51,565 nt of DNA from Candidatus Sulfotelmatobacter sp. (GTDB taxonomy: Bacteria; Eisenbacteria; RBG-16-71-46), in NCBI GenBank assembly GCA_035498555.1, contig DATKAB010000095.1, positions 1 through 51,565 on the forward strand, given 5' to 3'. How positions within the stretch are numbered: the first letter of the stretch is position 1; every line of letters begins with the position of its first letter. Both the position numbers and the translations under genes were made by a program. This document shows, piece by piece, positions 1 to 51,565 of this stretch. The notes below the pieces were generated by a model. That model searched no databases. It worked only from the letters and a program-made list of their open reading frames with translations, and was not told the DNA's origin.

Positions 1-434
1 GCGCTCGCGCGCAGGTGTTCGACCTCGCGCTTGAGGCGCGAGTGCTCCAGCGCGCGCTCCAGCACGACGCCGAGGTGATCGAGGTCGGGCGGCTTGAGCA
101 TGAAGTCGTACGCGCCCATCTTGATCGCGCGCACCGCGTGCTCCACGGTGCCGTGCCCGGTGAGCATGATCACCGGCCGGTCGGGATCGTCCTCGCGCAG
201 CCGCTTGAGGACCTGCATGCCGTCTTCGTCGCCCAGCTTCAGGTCGAGCAGGACGACGTCGGCGGCGCGCTCGCGCACGCGCTCCATCGCCTCGCGGCCG
301 CTCGCCGCCTCGATGGGCTGCAGGCCCGCGTCGCGTGCCCACTCGCCGATGCTGAAGCGCAGCGAGCGCTCGTCATCCACGATGAGCAGCGTGTGCGTGG
401 TCTGGGTGCGCGTGGAACTGTCGCCTTTCACCAT
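1..434 (-). CDS. Response regulator, receiver domain (3' part outside window)
   Basis: Only the N-terminal 144 codons are inside the window. The protein opens with a short lead and then a CheY-like receiver domain. The acidic pair is D20-D21 in IVDDE, the phospho-acceptor is D64 in LLDLKLGDEDG, the switch Thr is in MLTGHGT and the conserved Lys is in FMLKPPDL. The linker that follows (LEHSRLKREVEHLRA) is the kind that precedes an AAA+ sigma-54 activator domain in NtrC-family regulators, but that domain is not visible here, so the NtrC assignment is inference. The ATG overlaps the 3' end of the upstream histidine kinase gene by 62 nt; no later standard start precedes the receiver fold. It is almost certainly the partner of that kinase. 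With csrA and the FlgM-like gene upstream, a FlrC/FleR-like flagellar role is possible. Confidence 0.88.
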   Translation of the reverse strand, partial: MVKGDSSTRTQTTHTLLIVDDERSLRFSIGEWARDAGLQPIEAASGREAMERVRERAADVVLLDLKLGDEDGMQVLKRLREDDPDRPVIMLTGHGTVEHAVRAIKMGAYDFMLKPPDLDHLGVVLERALEHSRLKREVEHLRAS

Positions 435-1572
435 GTCGTTTCTCCAGCGGGAATCCCAGCAGCACCGTGGTTCCGCGTCCTTCGCGGCTGGCCACTTCGA
501 TGGTGCCGCCATGCTCCTGCATGATGGTTTGCGAGATGGAAAGCCCGAGCCCGGTGCCCTGCGGCTTGGTGGTGAAGAACGGATCGAACAACTTGCCGAG
601 CACGCCGCGTGGCATTCCGGTGCCGGTGTCGCTGATCCGCACCTGCTGGTAGCGCAGCCAGCGCGGCGCATCCCGCGCGCGAGCTGCGGGGGGATCGCCG
701 GCGCGCCGGCCCGGTCCGCGCTGCGGCGTGCGCCGGCGCGCCAGTCGCACCTCGTAGCGCAGCGTTCCGCCCTGCGGCATGGCCTGCACGGCATTGAGCG
801 TCACGTTCAGCAGCACCTGCAGGATGAGATCGGCGTCGATGAAGACCGGCGCGAGGCGCGCACCGCCCGTCACCTCGACCCGGATTCCGGCCTGCCGGAC
901 GGCCTCGCCGCTCAGCTCGAGCGCGCGATGGATCAGGGGCTCCAGGCGTCCGGCCGACAGCTGGGGCGTGCGCGGCCGGGCGTACTGCAGCAGACTTCCG
1001 ACGATGCGGTCGAGACGGCCGACTTCCTCGAGGATCACCCTCACGAAACGCGCGCGCTCGTCGCGCGGTTCGAATCGCCGCAGCAACACCTGCGCGCTGG
1101 TGCCGATTCCCGCGAGTGGATTTCGGATTTCGTGAGCCACGCCGGCCGCGAGCTGACCGAGCGTCGCCAGGCGCTCGTTCCGGCGCAGTTCGTCGCGCAT
1201 CCGCCGCGGCTGAGTGAGGTCTCGCAGGATCAACAGCAGCGCTCCGCCGGGAAGCCGGCGACTGCGCCACAGCACCGGCAGCTCTCCCCCGTTCGGGGCC
1301 GCGAGCACGGTCTCGTGCTCGACGCGGCGCGCGGCGCTCGCCTCGCGGACCAGCTCCTCCCCCGGCACGATCGAGCCCAGCAGCACGGCGGCCGACTTTC
1401 CGGCCACTCGCCGGGCGGGCACGCCGAGCAGGCGTGCCGCGGCGGGATTGGCGCGCAGTACCTTGCCGCGCGCGTCGAGCAGCAGCGCCGCGGCGTCGGT
1501 GTCTTCGAACAGCGCATCCGCCAGCGCGGCTGCCTCGGCGGGACGCGGGCGGTTCGAGCGCGCGGCGCTCAT
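373..1572 (-). CDS. PAS-domain sensor histidine kinase (NtrB-like)
   Basis: This is a 399-residue soluble-looking kinase from the chosen ATG. A PAS domain (about residues 15-125, containing LLDARGKVLRANPAAARLLG) is followed by a HisKA dimerisation helix with H147 in AAGVAHEIRNPLAG. The HATPase_c domain has the N box (NVTLNAVQAM), the G1 box (DTGTGMPRG), the F box (FDPFFTTK) and the G2 box (GTGLGLSI). The architecture is that of NtrB/FlrB/FleS: no membrane segment and an intracellular PAS sensor. The frame is open up to an ATG at 1797, but the homologous part begins at 1572, so I used that. The last 20 residues overlap the response regulator gene and look like a non-conserved tail. It should phosphorylate the downstream regulator. 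Confidence 0.9.
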   Translation of the reverse strand: MSAARSNRPRPAEAAALADALFEDTDAAALLLDARGKVLRANPAAARLLGVPARRVAGKSAAVLLGSIVPGEELVREASAARRVEHETVLAAPNGGELPVLWRSRRLPGGALLLILRDLTQPRRMRDELRRNERLATLGQLAAGVAHEIRNPLAGIGTSAQVLLRRFEPRDERARFVRVILEEVGRLDRIVGSLLQYARPRTPQLSAGRLEPLIHRALELSGEAVRQAGIRVEVTGGARLAPVFIDADLILQVLLNVTLNAVQAMPQGGTLRYEVRLARRRTPQRGPGRRAGDPPAARARDAPRWLRYQQVRISDTGTGMPRGVLGKLFDPFFTTKPQGTGLGLSISQTIMQEHGGTIEVASREGRGTTVLLGFPLEKRHGERRQFHAHPDHAHAAHRG

Positions 1573-1969
1573 GATCTCAGGCGGGACCACGGGAGAACTC
1601 GACTCGGCCGCCCGCCCCCGCATCCTGCGGGAAATGGGGAGTCTCGATCCATGAGCCGCGGAGTATCGCAGACCGCCCCGCCCTGACCAAGCGCCGGCGC
1701 AACTTTCGTCGCGGAAACGGAGCCGCGGAGGCTCGAGGGCAAGTCGCACCGCCCCTCCGAGCGGGGCCGTACGGAGCCCGATGTACTTCATACCCATCTT
1801 TGCCGCGTTTGCTCCGCAGTACCTGTGGATATTCCGAAGCGTGGTGGGCCGGTGGGACTCTCGCCGCGATGCCGGCGAGCTCGTCGAAGGCCGATGGCGC
1901 GCGAATCAGCTTCTGCCACCGCTACGAAGCGCGCGCCGCGCGTTGCGCGAGCGTTGCACGGGGTCGAGC
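1573..1969. other. Intergenic region without recognised gene
   Basis: About 400 nt lie between the FlgM-like stop and the chosen histidine kinase start. The kinase frame is open back to 1797, so part of it could be coding if the kinase starts earlier. I see no convincing RNA gene, sigma-70 or sigma-54 promoter, or terminator. The open frames on the plus strand look like GC-driven noise. Confidence 0.4.
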
Positions 1970-2176
1970 TCAGGGGCGGCGCATGCGCTTCAACACCGCG
2001 TCCGCGAGTCGGGAACGGATGTCCTCGCGGTCGTAGAAGCCCGCGGCGATACGCTCACGCGCGGCGCGGATCTTCTCCCAGCGCAGCAGACGGCCCTCGA
2101 CCAATTGGAGTTTGGGAGGCCCGGGGCTTGCCGGTTGAGTCGGAGAAGCGGGGGGTGAACGGCGGCTACGAGCCAC
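1970..2176 (-). CDS. flgM: FlgM-like anti-sigma factor (short)
   Basis: This is a 68-residue protein from a GTG start that overlaps the end of csrA by 11 nt, preceded by an AAAGGA Shine-Dalgarno about 5 nt upstream. The first 22 residues are Pro/Ser/Arg-rich and probably disordered. The C-terminal part ([18 protein letters not shown] followed by [11 protein letters not shown]) matches the FlgM C-terminal pattern in which two short helices bind sigma-28. FlgM holds FliA inactive until the flagellar hook is built. The neighbouring csrA and the sigma-28-like promoter upstream support this reading. The family call rests on a short motif and on context. A DUF-type regulator with a similar helix is the alternative. 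Confidence 0.6.
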
Positions 2177-2417
2177 CGCTTTCCTTTCGCGGCTCCGAAC
2201 GCGGCGGGTTCGGCTCCGGCGGGGATTCGGGCTTCCAGTGCTGGGCGCGCCGGTTCTCTTCCTGGATTCGGGCATAGATCTCCTCCCGGTGCACCTTCAC
2301 CTCGGGGGGCGCCTCGATGCCCAGCTTCACCTGGCCCGAGCGCACTTCGAGGACGGTGATCTTGACCGAATCCCCGATGCGAATGTTCTCGCCTAACTTC
2401 CGTGTTAGGACCAGCAT
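2166..2417 (-). CDS. csrA: Carbon storage regulator CsrA
   Basis: This is an 83-residue protein. The first 60 residues are canonical Csr[17 protein letters not shown], then [20 protein letters not shown] and [17 protein letters not shown]. CsrA is a dimeric RNA-binding protein that recognises GGA loops in 5' leaders and blocks or stabilises mRNAs, including flagellin and glycogen messages. A charged Pro-rich tail of about 20 residues extends beyond the usual end. GGAGG lies 10 nt upstream of the ATG. The gene overlaps the FlgM-like gene downstream, so the two are probably translated together from the sigma-28-like promoter at 2473-2500. Confidence 0.96.
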
Positions 2418-2472
2418 TCTGAAGCTTCCTCCGCTTCACCGCCGCTCCGGGTCCCCGGAGCAGACATGAAGC

Positions 2473-2500
2473 CTATCGGCAAGAGTGCTCAGCGACTTAA
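2473..2500 (-). promoter_or_regulatory. Candidate sigma-28 (FliA) promoter of csrA-flgM
   Basis: Read on the minus strand, GCCGATAG (2480-2473) matches 7 of 8 positions of the FliA -10 consensus GCCGATAA. TAAG of the sigma-28 -35 core TAAA begins exactly 11 nt before an 8-nt -35 box, giving the expected spacing. Transcription would start about 45-50 nt before csrA. The distal half of the -35 box does not match, so this is a good but not perfect promoter. The call gains weight because the second gene of the unit is FlgM-like. Confidence 0.55.
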
Positions 2501-2713
2501 GCGACACCCACCCGCGAGTCTCGGATGACATGTCGAGTGACGTCGTCCCGGTCGAGTGCGGTCAACGTGGGCGAGCGCGAACGCGATCGGCCGCGAGCAC
2601 GCGCGCCCAACCCCTTCTCCGCCCAAGCGGTGCGGCCGTCATCGGAGAAAGCAGCATAGCCGTGACCGTGCGCGGCTCCAAGCACCGTTTGGTGCCACGT
2701 CAGGCTTGACTCC

Positions 2714-2838
2714 GTTGGTTGTGCGGCGAAGAATGTTGATGGCCTCCTGCGGGCCGGAATTCGTGAGAAACCGGAACGAATTTTCAAGGACTTAGCGGCC
2801 CGAATCCCCCCATCAACAATCTGCGCCGCACAACCGAC
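2714..2838. repeat. Long imperfect inverted repeat (29-nt arms)
   Basis: The left arm 2714-2742 and the reverse complement of the right arm 2810-2838 agree at 26 of 29 positions, with the core GGTTGTGCGGCG and TGTTGATGG. Inside the loop a further partial stem (GGGCC at 2751-2755 against GGCCC at 2797-2801) and an AATTCGT/ACGAATT pair prolong the symmetry, so the whole 125 nt can fold into one long hairpin. It sits in the divergent spacer between csrA and the PDZ/PP2C gene, so it is not placed as a terminator. The rest of this spacer (2501-2713) shows nothing I recognise. A MITE-like element, a structured RNA or a large operator are all possible. Confidence 0.75.
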
Positions 2839-2886
2839 TCGGTTGCGGCTGCTGCTTCGCCGGGGGCGGCGGACCGGCGAGGGCCG

Positions 2887-5316
2887 ATGCGAAGAATCTA
2901 CTCGTGGACTCCGGCGTTAATGATTGTGGTGACTGCCGCTCTGGTGTGGACGGCCACCGGCCTCCCGGAGCGCGCCTACACGGGATTCGTCCTGCGGGGA
3001 GACCGGGTCGAGGTGGTGGATCCGGGAAGTCCCGCGGCCCGCGCGGGGCTCTCCCCCGGCGATCGTCTGCTTCCGGCCGGCAAGCGAATCTGGGCGGCCC
3101 CCAGCGCCGGAGTGCTCACCGCGGGACTCGAGCTGGGCGTTCCGGCCACGTGGTGGGTCGAGAGATCCGGCGTGCGGCGCTGGATCCAGCTGATTCCCGA
3201 ACCGCCGCCTCGCGCCAGCCGCCGACTCGTCGCCCAGCTCTTCATGGTCGCTTGCGGCTTCCTCCTGCTCGCAAGCGTGGTGTGGGCCGAGCGCCGCGAT
3301 CCGCTCACTCGTTCCTTCGTGCTCCTTTGTCTCGCATTCGCGATGCTGGTGGCACCGATGCCGCAGTGGCGCGATCCGCGCGCGGCGCTGCTCTACGAAG
3401 CGGGCTACTCGGGGATCACCCTGTTCCTGCCCGCGCTCTTCATCCATTTCTTCGCCCTGTTCCCGGAGGGCGCGCGACCGCTGGGCCGGCTTGGTGCGGG
3501 CGTCGCGATTGGCTACTTCCTCGCCTCGCTGCTCTTCGCTCTGACCCTGGGCACGCTGCTGATGGGCGCCGCCTCCGCCGCCGCGATCGAGTCGGCCAGC
3601 GGGATCCTCGATGCGAGCTCGGCGATCTGGTTTGCCGCCGGACTGCTGCTCGCGGTCGCGCTGTTCGTGCGCTCGTTCGGCGCGACGCGCGATCGTGACT
3701 CGCGCCGGCGCCTGCGTGTCGCGCTGTTCGGCACGCTGCTGGGCGTCACGCCGCTCGCCACGGTGACGCTGGTGCGCAATCTCTCGCCGGTGACGGAACT
3801 GCCCGGCGAGCGTCTCGCCGTGCTGCTCACGCTGCTGGTGCCGGCCTCGTTCGCCTGGGCGATCCTCGTCCACCGCCTGTTCGACGTCCGCGTCGCGTTG
3901 CGCGCCGCCGCGGTGGTGGGCGCGTTGGCGCTCGGCGGCGTGGTGACGCTGGTGGCCGCCGATCTGCTGGAGCAGAGCCGCGGGCGTGCGTTCGCGGACG
4001 ACGTGACTTCCGGAGCGCTGGTGGTCATGGCGCTCGGCGGTCTGCTGGCCGGAAGCCTCGGCGAGCTGGTGCGACCACGCGGCGCGCCCCTGCTGCCCGC
4101 CGCCGATCTCGCCGCCTCGACCACCGGACTTGCCGAGCCGGGCGCGGTCCGATCACGGGAATCGCTGCTCCAGTCGACCTGCGAGGCGCTGGCCGAGGAC
4201 CTGCGGCTCTCGGGCTGCGCGGCGCTCGCGCTCGAGGAGAGCCGGCCGCGCTGGCTGGCGCACTCCGGCTCGCTCCAGCCCTCGCCACTCTCCGAACGCT
4301 TCGCGCTCGCCCTGTCGGCGGGCGAGGGCGTCGCCGCCATCCACGACCTGCCGTTCGAGCCGGCCGATCGCGACCGGCTCGACCAGTTGGCGGTGGGCTG
4401 GCTGCTGCCGGTCGGCGAGCCGATCCGCCACGCGTTGCTGCTGGGCCGACGGCTGGCGGGTTCGTGGCTTGGGCGGCACGAGATCCGCGAGCTGACCCGC
4501 TTCACCTCGCATCTCGGCACCGCGCTCGAGAACCTGGACCTCCGGCGCGAGGCCTCGAGCCACGTGGCGCTGGATCGGGAGCTGCGGGAGGCCGGCGCGA
4601 TTCAGGCACACTTTCTGCCGAGGCGCGCGCCCTCGTTTCCGACGCTCGATTGCGCGGCGGCGGCGCTGTCGAGCGAGAAGGTGGGCGGCGACTACTACGA
4701 TTTTGTCGAGAACGGGGACCGCGACTTCACCCTGGCGGTCGGCGACGCGGCTGGTAAGGGGGTACCGGCGGCGCTGCTGCTGGCCGGAGTCCAGGCGCGT
4801 TTCCGCAGCGAGGCACGGCGGGGCCTCCGACCGAGCGCCCTCCTCGCCGCGATCAATCGCCAGCTGCTGCAGCACGAGCAACCGGAGAAGTTCGTGGGAT
4901 TGCTGTGCGCGCACGTCGACGTGCGCCGCGCCCGCATCGGGTTCGCGAATGCCGGACTGACGCCTCCGCTGGTGCGCCGACGCGACGGGAGCTTCGAGGA
5001 GCTGACCGCCGGCGGCGTGTTGCTCGGCGTGAGGCCCGACGCCGCCTACGCCGACGCCTGGATCGAGCTCGCGGCCGGGGACGTCGTGCTGCTCTACACC
5101 GACGGGCTGACCGAGGCTCGCCGGGGCGAGGAGCTGTTCGGCATCGAGCGCGTGCGCGACTGTCTGGCCGCGTTCGCGCGGCGGCGGGCTTCGGACATCC
5201 TGGCGGCGTTGCTCACCGAGGTTCGGGCGTTCGCCGATCGGCCCCTCGACGACCTGACGGTGGTGGTCCTGCGCCAGCTGTCCGAGCCGATCGGCGCACG
5301 GGCCCGAAGCGCCTGA
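2887..5316 (+). CDS. PDZ / multi-TM / GAF-like / PP2C (SpoIIE-type) phosphatase
   Basis: This is an 809-residue membrane signalling protein. An N-terminal hydrophobic segment (about 8-26) is followed by a PDZ domain (about 33-98, with VVDPGSPAARAGLSPGDRL) that should lie outside the inner membrane. A block of about eight hydrophobic helices runs to about residue 390. Then come a divergent GAF-like region (about 420-555) and a C-terminal PP2C/SpoIIE phosphatase (about 565-800). Metal-binding motifs are intact: VGGDYYD near 600, GDAAGKG near 620, LLYTDGLTEA near 739 and DDLTV near 789. RsbU/SpoIIE-type phosphatases dephosphorylate STAS anti-anti-sigma factors to release alternative sigma factors. 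No such partner is adjacent; the only STAS gene in the window (34977-35435) lacks the usual serine. The GAF call is the weakest part. Confidence 0.9.
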   Translation: MRRIYSWTPALMIVVTAALVWTATGLPERAYTGFVLRGDRVEVVDPGSPAARAGLSPGDRLLPAGKRIWAAPSAGVLTAGLELGVPATWWVERSGVRRWIQLIPEPPPRASRRLVAQLFMVACGFLLLASVVWAERRDPLTRSFVLLCLAFAMLVAPMPQWRDPRAALLYEAGYSGITLFLPALFIHFFALFPEGARPLGRLGAGVAIGYFLASLLFALTLGTLLMGAASAAAIESASGILDASSAIWFAAGLLLAVALFVRSFGATRDRDSRRRLRVALFGTLLGVTPLATVTLVRNLSPVTELPGERLAVLLTLLVPASFAWAILVHRLFDVRVALRAAAVVGALALGGVVTLVAADLLEQSRGRAFADDVTSGALVVMALGGLLAGSLGELVRPRGAPLLPAADLAASTTGLAEPGAVRSRESLLQSTCEALAEDLRLSGCAALALEESRPRWLAHSGSLQPSPLSERFALALSAGEGVAAIHDLPFEPADRDRLDQLAVGWLLPVGEPIRHALLLGRRLAGSWLGRHEIRELTRFTSHLGTALENLDLRREASSHVALDRELREAGAIQAHFLPRRAPSFPTLDCAAAALSSEKVGGDYYDFVENGDRDFTLAVGDAAGKGVPAALLLAGVQARFRSEARRGLRPSALLAAINRQLLQHEQPEKFVGLLCAHVDVRRARIGFANAGLTPPLVRRRDGSFEELTAGGVLLGVRPDAAYADAWIELAAGDVVLLYTDGLTEARRGEELFGIERVRDCLAAFARRRASDILAALLTEVRAFADRPLDDLTVVVLRQLSEPIGARARSA

Positions 5317-5405
5317 ATCGGCCGTTTCCGCCCGGCAACATTCCCCTCAAGTCCTTTTCGACATCGGCCGATGAGTCGAGGTGAGGCGACAGGAAGTCTC
5401 CTCCC

Positions 5406-5432
5406 CCGCCCGCGCTGCCAACCCGCGGGCGG
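5406..5432. terminator. Candidate bidirectional hairpin terminator
   Basis: A perfect 9-bp GC stem, CCGCCCGCG (5406-5414) against CGCGGGCGG (5424-5432), has a 9-nt loop. It lies between the convergent PP2C gene and trpA. No T tract follows on either strand, so Rho-independent termination is uncertain. The rest of 5317-5609 holds only the small frame at 5501-5557. Confidence 0.35.
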
Positions 5433-5500
5433 CCGATCGGAACGGTTGACCACGTGCCGCGGAACATCGCGTCGCGCGCCTGCCCGTCTGGAGGTGGACC

Positions 5501-5557
5501 GTGGAAGTCGGCCTGACTGTGCTGCTTCTCGATCTGCTCTGGTGGATCCGCCGCTAG
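5501..5557 (+). CDS. Candidate 18-residue hydrophobic peptide
   Basis: A GTG codon preceded by GGAGG at a spacing of 6 nt opens an 18-codon frame, VEVGLTVLLLDLLWWIRR. This reads as a single short membrane helix with a positively charged end, as in many bacterial small membrane proteins. It lies in the convergent gap between the PP2C gene and trpA. Nothing else supports it, and a chance frame behind a chance Shine-Dalgarno is quite possible. Confidence 0.15.
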   Translation: MEVGLTVLLLDLLWWIRR

Positions 5558-5609
5558 GCGGGGCGACCGGGACAGAGGCGCGCGGTTCGGGGACGTTCTC
5601 GGGCCGCGC

Positions 5610-6404
5610 TCAAACCAGAGCGCCAACCAGCTCGCGCGCGAGTTCGCCCACGCGCTGGGCGGCGCCGTGGTCGGGATTCTCGGCCACGCGGCGCATGAAC
5701 GCGGCGCCGACCGCCAGAGCATCGGCGATCCCGCGGTAGCGACGCGCCTGCTCGGCATTGCCGATGCCGAAGCCCACCACGATCGGGAGGGACGTGATCC
5801 CGCGCAGCGCGCGCACGCGCTCCTCGATCGGCGTGGACTCGCCGGCGGAGCCGCCGGTGACGCCGGTGCGCGCCAGGCAGTAGAGGAAACCGCGCGAGCG
5901 CGCGGCCAGTGTGGCCGCCCGCTCCGGGGGCGTGGTCGGCGCCACCAGCACCACGGTGTCGAGCGATGCGGCGTCGAAGGCGCTCCACATTTCGGGCGCC
6001 TCCTCGGGCGGCAGGTCCGAAATCAGCACGCCGTCCACGCCCGCTTCCGCGGCCTGGCGCGCGAATTTCTCGGGCCCGTGACGCAGCACGGGATTCATGT
6101 AGGTCATGATCACCACCGGAATCGACGAGGTCTTCCGCAGCTCGCGCACCAGCGCGATCGTCTCGGGAGCGCCGACTCCGGAACGGAGCGCCCATTCCGA
6201 CGCGCGCTGGATGTCGGGACCGTCGGCGATCGGGTCCGAGAATGGGATGCCGATCTCGACCACGGCAGCGCCGGCCGCCTCGACCTCGCGAAGCGCCGAG
6301 AGCGACTCGGCGATCGACGGATAACCGGCGGTCAGGTAGGGAATCAGCGCGGTCGGCCGGGCGTGACGGCGAATCGCGGCCGAGATCCGTCGTTCGGAAA
6401 CCAC
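5610..6404 (-). CDS. trpA: Tryptophan synthase alpha chain
   Basis: This is a 264-residue TIM barrel of normal length for the family. It cleaves indole-3-glycerol phosphate to indole and glyceraldehyde 3-phosphate and passes indole to TrpB. The catalytic pair is E50 (VVEIGIPFSDP) and D61 (ADGPDIQRA), matching E49 and D60 of the enteric enzyme. The phosphate-binding GVTGGSAG loop and the GFGIGNAEQA segment are present. The start lies 22 nt downstream of a small secreted-protein gene on the same strand, so the two may share a transcript. No trpB, trpC or other trp gene lies in the window, which is unusual because trpA normally follows trpB. Confidence 0.96.
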   Translation of the reverse strand: MVSERRISAAIRRHARPTALIPYLTAGYPSIAESLSALREVEAAGAAVVEIGIPFSDPIADGPDIQRASEWALRSGVGAPETIALVRELRKTSSIPVVIMTYMNPVLRHGPEKFARQAAEAGVDGVLISDLPPEEAPEMWSAFDAASLDTVVLVAPTTPPERAATLAARSRGFLYCLARTGVTGGSAGESTPIEERVRALRGITSLPIVVGFGIGNAEQARRYRGIADALAVGAAFMRRVAENPDHGAAQRVGELARELVGALV

Positions 6405-6426
6405 TGGGGAGTGAGGAAACCGGGCG

Positions 6427-6873
6427 CTACCAGCCCCAGCCGTAATAGGGATTGACCTGGAGCGGTGAGCGCACGTTCTGGAACGAGAACGAGAACACGC
6501 TGTTCTTCGTCGGCTGGAAGCCGAAGCGAATCCCCTCGAGGAACATCGACGATCCGCTCACGGTGTTGGCACCCCAGGCATTTCCCACGCTGACGGAGAG
6601 CCAGGCCGGTCTCGCGAACTGGTAGGAGAAGTTGGTGACCTGGAGCGCGTTGGTCGAGCTTCCGCCGCCCCAGCCGCTCCCCACGCTCATGGTGGTCGAC
6701 ACGTGCAGGCGCGAGACGTCGAATCCCGACATCGGCGTGCCGAACGCCGAAACCGGCACCTGCGGCTGGAACCCGTTCAGTCCGGGGAACGCGTTCTGCG
6801 CCAGCGACGGAGACGTCGCGAGCGCCACAGCGAGACACGCGACCGCCAACGACCAGCGAGCCATCCGTGACAT
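6427..6873 (-). CDS. Small secreted protein, unknown function
   Basis: This is a 148-residue protein starting at MSRMARWSL. It has a clear signal peptide: basic N-terminus, hydrophobic core AVACLAVALAT, and a likely cleavage after SLAQ. The mature part is rich in Gly, Ser, Asn and aromatics and alternates polar and hydrophobic residues (WLSVSVGNAWG, FSFSFQNVRS), as in outer-membrane or surface beta proteins. It ends in the aromatic-rich NPYYGWGW. I do not recognise the family. The frame is open 11 codons further upstream, but the chosen ATG has GAGGG at a proper distance. It lies between mglA and trpA on the same strand, with a hairpin in front of it. Confidence 0.7.
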   Translation of the reverse strand: MSRMARWSLAVACLAVALATSPSLAQNAFPGLNGFQPQVPVSAFGTPMSGFDVSRLHVSTTMSVGSGWGGGSSTNALQVTNFSYQFARPAWLSVSVGNAWGANTVSGSSMFLEGIRFGFQPTKNSVFSFSFQNVRSPLQVNPYYGWGW

Positions 6874-6896
6874 CCTCGAGCCCTCTAAAGGTTGAA

Positions 6897-6942
6897 CCCG
6901 CGCCACCGGTTAGAACCCTATCACGAATCCGGTGAACGCGGG
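6897..6942 (-). terminator. Hairpin between mglA-like gene and secreted-protein gene
   Basis: CCCGCG (6897-6902) plus CACCGG (6904-6909) pair with CCGGTG (6929-6934) plus CGCGGG (6937-6942). This gives a 12-bp stem with a small internal bulge and a 19-nt loop. On the minus strand it follows the mglA stop codon and precedes the secreted-protein gene. Only a weak T-rich stretch (TTCAACCTTT) follows, so it may be a terminator, an attenuator or a stability element. Confidence 0.5.
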
Positions 6943-6969
6943 CTTCAAGAGGGCGTCAAGTCTATGTGG

Positions 6970-8007
6970 CTATTCTTCGACTTTGAGCACGATTCGCAGC
7001 ACGATTTCGCGGGTTCCGCTCTTGGGCACGGTGATGGGGACGACCAGTGAAGCTGGTTCCTCATTGGCCGAGCGCGCTGGGGCCGGCGCTGGAGCCGGGG
7101 CAGCCGCACGAGCCGGCGCCGGGCGGGCGACCGGAGCGGGGTCCGGGGCGGCAACCGGCGCGGGACGCGGAGCCGGCGCGGCGGCGCGAGCCACCGGGGC
7201 GGGCGCGGGCGCTGGAGCGGGGCGCGTCGCCGCGGCGTTCAGATCGATCTCGCGTCCGTAGTCGACCGCTCCGGCGCTCATCTCGGCGAGCTGCGCTTCG
7301 CGGGCCTCCTTGGCCATGATGTGGGCGGGCGCGGACGGCGCCGGCGCCGGTCGCGCGGGTTGCGGCGCGCCGCCGTCCTCGGCGCCCTTCGCCGGGCTGC
7401 CGGCCATGCTGGTGCGGCGAAGATCGCGAGTCACCTTCTCCATCAGCAGGTGCGAGATCCCGCGGAAGGTCTCGAACACGCCCTTGCCGTCCTTGGCCAC
7501 CGCCTCGAAGAACGGAACCTTGCCGCCCGGATTCAGCTCGGCGTTCAACTCCTCGAGGGTGTAGACGTTGGGAAGGTCGCGCTTGTTGTACTGGATCACC
7601 CACGACATCTGGTCCAGGTTGACGCCGTACTCGGACAGATTCGCGCGCAGATTGGAGAGACTCTCCTTGTTCTCTTCCATCTTGCCGACTTCGCTGTCGG
7701 CCACGAACACGATCGCGTCGGCGCCCTTGAGCACGAGCTTGCGGGTCGCGTTGTAGAACACCTGGCCGGGAACGGTGTAGAGCAGGAAGCGGGTCTTGAA
7801 GCCCATGATCTCGCCGAGATCGAGTGGCAGCAGATCGAAGAACAGCGTGCGATCCGACTGCGTCTTCATGCTCACCATCTTGCCGCGGCTGCTCTCGGGC
7901 ACCGCCTCGTAGATGGATTCGAGATTGGTGGTCTTGCCGCTCAGGCCGGCACCGTAGTACACCAGCTTGGCGTTGATCTCCTTGCCTGAATAGCTGACGA
8001 CGACCAC
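6970..8007 (-). CDS. mglA: MglA-like small GTPase with long Pro/Ala-rich tail
   Basis: From the preferred GTG at 8007 (AAGGAGG lies 8 nt upstream; another GTG at 8034 lacks a good site) the protein has 345 residues. Residues 1-195 are a Ras-like GTPase of the MglA family, with P-loop GAGLSGKTTN near residue 19, TVPGQ in place of DxxG, and NKRD for guanine specificity. MglA sets the front-rear polarity of gliding or twitching cells and is switched by the roadblock protein MglB. Here the G domain is followed by some 150 extra residues: a first Pro/Ala linker, a short helical patch (AKEAREAQLAEM), a second Pro/Ala linker of about 60 residues, and a C-terminal hydrophobic segment (SLVVPITVPKSGTREIVLRI). 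No mglB is adjacent. Confidence 0.92.
   Translation of the reverse strand: MVVVSYSGKEINAKLVYYGAGLSGKTTNLESIYEAVPESSRGKMVSMKTQSDRTLFFDLLPLDLGEIMGFKTRFLLYTVPGQVFYNATRKLVLKGADAIVFVADSEVGKMEENKESLSNLRANLSEYGVNLDQMSWVIQYNKRDLPNVYTLEELNAELNPGGKVPFFEAVAKDGKGVFETFRGISHLLMEKVTRDLRRTSMAGSPAKGAEDGGAPQPARPAPAPSAPAHIMAKEAREAQLAEMSAGAVDYGREIDLNAAATRPAPAPAPAPVARAAAPAPRPAPVAAPDPAPVARPAPARAAAPAPAPAPARSANEEPASLVVPITVPKSGTREIVLRIVLKVEE
7069..7227. repeat. Low-complexity Pro/Ala-coding repeat in the mglA-like gene
   Basis: GC-rich degenerate repeats of GCCGGC/GGCGCGG type encode PAPAPAPAPVARAAAPAP-like residues of the GTPase tail. This is compositional repetition within a coding frame and is not a mobile element. 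Confidence 0.8.
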
Positions 8008-8497
8008 GGTCAGACCCTCCTTGTGCGACCCCACCCTGTCGCGGGACGTGACCCCACGGAGCCCCTTGCCGCCCTTTCTCCACGGGCATCCCGAGGGTGA
8101 TGCGAGCCGTCCTCCTGCTCCTCCGAGAGAAGCACGCTACCCGAACGATCCGCACGCACCGGATGGGGTCGCGAACTCGAGCGCGGTCGGATCCTCCGGC
8201 CGCGAAGCTCGCGCGCGCCCCTGCCAAGGCGTTGCTGCGGGCGCTTGCTGTCAATGCGCTTATCGGCCGGGCTCAATCCGGGCTTGAAGGAAATCCACCC
8301 GCGCGGAGCGGGGACGGGCCCCGGGGTCGCCGATCGGCGCCGGCCGGGCTGGCGGCGGGCGCCGCCCTCCCTGTAGGCTTCCGGCCTCTTTCCGAAAGCC
8401 GCGAGCCCTGACCTCGATCCGTAACGAACTCCGCGTCGAAACCCCGCGCCTGCATGCGGGTCTGGCGGTCATCGCCCTGGCCGCACTCGCCTGGGCG
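8008..8497. other. Divergent intergenic region
   Basis: The region lies between the minus-strand mglA-like gene and the plus-strand GT39 gene. The last 90 nt (from 8408) probably encode the true N-terminus of the GT39 protein. On the minus strand a TTGACA is present (rc of 8248-8253), but no -10 follows at a proper distance. GC-rich palindromic patches near 8325-8365 have no clear function. No RNA gene is recognised. Confidence 0.4.
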
Positions 8498-10300
8498 GTG
8501 GTCGCGGCCTTCTTCCACCCGATCGGCGACTCCTACACCGAGAATGACTTCTACGGGGGCTACGCCGCCGGGGCGGCGGCCCTCCGGCACGGCGTGCTCG
8601 ATCCGCACCGCTATGCGGCCTACGGACCGGTCTACGAGCTGACCCTGGCGCTGGCTCAGGGCCCGGGCTGGGATGCCTTCGCCTGCGCCAAGTTCCTGTC
8701 GGTGCTCGCCGCGGCCGGGACTCTCTTCTGCTGGCTGGCGATGCTGGCGCCGCTTCTCGGCTCGCTCGGGGCGGCGCTCGCCATTCTGTTCGTGGCGGTG
8801 ACGCCCGTGTTCACGCGATACGCATATGCCGCCACCACCGACATGCTCGCCACCTTCCTGGCTTCGCTGGCGATCGCGCTGCGGCTGAGGCGCTCGGGCG
8901 CGGGTGCAAGCGTCGCGGCTGGCGCGATCGCGGCGCTCGCGACGCTGACGCGCTATCAGATGATCTTCGTGGCGTTGGCGGGGTTGTCTCCGCTGTTCGC
9001 TCGACCGGGAGCTCTCCGCGAGCGCGGCGCGTGGCGCGAGGTCGCGGAGTTCGGCGCCGGCTTCCTCGCGCTGTTCGCCCCATGGACCTGGTTCGCGTGC
9101 GCGCACGGTGCACCGCCGGCCGCGGCGCTCTATCAGCACTACGGCTTCTACGCGTCGAGTGACGCGAGCCGCAACTATCAGGACGCGGCCGGCAGCGCGC
9201 CCGAGTCGCTCGGCTGGGATGCGGCCTCGAGTTTCGCGCGGGTCGCCTCCAGCGATCCGCTCGCCCTGCTCAAGCTCTGGGCAGGGCGCGCCGTCGAGCA
9301 CCTGTGGCTCGACGCGCGAATCCTGGTGGGACCGTGGCTCGGCGCGCTGGCGCTCGCCGGAATTCTGCTGTGGCCGCTCGTGCGGCGAGGGCGCGGCATC
9401 GGCGCGATCGCCGCACTCGGTCTGATCGCGCATCTCACCCTGGTTCCGGTGTTCTACTCTCACCGGTATCGCCTGCCGCTGATCCCATTCGAGTGCGCCC
9501 TGGCCGCCGCGGCCTTGCTGTGGCTGGGGTCGCGGGGCCCGCGCGCCCGAACGGCGGCCGCGGTGCTGGCCCTGATCGCGATCGTGACGCTCACCGCGCG
9601 CAACGTCGCCGCCCAGCGCGAACTCTATCTCGAGCTGCCGCGCGACGTGCTGGCGCTCGCGCCGCGCCTGCGCAGAGAGCCGGACACCCTGCGCGTGGTG
9701 AGCCGGCGAGGCCACATCGGCTACTACACGGGCCGGCTGATCACGCCGTTCCCCCGCGTCCAACGGCTCCCGGAGCTGGCGGCCGCGGCGCGCGCGGGCG
9801 GCGCGGGATACCTCTACTTCTCGTGGTACGAGGCGCGACTGCGACCCGAGTTCCTCTATCTGCTCGACACCACCGCCACCGTTCCCGGGCTCGAGCGCCT
9901 GGCCACCTGCGAACAGCCGCCGGCGATCCTCTATCGGCTCGGCCCGGAGTTCGGAAAGGAGCCCGAGTGGCTGATGGATTCCTACCAGCGACGAGTCCAC
10001 GAGTCGCGCGCCGCGATCCGCATCTATCCCGACGCCGACGCCGCCCCGGCGCGAGCAGTGCTGGCGGCCGACACGCTCCTCCACGGGCACGCTCGCGCCG
10101 CGCTGGCCATGGCACGTGAGGCCCGCGGTGCGCGGCCCGACCTGGCCCTGGCGTGGCGCGTGGAAGGGGCGGCGCTCCAGCTGCTCGGCGATTCGCTGGG
10201 GGCGCGAGCGGCGCTCGATCGGGCCGCGCGCGCCGCGCGCGAGGACACGCTCCCGTCCGGCGCCGCCCGATCGAGCGGCGAACCGCCGTTCAGGCGCTGA
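8498..10300 (+). CDS. GT39/ArnT-like membrane glycosyltransferase with C-terminal helical repeat
   Basis: This is a 600-residue polytopic membrane protein. The acidic motif after the first helix (SYTENDFYGGYAAGA), the repeated hydrophobic helices to about residue 380 and the YSHRYRLPLIPF loop are typical of PMT/ArnT-type GT-C enzymes, which use polyprenyl-phosphate sugars on the periplasmic side. A soluble C-terminal part follows, ending in a helical, TPR-like stretch (ARAVLAADTLLHGHARAALA onward). The coordinate given is the first standard start (GTG). However, the frame is open upstream and encodes TSIRNELRVET followed by a hydrophobic helix that completes TM1. The real start may therefore be the CTG at 8408 or another non-standard codon. 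The 3' end overlaps the convergent hypothetical gene by 11 nt. Confidence 0.82.
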   Translation: MVAAFFHPIGDSYTENDFYGGYAAGAAALRHGVLDPHRYAAYGPVYELTLALAQGPGWDAFACAKFLSVLAAAGTLFCWLAMLAPLLGSLGAALAILFVAVTPVFTRYAYAATTDMLATFLASLAIALRLRRSGAGASVAAGAIAALATLTRYQMIFVALAGLSPLFARPGALRERGAWREVAEFGAGFLALFAPWTWFACAHGAPPAAALYQHYGFYASSDASRNYQDAAGSAPESLGWDAASSFARVASSDPLALLKLWAGRAVEHLWLDARILVGPWLGALALAGILLWPLVRRGRGIGAIAALGLIAHLTLVPVFYSHRYRLPLIPFECALAAAALLWLGSRGPRARTAAAVLALIAIVTLTARNVAAQRELYLELPRDVLALAPRLRREPDTLRVVSRRGHIGYYTGRLITPFPRVQRLPELAAAARAGGAGYLYFSWYEARLRPEFLYLLDTTATVPGLERLATCEQPPAILYRLGPEFGKEPEWLMDSYQRRVHESRAAIRIYPDADAAPARAVLAADTLLHGHARAALAMAREARGARPDLALAWRVEGAALQLLGDSLGARAALDRAARAAREDTLPSGAARSSGEPPFRR

Positions 10301-10706
10301 CCGCGGACAGCTCCCGGAACAGCCAGATCCCCTGGCGCTCGCGCACCTGGGTCTGGAGCCGCTCGCCCGGATTCGTATAGTGGGCGAGGAAGATCGGTTT
10401 CAGCTTCGGGCACTCGTCGGTACGGAAGTAGCGGCAGGCGCGAGTGAACATCTCGTCGCGATTGGAGTACACGAATGCCGTCACCTCGGTCACGCGTTCG
10501 AACTGCTGCTCGCTGTAGGCGGTCTCCGGCGAGTCCTCCATGTCCAGCCACAACGACGCTCGCGGCTGGACCACCTCGAACTCGTGCTTGTGGGTCATCA
10601 GGTATTCCCACAGCCCGAAGATCTCGAGTGGAATGAACCGGGGTGAGCCTGCGTCCTTCGAGCCCGGCGTGCGAATGTGGCAGCGCACCAGCTTCTGACT
10701 GGCCAT
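10290..10706 (-). CDS. Conserved-looking hypothetical protein
   Basis: This is a 138-residue soluble protein from the ATG of MASQKLVRCHIRTPG, which has AGAGGGA upstream; the frame extends 18 codons further but without a better site. The composition is that of a folded globular protein (WLDMEDSPE, VTAFVYSNRDEMF, LKPIFLAHYTNPG). There is no signal peptide, membrane segment or metal motif; two lone cysteines lie in the C-terminal half. I do not recognise the family. Its stop overlaps the end of the convergent GT39 gene, and it is divergent from the acyltransferase operon. Confidence 0.65.
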   Translation of the reverse strand: MASQKLVRCHIRTPGSKDAGSPRFIPLEIFGLWEYLMTHKHEFEVVQPRASLWLDMEDSPETAYSEQQFERVTEVTAFVYSNRDEMFTRACRYFRTDECPKLKPIFLAHYTNPGERLQTQVRERQGIWLFRELSAVSA

Positions 10707-10832
10707 GATCAGGTCCCTCTGTTCGTCCGGACGCGGTGCTTCGCGAACGATGCGGCGCATCGTAGGTCCGGCTCACCCTCGGGTCAACGATCCGCTCGCG
10801 AGCTCCGTCGCGAGTCGGACCCCGGCCGGTGC

Positions 10833-10862
10833 TTGACAGGGTTTCGGGCCGGGCCGTAGCTT
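10833..10862 (+). promoter_or_regulatory. Candidate sigma-70 promoter of the acyltransferase operon
   Basis: A perfect -35 TTGACA (10833-10838), an 18-nt spacer and TAGCTT (10857-10862) as a weak -10 precede the acyltransferase ATG by about 50 nt. The -10 keeps the first, second and last consensus bases, as do the other two promoters I could place in this window. Confidence 0.5.
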
Positions 10863-10914
10863 GCCCGGGACTCCCCGAAGCACCCGATCGCTCCGGAAAG
10901 GAGTAGAGATCAGG

Positions 10915-11808
10915 ATGTCTCGACTCGTCTATGGGTGGCTGACGGCTTTCATCGCCGGAATGCCGATGCGGCTCGGATACTTCATCGCCGATCTCCTGAC
11001 CGGGATTCACTGGGCCTTCTTCCCCGCCCGCCGGCACGCCGCGCTCGCCAATCTCGCCCAGATCCGCCCCACCGCCAGCCGGCGGGAGCGGGCAGCTCTC
11101 GCGCGCTCCATGATGCGGTCCTACAACCGGATGATGTTCGAGTTCTTCCGGCTGCCCCACCTCTCCCGCGAGGAGCTGCTCGGCTCGGTCGAGGTTAGCG
11201 GCCGCGAGCACCTCGAGGAAGCCGTCGCCCGCGGCCGTGGCGTGATCCTGTGCTGCTCGCACATCGGCAACTGGGAACTGGCGGCCGTGGTGCTCGCGCA
11301 CTGGGGATATACGGTGACGGCGGTGGCGGGCGTCCAGCTCAACCGCTGGCTGACCCCGGCGGTGCGCGAGACCCGCGCCGAGCTCGCCATCCACACCGTG
11401 GCGCCCGAGGACGGGTTCCGCAAGCTCCTGCGGGCGATCGAGCGCAACGAGATGATCGCGCTGATGGTGGACGGCGACATCTACAGCCACGGCATTCCGG
11501 TCGAGATGTTCGGCCGCGAGACACGCTTTCCCGCCGGTCCCGGAACGCTCGCCCAGCGAACCGGCGCGCTCATCATCAGCGGCTACTGCGAGCGCGTACG
11601 GCCCGGACGCTTCCGGGTCGTCATCGAGCCGGCGCTGGATCCGGCGGCCTACCCGACCACCGCGGCGCTGCACGCGGCGGTGGCCTCGCTCACCGAGAAG
11701 CACATCCGCAGCCACCTCGATCAATGGTGCATCTTCCGGCCGCTGTGGGAGCCGGTGCCCGCCGAGGCGGGCGAGACCGCGGGTGAACCGGGGAGCGTGC
11801 GCGCGTGA
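10915..11808 (+). CDS. Lysophospholipid/lipid A-type acyltransferase (LpxL/PatA-like)
   Basis: This is a 297-residue enzyme. The catalytic HX4E motif is H116-I-G-N-W-E121 in CCSHIGNWE, exactly the form seen in HtrB/LpxL and in PatA, the acyltransferase of mycobacterial phosphatidylinositol mannosides. An N-terminal amphipathic or membrane-associated helix (YGWLTAFIAGMPMRLGYF) and the later substrate-loop motif (PVEMFGRETRFPAGPGTLA) fit the family. The ATG is preceded by AAGGAG; an upstream in-frame ATG at 10861 overlaps the promoter. The stop codon overlaps the GT4 gene start (GTGA), so the two proteins are made together and probably act on the same lipid. Direct lipid A acylation is the alternative. 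Confidence 0.88.
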   Translation: MSRLVYGWLTAFIAGMPMRLGYFIADLLTGIHWAFFPARRHAALANLAQIRPTASRRERAALARSMMRSYNRMMFEFFRLPHLSREELLGSVEVSGREHLEEAVARGRGVILCCSHIGNWELAAVVLAHWGYTVTAVAGVQLNRWLTPAVRETRAELAIHTVAPEDGFRKLLRAIERNEMIALMVDGDIYSHGIPVEMFGRETRFPAGPGTLAQRTGALIISGYCERVRPGRFRVVIEPALDPAAYPTTAALHAAVASLTEKHIRSHLDQWCIFRPLWEPVPAEAGETAGEPGSVRA

Positions 11809-12944
11809 AGGTCGGAATCGTTTCCCAGTCCTACTATCCGCGCTACGGCGGCGTCACCGAACACGTCCATCACACCGCAGTCGAGCTGCGCCGCCGCGGT
11901 CACGACGTGACCATCATCACCAGCCGATTCCGCGAGGGCGAGGCCGGGCTGCCGGACGTGGAACGCATCGGCATGAACGTACTGGTGCCGTTCAATCGGG
12001 CCTTCGTGGATCTCACCGTGGGCTGGAACCTGAGGCGGGATCTCGAGCGCGTGTTGCGCGCGCACGATTTCGATCTGCTCCACGTCCACTGCCCCACCGC
12101 GCCCACCCTGCCGATCCTGGCGATCGAAAGCGCAACCTGCCCGTTGGTGGGAACGTTTCACACCACCAGCGGACGCAGCGCGCTGATGGATTTCTTCAAG
12201 CCGCGCCTCACCCGTTGCGTCGAGAAGCTCACGGCTCGCGTGGCGGTTTCGAGGACCGCGCGGCAATCCGCCGAGCTCTATTTTCCAGGCACGTACGAAC
12301 TGATTCCGAATGGCGTGGACGTCGAGCGCTTTCACGGCGCGATCGAACCGTTCGGGGAATGGCGCGATCCCGATCGCGTGAACCTGCTGTTCGTCGGCCG
12401 GCTCGACCCGCGCAAGGGTCTGGACCTGTTGATCGCGGCCATGCCCCGGATCCTCGAGCGCACCGGCGGCCGCGCGCGCCTGCTGGTGGTCGGGGATTCG
12501 TATCTGCGCCCGAAGTTCGAGGCCTCGGTGGCGCCTTCGGCCCGCGCCCACGTCCATTTCCTCGGTCACGTGCCGAGCGCCGATCTGCCCCGCTGGTATG
12601 CGACCGGCGACATCTTCGTTTCGCCGGCCTCGGGCAACGAGAGTTTCGGCATCGTGCTGCTCGAGGCAATGGCGGCGGCGCGGCCGGTGGTGGCGAGCGA
12701 CATTCCCGGCTACCGCTCGGTGGTGGTGCCCGACGTGAACGGCGTGCTGTTCCCGCCCGGAGACGTCGAGGCGCTGGCGCGCACCGTGTCGCGCCTCGCC
12801 GAAGATCCCGAGCGCCGCCTGCTGATGGCCGGCCGTGGCCGCGCGCGCGCGCTGGAATTCGCATGGCCGCGCGTCACCGATCGACTCGAGTCGGTGTACC
12901 GGGAGGCCCTCACTCGCCGCGCCGCGGTTCACACCGCGGCCTGA
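11805..12944 (+). CDS. GT4 glycosyltransferase, PimA-like
   Basis: This is a 379-residue GT-B enzyme. The N-terminal donor-independent half has the glycine-rich start YYPRYGGVTEHVHHTA and the lipid-acceptor region FDLLHVHCPTAPTLPI. The C-terminal half has FVGRLDPRKG and the EX7E motif region NESFGIVLLEAMAAARPVVA. The order of these motifs closely resembles phosphatidylinositol mannosyltransferase PimA. It overlaps the acyltransferase gene by 4 nt, as patA lies just before pimA in actinobacteria, which suggests a mannosylated or otherwise glycosylated, acylated membrane lipid. The sugar and acceptor cannot be read from the sequence. Confidence 0.88.
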   Translation: MKVGIVSQSYYPRYGGVTEHVHHTAVELRRRGHDVTIITSRFREGEAGLPDVERIGMNVLVPFNRAFVDLTVGWNLRRDLERVLRAHDFDLLHVHCPTAPTLPILAIESATCPLVGTFHTTSGRSALMDFFKPRLTRCVEKLTARVAVSRTARQSAELYFPGTYELIPNGVDVERFHGAIEPFGEWRDPDRVNLLFVGRLDPRKGLDLLIAAMPRILERTGGRARLLVVGDSYLRPKFEASVAPSARAHVHFLGHVPSADLPRWYATGDIFVSPASGNESFGIVLLEAMAAARPVVASDIPGYRSVVVPDVNGVLFPPGDVEALARTVSRLAEDPERRLLMAGRGRARALEFAWPRVTDRLESVYREALTRRAAVHTAA

Positions 12945-12951
12945 TCGCGGC

Positions 12952-14208
12952 ATGCAGACCGGGGCTCACCCCACGCCCCTGCTTCGCCAGCGCGACTTCG
13001 CGGCACTCTGGTGGGGCCAGTTCATCTCGATGCTGGGCGATCGCCTGACCTACCTGGCGCTCGGCGGCCTGCTCCTCGAACACACCCATCGCGGCACCGA
13101 CAGCGACTACCCGGTGCTGCTGGCGATGCTCAACAACGTGATGGTCGCGCCGGTCCTGCTCTTCGCCCCGTTCACCGGCCCGTGGGTCGATCGCATGAAC
13201 CTGAAGCGCGTGCTGGTGATCTCGGATCTCTGTCGCGCGCTGGTGGTGCTCGGGATTCCCTGGGCCTACACGATGGGCCAGCGCACGGGACCGACCTTCG
13301 CGCTGGTGTTCATCATGTTCACCTGCAACGTCCTGTTCCTGCCGGCGAAGAGCGCGCTCACTCCCGAAATCGTTCCGGCGGAGCAATTACTCGGCGCCAA
13401 CTCCCTGCTGTCGGTGGCCGGGATCGCGGCCACGGTGGTGGGCGCGTTGTTCGGCGGCTACGTGGTGGATCACTTCGGCTGGCCGTTCGCCATGCGCCTC
13501 GATTCGCTGACCTACCTGGTGTCGGTGATCACTCTGGTTCTGGTCCGCTACTCCCCGGAGCGGCACGCGGCCCAGCGGCCCGAGGTCACCTGGGGCGGCT
13601 ACCTGCGCGAGGTTGGCGAGGGCTGGGCGCTGATCCGGCGCCGCGCGCCGGTGGCGCTCGGGCTCGTGACGCTGGCCGCGGTCTGGGTGGGGGGCGGCTT
13701 CCTTCAGGTGGCCGGAAATCCCCACATCCAGCGGGCGGCGAGCGTTCCGGGCATGGAGCGCGTCGGCCTGCTGCTGGGCTCGCTCGGTCTCGGTGCGATG
13801 CTCGGTACGTGGTGGATCAACTCGCGCGGCAAGCATCTGCCGCGCCCGATGCTGCTCGGGGCGGGCTACATACTCGCAAGCGGCGCCCTGGTGGCGTTCG
13901 CGGTCAGCTCGCGCTTCGCGGTGTTCGCGATCGCCGCGCTGCTGGTCGGCGCCTTCATCGCGCCGGCGTTCGTGTTGTGCGAGACGCTGCTGCAGGAAGG
14001 CGTGGATCTTCACCAGCGCGGGCGCGTGTTCAGCGCGCGCGACTTCCTGATGCGGCTGGCGCTGCTGTTGAGCGGCCTCGCTGCCGCCTGGCTCACCCCG
14101 CTGGTGGGAACGCGCGACACGCTGCTCGTGTGTGCCGGATTGATCGCGGCGATCGGCATGCTCGCGCTGGTGTGGGGACGGAGCAATCCGGGGCTGATGA
14201 AGCTCTAG
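12952..14208 (+). CDS. MFS transporter
   Basis: This is a 418-residue protein with about 12 hydrophobic helices. It starts MQTGAHPTPLLRQRDFAALW; the typical entry into TM1 is FAALWWGQFISMLGDRL, and the MFS loop motif appears as PWVDRMNLKRVLVISD. The family resembles the EntS/MFS_3 group of drug or siderophore exporters. The ATG lies 7 nt after the GT4 stop, so it belongs to the acyltransferase-GT4 operon and may flip or export the glycolipid or an intermediate. The frame extends upstream inside the GT4 gene, but that part is out of frame with the transporter family. Confidence 0.9.
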   Translation: MQTGAHPTPLLRQRDFAALWWGQFISMLGDRLTYLALGGLLLEHTHRGTDSDYPVLLAMLNNVMVAPVLLFAPFTGPWVDRMNLKRVLVISDLCRALVVLGIPWAYTMGQRTGPTFALVFIMFTCNVLFLPAKSALTPEIVPAEQLLGANSLLSVAGIAATVVGALFGGYVVDHFGWPFAMRLDSLTYLVSVITLVLVRYSPERHAAQRPEVTWGGYLREVGEGWALIRRRAPVALGLVTLAAVWVGGGFLQVAGNPHIQRAASVPGMERVGLLLGSLGLGAMLGTWWINSRGKHLPRPMLLGAGYILASGALVAFAVSSRFAVFAIAALLVGAFIAPAFVLCETLLQEGVDLHQRGRVFSARDFLMRLALLLSGLAAAWLTPLVGTRDTLLVCAGLIAAIGMLALVWGRSNPGLMKL

Positions 14209-14229
14209 CGCTCGCCACCCGGGCGGGGA

Positions 14230-14811
14230 TCAGCGCACGAGCGGCGCTCCCGGCTCCAGGTCGACGCCCCACTTCTCGCGCAGCGCGTGGCGAAACAGGC
14301 CGGGGTCGGCCCCGGGCCCCACGGTGCGGCGATAGGCTTCGTAGGCCTCGACGATGGCCTGGCCGTAACGCGTGAACAATTGTCCCTGAGCCCAGGCCTC
14401 GGCAATCCCGGCCCCGGCTTCGGGCCCGATGTGATCGAGCGCGAGGCGCGCGGCGTCGGCGGCGGTCAGGGGGCTCTCGGCGCTATCCGCGCCGGATTCG
14501 TCGGAGGAACTCGCCGGCGAGCCGACCGAGCGGTAGGCCGAATCCTCTCCTGCCGTTCGCTCGCGCTCGGTTGCCGGCGGAGCCGGTGCGGACGCTTGAG
14601 GCTCCGGCTCGAGGCGACGGGACCAGTCGGAGGGGTACGCGGGACCGCCGCCGAGCGCGGGCGCTTCGGTGGGCGGCGCTTCAACGGGGACCGCGGGCTC
14701 GACGGTGAATGCTTCGCGACAGCGCGGGCAGCGTACGCGCGCGCCGAGCGGTCCGAGCAGGGACTCGGGAAGGATGTAGCGGGTGCTGCAGTGAGGGCAG
14801 GTGACCTGCAT
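14230..14811 (-). CDS. Zinc-ribbon (MJ0042-type) protein
   Basis: This is a 193-residue protein. The N-terminus is a four-cysteine zinc ribbon of the MJ0042/zinc_ribbon_5 type (C5-x2-C8 and C28-x2-C31, in MQVTCPHCSTRY and RVRCPRCREAF). A Pro/Ala/Glu-rich disordered stretch (about 40-115) links it to a C-terminal helical segment (AARLALDHIGPEAG onward) that ends KWGVDLEPGAPLVR. Such ribbons often lead TPR or sensory proteins; here nothing recognisable follows. It lies downstream of recG on the same strand, after a hairpin. Confidence 0.8.
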   Translation of the reverse strand: MQVTCPHCSTRYILPESLLGPLGARVRCPRCREAFTVEPAVPVEAPPTEAPALGGGPAYPSDWSRRLEPEPQASAPAPPATERERTAGEDSAYRSVGSPASSSDESGADSAESPLTAADAARLALDHIGPEAGAGIAEAWAQGQLFTRYGQAIVEAYEAYRRTVGPGADPGLFRHALREKWGVDLEPGAPLVR

Positions 14812-14844
14812 CCCGAGACCACTCCATGGTCGATGGACTGCGGC

Positions 14845-14874
14845 GGGCCCGCCTTCCCGATCGGGGCGGGTCCC
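14845..14874 (-). terminator. GC-rich hairpin after recG
   Basis: CCCGCC (14848-14853) pairs with GGCGGG (14865-14870). GGG (14845-14847) can extend the stem with CCC (14872-14874) across a one-base bulge, and the loop is 11 nt. It lies 37 nt after the recG stop and before the zinc-ribbon gene, both on the minus strand. There is no T tract. Confidence 0.4.
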
Positions 14875-14911
14875 GGTCGATTATCGGCGGTTCGCGACGC
14901 CGGCGTGAGCG

Positions 14912-16996
14912 CTAACCCGCCAGGGCGGTCTGCAGCGGCTCGGCGTAACGCTGGAGCAGGACCTCCCGAAGCTCGGCATGGGCAGGCGAGCCGAGGTGGG
15001 GATCGCGTTCCACCAGGGCTTGCGCCGATCGCTGCGCCTCCGCCAGCACCGCCTGATCGCGAGCCAGGTCGGCCAGCCGGAGGCGCGGCATTCCCGCCTG
15101 AAGCGTTCCCCACAGCTCGCCCGGGCCGCGCATGCGGAGATCGGCCTCGGCGAGGGCGAGCCCGTCCTGGGTCGAGGCCATGAGCTGGAGCCGCTCGCGC
15201 CCGCGCGCGCGGGTCGCGCTGCCCTGCATCAGCACGCACACCGAACGCTGCGCTCCGCGCCCCACGCGGCCGCGCAGCTGGTGGAGCTGGGTGAGCCCGA
15301 ACCGATCGGCGTTCTGGATCACCATCACCGTGGCGTTGGGCACATCCACGCCGACTTCGACCACCGTGGTGGCGACCAGCAGCTGCACCTCGCCGCCGAC
15401 GAAGCGCTGCATCACGTCGACCTTTTCCGCCGGCTTCAAGCGCCCGTGCAGCAGGCCGAGCGTGAAGCGGCGAAGCAGGGGATGCGCCCGCAGTCGCTCG
15501 AACTCGGCCTCGGCGGCCCGCGCCTCGCTCCGGCCCCCCGCCTCGATCACCGGGGCCACCCAGTAGGCCTGGCGGCCGGCGGACAGTTCGCGCGCCACGA
15601 ATTCCAGCACCTGGGGCAGCTTCTCCTCTCCCGCGATTCGTGTCACCAGCCGGCCGCGACCGGCGGGGCGCGCGTTCAACCGGCTCACATCGAGATCGCC
15701 ATAGAACGCCAGCATCAGCGTGCGGGGAATCGGCGTCGCGGTCAGCACCAGCACGTCGGGCAACGCCCCCTTCTGCGCCAGCTGGGCACGCTGCCGCACT
15801 CCGAATCGATGTTGTTCGTCCACGATCGCGAGCGCCAGATTCGGCAGCTCGAGCCTGTCCGCGATCAGCGCGTGAGTGCCGACCACGATCATGGGCTCGC
15901 CAGACGCAAGGCGGGCTGAGAGCGCCCGCCGCTCCGCCGCCGGAGTCGCGCCGGTCAGCGTCGCCACTTCGACGCCGGCCGGGGCGGCCACCGCGGTCAG
16001 GGTGGCGGCGTGCTGGCGCGCGAGGATCTCGGTGGGCGCCATGAACGCCGCCTGCCTCCCGCACTCGACCACGTGAAGGGCGGCCAGCGTCGCCACCACG
16101 GTCTTGCCGCTGCCCACGTCGCCGAGCAGCAGGCGCTGCATCGGATGCGGCGAGCGCAGATCGGCGACGATCTCGCTCAAGGCGCGGTCCTGATCGGCGG
16201 TGAGCCGGAAGGGGAGCGCCTCGCGCGCGCGCTTCGCGAGGGCTCCGCTCGCCAGGTGCGCGAGTCCCACGGATTCCACGTGCAGCACCTGTCGCCGGAT
16301 CGCGATCGTGGCCTGGAGCAGGAACAGTTCCTCGAACACCAGGCGCCGGCGCGCCGCTTCGAGCTGCTCGGCGTCGGCGGGAAAGTGGATGTGCTCGAGC
16401 GCCTCGGCCAGCGGCCCGAGGTGCTCCGCGCCGCGCACCTCCTCCGGCAGCGGATCCCTGACCTTCGCACCCGCCCGATCGAGCGCGGCGCGCACCGCCC
16501 GCCGCATGGCGCGCCCGCTCAGCCCCCGGGTCAGCGGGTGGACCGGCACCAGTCGGCCGGCGTGCAGCAGATCCGCGACGTCCCCTTCCGCCACCTCGAA
16601 CAGCGGATTGAGCATTCGCTTCTCGACCGGGTCGAGCTCGCCGCTCACCACCACGCGCGTGCCGGGTTTCAGCGTGCGGGCGAGAAACGGCTGCCCGAAG
16701 AAGTAGACGGGGAGCCGCCCGGTGGCGTCGGCCAGCGTGGCGGTGAAATCGGTGCGACCCGCCCGGGTCCGCACCGCTCCGGCGTTCCTCACCACCGCGT
16801 CCACGGTCAGGAGCTCGCCCGGCTTCACCTCGGCGATCGGCACGAAGTGCCGCGCGTCAAGGTGGGTGCGCGGGTAGTGCCGCATGAGATGCTCGAGCGT
16901 GATGATGCCGAGTCGTTCGAACAGGATGGCCCGCTGCGGCCCGACGCCGGGCAGGAACTGCACTCGGGTTTCGGGTTGAAGGGGAAGCGCGCTCAC
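14912..16996 (-). CDS. recG: ATP-dependent DNA helicase RecG
   Basis: This is a 694-residue protein, typical for RecG, which remodels stalled replication forks and Holliday junctions. The N-terminal wedge/OB region starts at about residue 10 (VQFLPGVGPQRA; HYPRTHLDARH). The helicase core has Walker A GDVGSGKTVVA, motif Ia MAPTEILARQHA, DEQH as IVDEQHRFGV, motif III LTATPIPRT, and C-terminal motifs VATTVVEVGVDVPNAT and QLRGRVGRG. All are intact. It is divergent from rpmB, with about 120 nt between the start codons. Confidence 0.97.
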   Translation of the reverse strand: MSALPLQPETRVQFLPGVGPQRAILFERLGIITLEHLMRHYPRTHLDARHFVPIAEVKPGELLTVDAVVRNAGAVRTRAGRTDFTATLADATGRLPVYFFGQPFLARTLKPGTRVVVSGELDPVEKRMLNPLFEVAEGDVADLLHAGRLVPVHPLTRGLSGRAMRRAVRAALDRAGAKVRDPLPEEVRGAEHLGPLAEALEHIHFPADAEQLEAARRRLVFEELFLLQATIAIRRQVLHVESVGLAHLASGALAKRAREALPFRLTADQDRALSEIVADLRSPHPMQRLLLGDVGSGKTVVATLAALHVVECGRQAAFMAPTEILARQHAATLTAVAAPAGVEVATLTGATPAAERRALSARLASGEPMIVVGTHALIADRLELPNLALAIVDEQHRFGVRQRAQLAQKGALPDVLVLTATPIPRTLMLAFYGDLDVSRLNARPAGRGRLVTRIAGEEKLPQVLEFVARELSAGRQAYWVAPVIEAGGRSEARAAEAEFERLRAHPLLRRFTLGLLHGRLKPAEKVDVMQRFVGGEVQLLVATTVVEVGVDVPNATVMVIQNADRFGLTQLHQLRGRVGRGAQRSVCVLMQGSATRARGRERLQLMASTQDGLALAEADLRMRGPGELWGTLQAGMPRLRLADLARDQAVLAEAQRSAQALVERDPHLGSPAHAELREVLLQRYAEPLQTALAG

Positions 16997-17026
16997 CGCG
17001 GCCGAGGATAGGGGATCGGGCGCGCC

Positions 17027-17055
17027 TTTACAGCCCGCGAACCGACTGCTAATGT
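17027..17055 (+). promoter_or_regulatory. Candidate sigma-70 promoter of rpmB
   Basis: TTTACA (17027-17032) as the -35, a 17-nt spacer and TAATGT (17050-17055) as the -10, with an extended -10 TGC just before it (17047-17049). The spacing to rpmB leaves a leader of about 55 nt that holds the hairpin at 17071-17089. Confidence 0.5.
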
Positions 17056-17070
17056 CCTCGGCCGCTTGCT

Positions 17071-17089
17071 CCCCCGGAGTTCTCGGGGG
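17071..17089 (+). promoter_or_regulatory. GC hairpin in the rpmB leader
   Basis: CCCCCG (17071-17076) and CGGGGG (17084-17089) form a 6-bp GC-only stem with a 7-nt loop, about 17 nt before the AGGAGG Shine-Dalgarno of rpmB. It could serve as a leader stability element or a site of translational control; ribosomal protein leaders often carry one. The sequence shows only the stem. Confidence 0.4.
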
Positions 17090-17118
17090 GGCGCGATTCC
17101 GTGACCAGGAGGTTCGGG

Positions 17119-17337
17119 TTGGCTCAGCGATGTGACATTTGCGGCAAGGGCAAGATGACCGGGCATGCGGTGAGCCATGCTCACAACGTCAGCTCACGCG
17201 TCTGGAACCCCAATCTGCAGCGGGTTCGCGCGATGGTCGAGGGGCGGGTGCGCACCATCTCCGCCTGCACGCGTTGCCTGCGCAGCGGGCGCGTGACCAA
17301 GGCCGCCCGCGGGCGCAAGACGATCGGCCTCCTCTAG
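17119..17337 (+). CDS. rpmB: 50S ribosomal protein L28
   Basis: This is a 72-residue protein beginning MAQRCDICGKGKMTGHAVSH. The start is a TTG with AGGAGG 6 nt upstream; the GTG 6 codons earlier lies on the Shine-Dalgarno side and adds residues foreign to L28. Two CxxC pairs (C5-C8 and C50-C53) make this the zinc-binding (C+) paralogue type. Conserved L28 features include WNPNLQRVRAMV and RTISACTRCLRSG. It is a single-gene unit with its own promoter. It is convergent with the TPR gene at only 14 nt, where a weak CTAGG/CCTAG stem (17334-17355) could stop both transcripts. Confidence 0.95.
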   Translation: MAQRCDICGKGKMTGHAVSHAHNVSSRVWNPNLQRVRAMVEGRVRTISACTRCLRSGRVTKAARGRKTIGLL

Positions 17338-17351
17338 GTCCGCTCGAAGGC

Positions 17352-18986
17352 CTAGGCGCTCTTCCTCCGAAAGTCCTCCCGCCACTCCAGCTGATCGCGG
17401 GGCGCCGCCCGTCCGGGCGCCAGTGCCAGCGCGAGCGCGAACGCCTCGTCGGCTTCCGCGTTCCGTCCCAGCGCGCGCAGGGTCCAGCCGAGATCGGCGT
17501 GCGCCGCCGGATCCTTCGGCGCCAGCCGGATCGCCTCGCGCAGTGGAGCCTCGGCACCGCTGGCGTCGCCGCGCAGCAGCCGGACTCTTCCCAGCAGCCC
17601 GTGCGCGTCGGGCCAGGCCGGGCGGCGCGTGATGAGCGCGGCCAGCCGGGTTTCGGCGGACGCCACCGAGCCCAGCGCCAGCTCGACCAGCGCCAGCTCG
17701 AGGGTAGCGACGTCGAACTGCGGCGCGATCTCGAGGGCGCGACGGTAGGCATCCCTCGCATCCTCCAGGGCTCCCCGCGCGCGATGCGCGCGCGCCAGGG
17801 CCACGTGCAGATCGGGATAGTCGGGCTGCACCGCGATCGCGCGCTGGAGCTCGGCCTCGGGGCCCCCGCCGGCGCCCAGCGACAGCAGCTGGGCGGCCGA
17901 GCGCAGCGCTTCGCCCGGAAGCTCGCGGTCGCGTGCGAAGCCGCGCCGCAGGGCGCGTAACGCCTCCTCGCGGCGACCGGTGGAGTGCAGCACCAGCGCC
18001 AGCAGCCGCTGGGCGCGCGCGAACTGACGATTGAGCTCGACGGCGCGCTCCAGCGACCCCACCGCGCCGGCCGCGTCGCCGGCCCGCGCACGGGCGAGCC
18101 CCAGCCAGAAATGAAGGTCGGGATAGTCGGGATAGTCGGCCACCGCTCGCTCGGCGTGCGGCAGCGCTCGCGCCGGAGATCCCGCCTCGAGCGCCGCGCG
18201 TACCGCCAGCCGGCGCGCCTCGAGGTAGCGCGGGTTCACGGTCAGGGCCCGATCGAGCTCGGCGAGCGCCGACTCCGCTTCACCGGCTTCCATCAGCAGG
18301 CTGGCGAGCCGCGCGCGCAGATCCGGCCATCCGGGTCGCTCCTCGACCGCACGCCGCATCGCCTCGAGCGCCGCCTCGAGGTCGCCGGCGTGGTAGCGCT
18401 CGATCGCTTCGGCGTCGGCCGAGCGGCTCCTCGGCTCGCCCGGGCGCGGCAGGGTCCGCCAGTGGCCGGCGTCCCAGTCGGACGACTCGAGCCCGCGCAG
18501 TCGCGCCGGAAGCGGAAAGCCCTCGGCGAGCGCGGCATCGAGCGACAGCCCGACGCCGACCGGATCGTTCTGCCGGTCGAAGCACACCGCGAGCAGCATC
18601 AGCGCCTCCGGATAACGCGGGCGGTCGGCGAGCGCGTGCTTCAGGTCGGCGACCGCCTCGGCCCAGCGTCCGGCGCGCTCGCGAATCCGCGCTCGGTAAT
18701 AGCGCAGCTCCGGAAACGCCGGCTGGTGCTCGAGCGCGTGGTCGAACTCCGATTCCGCCCTGGCGTCCTCACCGGCGTGGAAGAACGCCAGCCCCAGATG
18801 CGCGCGGGCCTCGGCCGCGTAGCAGCGGGCCAGCAACGCGTCCGGGTGGCGCGAATCGCGCAGCTCCGCCAGCGTGGCCTCGAAGCTCCCGGCGGCCGCT
18901 TCGAACTCGCCACGATTGAACTGCTCCATGCCGTCGGCGTAGCGGTGGTGATGGCCCCAATCGCGCAGCGACGAGAACAGGTTCAC
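17352..18986 (-). CDS. TPR-repeat protein
   Basis: This is a 544-residue protein from a GTG start with CGAGGA upstream; the longer frame would run into ftsZ. It begins VNLFSSLRDWGHHHRYADGM and then consists almost entirely of about a dozen tetratricopeptide repeats. Two near-identical cores are seen: YPDYPDLHFWLGLARARAGD and QPDYPDLHVALARAHRARGA. There is no signal peptide or membrane helix, so it is a cytoplasmic scaffold. It lies 47 nt after ftsZ on the same strand and could be the last gene of the dcw transcript. Its partner is unknown. Confidence 0.85.
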   Translation of the reverse strand: MNLFSSLRDWGHHHRYADGMEQFNRGEFEAAAGSFEATLAELRDSRHPDALLARCYAAEARAHLGLAFFHAGEDARAESEFDHALEHQPAFPELRYYRARIRERAGRWAEAVADLKHALADRPRYPEALMLLAVCFDRQNDPVGVGLSLDAALAEGFPLPARLRGLESSDWDAGHWRTLPRPGEPRSRSADAEAIERYHAGDLEAALEAMRRAVEERPGWPDLRARLASLLMEAGEAESALAELDRALTVNPRYLEARRLAVRAALEAGSPARALPHAERAVADYPDYPDLHFWLGLARARAGDAAGAVGSLERAVELNRQFARAQRLLALVLHSTGRREEALRALRRGFARDRELPGEALRSAAQLLSLGAGGGPEAELQRAIAVQPDYPDLHVALARAHRARGALEDARDAYRRALEIAPQFDVATLELALVELALGSVASAETRLAALITRRPAWPDAHGLLGRVRLLRGDASGAEAPLREAIRLAPKDPAAHADLGWTLRALGRNAEADEAFALALALAPGRAAPRDQLEWREDFRRKSA

Positions 18987-19033
18987 GTCCGGATCCTCGA
19001 ATGGGGCGGGAAGGTTCTCCCGCCCCTGGCGAT

Positions 19034-20167
19034 TCAGTCCATCTGGCGCCGCAGGAACGCCGGCACCTCGAGCGAATCGCTCCGCGACGGCGTCTTGCCC
19101 CAGCGGCTCGGACGCGGCTCCTCGCGCTGCCACTGCGGGTGACGCAGGTCGCTCTCCTCGCCGGGCGCTGCCGCCGCGCGTCCCTTGTCCACCAGTCGCA
19201 GCCGCGGCTCGACCTGGCCGAACCCGGTGGCCACCACGGTGAGCTGCATCTCGCCGTCCATGTTGGGGTCGATGACGGCGCCGAAGATGACGTTGGCATC
19301 CTCGCCGGCCGCCCCCACCACCACACCCGCGGCCTCGTTCACTTCATGAAGCGTCAGATCGCGGCCGCCGGTGATGTTCACCAGCACGCCCTCGGCGCCC
19401 GAGATCGAGACGTCTTCGAGCAGCGGGCTCGACACCGCCGCCTGTGCGGCTTCCACCGCGCGGTTCTGACCGGTCGCGCGCCCGGTGCCCATCAGCGCGT
19501 TGCCGCGGTTCGACATCACCGCCTTGACGTCGGCGAAGTCGAGATTGACGAGGCCCGGCACCGTCACCAGGTCCGAGATGCCCTTGGTGGCCTTGAGCAG
19601 GATCTCGTCGGCGACCGCGAACGAATCGGTGAGCGAGCAGCTCTTGTCCACCACCGCCAGCAGCCGCTCGTTGGGAATCACGATCAGCGTGTCCACCTCG
19701 GCGCGCAGCTCGGCCAGGCCCTCCTCGGCCTGACGCATGCGGCGCCGTCCCTCGAAGATGAAGGGCTTGGTGACCACCGCCACGGTGAGCGCGCCGGTCT
19801 GCTTGGCGATCCGCGCCACCACCGGCGCCGATCCGGTTCCGGTGCCGCCGCCCATGCCGGCGGTGATGAACACCATGTCGCTGTCGGTGAGCGCATCGGC
19901 GATCGCCTGCTCGTCCTCCTCCGCCGCGCGTCTCCCTACCGAAGGGTCGCCCCCGGCGCCGAGCCCTCTCGTGGCGGTGGCGCCGATCTGGATGCGGTGC
20001 GGCGCCAGCGACTGATTGAGGGCCTGAACATCGGTGTTGCCGACGATGAACTCCACGCCGCGCAGGCCGGCGCCGATCATGCGGTTCACGGCGTTGCCGC
20101 CCGCGCCTCCGCAGCCGATGACCTTGAGCTTCGCGGTGGTGGTGCTGTCGAATTCCAGTTCGAACAT
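19034..20167 (-). CDS. ftsZ: Cell division protein FtsZ
   Basis: This is a 377-residue tubulin-like GTPase that polymerises into the Z ring. The start [10 protein letters not shown] is preceded by GGGAG 7 nt away; the frame extends 53 codons upstream without conservation. GTP-binding features are [22 protein letters not shown] and the signature GGGTGTG (106-112). The T7 catalytic loop is [14 protein letters not shown] linker of about 50 residues rich in Arg/Glu/Pro ends in the conserved C-terminal peptide [12 protein letters not shown], which binds FtsA. It follows ftsA by 70 nt. Confidence 0.98.
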
Positions 20168-20237
20168 GGCACGACTCCCTGTGCCCGCCCCCGGTCCTTC
20201 GGACGATCCGAAGTCCGCTGAGGCGCGTTGGGGTGGA

Positions 20238-21470
20238 TCAGAACAGATCGGCGAACCAGCGGCGCAAATCGAATCTCCCTTTCCGTTCGGCCGGACCGCG
20301 ACGCTCGCGGCCCTCGGCGCTCTCACCGCGTGCGGCGTGGAGCACCAGGCCCACGCCGGTGGAGTAACGGGGATCCTCCACGTTGGCGGACAAACCGCCG
20401 AGACCGCGCGGCGCGCCGAGGCGCACCGGCATCTCGAACACCTGCTCCGCCAGCTCCACCACGCCCGGCATCAGCGAGGTGCCGCCGGTGAGCACCACTC
20501 CCCCGCCGAGCAGCTCGGCGAAGTGGTTCTTCTTCACCTCCTTGTTGGCGAGCGCGAAGATCTCCTCCATGCGGGGTTCGACCATCGACGCCAGCACGTG
20601 GCGAGAGATCTCCCGATCGGAGCGCCCGCCCACGCCCGGCACCATCACCATCTCGTCGGCGGCCACCAGCGCCGCGAGGGCCGAGCCGTGCTGGATCTTG
20701 ATCTGCTCGGCCTTGTCGATGGGCGTGCGCAGCCCGATGGCGATGTCGTTGGTCACATTGGCGCCGCCGAACGGAATGATGGCGGTGTGCCGGATCGAGC
20801 CCTCGAAGAACACCGCGACGTCGGTGGTACCGCCGCCAATGTCGAGCAGCACCACCCCGAGGTCGCGCTCGTCGGGCCCGAGCACCGCGTGGCTGGAGGC
20901 CAGCGGCTCCAGCACCAGGTCGCCGACCTTCAAGCCGGCGCGCTGGATCGAGCGACAGATGTTCTTGGCCGAGGTCACCGCGCCGGTGATGATGTGGACC
21001 TCGGCCTCGAGCCTCACCCCGCTCATGCCGACCGGATCCTTGATCCCGTCCTGATCGTCGACGATGAACTCTTGCGGGATCACGTGAATGATCTCGCGAT
21101 CCATCGGGATGGCGATCGCCTTGGCCGCCTCCACGACTCGATCCACGTCGGGTGGCCCGATCTCGTTGTCCTTGCGGGACACCGCGATCACGCCGCGGCT
21201 GTTGATGCTGCGGATGTGGTCGCCGGCGATGCCGGCCGTCACCGCCTTGACCTGAACGCCCGCCATGCGCTCGGCCTCGTCGACCGCGCGCTGAATGCTG
21301 GCGACGGTTTTCTCGAGATCCACCACCACGCCGCGCCGCAGGCCTTCACTCGGGGCGTTGCCGACCCCCACTACGCGCAGCTCCGGACTGCCGTTCTGAT
21401 CCGCGATGATGCAGGAGATCTTCGTGGTGCCGATGTCGAGCCCCACGAACGTCCGCGTCGCCTGTGCCAT
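20238..21470 (-). CDS. ftsA: Cell division protein FtsA
   Basis: This is a 410-residue actin-like ATPase that ties FtsZ to the membrane. The nucleotide motifs are [14 protein letters not shown], the second phosphate loop [16 protein letters not shown], and the adenosine motif [18 protein letters not shown]. The C-terminal amphipathic helix ([12 protein letters not shown]) is the membrane-targeting sequence. The Shine-Dalgarno AGGGAGGTGAT, 6 nt before the ATG, is nearly ideal and the strongest in the cluster, which fits the need for independent high translation at this point. It lies 30 nt after ftsQ. Confidence 0.97.
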
Positions 21471-21500
21471 GCCGCCATCACCTCCCTGTGACGAAGACTG

Positions 21501-22304
21501 TCAGCTGGTTCGCGCCGGCGGCCCATGGGCGGCCGGGCGCACGATCACCTGATTGTCGAAACGAAGATCCACTTCCTGCGCGAGCACGCGACGCTGCTGG
21601 AGATCGGCCAGCACCACGCGCAGAGCCGACAGCGAGCGCGTGTCGGGCGGCCACGCGGGGGACAGCACGCGCGTCCCCGATAGCAGCGTGAGCGCGGTGG
21701 ATCGGGGATCGGAGACATCGAGCTCGGATACCTGGCCGCCGAGCTGCAGCTCGCGCGCGCCGAGCGCCCGCACCCAGGCCAGCCCTCGCTCGATCGCCGG
21801 CGAATGGATCTGGGTGCCCGGCGACAGCCGCTGGAGCGAGGGCCCCACCAGCATCGGCACGTCGGCGACCACGCCGTCGGCGAGCGGCGGCAGCAGCACG
21901 CCCGCGGTGTCCAGCTCCCAGGGTTCGCCGTGCTGCACCAGCAGCACCGGAGTCCGCTCCTCGATGCTCAGCGTCACGCCGTGCGGGAACCGGCGCGTGA
22001 CGCGCGCGGCCGAGATACGCGGCTGGAGCAGGAGCCGCTGGCGGACCAGCGCCGGATCCACCGACCACAGGTCCTGGCCGCGAGCCAGGCCCGAGCCGCT
22101 CACCACCTCGGCGGCCGACAGATAGCGCAGGCCTTCGACGCGGATATCGCGCGCGTCGAACAGCCGCTGCTGCAGCGACGGCGGCAGGTGCGCGATCGCG
22201 GTCACGACCGCGATTGCCGCGAGCCCCAGCCCCAAGCGACGCAGGCGCCCCCGCCGGCGTCGCGGCGCATCCGTGCGCAGCGCCCTTCCCTGGTACAGGC
22301 TCAT
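21501..22304 (-). CDS. ftsQ: Cell division protein FtsQ
   Basis: This is a 267-residue bitopic protein: a basic cytoplasmic lead (RRRRGRLRRLG), one TM helix (about 25-41) and a periplasmic POTRA domain starting IRVEGLRYLSAAEVVSGSG. It continues with VTRRFPHGVTLSIEER, typical of FtsQ/DivIB. The divisome role is to link FtsL/FtsB and FtsW/FtsI to the early ring. The start overlaps the murC stop by 4 nt (ATGA). murB and ddl, which often separate murC and ftsQ, are missing here. Confidence 0.9.
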   Translation of the reverse strand: MSLYQGRALRTDAPRRRRGRLRRLGLGLAAIAVVTAIAHLPPSLQQRLFDARDIRVEGLRYLSAAEVVSGSGLARGQDLWSVDPALVRQRLLLQPRISAARVTRRFPHGVTLSIEERTPVLLVQHGEPWELDTAGVLLPPLADGVVADVPMLVGPSLQRLSPGTQIHSPAIERGLAWVRALGARELQLGGQVSELDVSDPRSTALTLLSGTRVLSPAWPPDTRSLSALRVVLADLQQRRVLAQEVDLRFDNQVIVRPAAHGPPARTS

Positions 22305-23698
22305 CCTCGCGCACCCTCCGGTGCGCTCACCTCACGCCTCAGACGGCTCAGGATCTCGTCGCCGGTCTTCCAGACGTCGCCGGCGCCGAGGGTGATCACG
22401 GTATCCCCGCCGCGGGCCTCGGCGGCAATGGCCGCCGCCGCGGTGGAGGGATCGGAAGCATACTCCACCTCGTGGTATCCATGCTCGTGCGCGCTCTCGA
22501 CCAGGGATCGGCCGGTGGCCCCGGGGATCGGCGCCTCGCCGGCCGGATAGACGTCCAGCACCCAGACCCGGTCGGCGTCGCGGAAACACGTGCCGAATTC
22601 CTCGCGCAGCGCGGCGGTCCGCGAGTAACGATGCGGCTGGAAGAGGACCAGCACCCGACCGCCCAGCCCGCGGGCCGCGGCCAGGGTGGCCGCGATCTCG
22701 GTGGGATGGTGGCCGTAGTCGTCCACCACCCGAATGCCGCCGGCCTCGCCGCGCGTTTCGAAACGCCGTGACACTCCACGAAATCCGGCCAGCGCTTCCT
22801 GAATCTGCTCGAAGGCAACCTCGATCTCGAGCCCCACCGCCACGGCGGCCAGCGCGTTCAGAACATTGTGCTTCCCGGGAAGCTGGAGCTCGATCGGGCC
22901 GAGTTCGCGGCCTCCCGCCTGCGCCACGAAGCGCGAGCCGTGCGGGATCAGCTCGACGCGCACCGCGCGCACCTCGGCCTCGGCGCCCGTCCCGTACAGC
23001 ACCACGCGCTTGGTGACGCGCGGCAGGATCTCGCGGACCTGCTCGTCGTCCCCGCACAGCACGCTCACGCCGTAGAACGGAACGCGGTTGGCAAAGTACA
23101 CGAACGCCTGGCGCACTGCGTCGAGATCGGGATAGTGATCGAGGTGCTCCCGGTCGATGTTGGTGACGACACAGACCGCCGGGTTCAGCCGCAGGAACGA
23201 TCCATCACTCTCGTCGGCCTCGGCCACCAGAAACGAGCCGTGACCCAGACGCGCGTTGGTGCCGAGCGCGTGCAGCCGACCTCCGACCACGATGGTCGGG
23301 TCGAGGCCGCCTCGTGCCAGCACCGCGGCGATCATCGAGGTGGTGGTGGTCTTGCCGTGAGAGCCTCCCACCGCCACGCCGTACTTCATGCGCATCAGCT
23401 CGGCCAGCATCTCGGCGCGACCGATCACCGGAATGCCGGCCTCGCGCGCCGCCATGAGCTCGGGATTGTCGGGCTTGACCGCGCTCGAATAGACCACCAC
23501 CTGAGCCCCGGAAACGTTGGAGGGATGGTGTCCGGGAAACACCCGCCCGCCGAGGCGCAACAAACGATCGGTGACGTCGCTGACCTTGAGGTCGCTGCCG
23601 GTCACCTGATAGCCCATGGTGAGCAGCACCTCGGCGATGCCCGACATGCCGGCGCCGCCGATGCCGATGAAATGAATGCGGTGAGTGCGCCCGTACAT
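22301..23698 (-). CDS. murC: UDP-N-acetylmuramate--L-alanine ligase MurC
   Basis: This is a 465-residue Mur ligase that adds L-Ala to UDP-MurNAc with ATP hydrolysis. The Rossmann start IHFIGIGGAGMSGIAEVL is typical of MurC, and the ATP loop is VGGSHGKTTTTSM. Later motifs are FLVAEADESDGSF and the C-domain DYGHHPTEIAATL, with HRYSRT. The start shares one base with the murG stop. The ftsQ start overlaps the 3' end. Confidence 0.98.
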   Translation of the reverse strand: MYGRTHRIHFIGIGGAGMSGIAEVLLTMGYQVTGSDLKVSDVTDRLLRLGGRVFPGHHPSNVSGAQVVVYSSAVKPDNPELMAAREAGIPVIGRAEMLAELMRMKYGVAVGGSHGKTTTTSMIAAVLARGGLDPTIVVGGRLHALGTNARLGHGSFLVAEADESDGSFLRLNPAVCVVTNIDREHLDHYPDLDAVRQAFVYFANRVPFYGVSVLCGDDEQVREILPRVTKRVVLYGTGAEAEVRAVRVELIPHGSRFVAQAGGRELGPIELQLPGKHNVLNALAAVAVGLEIEVAFEQIQEALAGFRGVSRRFETRGEAGGIRVVDDYGHHPTEIAATLAAARGLGGRVLVLFQPHRYSRTAALREEFGTCFRDADRVWVLDVYPAGEAPIPGATGRSLVESAHEHGYHEVEYASDPSTAAAAIAAEARGGDTVITLGAGDVWKTGDEILSRLRREVSAPEGARG

Positions 23699-24840
23699 CA
23701 GCGCCCTCCGCCTTCGCCGAGCGGGGCCGGTTGCTGCGCCTTGCGCCGCCCCTCGCCCCAGCGCTGCAGGCTGCGCGCGATCCGCTCGGCGGCGTCGGGC
23801 CGCGCGAAGGTGCGCGCGTTGGCCGACAGGCGCGACAGCGCCTGGCGATCGGCGAGCAGGTGCGCGATCTCTTTCGCCAGGCGCTCTCCGGTCAGCTCGC
23901 GGTCGAGGATCATGGCGGCGGCGCCGCGATCCACCAGGTTGGCCGCGTTGATGACCTGATGATTGTGCGCGGCGTGCGGGTAAGGGACGAGAATCGCCGG
24001 CGTGCCGCAGACCGCGATCTCGGCGAGCGTCATGGCACCCGAGCGGCAGACCACCAGATCGGCGGCCGCATAAGCCATGTGGATGCGTTGCAGGAACGGC
24101 AGCACCTTCGCCGGCAACTGCTCATCGCGCACCACGCCGGTCGCCCAATCGAAATCGTCGCGCCCGGTCTGCAGGATGAACTGGACGTCGACGCGGCCCT
24201 TCAGGCGCCGCATGGCGTCGAGCGCGGCCTCGTTGATGCGATGAGCGCCACGGCTGCCCCCGAACACGAACACGGTGGGCTTGCCCGCGGTGAGCCCGAA
24301 TTCGGCGATGGCGGTGGCGCGATCGCCGCTCAGGATGTGGCCGCGCACCGGATTTCCCGAGACCTTGAGGTTGTCCTTGCGTGCGAAATAGGAGCGCGCC
24401 TCGACGAACGAGAGATGCACTTCGTCGGCGAGCCGCGCCAGCCAGCGATTGGCGAGACCCGGCACGCTGTTCTGCTCCTGCAGGAGCAGCGGCTTTCGCA
24501 GCAACCAGGCGGCCAGCGACACCGGCCCGCTCACGTAGCCGCCGGTGCCGAGCACCACGTTCGGTCGCTCCGCCAACATCACCACGAGCGCCTGTGGAAC
24601 CGCGACCAGGTTGGCGAGCAGCGCGAACGGCCAGCGCCACCACGCACCGCGCGGGAAGCCACGGGTCAGGATGTAGCGGATCCGGAAGCCGGCCTGCGGC
24701 ACCACCGAGGCTTCCAGCCCGCGGCGGCTGCCCACGAACACGATTTCGTCGGTCGGACGCAGGCGCTTCAACTCCTCGGCCACCGCGATGCCCGGATAGA
24801 CGTGGCCGCCGGTGCCGCCGCCCGAGATCATGGCCTTCAT
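23698..24840 (-). CDS. murG: Lipid II synthase MurG (UDP-GlcNAc transferase)
   Basis: This is a 380-residue GT28 enzyme that adds GlcNAc to lipid I on the inner face of the cytoplasmic membrane. The N-domain G loop is SGGGTGGHVYPGIAVAEEL. The central VLGTGGYVSGPVSLAAWLL and LQEQNSVPGLANRWL segments are conserved, and the C-domain donor site includes VFGGSRGAHRINEAAL and CRSGAMTLAEIAVCGTPAIL. The start ATG overlaps the ftsW stop by 4 nt. The longer frame upstream is inside ftsW and is not conserved. Confidence 0.98.
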   Translation of the reverse strand: MKAMISGGGTGGHVYPGIAVAEELKRLRPTDEIVFVGSRRGLEASVVPQAGFRIRYILTRGFPRGAWWRWPFALLANLVAVPQALVVMLAERPNVVLGTGGYVSGPVSLAAWLLRKPLLLQEQNSVPGLANRWLARLADEVHLSFVEARSYFARKDNLKVSGNPVRGHILSGDRATAIAEFGLTAGKPTVFVFGGSRGAHRINEAALDAMRRLKGRVDVQFILQTGRDDFDWATGVVRDEQLPAKVLPFLQRIHMAYAAADLVVCRSGAMTLAEIAVCGTPAILVPYPHAAHNHQVINAANLVDRGAAAMILDRELTGERLAKEIAHLLADRQALSRLSANARTFARPDAAERIARSLQRWGEGRRKAQQPAPLGEGGGR

Positions 24841-25973
24841 GAAGCGCCTCGCGACCAGCGCTGCGCCGCGAGCGCGGCTTCGGTCTGGTTGAGCACGCTG
24901 ATTCGATGCAGCAAACCAGCCGCGGCCATGTTGGCGAGCAGCGCGGAGCCGCCGTACGACACGAACGGCAGCGGCAGCCCGGTGGTCGGGAAGATGCCGG
25001 TCGCCACCGCCAGATTGACGATCGCGTAGAGCCCGAGTTGCAGCGTGAGCCCGCCGGCCAGCAGCGCCGCGAACGGATCGTGGGTGCGCGCCGCGACCCG
25101 CAGCCCGCGCCACACCAGCAGCCCCAGCAGCCCCAGCAGGATGGTGGCGCCGACGAAGCCCAGTTCCTCGGCGAGGATCGAGAAGATGAAGTCGGTGTGC
25201 GCCTCGGGGAGGAACAGATACTTCTGGAGCCCGGCGCCGAGACCGCGGCCGAAGATCCCGCCCGAACCGATCGCGATCAGCGACTGATCGAGCTGCCAGC
25301 CCGCGCCATGCGTGTCGAGCTCACCGCCGAACACGAATTTCGCGAAGGTCGTCACGCGTCCCATCATGTACGGGTGCGTCTTGAGCGCCACCATCACGCC
25401 CAGCGCGCCCACGCCGACCGGAACCGCGAGCGAGCGCAGCGGCGCGCCCGCCAGGAACAGCATCAGGAAGCCGGTGAGGCCGAGCAGCCCGGCGCTGCTC
25501 AGATTCGGCTGCAACAGGATCAGGCCGCTCAGACCCGCGACGATCGCGAGCGGCGGCAGCACGCCGCGCATGAGTCCGAGCTCGGACGGCGGCCGCCGCT
25601 TGAGCCACCAGGCCAGGAAGATCACCGCCGCCAGCCGCCCGAGATCGGTGGGCTGGAGCGTCAGGAAGCCGAGCCGAAGCCAGCGCGTGGCGCCGTTCGA
25701 CATGTGCCCGGCCGCCACCACCACCGCGAGCAGAGAGACCGCGACCGCCAGCAGCGCCGGCGCGGCCTGCTCGAGGCGGCGGAGATCCGCCTTCGCCGCG
25801 ATCCCGAGCACCGCCAGCCCCAGCACGGTGCGAAGCAGCTGGCGGGTGAAGTAGTGGCTCGGGTCCTGGAATCGGGTGAGGCCGAGGATCGCGCTCGAGG
25901 AGTAGACCATGACGAGTCCGACCGCGGTGAGCAGCAGCGGCAGGATGATCAGCCAGCGATCGCCGCGGCTCAC
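24837..25973 (-). CDS. ftsW: Peptidoglycan polymerase FtsW (SEDS family)
   Basis: This is a 378-residue protein with about 10 TM helices that polymerises lipid II at the septum together with FtsI. SEDS features include VMVYSSSAILGL in TM1, LQPTDLGRLAAVIFLAW, and the C-terminal region ILAEELGFVGATILL with PLPFVSYGGSALLANMAAAG. GTG start; GTGA overlap with murD upstream and ATGA overlap with murG downstream. Confidence 0.96.
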   Translation of the reverse strand: MSRGDRWLIILPLLLTAVGLVMVYSSSAILGLTRFQDPSHYFTRQLLRTVLGLAVLGIAAKADLRRLEQAAPALLAVAVSLLAVVVAAGHMSNGATRWLRLGFLTLQPTDLGRLAAVIFLAWWLKRRPPSELGLMRGVLPPLAIVAGLSGLILLQPNLSSAGLLGLTGFLMLFLAGAPLRSLAVPVGVGALGVMVALKTHPYMMGRVTTFAKFVFGGELDTHGAGWQLDQSLIAIGSGGIFGRGLGAGLQKYLFLPEAHTDFIFSILAEELGFVGATILLGLLGLLVWRGLRVAARTHDPFAALLAGGLTLQLGLYAIVNLAVATGIFPTTGLPLPFVSYGGSALLANMAAAGLLHRISVLNQTEAALAAQRWSRGAS

Positions 25974-27349
25974 GCGTGGGCCTCTCTGAGCCGCAATCGC
26001 GCGACTTCGTCCCGGAAGCGCTGGCCGCGATCCTCGTAGTCCTTGAACATGTCGAACGAAGCACAGCCGGGCGAGAGCAGCACCACGCCCTCACCCTCCG
26101 GCGCGCGCCGAGCGGCGGCGAAGGCCTGGTCCACCGCTTCCTCGAGGCTCGCGGCGCGCGACATCGGCAGACCGTTCCAGGCGCCTGCGATCCTGGCCGC
26201 GCCTTCGCCGATCAGCACCACGTGCCGCGTGCGGCGGCCGACCCGAGCGCGTGCCGGCGCGAAATCCTGGCCCTTGTCGCGACCGCCGGCGATCAGAACC
26301 ACGGGGTGCGCGAAGCTCTCGAGCGCCACTTCCATCGAGCCGACGTTGGTGGCCTTCGAGTCGTTGACGAACGACACGCCCTCGATCGTGCCCACGCTCT
26401 CGAGTCGGTGCGCGAGCCCGGCGTAGCGACGAAGCACCGAGCGCAAGGCTTCGGGAGCGATCTCGAGCGGCAGCGTCGCCGCCAGCGCGGCCAGGGCGTT
26501 GGAGAGGTTGTGCGGGCCGGGAAGCCGCAGCTCCGCGGCCGGCATCAGCGGCTCCATTCCCCCGCGCCAGGCCAGCTGAATCTCGCCGAGCGCCGCGAAC
26601 GCGCCCTGCTCGACCGGCGCGGTGCGGGAGAAGAACAGCGGCGTGCCCGCTCCGGTGCGGCGCCGCATCACCTCGGGATCGTCGGAGTTCCACACCCCGT
26701 AGTCGCCTTCTTCCTGGCGCGCGAACAGCCGCTGCTTGGTCGCGCCGTAGCTCGCGAAATCGCCGTGCCGGTCGGCGTGGTCGGGTGTCAGGTTCAGCCA
26801 GACCGCGACGAAGGGCTTGAGCCGATCCACCGATTCCAGCTGGAAGGAGGACACTTCCACCACCAGCAGACCGCTGGCGCTCACCGACTCGGCCACTTCG
26901 CAGATCGCGCGCCCGATGTTGCCGCACACCGCCACCTCGCGCCCGCCCCCGGCGAGCAGGGCGCCGATCAGGTCGGTGGTGGTGCTCTTGCCGTTGGTGC
27001 CGGTGACGCACACCAGCGGCGCGCGCGCGGCCAGGAAACCGAGTTCGAGCTCGGAGAGCACCGGCACGCCCCGAGCGCGCGCCCCTTCGGCGATCGGATG
27101 GGTCAACGGAATGCCCGGGCTCCAAATCACGACGTCGCGGCCTTCGAGCAGACTCGGGTCGTCGCGTCCCAGCTGAAGATCGACGCCGCTGAGCGATTCG
27201 CGCGTGAGTCCTGCCGGCGACTGGCGGTCGCACAGCCGCACGTCGAGCCCGTGCCGGGCGAGGAGGCGGGCGGCGGCGAGTCCGGAGCGCGCGGCGCCTA
27301 CCACCAGCGGGTGGCGCCCGGGAAGCGGATGGAGCGGGTCGATGGTCAC
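25970..27349 (-). CDS. murD: UDP-N-acetylmuramoyl-L-alanine--D-glutamate ligase MurD
   Basis: This is a 459-residue Mur ligase. The N-domain starts LVVGAARSGLAAARLLARHG. The ATP loop is VTGTNGKSTTTDLIGALL, and MurD-type central motifs include VVEVSSFQLESVDRLKP and LNLTPDHADRHGDFASY. The C-domain has FVNDSKATNVGSMEVALESF and IAGGRDKGQDF. GTG start overlapping the mraY stop (GTGA); the 3' end overlaps ftsW. Confidence 0.98.
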   Translation of the reverse strand: MTIDPLHPLPGRHPLVVGAARSGLAAARLLARHGLDVRLCDRQSPAGLTRESLSGVDLQLGRDDPSLLEGRDVVIWSPGIPLTHPIAEGARARGVPVLSELELGFLAARAPLVCVTGTNGKSTTTDLIGALLAGGGREVAVCGNIGRAICEVAESVSASGLLVVEVSSFQLESVDRLKPFVAVWLNLTPDHADRHGDFASYGATKQRLFARQEEGDYGVWNSDDPEVMRRRTGAGTPLFFSRTAPVEQGAFAALGEIQLAWRGGMEPLMPAAELRLPGPHNLSNALAALAATLPLEIAPEALRSVLRRYAGLAHRLESVGTIEGVSFVNDSKATNVGSMEVALESFAHPVVLIAGGRDKGQDFAPARARVGRRTRHVVLIGEGAARIAGAWNGLPMSRAASLEEAVDQAFAAARRAPEGEGVVLLSPGCASFDMFKDYEDRGQRFRDEVARLRLREAHA

Positions 27350-28437
27350 TGGAGTTTGAAGGTCGAGAGCGAGAGCAGGGCGAGCAGCGCGCCGACGATG
27401 TAGAAGCGCAGCACCACCCTCGACTCGGCCCAGCCCGACAGCTCGAAATGATGATGGAGGGGCGACATTCGAAACACCCGCTTGCCGGTGAGCTTGAACG
27501 AGACCACCTGGATCATCACCGACAGCGCTTCGGCCACGAACACCCCGCCCACCAGCAGCAGCCAGAATTCACGCTTGATGAGCACGGCCACGGTTCCGAG
27601 GGCGCCGCCCAGCGAGAGCGACCCGGTGTCTCCCATGAACACGTCGGCCGGATGACAGTTGTACCAGAGGAAGCCCAGCGCCGCACCGAGCACCGCGGCG
27701 CAGAACACGGTCAGCTCGCCGCCGTAGCTCAGATGCGCGATGTTCAGGTACTCGCTGAACTTGGCGTGGCCGGAGAGATAGCACATGCCGGCGAACGTCA
27801 GCGCGGCGATCGCCACCAGCCCCGAGGCCAGTCCGTCCAGGCCGTCGGTGAGGTTCACGGCGTTCGAGGAGCCGGTGATCACCAGGATGACGAACGGGAC
27901 GAACAGCCAGCCGAAATCCACGAACCTCAGCTTCAGGAACGGCACCTGAGTGACGGTCGGCGACAGGCCCGGCTCCGGCCACACCAGCAGCACGATCCCG
28001 ATCGCGAGCCCGAGCGACACCTGTCCGACCAGCTTCCAGCGGCCGAGCAGCCCGTGCTTCATGCCCTTGACCACGCGCAGCCAGTCGTCGAGGAATCCGA
28101 TGCCGCCGAGCCAGACGGTGGCGAGCATCGCGAGCCACACCGGGCGGGAGTGCAGGTTGCCCCACAGCAGCGTCGGCACCACGATCGCCGACACGATCAG
28201 GACTCCGCCCATGGTCGGGGTGCCGGCCTTGGCGAGATGGGCCTGCGGGCCTTCGGCGCGGATCTTCTGCCCGAGCTTGACGCGCCGCAGCCACTCGATC
28301 ATCGGCGGGCCCAGCACGAAGCACAGCAGCAGCGCGGTGACCGCGGCGTAGGCCGAGCGGAAGGTGATGTAACGGAAGACATTCAGGACGCTCAGGCCGT
28401 GGATGGTGTGCAGCGGATAGACGTACTCGTAGAACAC
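27346..28437 (-). CDS. mraY: Phospho-N-acetylmuramoyl-pentapeptide transferase MraY
   Basis: This is a 363-residue membrane enzyme with about 10 TM helices that makes lipid I from UDP-MurNAc-pentapeptide and undecaprenyl phosphate. Diagnostic motifs are KAGTPTMGGVLIV, the Asp pair in GFLDDWLRVVKGMKHGL, NLTDGLDGLASGLV, FMGDTGSLSLGGALG, and the His loop SPLHHHFELSGW. GTG start one base after the murF stop; the 3' end overlaps murD. Confidence 0.98.
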   Translation of the reverse strand: MFYEYVYPLHTIHGLSVLNVFRYITFRSAYAAVTALLLCFVLGPPMIEWLRRVKLGQKIRAEGPQAHLAKAGTPTMGGVLIVSAIVVPTLLWGNLHSRPVWLAMLATVWLGGIGFLDDWLRVVKGMKHGLLGRWKLVGQVSLGLAIGIVLLVWPEPGLSPTVTQVPFLKLRFVDFGWLFVPFVILVITGSSNAVNLTDGLDGLASGLVAIAALTFAGMCYLSGHAKFSEYLNIAHLSYGGELTVFCAAVLGAALGFLWYNCHPADVFMGDTGSLSLGGALGTVAVLIKREFWLLLVGGVFVAEALSVMIQVVSFKLTGKRVFRMSPLHHHFELSGWAESRVVLRFYIVGALLALLSLSTFKLQ

Positions 28438-28438
28438 G

Positions 28439-29836
28439 TCAGCTCGCTCCCAGTCCTTCGAGCAGGGTTTCGAAGCGCGCCCCGCGCGACGCTTTGATCA
28501 GCACCACCACTCCGGGCGCCAGCGCCTCGTGAAGCGCTTCGCGGAGCGCCTCGCGCGATTCGAACCGGCGCGCGTTCTTCGTGCCGCGCGCCCAGTCCTG
28601 GGCGTGCTCGCCGGTGGTCCACAGCTCGACGTTCGGGCCCGCGGCGCGCGCGGTCTCGGCGTGCAACCGAGAGGCCTCGGCACCCAGCTCGAGCATGTCG
28701 CCGAGCGCGGCGATGCGGCGGCTGGCGCCCGGCCAGTCCGACAGCGTCTCGAGCGCGCGCTCGGTCGACTCGGGATTCGCGTTGTAGTAGTCGAGCAGCA
28801 GCGTCGCGCCCCGGGCGTGGCGAATCTCCATGCGCGCCCTGCCGGGCCGGGCGGCGGCCAGGGCCGCCACCGCGCGCGCCGGATCGACGCCGAACTCGCG
28901 CGCGACCGCCAGCGCCCCCAGGGCGTTGGCGACCTGGTGCCGCCCCGGCAGGGGCAGCACGAACTCGGGGAATCCCGCGACGGCGAGCTGCGAGCCGGAC
29001 TCCCCCAGGGCTTCGAACCTGACCGGCCGGAGGTCGGCGCCGCGCGCGAACCCGTACGTCACCTTGCGACAGGCGAACGGCCTCAGCGCCACGAGCAGGC
29101 GCGGCGAATCCGCTCCCGCGAAGGCGACCTGATCGGCCTTGAGATTCGCGGCCAGCGACGCTTTCTCGCGCGCGATCGCTTCGAGCGTGCCGAGGTGCTC
29201 GAGGTGCGCGCTGCCGGCGGTGGTGATCAGCGCGGCGTTGGGAGCCGCGATCGCAGCCAGCCCCGCGATCTCGCCGGCGTGGTTCATGCCCATTTCGATC
29301 ACCGCGGCGCGATGCTCGGCGCGGAGCCTGAGCAGGGTGAGCGGCACGCCCCAGTGATTGTTGAGATTCCCCTCGGTCTTCAGGGTCGGCGCGGCCGCCT
29401 CGAGCACTGCCGCCACCAGATCCTTGGTGGTGGTCTTGCCCGAGCTGCCGGTGACGCCGATCAGGAGACCACTCCAGCGTTCCCGGTGTCGCGTGGCGAG
29501 CCGCTGGAGCGCCAGCGTGACGTCGTCCACGATCACCAGCGGACCGGAAGACTTCTCGCGCCATTCGGCGGCGTGGGCGCGATCGCAGAGCGACGCACCC
29601 GCACCGCGCGCGAAGGCCTGCGCGATGAACTGATGGCCATCCGCGTTCGCGCCCGGCAGCGGCACGAACAGATCGCCGGGCTGAATCGTGCGCGTGTCGA
29701 TCGAGGCTCCCTCCACGCCCGAGCGCAGCCACTCCTCGCGCGCGATGGGATCGGCGGGCGGGCTCGAGGCCCACAGGTCGCCCCCGGACGCCTGCGCCAG
29801 TTGGGGCAGCGTGAACAGGGGCGTCGAGGTGGCCAT
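28439..29836 (-). CDS. murF: UDP-MurNAc-tripeptide--D-alanyl-D-alanine ligase MurF
   Basis: This is a 465-residue Mur ligase that adds the D-Ala-D-Ala dipeptide. The N-domain carries SIDTRTIQPGDLFVPLPG. The ATP loop is GVTGSSGKTTTKDLVAAVL with the MurF-specific TEGNLNNHWGVPLTLL, and the C-domain has LLDYYNANPESTERALE. The start is either the ATG in TGATG or the GTG one codon earlier; both are coupled to the murE stop. No ddl gene, which supplies its substrate, is in the cluster. Confidence 0.97.
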   Translation of the reverse strand: MATSTPLFTLPQLAQASGGDLWASSPPADPIAREEWLRSGVEGASIDTRTIQPGDLFVPLPGANADGHQFIAQAFARGAGASLCDRAHAAEWREKSSGPLVIVDDVTLALQRLATRHRERWSGLLIGVTGSSGKTTTKDLVAAVLEAAAPTLKTEGNLNNHWGVPLTLLRLRAEHRAAVIEMGMNHAGEIAGLAAIAAPNAALITTAGSAHLEHLGTLEAIAREKASLAANLKADQVAFAGADSPRLLVALRPFACRKVTYGFARGADLRPVRFEALGESGSQLAVAGFPEFVLPLPGRHQVANALGALAVAREFGVDPARAVAALAAARPGRARMEIRHARGATLLLDYYNANPESTERALETLSDWPGASRRIAALGDMLELGAEASRLHAETARAAGPNVELWTTGEHAQDWARGTKNARRFESREALREALHEALAPGVVVLIKASRGARFETLLEGLGAS

Positions 29837-31392
29837 CACGCCGGCCGTCTCCGCCGCAACAATTCACGCGCGACCTCGCGATCGTCGAACGGCAGCACCT
29901 GGCTCCCGATGGTCTGCGTGGTCTCGTGCCCCTTGCCGGCGATCAGCACCAGGTCGCCCTCCCGCGCCGAGTCGAGCGCGCGGGCGATCGCCTGCCTTCG
30001 ATCCAGCTCGACCGTGATCGGTCGCGCCGGTCCGGTCGCGCCGCTCAGGATCTCGCGGGCGATCGCCGCCGGATCCTCGCTGCGGGGATTGTCGTTGGTG
30101 ATCCACACCTGATCGGCGGCGCGCGAGGCCACCGCTCCCATCAGCGGCCGCTTGCCCCGATCGCGATCGCCGCCGCAGCCGAACACCAGCAACAGGCGGC
30201 CGCGCGAGTGTTCGCGCGCCGCGTGGAGCGCGCGCTCGAGCGCGTCGGGCGTGTGGGCGTAGTCCACGACCACCAGGAACTGCTGCCCGGCGTCCACTTT
30301 CTCCAGCCGACCCGGCACGGCCGGCATTCTCATCAGCCCCTGCTCGATCGTATCGAGCGGCAGTCCGAACGAAAGGGCGGCCAGATACGCGGCCGCGGCG
30401 TTGAACGCGTTGTGCTGCCCGAGCAGCGGGAGCCGGAAGGTCCGCTCGCCGCCGGCGGCGGAGTTCCCGAGGTCGAATCGCTTCTTCTCGCGCAAGTCTT
30501 TGGGTACCTCGACGTCGAACTGCAAGTGGAGCCCGTCAGGTTGTGACTGGATTCGCTCGATGCTCAAGTCGAATTTCATGGCCGGCGGCGCATCGGACAG
30601 GTCCGTGCCGAAGGTGAGCACGCGAGAGCCCGCGGCCTTCGCGGCCGCGATCACCCTCGCGCCGGCGGGATCGTCGCCGTTGACCACCGCGGTCACGCGC
30701 TTGCCGTTCGGCCCATTGCGACCGTCGAACAGCATCAGCTTGGCGTCGAGGTAGTTCTCCATGGTGCCGTGATAGTCAAGGTGATCCTGCGTGAGGTTGG
30801 TGAACACGCAGGTGTCGGCCTCCAGTCCCCAGGTGCGTCTCAAGGCGAGCGAGTGGCTCGATACCTCCATCGCCACCGCCTTCACCCCGCGTTGGCGCAT
30901 TTCGGAGAGCAGCGACTGCAGCTCGGGCGCCTCGGGCGTGGTGAACGAGATCTCGCGTGACTGGTTGGCGAAGCGCGCACCGGTGGTGCCGATGACTCCG
31001 GCATTCCAGCCGGCGGCGTGAAACATGGATTCGAGCATCCAGGTCGTCGTGGTCTTGCCATTGGTGCCGGTGATCGCGACGATTCGAAGCCCCCGCGACG
31101 GATGGCCGTAGAAGTTCTCGGCCGCCTGCGCGAGCGCCAGGCGCGGCTCGCGCACTTCGACGTGCGCCGCGCCCTCGACCACCACGCCGGGAGCCGAGAC
31201 CACCGCCACCGCTCCGGCGCGGATCGCGTCGTTCACGAATCGGGCGCCGTCGGCCTTCAAGCCGGAGAGCGCGAAGAACGCGTCGCCCTTGCGGACGCGG
31301 CGAGAGTCGTAGGCCAGGCCCGAAATCGCCAGCGAGGAATCGCCACGCCGCCCGACCACCTCGAGCCCCTCGAGCAGATCGTTCAAGTTCAC
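29836..31392 (-). CDS. murE: UDP-MurNAc-L-Ala-D-Glu ligase MurE (meso-DAP type)
   Basis: This is a 518-residue Mur ligase starting from GTG in a GTGA overlap with ftsI; the frame runs much further upstream inside ftsI but is not conserved. The N-domain has YDSRRVRKGDAFFAL. The ATP loop is ITGTNGKTTTTWMLESM, followed by TTGARF, MEVSSHSLALRRT and NLTQDHLDYHG. The C-domain has VVDYAHTPDALERAL, VFGCGGDRDRGKRPLMG and DNPRSEDP. The DNPR motif is known to select meso-diaminopimelate over lysine, so the peptidoglycan is predicted to be DAP-type. Confidence 0.97.
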   Translation of the reverse strand: MNLNDLLEGLEVVGRRGDSSLAISGLAYDSRRVRKGDAFFALSGLKADGARFVNDAIRAGAVAVVSAPGVVVEGAAHVEVREPRLALAQAAENFYGHPSRGLRIVAITGTNGKTTTTWMLESMFHAAGWNAGVIGTTGARFANQSREISFTTPEAPELQSLLSEMRQRGVKAVAMEVSSHSLALRRTWGLEADTCVFTNLTQDHLDYHGTMENYLDAKLMLFDGRNGPNGKRVTAVVNGDDPAGARVIAAAKAAGSRVLTFGTDLSDAPPAMKFDLSIERIQSQPDGLHLQFDVEVPKDLREKKRFDLGNSAAGGERTFRLPLLGQHNAFNAAAAYLAALSFGLPLDTIEQGLMRMPAVPGRLEKVDAGQQFLVVVDYAHTPDALERALHAAREHSRGRLLLVFGCGGDRDRGKRPLMGAVASRAADQVWITNDNPRSEDPAAIAREILSGATGPARPITVELDRRQAIARALDSAREGDLVLIAGKGHETTQTIGSQVLPFDDREVARELLRRRRPA

Positions 31393-33533
31393 GGCCCCGG
31401 AGCCCGGAGCGCGGCGCCGCTGGCCAGCGCGTTGAGCCCATCGCCCTCGGCGTGCGCCACGCCCGGCTCGCACCACAGCCAGGCGGTACGGTCGGCCGGC
31501 AGGGGGGCGCCGGCCGGCGGGCTTTGCCGGACCACCAGCCCGCCGCCCTCGATGTGCGAGCGCATGCCGAGCAGCGCCAGCCGTCGCAACGCCTCGCGCA
31601 CCGCGACGCCGGCGAGTTCCGGCATGAGTCGGGTGGCGGAATCCTGGGGCGCCGCGAGCCACACCGCGATCCGCGAACCACGCTCGGTGGCCTGACCGGC
31701 CGCGGGCTCCTGCGCGAGCGCGCGCGGGCCCTCGCCTTCGAAGCGCGCGTGCAGGCCGAACGACGACAGGCGGCGCTCGACCTCGGCAGGAGGGAGCAGC
31801 CGCACGTCCGGCACCGTCACCGGCGCCGGCGCAGGCGGGCGATACGCGATGTCGGCGGTGCTCGGCTCGAACGGCCCGTCGGGCAAGCGCATCAGGTCGA
31901 GCATGGCCTCGCGAAAGACCGGCGCCGCCACCTCGCCGCCGTAGTAGTGCCTGCCGTGCGGTTCGTCGATCACCACGACCCCCACCATCCGCGGCCGGTC
32001 CGCGGGCACGAAGCCCACGAAGGAGGAAAGATACATCCCGCGGCCGTAGGTGCCGACGGTGGCGTCGTACTTCTGAGCCGTGCCGGTCTTGCCGGCAATC
32101 TCCAGCCCCGGAATCCGCGCGGCCTTGGCGGTGCCGCTGTCCACCACGGCGCACAGCATCTCGCGCAGGATCGAGACGGTGTGCTCGCTGAACACGCGCC
32201 GCACCGCGTGCGGCTGGTACTGGCGAGTGACGCGGTTGTTCTGATCGCGCAGCTCGCGCACCAGCATCGGCTCCATCAGCACGCCTCCATTCGCGACCGC
32301 CGCGTAGGCCAGCGCGAGCTGGAGCGGCGTCACCGCCACCTCGTGACCGATCGCGATGGTGGGACACGAGCGGGCCGACCAAGAAGCCGGCGAGCGCAGC
32401 CGGCCCGCCGCCTCGCCGGGGAACTCGATGCCGGTGATCTCGCCGAATCCGAGATCGGTGGCGAACCGATAGAGGCGATCCGGGCCGACCAGCAACCCGA
32501 GCCGACCCATGACGATGTTGCTCGACCAGCGCACCGCGTCGCGGAAGCTGAAGCTCGGCGCCCGGTGTACGTCGTGGAAGAGCGCCCCGGGCGCCAGCAG
32601 CGCGGTGCCCGAAGCCGAGGCCTCGAACACCTGATCGGGCTGAGCGAGACCCTCTTCGAGGGCCGCCCCCGCCACGACGAGCTTGAAGGTCGAGCCCGGC
32701 TCGTACTGATCGGTCACCGGCCAGTTGCGCTCGCGACCGGGCGGCAGATGCGGCACGCTCACCGCCGCCAGGATCTCGCCGGTGTTGGGATCGAGGAACA
32801 GAGCGAAGCCGCGTTCCGCGCGCAGCGTGTCCACCGCGCGGGCCAGATGAGACTCGACGATCGACTGAAGATCCGCGTCGAGGCTCAACACCACCTGCTG
32901 CCCGTCCTCGGCTTCTCGGCGCGAGCCGCGCGGGAGCGCGTGCGCCTGGCCTCGGCCGTCACGAAACAGCGTGGTCCATCCGGCCCGGCCGCGCAGCGTC
33001 TGATCGAGCTGCAACTCGAGCCCGTCGACGCCAATGTCGTCGGTGTCGGTTCGCCCGAGGATCTCACGCGCGGCGCTGCCGAGCAGATACTCGCGCCGCG
33101 TTTCGAGCGACAGATAGATTCCGGGGAACCCGCCATCGGCGATCTTCTGGCCGACACCCGGCTCGACCTGGCGCGCGACCACCAGATACGGTCTTCCCGA
33201 CAGGAACTCCGACTCGAGTTTGCGTTGCTGGAGACCGAGCGCGATGGCGAGCGCACGGGCGGTGCCGCGCGGATCCTTCATCTCGCGTGGCGCGGCCGCG
33301 ACCGTGTAGGTCTCGAGATCGTGGGCGAGCGCGCGCCCGTGGCGGTCGAGCAGATCGCCGCGCTGCGGCCGCACCAGCACCCGTTGTTCATGGTTGCGCT
33401 CGGCCCGCGCCACGTAGTCGGCGTGCTGCACGATCTGCAACCAGGCCACTCGCAGCCACAATCCCACCAGGCCGAGAAGAAGACCGGCCGCAGCCACCAG
33501 CACCCGACTCTTGCGCATGTCCGTGTGGGCCAA
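31389..33533 (-). CDS. ftsI: Septal transpeptidase FtsI / PBP with two PASTA domains
   Basis: This is a 714-residue class B penicillin-binding protein. An N-terminal TM anchor (LVAAAGLLLGLVGLWLRV) is followed by a dimerisation domain and the transpeptidase domain with S281-TFK, S337-S-N339 and K482-TGT. Two C-terminal PASTA domains (from about residue 570, starting VTVPDVRLLPPAEVERRL, and from about 640) bring it closer to SpoVD/PBP2x than to the enteric FtsI. I chose the TTG at 33533 because AGGGAGGGAGA lies just before it; a GTG 9 codons upstream and an ATG 5 codons downstream are alternatives. It works with FtsW and FtsQ/L at the septum. Confidence 0.94.
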   Translation of the reverse strand: MAHTDMRKSRVLVAAAGLLLGLVGLWLRVAWLQIVQHADYVARAERNHEQRVLVRPQRGDLLDRHGRALAHDLETYTVAAAPREMKDPRGTARALAIALGLQQRKLESEFLSGRPYLVVARQVEPGVGQKIADGGFPGIYLSLETRREYLLGSAAREILGRTDTDDIGVDGLELQLDQTLRGRAGWTTLFRDGRGQAHALPRGSRREAEDGQQVVLSLDADLQSIVESHLARAVDTLRAERGFALFLDPNTGEILAAVSVPHLPPGRERNWPVTDQYEPGSTFKLVVAGAALEEGLAQPDQVFEASASGTALLAPGALFHDVHRAPSFSFRDAVRWSSNIVMGRLGLLVGPDRLYRFATDLGFGEITGIEFPGEAAGRLRSPASWSARSCPTIAIGHEVAVTPLQLALAYAAVANGGVLMEPMLVRELRDQNNRVTRQYQPHAVRRVFSEHTVSILREMLCAVVDSGTAKAARIPGLEIAGKTGTAQKYDATVGTYGRGMYLSSFVGFVPADRPRMVGVVVIDEPHGRHYYGGEVAAPVFREAMLDLMRLPDGPFEPSTADIAYRPPAPAPVTVPDVRLLPPAEVERRLSSFGLHARFEGEGPRALAQEPAAGQATERGSRIAVWLAAPQDSATRLMPELAGVAVREALRRLALLGMRSHIEGGGLVVRQSPPAGAPLPADRTAWLWCEPGVAHAEGDGLNALASGAALRAPGP

Positions 33534-33644
33534 TTCTCCCTCCCTGGAACGGCGATTCACGCGGATCGCCGGGCCAGCACTCGCGCGGTGCGGTGGTGCG
33601 GCCGGTCACACCGGTCGCCCGATCGTATCAGGCTCGATTCATGG

Positions 33645-34079
33645 TCAGTTCCCGTTGCGGCCGCGCGCCGTGGCTTCCGGCACCAGCGCGCGAGAGAAGC
33701 GATCCACCCAGGCCAGAGCGACGGCGCGGCTCGGGCCGGAGGAGGACTCGTCGGAAGACAGATAGTCCGCGGGCAGCACCACCACCTGACGCGCATCGGC
33801 CGGCGCGAGTCCGAGCTCGCTCGCCATCGGCGACAGCGCGGAACGCGTGGCGCGCCGCTGCAGCTGGGCGCTGACGTAGGCCTCGCGCGCCTCCACCGCC
33901 GACAGCGAATGACGCGTGCGCTCGAGGCGCAGGCTCAGCTCGGTCACGCGCGCGTTCTGCCACACCTCGGCGAGCAGCAAGGCCAGCAATCCGAACGCGG
34001 CCAGCCAGACATCGGCGCGGAAAGAGCGCGACTCGTTCGCGTTCCACACCACACGGGGACGATGGGGCTTCGGGCTCAT
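33645..34079 (-). CDS. ftsL: FtsL-like cell division protein
   Basis: This is a 144-residue bitopic protein: a short basic cytoplasmic lead, a TM helix (VWLAAFGLLALLLAEVW, about 24-40), then a coiled-coil heptad region (VTELSLRLERTRHSLSAVEA) and LSPMASELGLAPADARQVVVLP. That order is characteristic of FtsL, which recruits FtsI/FtsW. Position between rsmH and ftsI is the standard ftsL slot. The C-terminal 45 residues extend beyond the usual FtsL. The start overlaps the rsmH stop (ATGA). Sequence similarity in this family is always weak, so the call rests on topology and position. Confidence 0.82.
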   Translation of the reverse strand: MSPKPHRPRVVWNANESRSFRADVWLAAFGLLALLLAEVWQNARVTELSLRLERTRHSLSAVEAREAYVSAQLQRRATRSALSPMASELGLAPADARQVVVLPADYLSSDESSSGPSRAVALAWVDRFSRALVPEATARGRNGN

Positions 34080-34993
34080 GTGGACTTCCTCCGAAACGCT
34101 CGCAACCGCGCGCTCCGAGCGCGAGGATTGCGACCGACCTCCTCCTGCGAGGGTGTCACCACCCCTCGATGCAACGGTTCCCAGGGCGACTCCGCCACCG
34201 ACGCCGGCGGCCGCCGCCTCGAAACTACCGAACGCTCACCGCGCAGCGCGTTCTTCACGCGCCGGTCCTCGCCCGAGTGATAGGCGATCGTCACCACCAC
34301 GCCGCCGGCGCGCACGGCGCGCGGCAGCCACTCGAGCGCCGCCTCGAGATCCTCGGCTTCGCCGTTCACCCAGATGCGCAGCGCCTGGTACACCTGCGCG
34401 AGCCGGCGCGGATGCGCGTGGCCGCCGGACAGTCGATGCACCAGCGCCGTCAGCTCGGTGGTGGTGCCGAGCCAGCCGGCCTTGGCCTCGCGCACCATCG
34501 CGCGCGCGAGCCGCGTCGCGTCTCGAATGTCGCCGTGCTCGCGAAGCGCGCGCGCCAGCGTCGCGGGCTCCGCGTCACGGATCTCCTCCCAGGCGGGCCG
34601 TCCCCGGGCGGGGTCGAGGCGCAGGTCGAGAGGGGCATCGAAGCGGAATCCGATCCCGCGCGCGGGGTCGTCGAGCTGGCGGGACGAAAGCCCGAGGTCG
34701 AACAAGGCCCCGGCCAGCAATTCGCCGCCCGCCTCGCGATGCGCGACCGGAAGCTCGTGGAACGCGGCGCGCGCCAGGGTCACCCGCGCTCCGAATCGCG
34801 CCAGCCGGTGGCCGGCGACTTCGAGGGACTGAGGATCGCGATCGGTGCCGAGCAGCCGAGCCCCGGATTCGGCTTCGAGAAGGGCTTCCGCGTGGCCGCC
34901 GTCGCCGAGCGTCGCGTCGAGATAGAGCCCCGGGCCGCCGCGAATCCAGCGCAGGACTTCCTCGACGAGCACCGGCTCATGACGCGAACTCAC
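34076..34993 (-). CDS. rsmH: 16S rRNA (cytosine(1402)-N(4))-methyltransferase RsmH (MraW)
   Basis: This is a 305-residue SAM-dependent methyltransferase. It starts GTG-AGT-TCG giving SSRHEPVLVEEVLRWI, which is the conserved HxPVL opening. The SAM loop is LDATLGDGGHAEALLE; further motifs are LFDLGLSSRQLDDPARGIGF, QVYQALRIWVNGE and VTIAYHSGEDRRVKNAL. It overlaps the STAS gene by 17 nt, more than the usual 4, and ftsL follows with an ATGA overlap. Confidence 0.96.
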   Translation of the reverse strand: MSSRHEPVLVEEVLRWIRGGPGLYLDATLGDGGHAEALLEAESGARLLGTDRDPQSLEVAGHRLARFGARVTLARAAFHELPVAHREAGGELLAGALFDLGLSSRQLDDPARGIGFRFDAPLDLRLDPARGRPAWEEIRDAEPATLARALREHGDIRDATRLARAMVREAKAGWLGTTTELTALVHRLSGGHAHPRRLAQVYQALRIWVNGEAEDLEAALEWLPRAVRAGGVVVTIAYHSGEDRRVKNALRGERSVVSRRRPPASVAESPWEPLHRGVVTPSQEEVGRNPRARSARLRAFRRKST

Positions 34994-35435
34994 GACCGGA
35001 CTCGATCGCACCGGCCGCTCCGAGCAGCTCGTCGGCCGAGGGCCAGCAGCGCAGCGCGCCGTCACAGCCCGCGAGCCGGAAGAGGTCGCGCAGGTAGTGC
35101 GACAGCCCGCAGATCACGAAGCTCCCGGCGTGGGTCTCGAATCGCTCGAGCGAGGCCACCAGCGCGGGCAACAGCCGGTAGTCGACGTGGCGGAGCTGAG
35201 AGCAGTCGATGATCAACTGGCTCGCCCCGCGCGCCGCGAGATCCTCGAGCGCCGACTCGAGCCGTCGGATCGCCACCGCGTCGAGCCAGCCCCGCAGCGC
35301 GAGCAACGCGACCCGACCGCCACCGCGCTCGAGCAGCTCGAGCCTCGCCGTCGCTCCATGTCGGCCGTGGGTCAGCTCCAGATTGAGCGCCAGCGCGCGA
35401 CGGGATTCCCGGGCGACTTCGGGCAGAAGGGTCAT
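34977..35435 (-). CDS. STAS-domain protein inserted between mraZ and rsmH
   Basis: This is a 152-residue soluble protein. A lead of about 45 residues is followed by a STAS fold (about 45-135): VALLALRGWLDAVAIRRLES, then ASQLIIDCSQLRHVDYRLLP and LVASLERFETHAGSFVICG. STAS proteins such as SpoIIAA are anti-sigma antagonists switched by phosphorylation of Ser/Thr in a DSSG-type loop. Here the equivalent is VDYRLLP, so the canonical phospho-acceptor right after the Asp is Tyr. Regulation by an RsbW-type kinase is therefore doubtful. It overlaps mraZ upstream (ATGA) and rsmH downstream. A role in division or wall synthesis is inference from position only. Confidence 0.85.
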   Translation of the reverse strand: MTLLPEVARESRRALALNLELTHGRHGATARLELLERGGGRVALLALRGWLDAVAIRRLESALEDLAARGASQLIIDCSQLRHVDYRLLPALVASLERFETHAGSFVICGLSHYLRDLFRLAGCDGALRCWPSADELLGAAGAIESGREFAS

Positions 35436-35923
35436 GGCTGCTTCCCTCCCAGCACTTCTCCTGCGAGCGTTTCGTATTCGCCGTTCGCGGCCTGGACCAG
35501 GGCATCCAATCGCTCCTGGTTCCAGATCTCGATGCGATCAACCTGGCCGAGCAGGACGGCTTCCTTGCCGAGGCCTGCCCGGCCCATCAGTGCCGGCGGG
35601 ATGGCGATGCGTCCCTGCGCGTCCACCGACACCTTGGTTGCGTCCATCAGGAACGCGCGCGCGAACGCGCGGCCCCGACGGTCGCCCATGGGAATCTGGC
35701 GCAGCCGCTCCTCCACGCGCCGCCATTCTTCCGGCGCGTAGAGAGCCAGGCACCCTTCGAATCCCGACACCAGAAAGAACGTGTCCGCTCCGCCCTTTTT
35801 GGCGGAAGCGGAGCGACGCATGGTGGCAGGTACGCTGATGCGACCCTTGTGATCGATCGCGTAGGTCTGAGTGCCGTAGAACGACGCCAAGCTGCGCCCG
35901 TTTCGCTGGAGTTCATTTCCCAT
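35432..35923 (-). CDS. mraZ: Transcriptional regulator MraZ
   Basis: This is a 163-residue protein with the two AbrB-like half-domains of MraZ: YAIDHKGRISVPATMRR near residue 21 and VSVDAQGRIAIPPALMGRAG near residue 100. MraZ forms an oligomeric ring and binds repeats upstream of its own gene, regulating the dcw operon. The first gene of the cluster, it is preceded by a clear promoter and an operator array that includes its own start codon. It is slightly longer than the usual 140-150 residues. Confidence 0.97.
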   Translation of the reverse strand: MGNELQRNGRSLASFYGTQTYAIDHKGRISVPATMRRSASAKKGGADTFFLVSGFEGCLALYAPEEWRRVEERLRQIPMGDRRGRAFARAFLMDATKVSVDAQGRIAIPPALMGRAGLGKEAVLLGQVDRIEIWNQERLDALVQAANGEYETLAGEVLGGKQP

Positions 35924-35963
35924 TTACTGCCACGGACCACCACCTTTCCCCACAATTCCCCAC
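35914..35963 (-). promoter_or_regulatory. MraZ operator: five repeats with 10-nt period
   Basis: On the minus strand five 10-nt units follow each other from 35963: GTGGGGAATT, GTGGGGAAAG, GTGGTGGTCC, GTGGCAGTAA, ATGGGAAATG. This is the known MraZ pattern TGGGN with 5-nt spacers; units 1, 2 and 5 match it fully and units 3 and 4 are degenerate. Unit 5 contains the mraZ start codon. The array lies just downstream of the predicted transcription start (about 35968), so bound MraZ should repress. Confidence 0.85.
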
Positions 35964-35974
35964 CGCCGGGCGGC

Positions 35975-36003
35975 ACACTAGATTTCGCCGCAAGCAGTGT
36001 CAA
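35975..36003 (-). promoter_or_regulatory. Sigma-70 promoter of the dcw operon
   Basis: On the minus strand a perfect -35 TTGACA (36003-35998), a 17-nt spacer and TAGTGT (35980-35975) as -10 stand 52 nt upstream of the mraZ ATG. The -10 keeps T1, A2 and T6 of the consensus, as in the rpmB and acyltransferase promoters of this window. Confidence 0.65.
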
Positions 36004-36005
36004 AG

Positions 36006-36061
36006 GAAATGTGAGGGCCAAGTGACATTTCTCGACGGAATGTTCGTGCACGTCCGTGCAC
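36006..36061. promoter_or_regulatory. Two inverted repeats upstream of the dcw -35 box
   Basis: GAAATGT (36006-36012) and ACATTTC (36025-36031) form a perfect 7-bp dyad with a 12-nt spacer, starting 2 nt upstream of the -35. A second dyad, GTGCACG (36046-36052) and CGTGCAC (36055-36061), is perfect with a 2-nt centre. Both have the shape of dimeric transcription factor sites. The factor is unknown. An alternative is that they belong to the termination region of the glycan operon. Confidence 0.45.
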
Positions 36062-36071
36062 TGCAAGAACT

Positions 36072-36095
36072 CCGCGAACGGAATGTCGCTCGCGG
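36072..36095 (-). terminator. Weak hairpin after the glycan operon
   Basis: CCGCGA (36072-36077) and TCGCGG (36090-36095) form a 6-bp stem with a 12-nt loop. On the minus strand it lies 13 nt after the GT-C stop and is followed by AGTTCTT. It is short, so termination before the dcw promoter is uncertain. Confidence 0.3.
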
Positions 36096-36108
36096 CCTCA
36101 CGGGCGCT

Positions 36109-37665
36109 CTATCGAGGGCTTCGCGAACCGAGCGTGTCGGCGCAGCTCCAATCGATGCGATAAAAGGTGTAGATCGTGGTCTCGGGACGCATGATTCCGA
36201 GCCCGTCGATCCTCGCGCTGCCGAGCCGCGTGAGGCACGGGGCGTAGCGGCTGCGCCGGCGCAGGTCGTCATCGGCGAGCGCGCGATCCACCAGGAACGA
36301 CGGTTTCGCGAACGCCGAGAACGCCAGGTCCGCCACCGCGGCCTCGGGCGTTTCTCGCTCGAGGATCGGCACCATCGGCGGAGTGACCAGCCCGCCCAGG
36401 TCGACGACCGGCAGATCGCTGTAGTAGGCAATCGCGCCGATGTCGGGCGTGGCGATCGAGGATCCGGGCGGTGCCACGCCGTGGAACCATTTCCCCCACT
36501 GGATCAGGCTCGCGTGCAATCCGGCGGTGAACGACCGCACGTGCGGCACGACGCTCTGGCGGTAGACGAGGGCGTTCTGCACCAGCACGATCGCGGTGAC
36601 GATCGCCGCCAGCGCCGTGGCGCGCCCGCGGCGCGCGGGCTGCGGCGGATCGCCGCACCACCACAGCTCGGCGGTGCGCCACGCCAGCCAGGCCAGCACG
36701 GGCAACAGCGGCAGCAGGTAGCGCGAGATCACCGGAACGCCCCGCGCCACGTACAGGACCGGCACCAGCGCGATCCACACCCAGGGAAGCAGCCGTTGCG
36801 CCAGCACCTGGCGCGGCCACAGCTTTCGCCCGCCGAACAGCAGCGCCAGCACCAGGAGCAGCGCGAGCGCGCCGTCGGTCGAGCCGATGATCTTCGCCTG
36901 CCTCACCAGGTTGTCGACCGGGATCCCGGCCGAGGCCGACCCCGCCGCCTTGGCCGACAGCGTCTGCGGCCAGAAGGTGCCGAAGTAGAGGCGCGCGAAC
37001 AGCAGCCAGCCGCCGTAGATGAGAAGCGGCGGTAACGAGCCGAACACCAGGCGCCGCAGCCCGGCGCGATTCTCGGTGTCGGCCATCAGGAAGATGCCCC
37101 ACAGCCCGAGCAGGAACACCGCTTCGGGACGTGTCAGCGCGGCGATCGCCCACAGCGCGCCGGTGCGCACCGGGCGCGCGCCCCACTGCTGGCCTTCGGT
37201 GAACGCCACGAAGCCGCCCAGCACCAGGGCGACCGCGAGCGGTGTCTCCATTCCCGAAAGGGACCAGCGCAGCATCCAGGCGTTCGCCGACCACGCCAGC
37301 GTGCCGAGCGCGCGCAGCCCGGGAGTCGCGACGGTACGCCTCATGAGCTGGAGGAACAGCATGATCGAGAGGAGCGTCGAGATCCCGCCCATCCACTTGG
37401 CGGCCGCCACCCCATCGATACCGAGCGCCATGGCGTCGGCGAGCAGCGCCACCCACAGCGGGCTGGTGCAGCCGTAGATCCGCTCGCCGGGATTGAACAC
37501 CAGCCCCTGCCCACGCGAGAGATGCTGCGCATAGCGCAGATGGATGAACGTGTCGTCGGTGAGATATCCGCGCAACGGCCACATCAACACCAGCGCGAGC
37601 GCCAGCGAGAGGATGAGCGCGAGTTTCTCGACGCGAGTGAAGGGAACCGCGGCCGTCGGGCTCAT
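36109..37665 (-). CDS. GT-C family membrane glycosyltransferase
   Basis: This is a 518-residue protein with about 11 TM helices. After TM1 the acidic motif LTDDTFIHLRYAQHLSRGQG and the following FNPGERIYGCTSPLWV are characteristic of a GT-C group related to arabinofuranosyl- and mannosyltransferases that use polyprenyl-phosphate sugars at the outer face of the membrane. A C-terminal soluble part (from about residue 400) includes SSIATPDIGAIAYYSDLPVV. The ATG overlaps the stop of the next GT4 gene (ATGA). It is the last gene of the glycan operon, directly before the dcw promoter. The DPM1-like enzyme upstream could supply its donor. Confidence 0.85.
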   Translation of the reverse strand: MSPTAAVPFTRVEKLALILSLALALVLMWPLRGYLTDDTFIHLRYAQHLSRGQGLVFNPGERIYGCTSPLWVALLADAMALGIDGVAAAKWMGGISTLLSIMLFLQLMRRTVATPGLRALGTLAWSANAWMLRWSLSGMETPLAVALVLGGFVAFTEGQQWGARPVRTGALWAIAALTRPEAVFLLGLWGIFLMADTENRAGLRRLVFGSLPPLLIYGGWLLFARLYFGTFWPQTLSAKAAGSASAGIPVDNLVRQAKIIGSTDGALALLLVLALLFGGRKLWPRQVLAQRLLPWVWIALVPVLYVARGVPVISRYLLPLLPVLAWLAWRTAELWWCGDPPQPARRGRATALAAIVTAIVLVQNALVYRQSVVPHVRSFTAGLHASLIQWGKWFHGVAPPGSSIATPDIGAIAYYSDLPVVDLGGLVTPPMVPILERETPEAAVADLAFSAFAKPSFLVDRALADDDLRRRSRYAPCLTRLGSARIDGLGIMRPETTIYTFYRIDWSCADTLGSRSPR

Positions 37666-39014
37666 GCATCGCTCCGGGCGCGATCGCTTCGGGCCTCGAT
37701 CTGAGCATCCAGCGCGTCCGCCAGGCGACCGGCCAGCGCCGAGCGCGTGTGCTCGGCGAGCCACGGCCTGTCGCGATCGGGCTCGCGCCCCCGCGCCAGC
37801 CATGCGTCCACGCGCCTCCCGATCTCGGCGGCGAGTGCCGCGCGGTCGCCCGGATCGATCCTCACCGCCCCCCCTCGCTCGGCGAGCTCGGCGGCCTCCT
37901 CCTCCTTCGGAATCAGCGCCACGATCGGCCGGCCGCTGGCGAGATACTCGTAGAGCTTGCCCGGCACCATGGTCGGCGATTCCGGCGGCTTCCACAGCAG
38001 CAGCAGATCCGCCCGTTCCTGGAGCGTGCGCGCGGCGGCGTGGGAGATCGGACCGGTGAACTCCACGATGCCGGTGAGACCGAGCGCGACGGCGCGATCC
38101 TCGTAACCCCGATCGTAGGGACCGGCGAGTCGCGCACGCACGCGCCGCCTGAGCTCCGGGCGTCGCTGGAGCAGCTCGTGCAGCGCTTCGAGCAGCACTT
38201 CGGTCTCGGGCATCTGCGACAGCGTGCCCGTGAACACCAGTTGGAAGTGCGGACCGGCGGCGAGGGGCGCCGGCGGCGCCGCCTCGCCATGGTCTTCGCC
38301 CGCGAACGGTTCGAAACCATTGGGCAGATGCATCACGCGGCCGGGGCCCCGGCTCGCGCGGCGCCGCAACGCTTCGGCGTGGGTGCGCGAAGCCGCCAGC
38401 ACCAGATCGGCGTCGTCGAGCACGCGCGCCTCCATGCGTTCCTGCTGTGCCCGATGCCAGGCGGTTGGCGGCTTTCTCAGGTGGAGCGCCACCCACGGAT
38501 CGCGGAAGTCGGCCACCCAGGGCAGGTCGAACCCGCGGCGCGCGCGATCGGCCGCCAGGTGCACGCTGTCGGGAGGCGAGCTCGAGAGCAGCGCGTCGAC
38601 GTCGCCACGTTGGACTCGCCGGCGCGCCACCGACGCGGCTCGTCGCGCCCAGCCGGCGTAGGAGTCCGGCAGCAGCCACCAATCGCTGAGGGAACGCAGG
38701 CGCGAGAAAGTCGCGCCCGATCGGCGCCCGCGGTCGCCGCCCCGCATGCGCAGCCAGGCGGCGAGCGCGCTGCCGCCCTCGACTCGAATCACCTCGGTCT
38801 CGCCCGGAACGCTCGCCTCCAGAGTGTCGTCGGTCACCCAGTAGTCCTTCCGACCCGCGCACACCACCGTGCAATTCCAGCCGTGCCGGGGCAGCTCGCG
38901 CACGAAGCTCAAGACGCGATGAACGCCGCCGCCCGCGAGTGGCGGAAAGAAGTAGCACAGAATGAGCAACCGGCGCCGCCGTCGATCGCCGGCAACGCGA
39001 CCGGTGTCGCTCAT
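37662..39014 (-). CDS. GT4-like glycosyltransferase
   Basis: This is a 450-residue GT-B enzyme from ATG MSDTGRVAGDRRRR. The N-domain begins LLILCYFFPPLAGGGVHRVL, with LPWVADFRDPWV in the acceptor half. The C-domain has LVFTGTLSQMPETEVLLEAL and the donor-site region PTMVPGKLYEYLASGRPIVA. It resembles the WbuB/WcaI-like group of GT4 enzymes in exopolysaccharide loci. Overlaps of 4 nt with both neighbours show tight coupling. The linked sugar cannot be deduced. Confidence 0.88.
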   Translation of the reverse strand: MSDTGRVAGDRRRRRLLILCYFFPPLAGGGVHRVLSFVRELPRHGWNCTVVCAGRKDYWVTDDTLEASVPGETEVIRVEGGSALAAWLRMRGGDRGRRSGATFSRLRSLSDWWLLPDSYAGWARRAASVARRRVQRGDVDALLSSSPPDSVHLAADRARRGFDLPWVADFRDPWVALHLRKPPTAWHRAQQERMEARVLDDADLVLAASRTHAEALRRRASRGPGRVMHLPNGFEPFAGEDHGEAAPPAPLAAGPHFQLVFTGTLSQMPETEVLLEALHELLQRRPELRRRVRARLAGPYDRGYEDRAVALGLTGIVEFTGPISHAAARTLQERADLLLLWKPPESPTMVPGKLYEYLASGRPIVALIPKEEEAAELAERGGAVRIDPGDRAALAAEIGRRVDAWLARGREPDRDRPWLAEHTRSALAGRLADALDAQIEARSDRARSDA

Positions 39015-40102
39015 CGTGGGCCTCCTGCCGGGATTCGCTCCGCGCCAGTGCGGCGGCTGGCCACCGCGCGCTCGAACAGGCGCTCGATCTTCGCCATTTG
39101 GACGTCGCGATCGGCGCGCGCCGCGATCACCTCGGCATTGCGCGCGCGCGCCGCCTCGCACCAGGCCTGGTTGGAGATCGCCCGCTCCAGCGCCTGGGCC
39201 AGACCCGCGGGATCTCCGGGCGCGAACAAGCGCGCGCCGTCGCCCTCACCCACCCACTCGCGATTACCCTCGAGGTCGCTCACCACCGGCACCGCGCCGG
39301 CCGCCATCGCTTCGAGCAGCGACACCGAAGTCGAGTCGGAGCGCGAGCAGGAGACGTAGATCGAGGCGCGGGCGAGCGACGCCGCCATCGCGGCGGGAGT
39401 CAGCAGGCCGGTGAAGCGCCAGCGTCCCGCCGGAAGACGGCGGGCGGCGAGGCGCTCGAGCTCGCGCGTCAGGGAGCCGGCGCCGGCGATCTCGAGGCGC
39501 GTGCCCGCCCAGCGCTCCATCACCTGCGCCGCGCCCTCGATCAGGGTGGGCAGGTCGTAGATCGGCTCGTGCTGGCGCGTGCTCAGCAGCAGCCCCGCCT
39601 CCCTTGCATCTCCCGGGTGGAAGAGCTGGCGCGAGATCCCCCAGGGAATCGCGTGCACCCGCGATTCGGGTGCGCCGAGCGCGCGCGCCGCGGCGGCCAG
39701 ATTCTCGCTGTCGGCGATCACCAGGTCGGCGCGCTCGAGCACCAGGCCGGCGCGCCGCCGGCTCAGCGCGCCGCGCGCCCGCGCCAGCAGCAGGTCCGAT
39801 CCCCACGCCGACACGCTCAGGGGACGGCGACCGCAAAGCACGCCCAGCAGCCCGTAGTTGGGAACGTAGTGGGCGTCCACCAGGTCGGGCTCGAATCTGG
39901 CCAGAGCCGAGCGCAGCGCGGGCGCGGCCAGCGGATAGCGCACCGCGCCCGGCAACGGCCAGCAGGGCAGGCGGAATGCCCCGAGCTCGACGGGCCCCGG
40001 CTCGAGCGACCACACCCGCACCTCGTGACCGCGCGAACGAAAGTATTCGACCCAGCGCTGCGTGTGCCCCACCGAGGCATTGGAGAGCGTCGCGATCTTC
40101 AT
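39011..40102 (-). CDS. GT4 glycosyltransferase
   Basis: This is a 363-residue GT-B enzyme starting MKIATLSNASVGHTQRWVEY. The N-terminal half includes FEPDLVDAHYVPNYGLLGVL and LSVSAWGSDLLL. The C-half has AIPWGISRQLFHPGD and the EX7E-type region SDSTSVSLLEAMAAGAVPVV. Family GT4, with the VSAWGSD motif common in polysaccharide biosynthesis proteins of diverse phyla. ATGA overlaps with the genes on both sides. Confidence 0.9.
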   Translation of the reverse strand: MKIATLSNASVGHTQRWVEYFRSRGHEVRVWSLEPGPVELGAFRLPCWPLPGAVRYPLAAPALRSALARFEPDLVDAHYVPNYGLLGVLCGRRPLSVSAWGSDLLLARARGALSRRRAGLVLERADLVIADSENLAAAARALGAPESRVHAIPWGISRQLFHPGDAREAGLLLSTRQHEPIYDLPTLIEGAAQVMERWAGTRLEIAGAGSLTRELERLAARRLPAGRWRFTGLLTPAAMAASLARASIYVSCSRSDSTSVSLLEAMAAGAVPVVSDLEGNREWVGEGDGARLFAPGDPAGLAQALERAISNQAWCEAARARNAEVIAARADRDVQMAKIERLFERAVASRRTGAERIPAGGPR

Positions 40103-41142
40103 TCGGGCTCTCCGAGCGGGCGACCGCGCCTCAACCGCGCCTGCAGCGCCGCGACCATTCGCCCGACGCGGTGCGCGTGACGCGCGTCGAGCCAGCGCAC
40201 CGGATAGCGCACAGGCGCAGCGCCCAGCGAATCCTTGAACGCGAGGATCGCCTCGCGGCCGGCGCTGGCGCCGAGATTGATCCGAGCGCGCCCCTGCTCG
40301 TGAGCCCATTCGATCACCGACCAGAGCAGCAGCGGGAAGGCGTGGCTGGCGCGAGCGTCGGGATGCGAGCCGCTCCACCACAGCAAGGTCTCGCGCGGTC
40401 CGTCGAGCGCCAGCACCGCGGCCAGCAGTCCGCGGCTGTCGCGCACCGTGAACAGGCGCGCGGGCGCCTGGTCTCCCCACTCACCTCCGATCGGGCGGAG
40501 GAGGCGGCGCAGCAGTTCGAGGCGCAGCGGTCGATGGGCCCGCCAGGCGCGCGCCTGCGCGGAGTAGAGCGCGTAGGCGCTCTCGAGCGCCTCGGGCTCT
40601 TGCGTGACCGACAGCCCGCGCTCCCTGGCCTGACGCATTTCCTTGCGTGTCTTCCGATCCATGCGCTGGAGCAGCGGTTCGGTCCCGCGCTCGAGCGAGA
40701 GAATCGCGGCTTCGAATCGGCGCGTCTCGCCGCCCAGCCGCGACAGCGCCCCATCGGAAACCGGGGGGCCCACCGGTCGATAGCAGACCCAGGAGCCGCC
40801 CACCGCGCCCAGCTCGATGGCCAGGGCTTCGAGCGCCCTGGCGGCGCAGAGATCCACCTCGGCGCGATCCGGTTCGAGCGAGAGCGGCGCGCCCGGAAGC
40901 GAAGCCGGCAGCGCGTGGATCCAATGAAAACTGGCGCGACGCTGCACCACCACCGCCATCGATCCGCACAGGCGCCCGCCGCGCTCGATCGCGAGAAAGC
41001 GTGTGCTCATCCCGGTCTGCGCGACCGAAAAAGCGTGCGCCACTCCGGGATGATGCGCGGGAGTGGCGTTGGGATCCCGCGCCAGCAGCTCGCGAAAGCC
41101 CGGAGGCGGCGAGGCGCTCCAGCGGAAGCGCGGCTCGGTCAA
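40099..41142 (-). CDS. GNAT/FemAB-like acyltransferase
   Basis: This is a 347-residue protein. The N-half carries GMSTRFLAIERGGRLCGSMA, and the C-half has a GNAT fold of the Acetyltransf_6/FemAB type: LQRMDRKTRKEMRQARERG, then SRGLLAAVLALDGPRETLLW and INLGASAGREAILAFKDSLG. Such enzymes are common in exopolysaccharide loci (PEP-CTERM/XrtA-associated, for example) and transfer amino-acyl or acetyl groups to sugars or peptides. It overlaps the downstream GT4 gene by 4 nt and sits 5 nt after the propeller gene. The acceptor is unknown. Confidence 0.82.
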   Translation of the reverse strand: MTEPRFRWSASPPPGFRELLARDPNATPAHHPGVAHAFSVAQTGMSTRFLAIERGGRLCGSMAVVVQRRASFHWIHALPASLPGAPLSLEPDRAEVDLCAARALEALAIELGAVGGSWVCYRPVGPPVSDGALSRLGGETRRFEAAILSLERGTEPLLQRMDRKTRKEMRQARERGLSVTQEPEALESAYALYSAQARAWRAHRPLRLELLRRLLRPIGGEWGDQAPARLFTVRDSRGLLAAVLALDGPRETLLWWSGSHPDARASHAFPLLLWSVIEWAHEQGRARINLGASAGREAILAFKDSLGAAPVRYPVRWLDARHAHRVGRMVAALQARLRRGRPLGEPE

Positions 41143-41147
41143 ACCGG

Positions 41148-43361
41148 CTAACGCAGCACGGCGACGCGGACCGTGGCCGAGCTGCCGCCCGCGTTCGCGT
41201 GAACGAAATAGATGCCCGGCCTCACGGTCTGGCCGTCGTCGTCGGTCCCGTCCCAGATCACGCTGTGGTTCGCCGGTGCGTTGAAGTGCTTCACCTTGCG
41301 ACCGCGAAGGTCGAAGATCACTCCCTCATACGCGGTGCCATTGCCTTTGATCCGGAGCTGCAGGCCGGTTTTGTTGAGCGCGATGGGGTTGGGATAGACG
41401 AGAAACGAGAGCTGCGGCACGCGCGGCGGCGGCGGCGGCGCGTAGTGCGGATCGTACCGGTTCATGCCCGACGAGGTGCTGATCCACGCGACACCGCTCA
41501 CCGGGTCCACGCGGATCGCATAGACCTGATTGCCGGCGATCGGTGAGTTCTCGATGTTGAAATCCTCGCTCGTGCCATTGGAATGGTAGACACGCACTCC
41601 GGCTTCCGTTCCCACCCACGGTGAACCGTCGGGTCCGACCGCCAGAGGATTCCCCGCGAACAGCGCGGTGGCCTCGGGAATGGTGTACTCGGCCTGGAAC
41701 GTGATCGGCGTCAGCTTGTAGCGTCGCAGTGACTGCGTCGTCAGCATCCACAGCGTGTCGCCACGCGCCACCAGGCCCTGCACGTCGAGCCGGCTCACGT
41801 CGGTCATGGGGGTCGCGTCGTGCATGCCGTTGGGGCCGAGCGGAAGCTGAACCCACTGGGCGCCGTTCGGATAACCGACGAAAAGAACGTGGTCGCGGGT
41901 CACCGTCAGGCCGTGAATCTTGCTGTTGAGCACGCCGCTCTGATTCTCGTTGCGAAAATTCGCCACCAGCACCCCGAGCGAATCGAATTCGAGCAGTCCG
42001 CTGGCAGGAATGACCCCGAGATCGGGCGTGTCGCCGCCGAACCAGCGACCGCCATCGCTATCGGCGGCCGAGGACCACATGCGGGTGCGATCGCGCAGCG
42101 AGTCGGGCCAGGTGTGATGAATGAACTGCGGGGTGGGGTTCGAATCGTCGATCTCTTCCAGGGCGAATTCCCAGTTCGCGATCCACTTCTTGTGCTCTCG
42201 ATCCACCAGCAGGGCCCACGCGTAGAGGGGTTCGATGAACGTCGTGTCGCAGTAGCCCGAGCACGGCGACGGAGTATCCGGCCAGATCCGCCACTGGTCG
42301 CCGGTCAGCCGGCCCACACCCTGTTCCGCGGAGTTCACCCAGACTCGTCCGCTGTCCAGGTTGAGATTGCGAATATCGTTGTCTGGCGGGGCGTCGGGGG
42401 TGAAGACCGGCCAGCCGGTTGCGACTCCCGCTGCCGGTTGCTCGATCAGCCCGGTCTGATTGGCGGCCAGGTAGAGCCCGGCGCCGTCGGAAGCCGGAAT
42501 CCACACCGACGGATCGGTGAAGGAGCTGGCCGCCTCGGTGTTGAGCGTTGCCCAGCCTTCGTTGCACAGCCGATAGAGCCCGAGATCGGTCGAAGCCGTG
42601 ACCACGCCGCCGTCGTCGAACAGGCGTTTCATGTTTCCGGTATAGCCCTGCATCACCCATTGATTGTTGACGTAGGTGTAGGCGCGCCCGCCGGCCTGAC
42701 AGAACAGAAGAGTGTCGTTGGTGACCAGCGCTCCGATCTGAGTATTGAGCAGACCCGTGTTCAGGCTCACCCAGTTCGCAAGCCCGGTCGAGCGCTTGCT
42801 CAGGTAGATGCCCTGGCCGGTCGAGACCCAGATGGTGTCGGGGTGGACGACGATTCCCGTGATGTCGTCGCTGGCAAACGGTGACGGCTGGCCGAAGCTG
42901 GGCAGGACGCCCGCGATTTCCTTTCCGTTCCAGAAGGCGATGCCGCGCGGGGTCCCCACCCAGATCGTGTCGCCCTCCGCCCGCAGGCAGTTGACGCTGT
43001 CGGCCGGCAGCCCGTCGAAGGCATTGATCAGCGACCACGAGCTTCCATCCGCGGACATGCGACTGAGTCCGGCGCCGTTGGTCCCTATCCAGAGCCGCCC
43101 GCTCCGATCGTAGGCGAGCGCCGTCAGCTCGTTCCCGGCCAGCCCGTTCGGAGAGCGGGTGATCGCGGTGAAGCTCTGGGCGGAGCGACGGTAGAGGAGG
43201 AGACCCGCCTCGCGAGTCGAGCACCACACCGTGTCGCCCTTCACCAGCAGATCGCTGTAGCGGTGCGGCGTGAGATAGGTGGTCCAGCCTCCAGACGTCG
43301 ACGGAGACATCGGCACGACCGCGAGCAGGGTTGCGAAGGCGCTGATGAACGACAGGGTCAT
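41148..43361 (-). CDS. Secreted beta-propeller (Reg_prop) protein with FlgD-Ig/T9SS-like C-terminus
   Basis: This is a 737-residue exported protein. A signal peptide (MTLSFISAFATLLAVVPMS) is followed by many two-component-regulator propeller repeats, such as LAYDRSGRLWIGTNGAGLSR and LRAEGDTIWVGTPRGIAFWN, which should form one or two seven-bladed propellers. The last 85 residues are a FlgD-Ig/T9SS type A-like domain: LVYPNPIALNKTG, VIFDLRGRKVKHF, WDGTDDDGQTVRPGIYFV. Unlike BT4663-type sensors there is no kinase or TM helix after the propeller. GGAG precedes the ATG, 4 nt after the DPM1-like gene. Its place amid glycan enzymes suggests a surface protein that binds or is anchored to the glycan, but that is inference. 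Confidence 0.85.
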   Translation of the reverse strand: MTLSFISAFATLLAVVPMSPSTSGGWTTYLTPHRYSDLLVKGDTVWCSTREAGLLLYRRSAQSFTAITRSPNGLAGNELTALAYDRSGRLWIGTNGAGLSRMSADGSSWSLINAFDGLPADSVNCLRAEGDTIWVGTPRGIAFWNGKEIAGVLPSFGQPSPFASDDITGIVVHPDTIWVSTGQGIYLSKRSTGLANWVSLNTGLLNTQIGALVTNDTLLFCQAGGRAYTYVNNQWVMQGYTGNMKRLFDDGGVVTASTDLGLYRLCNEGWATLNTEAASSFTDPSVWIPASDGAGLYLAANQTGLIEQPAAGVATGWPVFTPDAPPDNDIRNLNLDSGRVWVNSAEQGVGRLTGDQWRIWPDTPSPCSGYCDTTFIEPLYAWALLVDREHKKWIANWEFALEEIDDSNPTPQFIHHTWPDSLRDRTRMWSSAADSDGGRWFGGDTPDLGVIPASGLLEFDSLGVLVANFRNENQSGVLNSKIHGLTVTRDHVLFVGYPNGAQWVQLPLGPNGMHDATPMTDVSRLDVQGLVARGDTLWMLTTQSLRRYKLTPITFQAEYTIPEATALFAGNPLAVGPDGSPWVGTEAGVRVYHSNGTSEDFNIENSPIAGNQVYAIRVDPVSGVAWISTSSGMNRYDPHYAPPPPPRVPQLSFLVYPNPIALNKTGLQLRIKGNGTAYEGVIFDLRGRKVKHFNAPANHSVIWDGTDDDGQTVRPGIYFVHANAGGSSATVRVAVLR

Positions 43362-43365
43362 GCGA

Positions 43366-44082
43366 CTACTCCAGACGGCCGATCAGATCCAACACGCGTA
43401 GACGCCAGACCATCCACGCGGCTTCCCAGACGATGCGGCGACTCATTTTCGATACCCCGGCCTGGCGGTCCACGAACAGGATCGGAATCTCGCGAATCCG
43501 AAAACCCTTCTTCCAGCACTTGAACGACATCTCGATCTGGAACGCGTAGCCGTCCGATCTCACCTGGTCCAACCGGATCGCCTCGAGCGCGCGGCGACGG
43601 AAGCACTTGAAACCACCGGTGGCGTCGCGGAGCGGCAGTCCGGTCACGAGCTGCGTGTAGCGATTCGCCATGTACGAAAGGATCAGTCTCTTCAGCGGCC
43701 AGTTGACCACGGTGATGCCGTGCAGGTAGCGCGATCCGAGCACCACGTCGACCTCATCGGCGTTCTTGAGGAACTCGCCAATGCTGTCCGGGTCGTGCGA
43801 GAAGTCCGCGTCCATTTCGAAGATGTACTCCGCGCCGTTGTCGAGCGCGTAGCGGAATCCGTCGCGGTAGGCCGAGCCCAGCCCCATCTTGCCCGGACGC
43901 TGGAGCAGATGCACGCGCGGCTCGCGCGCCATCCATCCCTTGACGATCTCCGCGGTGCCGTCGGGCGAGCCGTCGTCCACGACCAGCACATGGAGTCCGT
44001 ACGGCAGGGCCATCAGCTTCTGGATCAGCCGGTCGATGTTCTCGCGCTCGTTGTAGGTCGGCGTGATGATGATCTTCTCCAC
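43366..44082 (-). CDS. Polyprenol-phosphate mannosyltransferase-like GT2 (DPM1-like)
   Basis: This is a 238-residue GT2 enzyme from a GTG start with GAGAGGAGA upstream. The opening is EKIIITPTYNERENIDRLI, the nucleotide site VLVVDDGSPDGTAEIV, the metal motif YIFEMDADFSHDP, and the later conserved region YTQLVTGLPLRDATGGFKCF. This is the standard pattern of dolichol/polyprenol monophosphomannose synthases of the catalytic-domain-only type; no C-terminal TM pair is present. It would charge a polyprenyl phosphate with a sugar that GT-C enzymes of the locus can use. The longer frame upstream is inside the YfhO gene. Confidence 0.93.
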   Translation of the reverse strand: MEKIIITPTYNERENIDRLIQKLMALPYGLHVLVVDDGSPDGTAEIVKGWMAREPRVHLLQRPGKMGLGSAYRDGFRYALDNGAEYIFEMDADFSHDPDSIGEFLKNADEVDVVLGSRYLHGITVVNWPLKRLILSYMANRYTQLVTGLPLRDATGGFKCFRRRALEAIRLDQVRSDGYAFQIEMSFKCWKKGFRIREIPILFVDRQAGVSKMSRRIVWEAAWMVWRLRVLDLIGRLE

Positions 44083-44105
44083 TCGATCTCCTCTCTCCCG
44101 CCTGT

Positions 44106-46511
44106 TCAGGCCGCGGGCAAGGGAGTCCGGCCCCGCCGGGAGATCCACACCCCGACCAGGACCAGACCCAGAGAAAACACCGCCGAGATCACGCTCAGCA
44201 TCAGCCCGAGTCGGATCGCTCTCGATCGATAAGTGAATACCACGCGATGCCGGCCGGCCGGAACGGCCACCGCGCGGAGCAGATAGTCGGCCTTGAGCAC
44301 GGGAGCCGGCCGGTCGTCCACGGTCGCGGTCCAGTCCGGATACCACTGATCCGCCAGTCGCAGGATCGCGGGCCCCTGCGACTCCTCGTCCACCGTCACG
44401 TCGTTCAACCGGTAGGACAGCACCGACGCCCGCGCCTGCCCGAGCGGTCCAAGTTTCAGGTGGGGATCCTGCTCGAGGAACACGACATCGCCGCTCTCCG
44501 AGGTTCCCAGCTTCACCGAGTCGAGGATGGCGCGCGCCGGCTGCACCACGTGATACCGATCGAGGAGCGTGACCCGCGGCAGCGCCAGCCGGTTCTCGTA
44601 GATCACCTGCGAGCCGCGGAACGCCTCCTTGAGGAACGGCGCGGCCGGCAGCGGTTGAGCGGAAATGATGTAGCGCACGTTGAGCAACCGCATCCAGCCG
44701 AGATTGAACTGCAGCGTGTCGTCGAGAAAATCCTGGATGAGCCGGGGCTTGGCGGCGTGATAGCCGCCCACCGAAGCGATCCCGAACCCGGCCAGCCGGT
44801 TGCTCTGGAACTCCGAGATCGGCAGCACCCGAAACGGGCCCGGAGCCTTCTCGAGGAACTCCACGACGTCGTCGCGCCCGGCGTCGAGGTTCTTCGCGAT
44901 CGGCTCGCCGATCACCGGCGCCATGACGCGGCCGCTCACCGGCAGCAGCTCCGCCAGGAGCAACCCGAGCGCCACCAGGCTGGCGATCGTCGGCGCCCAG
45001 CGCCCGCGCAGCGCCAGCCACGCGGCGCCCACTGCGAGCAGGCCGAGGAACCCGCCGCGCCACAGGTCGCCGACCAATCCCTGGAACGCGAGCTGCGCGC
45101 CCTGCGGGCCCATCGCCGGATTGTGCGCCGATGCCATTGCGACGTAGCCGTCATGCCAGCTTCCCGACGCCGCGGCGAGCAGCAGCAGGATCAGCATTCC
45201 GGCGCCGGTGAACAGCACCAGCCGCTGCAGAGCTTCGCCGCGCTTCGTCTTGCCGGCGGGTGCGGCGGCGCCGTCGAGCAACGCGCTCCAGCCCCACGCC
45301 AGCCCGAGCGCGGCGGCGAGCTGGAACAACAGGATCACCATCACCGGAATGCGGAACTTGTTGAACAGCGGCAGATGCTGATAGAGCAGGCCGTACACTG
45401 GCGAGTTCTTCCCGAAGGCGACCAGCAGCGCGAACACCGCGAGCACCAGCGCGAAGATGCGCGGCGCGTCACCGCCCGGAGCCGGCTTCGCCAGGAACGC
45501 GGGCAGCGCGAGCAGTACCGCGACCAGCCCGACGTAGGCGTTCGGATAGTCGGTGAACGGCATGCCGCCCCAGTACGTGGCGCCGCCGAACCCCACGAAC
45601 CCGGGAATCACGATCGAGGGCAGCTCGATCGGCGACAGCGACCACGCGGTCGCGTACGACATTCCCACGCCGCCACCCGAGTCGCTCCCGCCGCGAATCG
45701 ACCAGCGCGCGTAGTCGCGGAGCGGCAGGTTGTAGAAGCCGGCGATCCCGAACGCGAGGCCGGCGGCGGCGGCGAGCGCCAGCGCGCGCGCGGTGTGGGT
45801 CGCGAGCTGGCTGCGATCGCGGAGCGACAACAGCCAGTCCACGCCGGCGTACAGGCCGATCGCAAGCCAGGTGTAGAAGCAGATTTGAACGTGCCCGCGC
45901 AGCATCTGGAAACCGCCCGCGAACGCGAGGAAGCCCAGATCCATCAGCGACCCGCGCCTGAGCCAGCGCGTCGCCAGCCACACCATGAGCGGCAGGTACG
46001 CCGAATCCACCAGCTGGCTGCCGTGCCCGTGCGCCCCCACCGCCACGAGATTGGGGGCGAACACGAAGCCGACTCCGGCAAGCAGCGCGGCCTCCGCGCG
46101 CGCGCCCCATTCGCGCGCCAGCAGGAACATGAACAGGCCGCCCAGGAAGTAATAGAGCAGCAACCAGGTCTCGTCGGGGAGCGGCACCACCTTTTGAACG
46201 ATCGCCAGCGGCCAGTCGGGCGGATAGATGAGCGGATTGTAGGCACCGCTCCCGAACGACGGCATTCCGAGGAACACATAAGGGTTCCAGAGCGGATAGA
46301 CGTGGTCGTGCCACAGCGACTTCTCGCCCATCCGCACGAATCCCGCCGGGGCGGAGGCGTCCGGCGAAACGAACACCTTGCCGCCGAGGAACACGTCGTG
46401 GAAGAAGAGCACGACCAGCAGCGCGAGAATCGCGGCCGCCCAACCGGCGCTCAGTTGCACGCCGGACGCGACCGACTTCGGTTCGCGCCGGCTCGACTTG
46501 CGATCGGTCAT
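44106..46511 (-). CDS. YfhO-like membrane protein
   Basis: This is an 801-residue polytopic protein with about 13 TM helices, most before residue 560, and a periplasmic C-terminal domain ending in a last TM (LGLMLSVISAVFSLGLVLVG). Family features include VYPLWNPYVFLGMPSFGSG after TM1, AHGHGSQLVDSAYLPLMVWL, and the C-terminal WYPDWTATVDDRPAPVLKAD with AGRHRVVFTYR, all typical of YfhO (GT-C-like). In Gram-positives YfhO helps glycosylate lipoteichoic acid; here it probably transfers a sugar to a surface polymer. It lies between the GT4 and DPM1-like genes; the latter may make its donor. Confidence 0.9.
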   Translation of the reverse strand: MTDRKSSRREPKSVASGVQLSAGWAAAILALLVVLFFHDVFLGGKVFVSPDASAPAGFVRMGEKSLWHDHVYPLWNPYVFLGMPSFGSGAYNPLIYPPDWPLAIVQKVVPLPDETWLLLYYFLGGLFMFLLAREWGARAEAALLAGVGFVFAPNLVAVGAHGHGSQLVDSAYLPLMVWLATRWLRRGSLMDLGFLAFAGGFQMLRGHVQICFYTWLAIGLYAGVDWLLSLRDRSQLATHTARALALAAAAGLAFGIAGFYNLPLRDYARWSIRGGSDSGGGVGMSYATAWSLSPIELPSIVIPGFVGFGGATYWGGMPFTDYPNAYVGLVAVLLALPAFLAKPAPGGDAPRIFALVLAVFALLVAFGKNSPVYGLLYQHLPLFNKFRIPVMVILLFQLAAALGLAWGWSALLDGAAAPAGKTKRGEALQRLVLFTGAGMLILLLLAAASGSWHDGYVAMASAHNPAMGPQGAQLAFQGLVGDLWRGGFLGLLAVGAAWLALRGRWAPTIASLVALGLLLAELLPVSGRVMAPVIGEPIAKNLDAGRDDVVEFLEKAPGPFRVLPISEFQSNRLAGFGIASVGGYHAAKPRLIQDFLDDTLQFNLGWMRLLNVRYIISAQPLPAAPFLKEAFRGSQVIYENRLALPRVTLLDRYHVVQPARAILDSVKLGTSESGDVVFLEQDPHLKLGPLGQARASVLSYRLNDVTVDEESQGPAILRLADQWYPDWTATVDDRPAPVLKADYLLRAVAVPAGRHRVVFTYRSRAIRLGLMLSVISAVFSLGLVLVGVWISRRGRTPLPAA

Positions 46512-46542
46512 GAAGACTTTCCGGTTGGAGGGGAACCCGCCG

Positions 46543-47664
46543 TCACGCCGCGAGACGGCTCTCGATGACCTGCACCATTCTCGCCGCCAGCCGATCCCAG
46601 TCGAAGTCGCGCGCCAGCTCGCGGCGCTGATCGGCCGAGGCCGGGGAAGCGAGCGCTTCCTCCACTCGGCTCACGAAGGAAATGGGATCGGTGCCGAACC
46701 ACAAATGAGGGGGCCTGGGGCTCAGGTCGAGTACGGGAGTGGTGACCACGGGGAGACCTGCGGCGAGGTACTGATAAACCTTGTTGGGATTGATACCCTG
46801 CACGAACTCATCCTTCGCCCGAAAAGGAATCACCCCGACGTCGAGGGCCTGGACGTAGGCCGGAATCTGCTCGTAGGGTCTGGCCCCGAGCACCGCCACC
46901 CCCTCCCGCGCCGCGAATTCCCGGAGCGGGTCAGCGACCGCCGGCGACTGGGGGCCAATCAGCACCACCGTGCCCCCCCGCCTCGCCCGGCGCAGGGCCT
47001 CGAGCACGTCGAAATCCAGAAAATGCGACAGGAGGCCGAGATAGCCGATTCGAGGCCGCGGCAGCGACCTCATCTCGGGGGGTTCGGGACGAGGGGTCGC
47101 GAAATGCGACCATTCGACACCGTTGCCGATCACCGTCAGGGGACGTGAGGTCTGGCTCTCGAGCTGCCGCCGGTAGTATTCGGAAACCACGAACAGGGCA
47201 TCCACCTGGTCGAGGGTGCGCTGCCAGTACCCTCGCGCCCAGACCGGCACGCGGGAGAACTGAAAGGGGCTATCGTTGAAGTCATAGAATACCAACTGGG
47301 CGTTGAGCCGTGAAACAGCGCCCGGACAGTAGATGTTGGAGACCAGCGCGACCGGCCGCGGTTCCACTCCCAGCGAGCGCAGGCGGGCCCTCAGGTGGTG
47401 CTCGGCGACCCGCTCGATCAGGAACCGGCCAGGCCGAGTGCCCGCGAGCGCGTTGTAGGCGCGACTGGTGGTGCCGGGTTTGAGGAACGGCACCGTGAAA
47501 TAGGTGACGTTTCCCTCCTGGCGCGGGCGCCAGGGATCGTCCGCTCCCGCCGCCGGTGGCTGCGCGAAGAACACCCGCCAGCGGTCCGGGAAGCGGGACA
47601 ACAGAAACTGCTTGCGGGTTCGGAAATAGCCCCAGCGAACTTCCGAAAGGACGACCAGGTCCAC
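46543..47664 (-). CDS. GT4 glycosyltransferase
   Basis: This is a 373-residue GT-B enzyme starting with GTG (VDLVVLSEVRWGYFRTRKQF) 10 nt after the asnB stop; the frame runs further upstream inside asnB but without conservation. The N-half includes VSNIYCPGAVSRLNAQLVFY and YFDFNDSPF-like acidic residues. The C-half has RPRIGYLGLLSHFLDFDVL, VIPFRAKDEFVQGINPNKVY and QYLAAGLPVVTTPVLDLS. This pattern is that of the TuaH-like/GT4 group in capsule loci. No strong Shine-Dalgarno is visible, so translation may be coupled to asnB. Confidence 0.87.
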   Translation of the reverse strand: MDLVVLSEVRWGYFRTRKQFLLSRFPDRWRVFFAQPPAAGADDPWRPRQEGNVTYFTVPFLKPGTTSRAYNALAGTRPGRFLIERVAEHHLRARLRSLGVEPRPVALVSNIYCPGAVSRLNAQLVFYDFNDSPFQFSRVPVWARGYWQRTLDQVDALFVVSEYYRRQLESQTSRPLTVIGNGVEWSHFATPRPEPPEMRSLPRPRIGYLGLLSHFLDFDVLEALRRARRGGTVVLIGPQSPAVADPLREFAAREGVAVLGARPYEQIPAYVQALDVGVIPFRAKDEFVQGINPNKVYQYLAAGLPVVTTPVLDLSPRPPHLWFGTDPISFVSRVEEALASPASADQRRELARDFDWDRLAARMVQVIESRLAA

Positions 47665-47674
47665 GCGGGATGGG

Positions 47675-49747
47675 TCAGGAGGCGGCGGCCGCCGTCTCCC
47701 GTTCGAACTCCGCTTCGACTTCGACGAACGAGCGATGCCGGCCGGCATGCAACGCCTGCTCCGGCGCCCGTTCGATTCGTCGCGGATCGCCGACCAGGTA
47801 CTGCCGCGACCACGACTCCAGGGAGAGCCAACGCCACACCTGGAGCCCGATCCCACGCCGCCCGGCAAGATGGTCGTCGAGCGCCGCGAGCATGCGCGGC
47901 ACGTCCACCCAGTCGTGCAGCGGGCCGGGCGCGCCCAGCCGCCGTCGCGCCTCGCTGGCGAAGCGGCCGCGCAGCCAGACGTCCACCGGCGTTTCGAACC
48001 CCATCTTGTCGCGACGCGCGAGAATGCTCTCGGGAATCCGATCCTTGAGCGCGCGTCTCAGGATCGCCTTGGTGGTGACGCCGTCGAGCTTCTGCGAATC
48101 GGGCAGCGAGAACGCGAACTCGACCAGCCGGTAATCGAGGAACGGGAGGCGCGTCTCGATCGAGAACGCCATGCTGTTGCGATCCTCGTAGCGAAGCAGC
48201 GAGGGCAACAGGCGCTGCGTGGTATCGAACGCCATCTGCCGCCGCACGGCGCTGCCGAAAGCGGCCGGAGGCCGGGGAACCGAGGCACCGCCGAGTCGCG
48301 AAAGGTCGGACGAGAGCACGCGATCCTTGCCCGAGCCGAACTGTCGCCGAACCCCTGCGGCCAGCGCGCGCGGCAGCCACGGCTCCAGCACCCAGCCCAC
48401 CGTGGTGGGCCAGCCGATCCGCGCCGCCACCGGGCCAAAGTTCACGAGGAACGTCCCGATGCGGCCCGCCGCCAGTTCATCGCGCAGCCGAAGCGGCAGG
48501 TAGCGGAAGTAGCCGCCGAGCGTCTCGTCGCCGCCCTGTCCATCGAGCAGAACCTTGAGTCCCGCCTGCCTCGCCAGCTCCATCACCTTCCACTGCGAGT
48601 AGAGTCCGGGTCCCGCAGTCGGCTCGCCCTGGCGATCGGCGAGCGCATCGAACACGTGCCAGAAGTCGCTGCCGTCGGGAGTGACCACGTGCGAGGCCAC
48701 GCCGCTCGCCGCCACCGCGTCGCGAATCCAGGCGCGTTCGTCGTACGACGGCCCTTCCTCGTAGGCGCAGCTGAAGGCGTGCATGCCCTTCGGCGCGCGA
48801 CGCGAGGCGGTGGTCACTACCGCTGTGGAATCGAGGCCACCTGACAGGCACGAGCCGACTTCGACGTCGGCGCGCAGTCTCAGGGACACCGCGTCGGTGA
48901 ACAGCGACTCGAACTGGCGCGTCCAATCTTCCGGCGTCCCGGTGGCGCGTGAATCGGGATCGAGCTGCCACCAGCGCTGAATGCCGAGCCCCTTCTCGGA
49001 CAGCACCAGGAAGTGCCCGGGCAGCAACTGCCAGATGCCGTCGAAGCAGGTGTGCGCGTCGTGATCCACCCAGTCGAGCGCGATCAGGTCACGAACCGCC
49101 TCCAGGCGCGGAAGGATCCGGCGTGGCTGGGTGAGAGCGAGAGCGCGAGGCTCGGAGGCGAACGCGAATGAGCGGCCGTCGAACTGGTAGTAGAACGGCT
49201 TGACGCCGAGCCGGTCCCGCGCGCAGAACAATTCGCGGCGCTCCCCGTCCCAGATCGCGAACGCGAACATGCCGTTCAAGCGGCGCAGGCAGTCGTGACC
49301 CCATCGACGGTAGGCCGCCAGGATCACTTCGGTGTCGGAAGTTCCCGTGAAGCGATCTCCGAGCCGTTCCAGCTCGGCGCGCAGTTCGACGTGGTTGTAG
49401 ACCTCGCCGTTGTAGGTGATCCAGCGCACGCCGGTGGAATCAGAAAGCGGCTGATGGCCGGACGGAGTGAGATCCACGATCGAGAGCCGGCGGTGGAGCA
49501 GGCCCAGGCTGGCGCCGCTCGCGCCCGCGCCGGGGTGCGTTCGTCCGGGCGACCAGGGGAGTTCTGCGCGGAACACATCGGCCGGCGTGTCGGGGCCGCC
49601 GAGCGTGCGGATACGCCCGCTCGAGGCCTCGACCAGAATCAACCCCTCGTCATCGGGGCCGCGATGCCGCAACAAGGTCGACATCTGATGAAGTCGGCCG
49701 AGGTCGACCCTCGACTCCGCCTCCCAGAGTCCAGCGATTCCGCACAT
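47675..49747 (-). CDS. asnB: Asparagine synthetase-type amidotransferase (AsnB)
   Basis: This is a 690-residue protein. The N-terminal class II glutaminase has the catalytic C2 (MCGIAGLWE), RHRGPDDEG, LLHRRLSIVDL and YNGEVYNHVELR. The C-terminal ATP pyrophosphatase domain has the PP loop CLSGGLDSTAVV, LDGQGGDETLGGYFRYLP, and RYEDRNSMAFSIETRLPFLD. It is longer than plain AsnB (about 550) because of an insert of about 45 residues between GLILVEASSG and the His-containing LLHRRLS. Such forms are frequent in exopolysaccharide loci, where they may amidate uronic acids. A true asparagine synthetase role cannot be excluded. GGGAGGAG precedes the ATG. Confidence 0.93.
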   Translation of the reverse strand: MCGIAGLWEAESRVDLGRLHQMSTLLRHRGPDDEGLILVEASSGRIRTLGGPDTPADVFRAELPWSPGRTHPGAGASGASLGLLHRRLSIVDLTPSGHQPLSDSTGVRWITYNGEVYNHVELRAELERLGDRFTGTSDTEVILAAYRRWGHDCLRRLNGMFAFAIWDGERRELFCARDRLGVKPFYYQFDGRSFAFASEPRALALTQPRRILPRLEAVRDLIALDWVDHDAHTCFDGIWQLLPGHFLVLSEKGLGIQRWWQLDPDSRATGTPEDWTRQFESLFTDAVSLRLRADVEVGSCLSGGLDSTAVVTTASRRAPKGMHAFSCAYEEGPSYDERAWIRDAVAASGVASHVVTPDGSDFWHVFDALADRQGEPTAGPGLYSQWKVMELARQAGLKVLLDGQGGDETLGGYFRYLPLRLRDELAAGRIGTFLVNFGPVAARIGWPTTVGWVLEPWLPRALAAGVRRQFGSGKDRVLSSDLSRLGGASVPRPPAAFGSAVRRQMAFDTTQRLLPSLLRYEDRNSMAFSIETRLPFLDYRLVEFAFSLPDSQKLDGVTTKAILRRALKDRIPESILARRDKMGFETPVDVWLRGRFASEARRRLGAPGPLHDWVDVPRMLAALDDHLAGRRGIGLQVWRWLSLESWSRQYLVGDPRRIERAPEQALHAGRHRSFVEVEAEFERETAAAAS

Positions 49748-49768
49748 CGATTCGATCTCCTCCCGGCT

Positions 49769-51241
49769 CTAATCCCGCGTCCGTTGCTCCGCCGAGTCCG
49801 CGTCCTGGTCCGCGCGAGGATCGCGCCCGACTGCGAACCCGGCCGTCCACACTCGAAGCCGCCACACGGCGAGCGCGTACACCGCCACGATCCCGAGGCG
49901 GATCACGGTGCCCGTCGTTCCCGGCGGGGAGAACCGCTGGCCCACGACTCCGGCCGCCAGCGCACCCAGCCCGAGCGCCGCCAATCGCCATCCGCGATAG
50001 GGAAGCGGATGCACGCGCTGGGACACGGCGTAGGTCACGACCGCGGACGCGAAGTACGCCGCGAACGTGGCCGCTGCCGCTCCCGGCGGACCCAGCCTTG
50101 GCGTGAGCAGCCACTGCCCGCCGATCGACACCAGCGCCGCGCTCGCCCCGCTCAAGTTCAGCCAGGGTGTCGCGAGCGCGATGCCGATGCCGATCGATGC
50201 GATAGTGTAGGCACCCTGCGCGACCGCCGCAAAGGCGAGCCACAGTGCGGGCGCCGCGGCCGAGCGATACGCGGGCGGAACGAGCACCGCGAGGACGTTG
50301 GGCGCGAGCAACCCGACCAGCAGCGCCGCCCCGCTCGCCGCCGCCACGTAGATCGCGAAGAACTTGGCAAACATGCGCGGCGATTCGGGGTGGTGCGCGC
50401 GCGAGTAGGCGAACGGCGCGTAGGCGAGCTGGAATCCCGCCACTCCCATCGACACCACCGAGAGGAACTTGGCGGCGATTCCATAGATTGCCACTTCGTC
50501 GAGCGTTCGAGTGCGCTGGAGCACGAACCGATCAAACGAGGCAACCAGACCGAAGAAGAAGATCGCCGGCACGGCCGGCAAGCCATAGGTCAGCATGCGT
50601 CGCAGCACCGGCCGGTCGAACACCGGCCGGAGCGAGTGCCGCGCCAGAACCAGCGCCAGAGCCGCGCTGCAGGCATCCCCGATCGCTTTGCCATACAGCA
50701 CACCGATCACGCCCCGGTGCTGGACCACCACGAACAGGAACGACATGCCGAACACCAGCGTGACGTTAACGAAGTTAAGGATCACGAATTTGATCGGCTG
50801 AATCGTGACGCGCAGGACGTCGTTGCCGAACAGGACGATCAGCGTGAAGGGCAGCGTCGCCGCCGAGACCATCACGTACTTGCGGTAGGCGGCGCCCCCC
50901 ATGAACTGGGTGGCGAGCGGACCGGCCAGGGATGCGATCACCAGCGCCACCGCCACCGAGGTCACGATGCGGAAGACCAGCGACGTCGACGCCATACGGA
51001 TACGCGCTGCGCGATCGGGCTCGTGATAGAAGAAGCGGGCCAGCGCTCCATCGAGCCCCATCACCAGCACCAGGATCGCGGTCTGCGAATACGCGAATGC
51101 CAGCTCCGAGATCGCGTATTCGCCGGGGCGAAGAACGCGCGTCAGGATTGGAACCATCAGCAGGTTGACGGCGCGGTTGCCGACCTGGCCGAGCCCGTAG
51201 ATCAGCGAGTCGCCGCTCAGCTTCTTCAGCGCTTCACGCAT
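49769..51241 (-). CDS. Wzx-like polysaccharide flippase (MATE/MVF superfamily)
   Basis: This is a 490-residue membrane protein with about 14 TM helices. It starts REALKKLSGDSLIYGLGQVG, the typical N-terminus of Polysacc_synt (Wzx) proteins, with LLMVPILTRVLRPGEYAISE closely following. Flippases of this kind move undecaprenyl-linked repeat units to the periplasmic face. It is followed at 21 nt by asnB. No wzy polymerase or wzz chain-length gene is obvious in the visible part of the locus, though the right window edge cuts it. The sugar is unknown. Confidence 0.92.
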   Translation of the reverse strand: MREALKKLSGDSLIYGLGQVGNRAVNLLMVPILTRVLRPGEYAISELAFAYSQTAILVLVMGLDGALARFFYHEPDRAARIRMASTSLVFRIVTSVAVALVIASLAGPLATQFMGGAAYRKYVMVSAATLPFTLIVLFGNDVLRVTIQPIKFVILNFVNVTLVFGMSFLFVVVQHRGVIGVLYGKAIGDACSAALALVLARHSLRPVFDRPVLRRMLTYGLPAVPAIFFFGLVASFDRFVLQRTRTLDEVAIYGIAAKFLSVVSMGVAGFQLAYAPFAYSRAHHPESPRMFAKFFAIYVAAASGAALLVGLLAPNVLAVLVPPAYRSAAAPALWLAFAAVAQGAYTIASIGIGIALATPWLNLSGASAALVSIGGQWLLTPRLGPPGAAAATFAAYFASAVVTYAVSQRVHPLPYRGWRLAALGLGALAAGVVGQRFSPPGTTGTVIRLGIVAVYALAVWRLRVWTAGFAVGRDPRADQDADSAEQRTRD

Positions 51242-51247
51242 GCGCGA

Positions 51248-51538
51248 TCACCTCGGCCGCCCGAACGGGTTCGACTTTCCGCACCAGGGACACACCCAGC
51301 GCTTCGGCCAGGGCCGGGGCGGCTCGACGATGCTGAGTTCGCCGCATTCGCGGCAGACGTTGGTCACGCGACGAAGGCCGGGAAGCGCCTCCGACCCACC
51401 GTGCCCTCCGCTCCCGGTCCGCGCGAGGGTCAGCACGAAGTTGGCGTCGCGCGCGAGATCGACTCCGGTCGCGCGATGGAGCGCCGCGAGCGCGTCGGTG
51501 AAAGGGCCCTGCAGCGACTTGGTGCGGGGGTCGTTCAT
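51248..51538 (-). CDS. Small zinc-ribbon protein, unknown function
   Basis: This is a 96-residue protein. The N-terminal half is helical (GPFTDALAALHRATGVDLAR), and the C-terminal half holds a four-cysteine zinc ribbon with C62-x2-C65 and C83-x2-C86 (VCRECGELSI and RWVCPWCGKSNPFG). The ATG is 27 nt from the window edge and the stop lies 6 nt before the flippase gene, so it is part of the same transcript. I do not recognise the family. Regulatory or protein-protein roles are both possible. Confidence 0.75.
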   Translation of the reverse strand: MNDPRTKSLQGPFTDALAALHRATGVDLARDANFVLTLARTGSGGHGGSEALPGLRRVTNVCRECGELSIVEPPRPWPKRWVCPWCGKSNPFGRPR

Positions 51539-51565
51539 CCACGAAAAGCCGGCCGGTACCAGAGC

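Follow-up and report, generated by a model that had tools for sequence, protein, structure and literature searches.

The locus lies in a 51,565-nt stretch of DNA from Candidatus Sulfotelmatobacter sp. (contig DATKAB010000095.1), hereafter the window, and is read from the minus strand. The mraZ gene (35432..35923; TIGR00242, 111.4 bits) is followed by a gene with an ATG start (35435-34977) which, by its open reading frame and Pfam matches, encodes a STAS-domain protein of 152 amino acids, and then by rsmH (34076..34993; TIGR00006, 208.5 bits). An earlier note on this DNA had claimed a STAS gene between mraZ and rsmH, and the present analysis confirms it. The mraZ stop and the STAS start share 4 nt in the tetranucleotide ATGA, while the stretch GTGAGTTCGCGTCATGA contains both the TGA of the STAS gene and the likely GTG start of rsmH at 34993 (the mechanically called rsmH frame starts at 35065), which gives a STAS-rsmH overlap of 17 nt. 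Among the first 30 relatives, the mraZ-STAS junction measured between -11 and +12 nt in 27 of the 28 measurable cases (L021 and L032 lie outside this count), with overlaps mostly of 4 nt or 1 nt, and the 17-nt STAS-rsmH overlap was found in 19 of 20 relatives from the window's own family.

Few bacterial operons are as well studied or as conserved as the dcw cluster. In the window it continues on the same strand downstream of rsmH with an ftsL-like gene (33645..34079), assigned from its position and from a match to NF053549 that lies below the cut-off (24.8 bits against 55), an ftsI-like gene (31389..33560) and, after it, a murE-like frame (29836-32382), the last two recognized from their translations by eye. 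The otherwise ordinary remainder comprises mraY, murD, ftsW, murG, murC, ftsA and ftsZ (19034..28437, minus strand), so that the STAS gene is the one addition to a dcw cluster of standard content. Directly upstream of mraZ we found four TGG repeats with a 10-nt period (35924..35962, minus strand), the kind of repeat that MraZ binds; at least four such repeats occurred in 1 of 2,000 random 200-nt pieces of the window. Because these repeats are a likely MraZ operator, the operon that holds the STAS gene is probably controlled by MraZ. None of the scanned window proteins was identified as a kinase or phosphatase, and neither Rfam (at gathering cut-offs) nor PADLOC returned a match. The region upstream of mraZ (36109-51241) is devoted to surface polysaccharide, with glycosyltransferases, an acetyltransferase, an asparagine synthase and a flippase-like gene. 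Opposite ftsI-rsmH, on the plus strand (31452-34280), lies an antisense open frame of 942 aa that, at this G+C, is probably spurious.

The STAS protein passed the cut-offs of both PF13466 (47.4 bits, cut-off 29.2) and PF01740 (43.1 bits, cut-off 22.6), with STAS_2 as its best Pfam model. It scored below the cut-offs of the SpoIIAA/RsbV-type families TIGR00377 (37.1 bits against 53.45) and TIGR02886 (23.2 bits against 114.75) and of the MlaB model NF033618 (16.9 bits against 90). We found no NCBIfam model dedicated to the STAS proteins of this slot, which we call dcw-STAS; at E ≤ 0.001, 19 of 21 members of profile A7 matched the broad TIGR00377 and 16 also TIGR02886. By sequence, the nearest relative is of the SpoIIAA/RsbV type (1auz, E 1.4e-7).

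Structures were predicted with AlphaFold2 for the window protein and for a Myxococcus relative, each model being built on four aligned sequences only. Both adopted the STAS fold, with a mean pLDDT of 75 for the window protein (about 90 for residues 41-120) and of 79.8 for the Myxococcus protein. The nearest solved structure was that of SpoIIAA in complex with its kinase (1til_B; Foldseek E 3.2e-7). In the VIA-align comparison, which covers the folds ranked by Foldseek, 1til_B superimposed on the STAS model with Z 14.9 over 115 residues at 2.2 Å, followed by RsbS (6jhk_B; Z 14.8, 13% identity) and the E. coli MlaB chain 6xgz_B (Z 11.2). Fold likeness of this sort carries no information on function. 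RsbS, the STAS scaffold of the stressosome, is phosphorylated on Ser; the dcw-STAS protein shares its fold but differs from it in its gene neighbours, with no RsbR/RsbT-like gene among the scanned window proteins.

The protein has a conserved loop, H83-V-D85-Y86-R87-L-L. Tyr86 (codon 35178-35180, minus strand) aligns with the phospho-serine of SpoIIAA, which we take to be Ser58, and residues 83-92 contain neither Ser nor Thr. In both models helix 2 is predicted to begin at the tyrosine of this site. We aligned 102 distinct mraZ-linked STAS sequences, leaving out a duplicate row of the window, with 34 STAS sequences whose genes lie at other places, either in these genomes or in further ones. 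L083 was left out of this outside set, since in genome G043 it is the gene linked to mraZ, on a contig that ends ahead of rsmH. The dcw set carries at the phospho-site Tyr in 82 sequences, Phe in 14, His in 2, and Ser, Arg, Leu and Gly in one each. The outside set, whose members were retrieved by their similarity to the same profiles and hence do not form a random STAS sample, carries Ser in 32, Thr in 1 and Tyr in 1, the sole Tyr belonging to L180, by eye a sulphate-transporter-like sequence. In sum, 96 of the 102 dcw sequences and 1 of the 34 others have Tyr or Phe at the site. The same contrast holds at His83 (92/102 versus 7/34) and Arg87 (78/102 versus 0/34), and Tyr114 is present in 91 of the 102 and rare in the outside set. 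Down-weighting of near-copies, to about 48 effective sequences, still gave fractions of 0.90 for Tyr plus Phe and 0.83 for His83. These counts, together with the scores under the TIGR00377 and TIGR02886 cut-offs, support the earlier view that the protein is not a classical anti-anti-sigma factor; a conserved Ser elsewhere in the loop, which would have spoken against that view, was looked for and is absent from the 102 dcw sequences.

By family code, Tyr or Phe formed the majority in 28 of 31 codes of the 102-sequence set, and two lineages added later carry Tyr (G475) and Val (G110). As judged from the alignment, a signature H-x-[DN]-[YF]-R plus Tyr114 is conserved in dcw-STAS; His83, Arg87 and Tyr114, which complete it, map to the face with which SpoIIAA docks its kinase. 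The exceptions are a Ser in G007, an Arg in the truncated copy of G004, and His, Leu, Gly or Val in single lineages. The first two of these belong to the window's own family: L024 (G007) has the Ser at the phospho-site, and L025 (G004) is a truncated copy of 117 aa in which the motif is broken. Decay, reversion or assembly error are possible origins of these copies. The window's genome also holds, at L001 (G000:C103), a Ser-bearing STAS gene directly after an HATPase_c_2 gene, likely a classical partner-switching pair and an internal contrast to dcw-STAS.

To describe the distribution of the gene, we surveyed 47 genomes of the window's phylum, which fall into 11 families of one class. The slot is occupied in all 44 assessable genomes: 43 have mraZ, STAS and rsmH in this order on one strand, and G043 has mraZ-STAS followed by the contig end. 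The remaining three could not be assessed, G025 and G041 because rsmH was not matched in them and G040 because its rsmH is cut and lacks the upstream part. Tyr or Phe stands at the site in 41 of the 44 (Ser in G007, Arg in the truncated copy of G004, Leu in G043).

Outside the phylum, where all our counts are lower bounds, 18 members of a sample of 290 genomes across bacteria matched profile A1 at E ≤ 1e-13, 12 of them as mraZ-STAS-rsmH and 6 as STAS genes located elsewhere. A second sample of 327 genomes added the slot in G110, G475, G492 and G508. Among the 152 lineages G047-G198, for which one genome per phylum is inferred, 11 carry dcw-STAS (G047, G052, G070, G074, G103, G110, G115, G138, G176, G178 and G186; the phylum of G074 was taken as Myxococcota). 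In the phylum of G176 all 10 genomes have the slot, an eleventh locus (L160) being a second, unrelated match. Within Myxococcota, 95 of 146 sampled genomes matched profile A7 at E ≤ 1e-10, and the 58 matches examined divided into 49 with mraZ-STAS-rsmH, 3 with STAS-rsmH and no mraZ, and 6 with STAS elsewhere. The arrangement is present in Myxococcus sp. RHSTA-1-4, Pyxidicoccus fallax DSM 14698 and Citreicoccus inhibens M34. The possibility that the gene was confined to a single genome can therefore be set aside, since the slot recurs across the phylum and in other lineages.

Recurrence in 33 family codes, with Tyr or Phe as the main residue in 29 of them, shows that occupation of the slot is not due to chance; by its common strand and its position across lineages, the STAS gene qualifies as a dcw gene. 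At the same time, mraZ was found in 236 and rsmH in 280 of the 290 genomes, most of them with no STAS gene at these thresholds, so neither gene needs STAS. A long mraZ-rsmH interval is not specific either: among 20 loci with such intervals (L097-L116), chosen by eye among the matches listed in the interval survey, 3 carry STAS (L103, L104, L106), which adds to the 12 slots detected with profile A1, and 17 gave no STAS match. One of these intervals (L100:609-866, in G113) contains a frame that by eye resembles a MerR-type helix-turn-helix protein, and other frames lie within the intervals of L097, L098, L105 and L114.

We built a tree from 43 dcw-STAS proteins and 25 STAS proteins encoded elsewhere, with the motif columns removed. 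The dcw label changed 4 times on this tree compared to a mean of 20.4 in shuffled labels, none of 500 shuffles being as low. A single clade of all dcw sequences was not rejected (p-AU 0.514); with few columns and weak deep branches, a single origin is permitted, though unproven. We then estimated dN/dS in 13 pairs of related species and obtained 0.026-0.337 for STAS, 0.128-0.341 for rsmH and, where present, 0.009-0.288 for mraZ, with STAS lower than rsmH in 11 of the 13 pairs. Purifying selection on the STAS gene is strong.

Three species of one Myxococcota genus (G400, G429 and G433) have STAS directly before rsmH and no mraZ; PF02381 had no match anywhere in the three genomes, of which G400 is a single contig. 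A fourth species of the genus (G371, L204) has mraZ-STAS-rsmH. Three TGG repeats precede mraZ in G371, and chains of 1, 1 and 2 repeats precede STAS in L201-L203, the loci of the mraZ-less species. The dN/dS of STAS after the loss of mraZ was 0.026, 0.051 and 0.064. As the gene is kept next to rsmH and under purifying selection without mraZ, we rejected MraZ as an obligate partner.

We tentatively favor a reading in which the dcw-STAS proteins form a distinct single-domain family and a regular component of the dcw cluster, retained in several bacterial lineages, and act as a phosphorylation-independent adaptor with one fixed partner, probably encoded in the same operon. A kinase of the SpoIIAB/RsbW type would be unable to switch off such a protein via the replaced serine, and the former kinase-docking face (H83, Y86, R87, Y114) would have been rebuilt to hold the fixed partner. 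That partner may be encoded downstream on the same mRNA, RsmH being the first to consider, then FtsL/FtsI or another divisome protein, and MraZ, by autoregulating the operon, would set the dose of the STAS protein. RsmH comes first because it is the one neighbor kept upon the loss of mraZ; rsmH adjacency partly defined the set, so adjacency alone cannot name it. The earlier suggestion of a constitutive, phospho-independent partner fits this reading, whereas its companion idea of a link between signalling and division finds no kinase or phosphatase gene among the scanned window proteins, and nothing positive came to light for the anti-sigma or Mla partners proposed there.

The alternative that survives best, although we consider it rather unlikely, is that dcw-STAS is a constitutively active protein of the anti-anti-sigma type which, not being phosphorylatable, docks permanently to an RsbW/SpoIIAB-like GHKL kinase, with expression of the operon titrating the kinase. 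Its best sequence and fold matches are indeed RsbV and SpoIIAA, which are likewise single STAS domains, and the available sections of PMC10120452 describe a Ser-to-Ala form of SypA that is active though the kinase is poised to inhibit it. An attempt to rule out RsbW by absence failed: all 47 genomes of the window's phylum encode HATPase_c_2 proteins (RsbW-type ATPases), which keeps a kinase partner in consideration. However, dcw-STAS departs from SpoIIAA/RsbV by having Tyr/Phe for the phospho-serine and by lying in the dcw cluster, with no kinase gene among the scanned window proteins, and the site keeps a bulky aromatic residue and not Ala or Gly. Asp22 of SypA and its SpoIIAA/RsbV equivalents are used in kinase binding, according to the same sections of PMC10120452; the residue aligned with this Asp is Asp52 in the window protein, but Asp is found there in only 31 of the 102 dcw sequences.

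A role as co-regulator of MraZ at the dcw promoter, either as anti-repressor or as partner of the repressor, appears improbable. It would be in keeping with mraZ as the overlapping upstream neighbor and with the likely MraZ operator repeats before the operon, but the three species that lack PF02381 and the repeats have kept STAS under purifying selection. Slightly less probable still is a phospho-switch that works through Tyr86 or another residue in place of Ser. Tyr is the commonest residue at the site, yet Phe replaces it in 14 of the 102 sequences, across several families, which indicates that the hydroxyl is not needed, and the loop offers no other conserved Ser or Thr; we therefore judged Tyr phosphorylation unlikely. 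That the protein is an MlaB-like subunit of a lipid-transport ABC complex, placed in the dcw cluster by chance, we regard as highly improbable: MlaB, from the lipid asymmetry ABC system, shares with it the fold class and the STAS_2 domain, but the NF033618 score is far under the cut-off and no Mla gene occurs among the 24 Pfam-scanned window proteins. Least credible of all is a hitch-hiking paralogue with no function in division, which would suit the truncated copy in G004 and the altered motif in G007 but not the low dN/dS, the presence in every assessable genome of the phylum or the retention after mraZ loss.

The dcw-STAS gene seems to be undescribed so far. A search of the full-text literature, whose coverage leaves subscription papers and preprints outside, found no description of a STAS gene placed between mraZ and rsmH; in the available part of a review of STAS-only proteins (PMC8256260) the terms 'mraZ' and 'division' are absent, and the available part of a study of dcw gene order (PMC8871954) covers 17 genes and names no STAS gene. 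In the accessible portions of PMC8256260 and PMC10120452, SypA and other non-canonical STAS-only proteins resemble dcw-STAS in having a proposed partner that is not the kinase of a sigma factor. Unlike dcw-STAS, though, SypA, BtrV and RbaV are described in these portions as keeping the serine and being phospho-switched.

Returning to the adaptor reading, a wider version of it, which we put forward with less confidence than its core, is that dcw-STAS has belonged to the dcw cluster since early on and been overlooked there, a fixed aromatic docking site having replaced the phospho-switch. The protein would then be a permanent adaptor that ties either ribosome modification by RsmH or divisome assembly to the output of the operon, universal in one phylum, patchy in many others, and retained even where the operon has lost its repressor. 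The family is a natural one without the phospho-serine, in which docking is open to study apart from the switch. Every assessable genome of one phylum has the extra dcw gene, and so do tractable Myxococcus relatives, which makes the question of what dcw-STAS binds directly testable.
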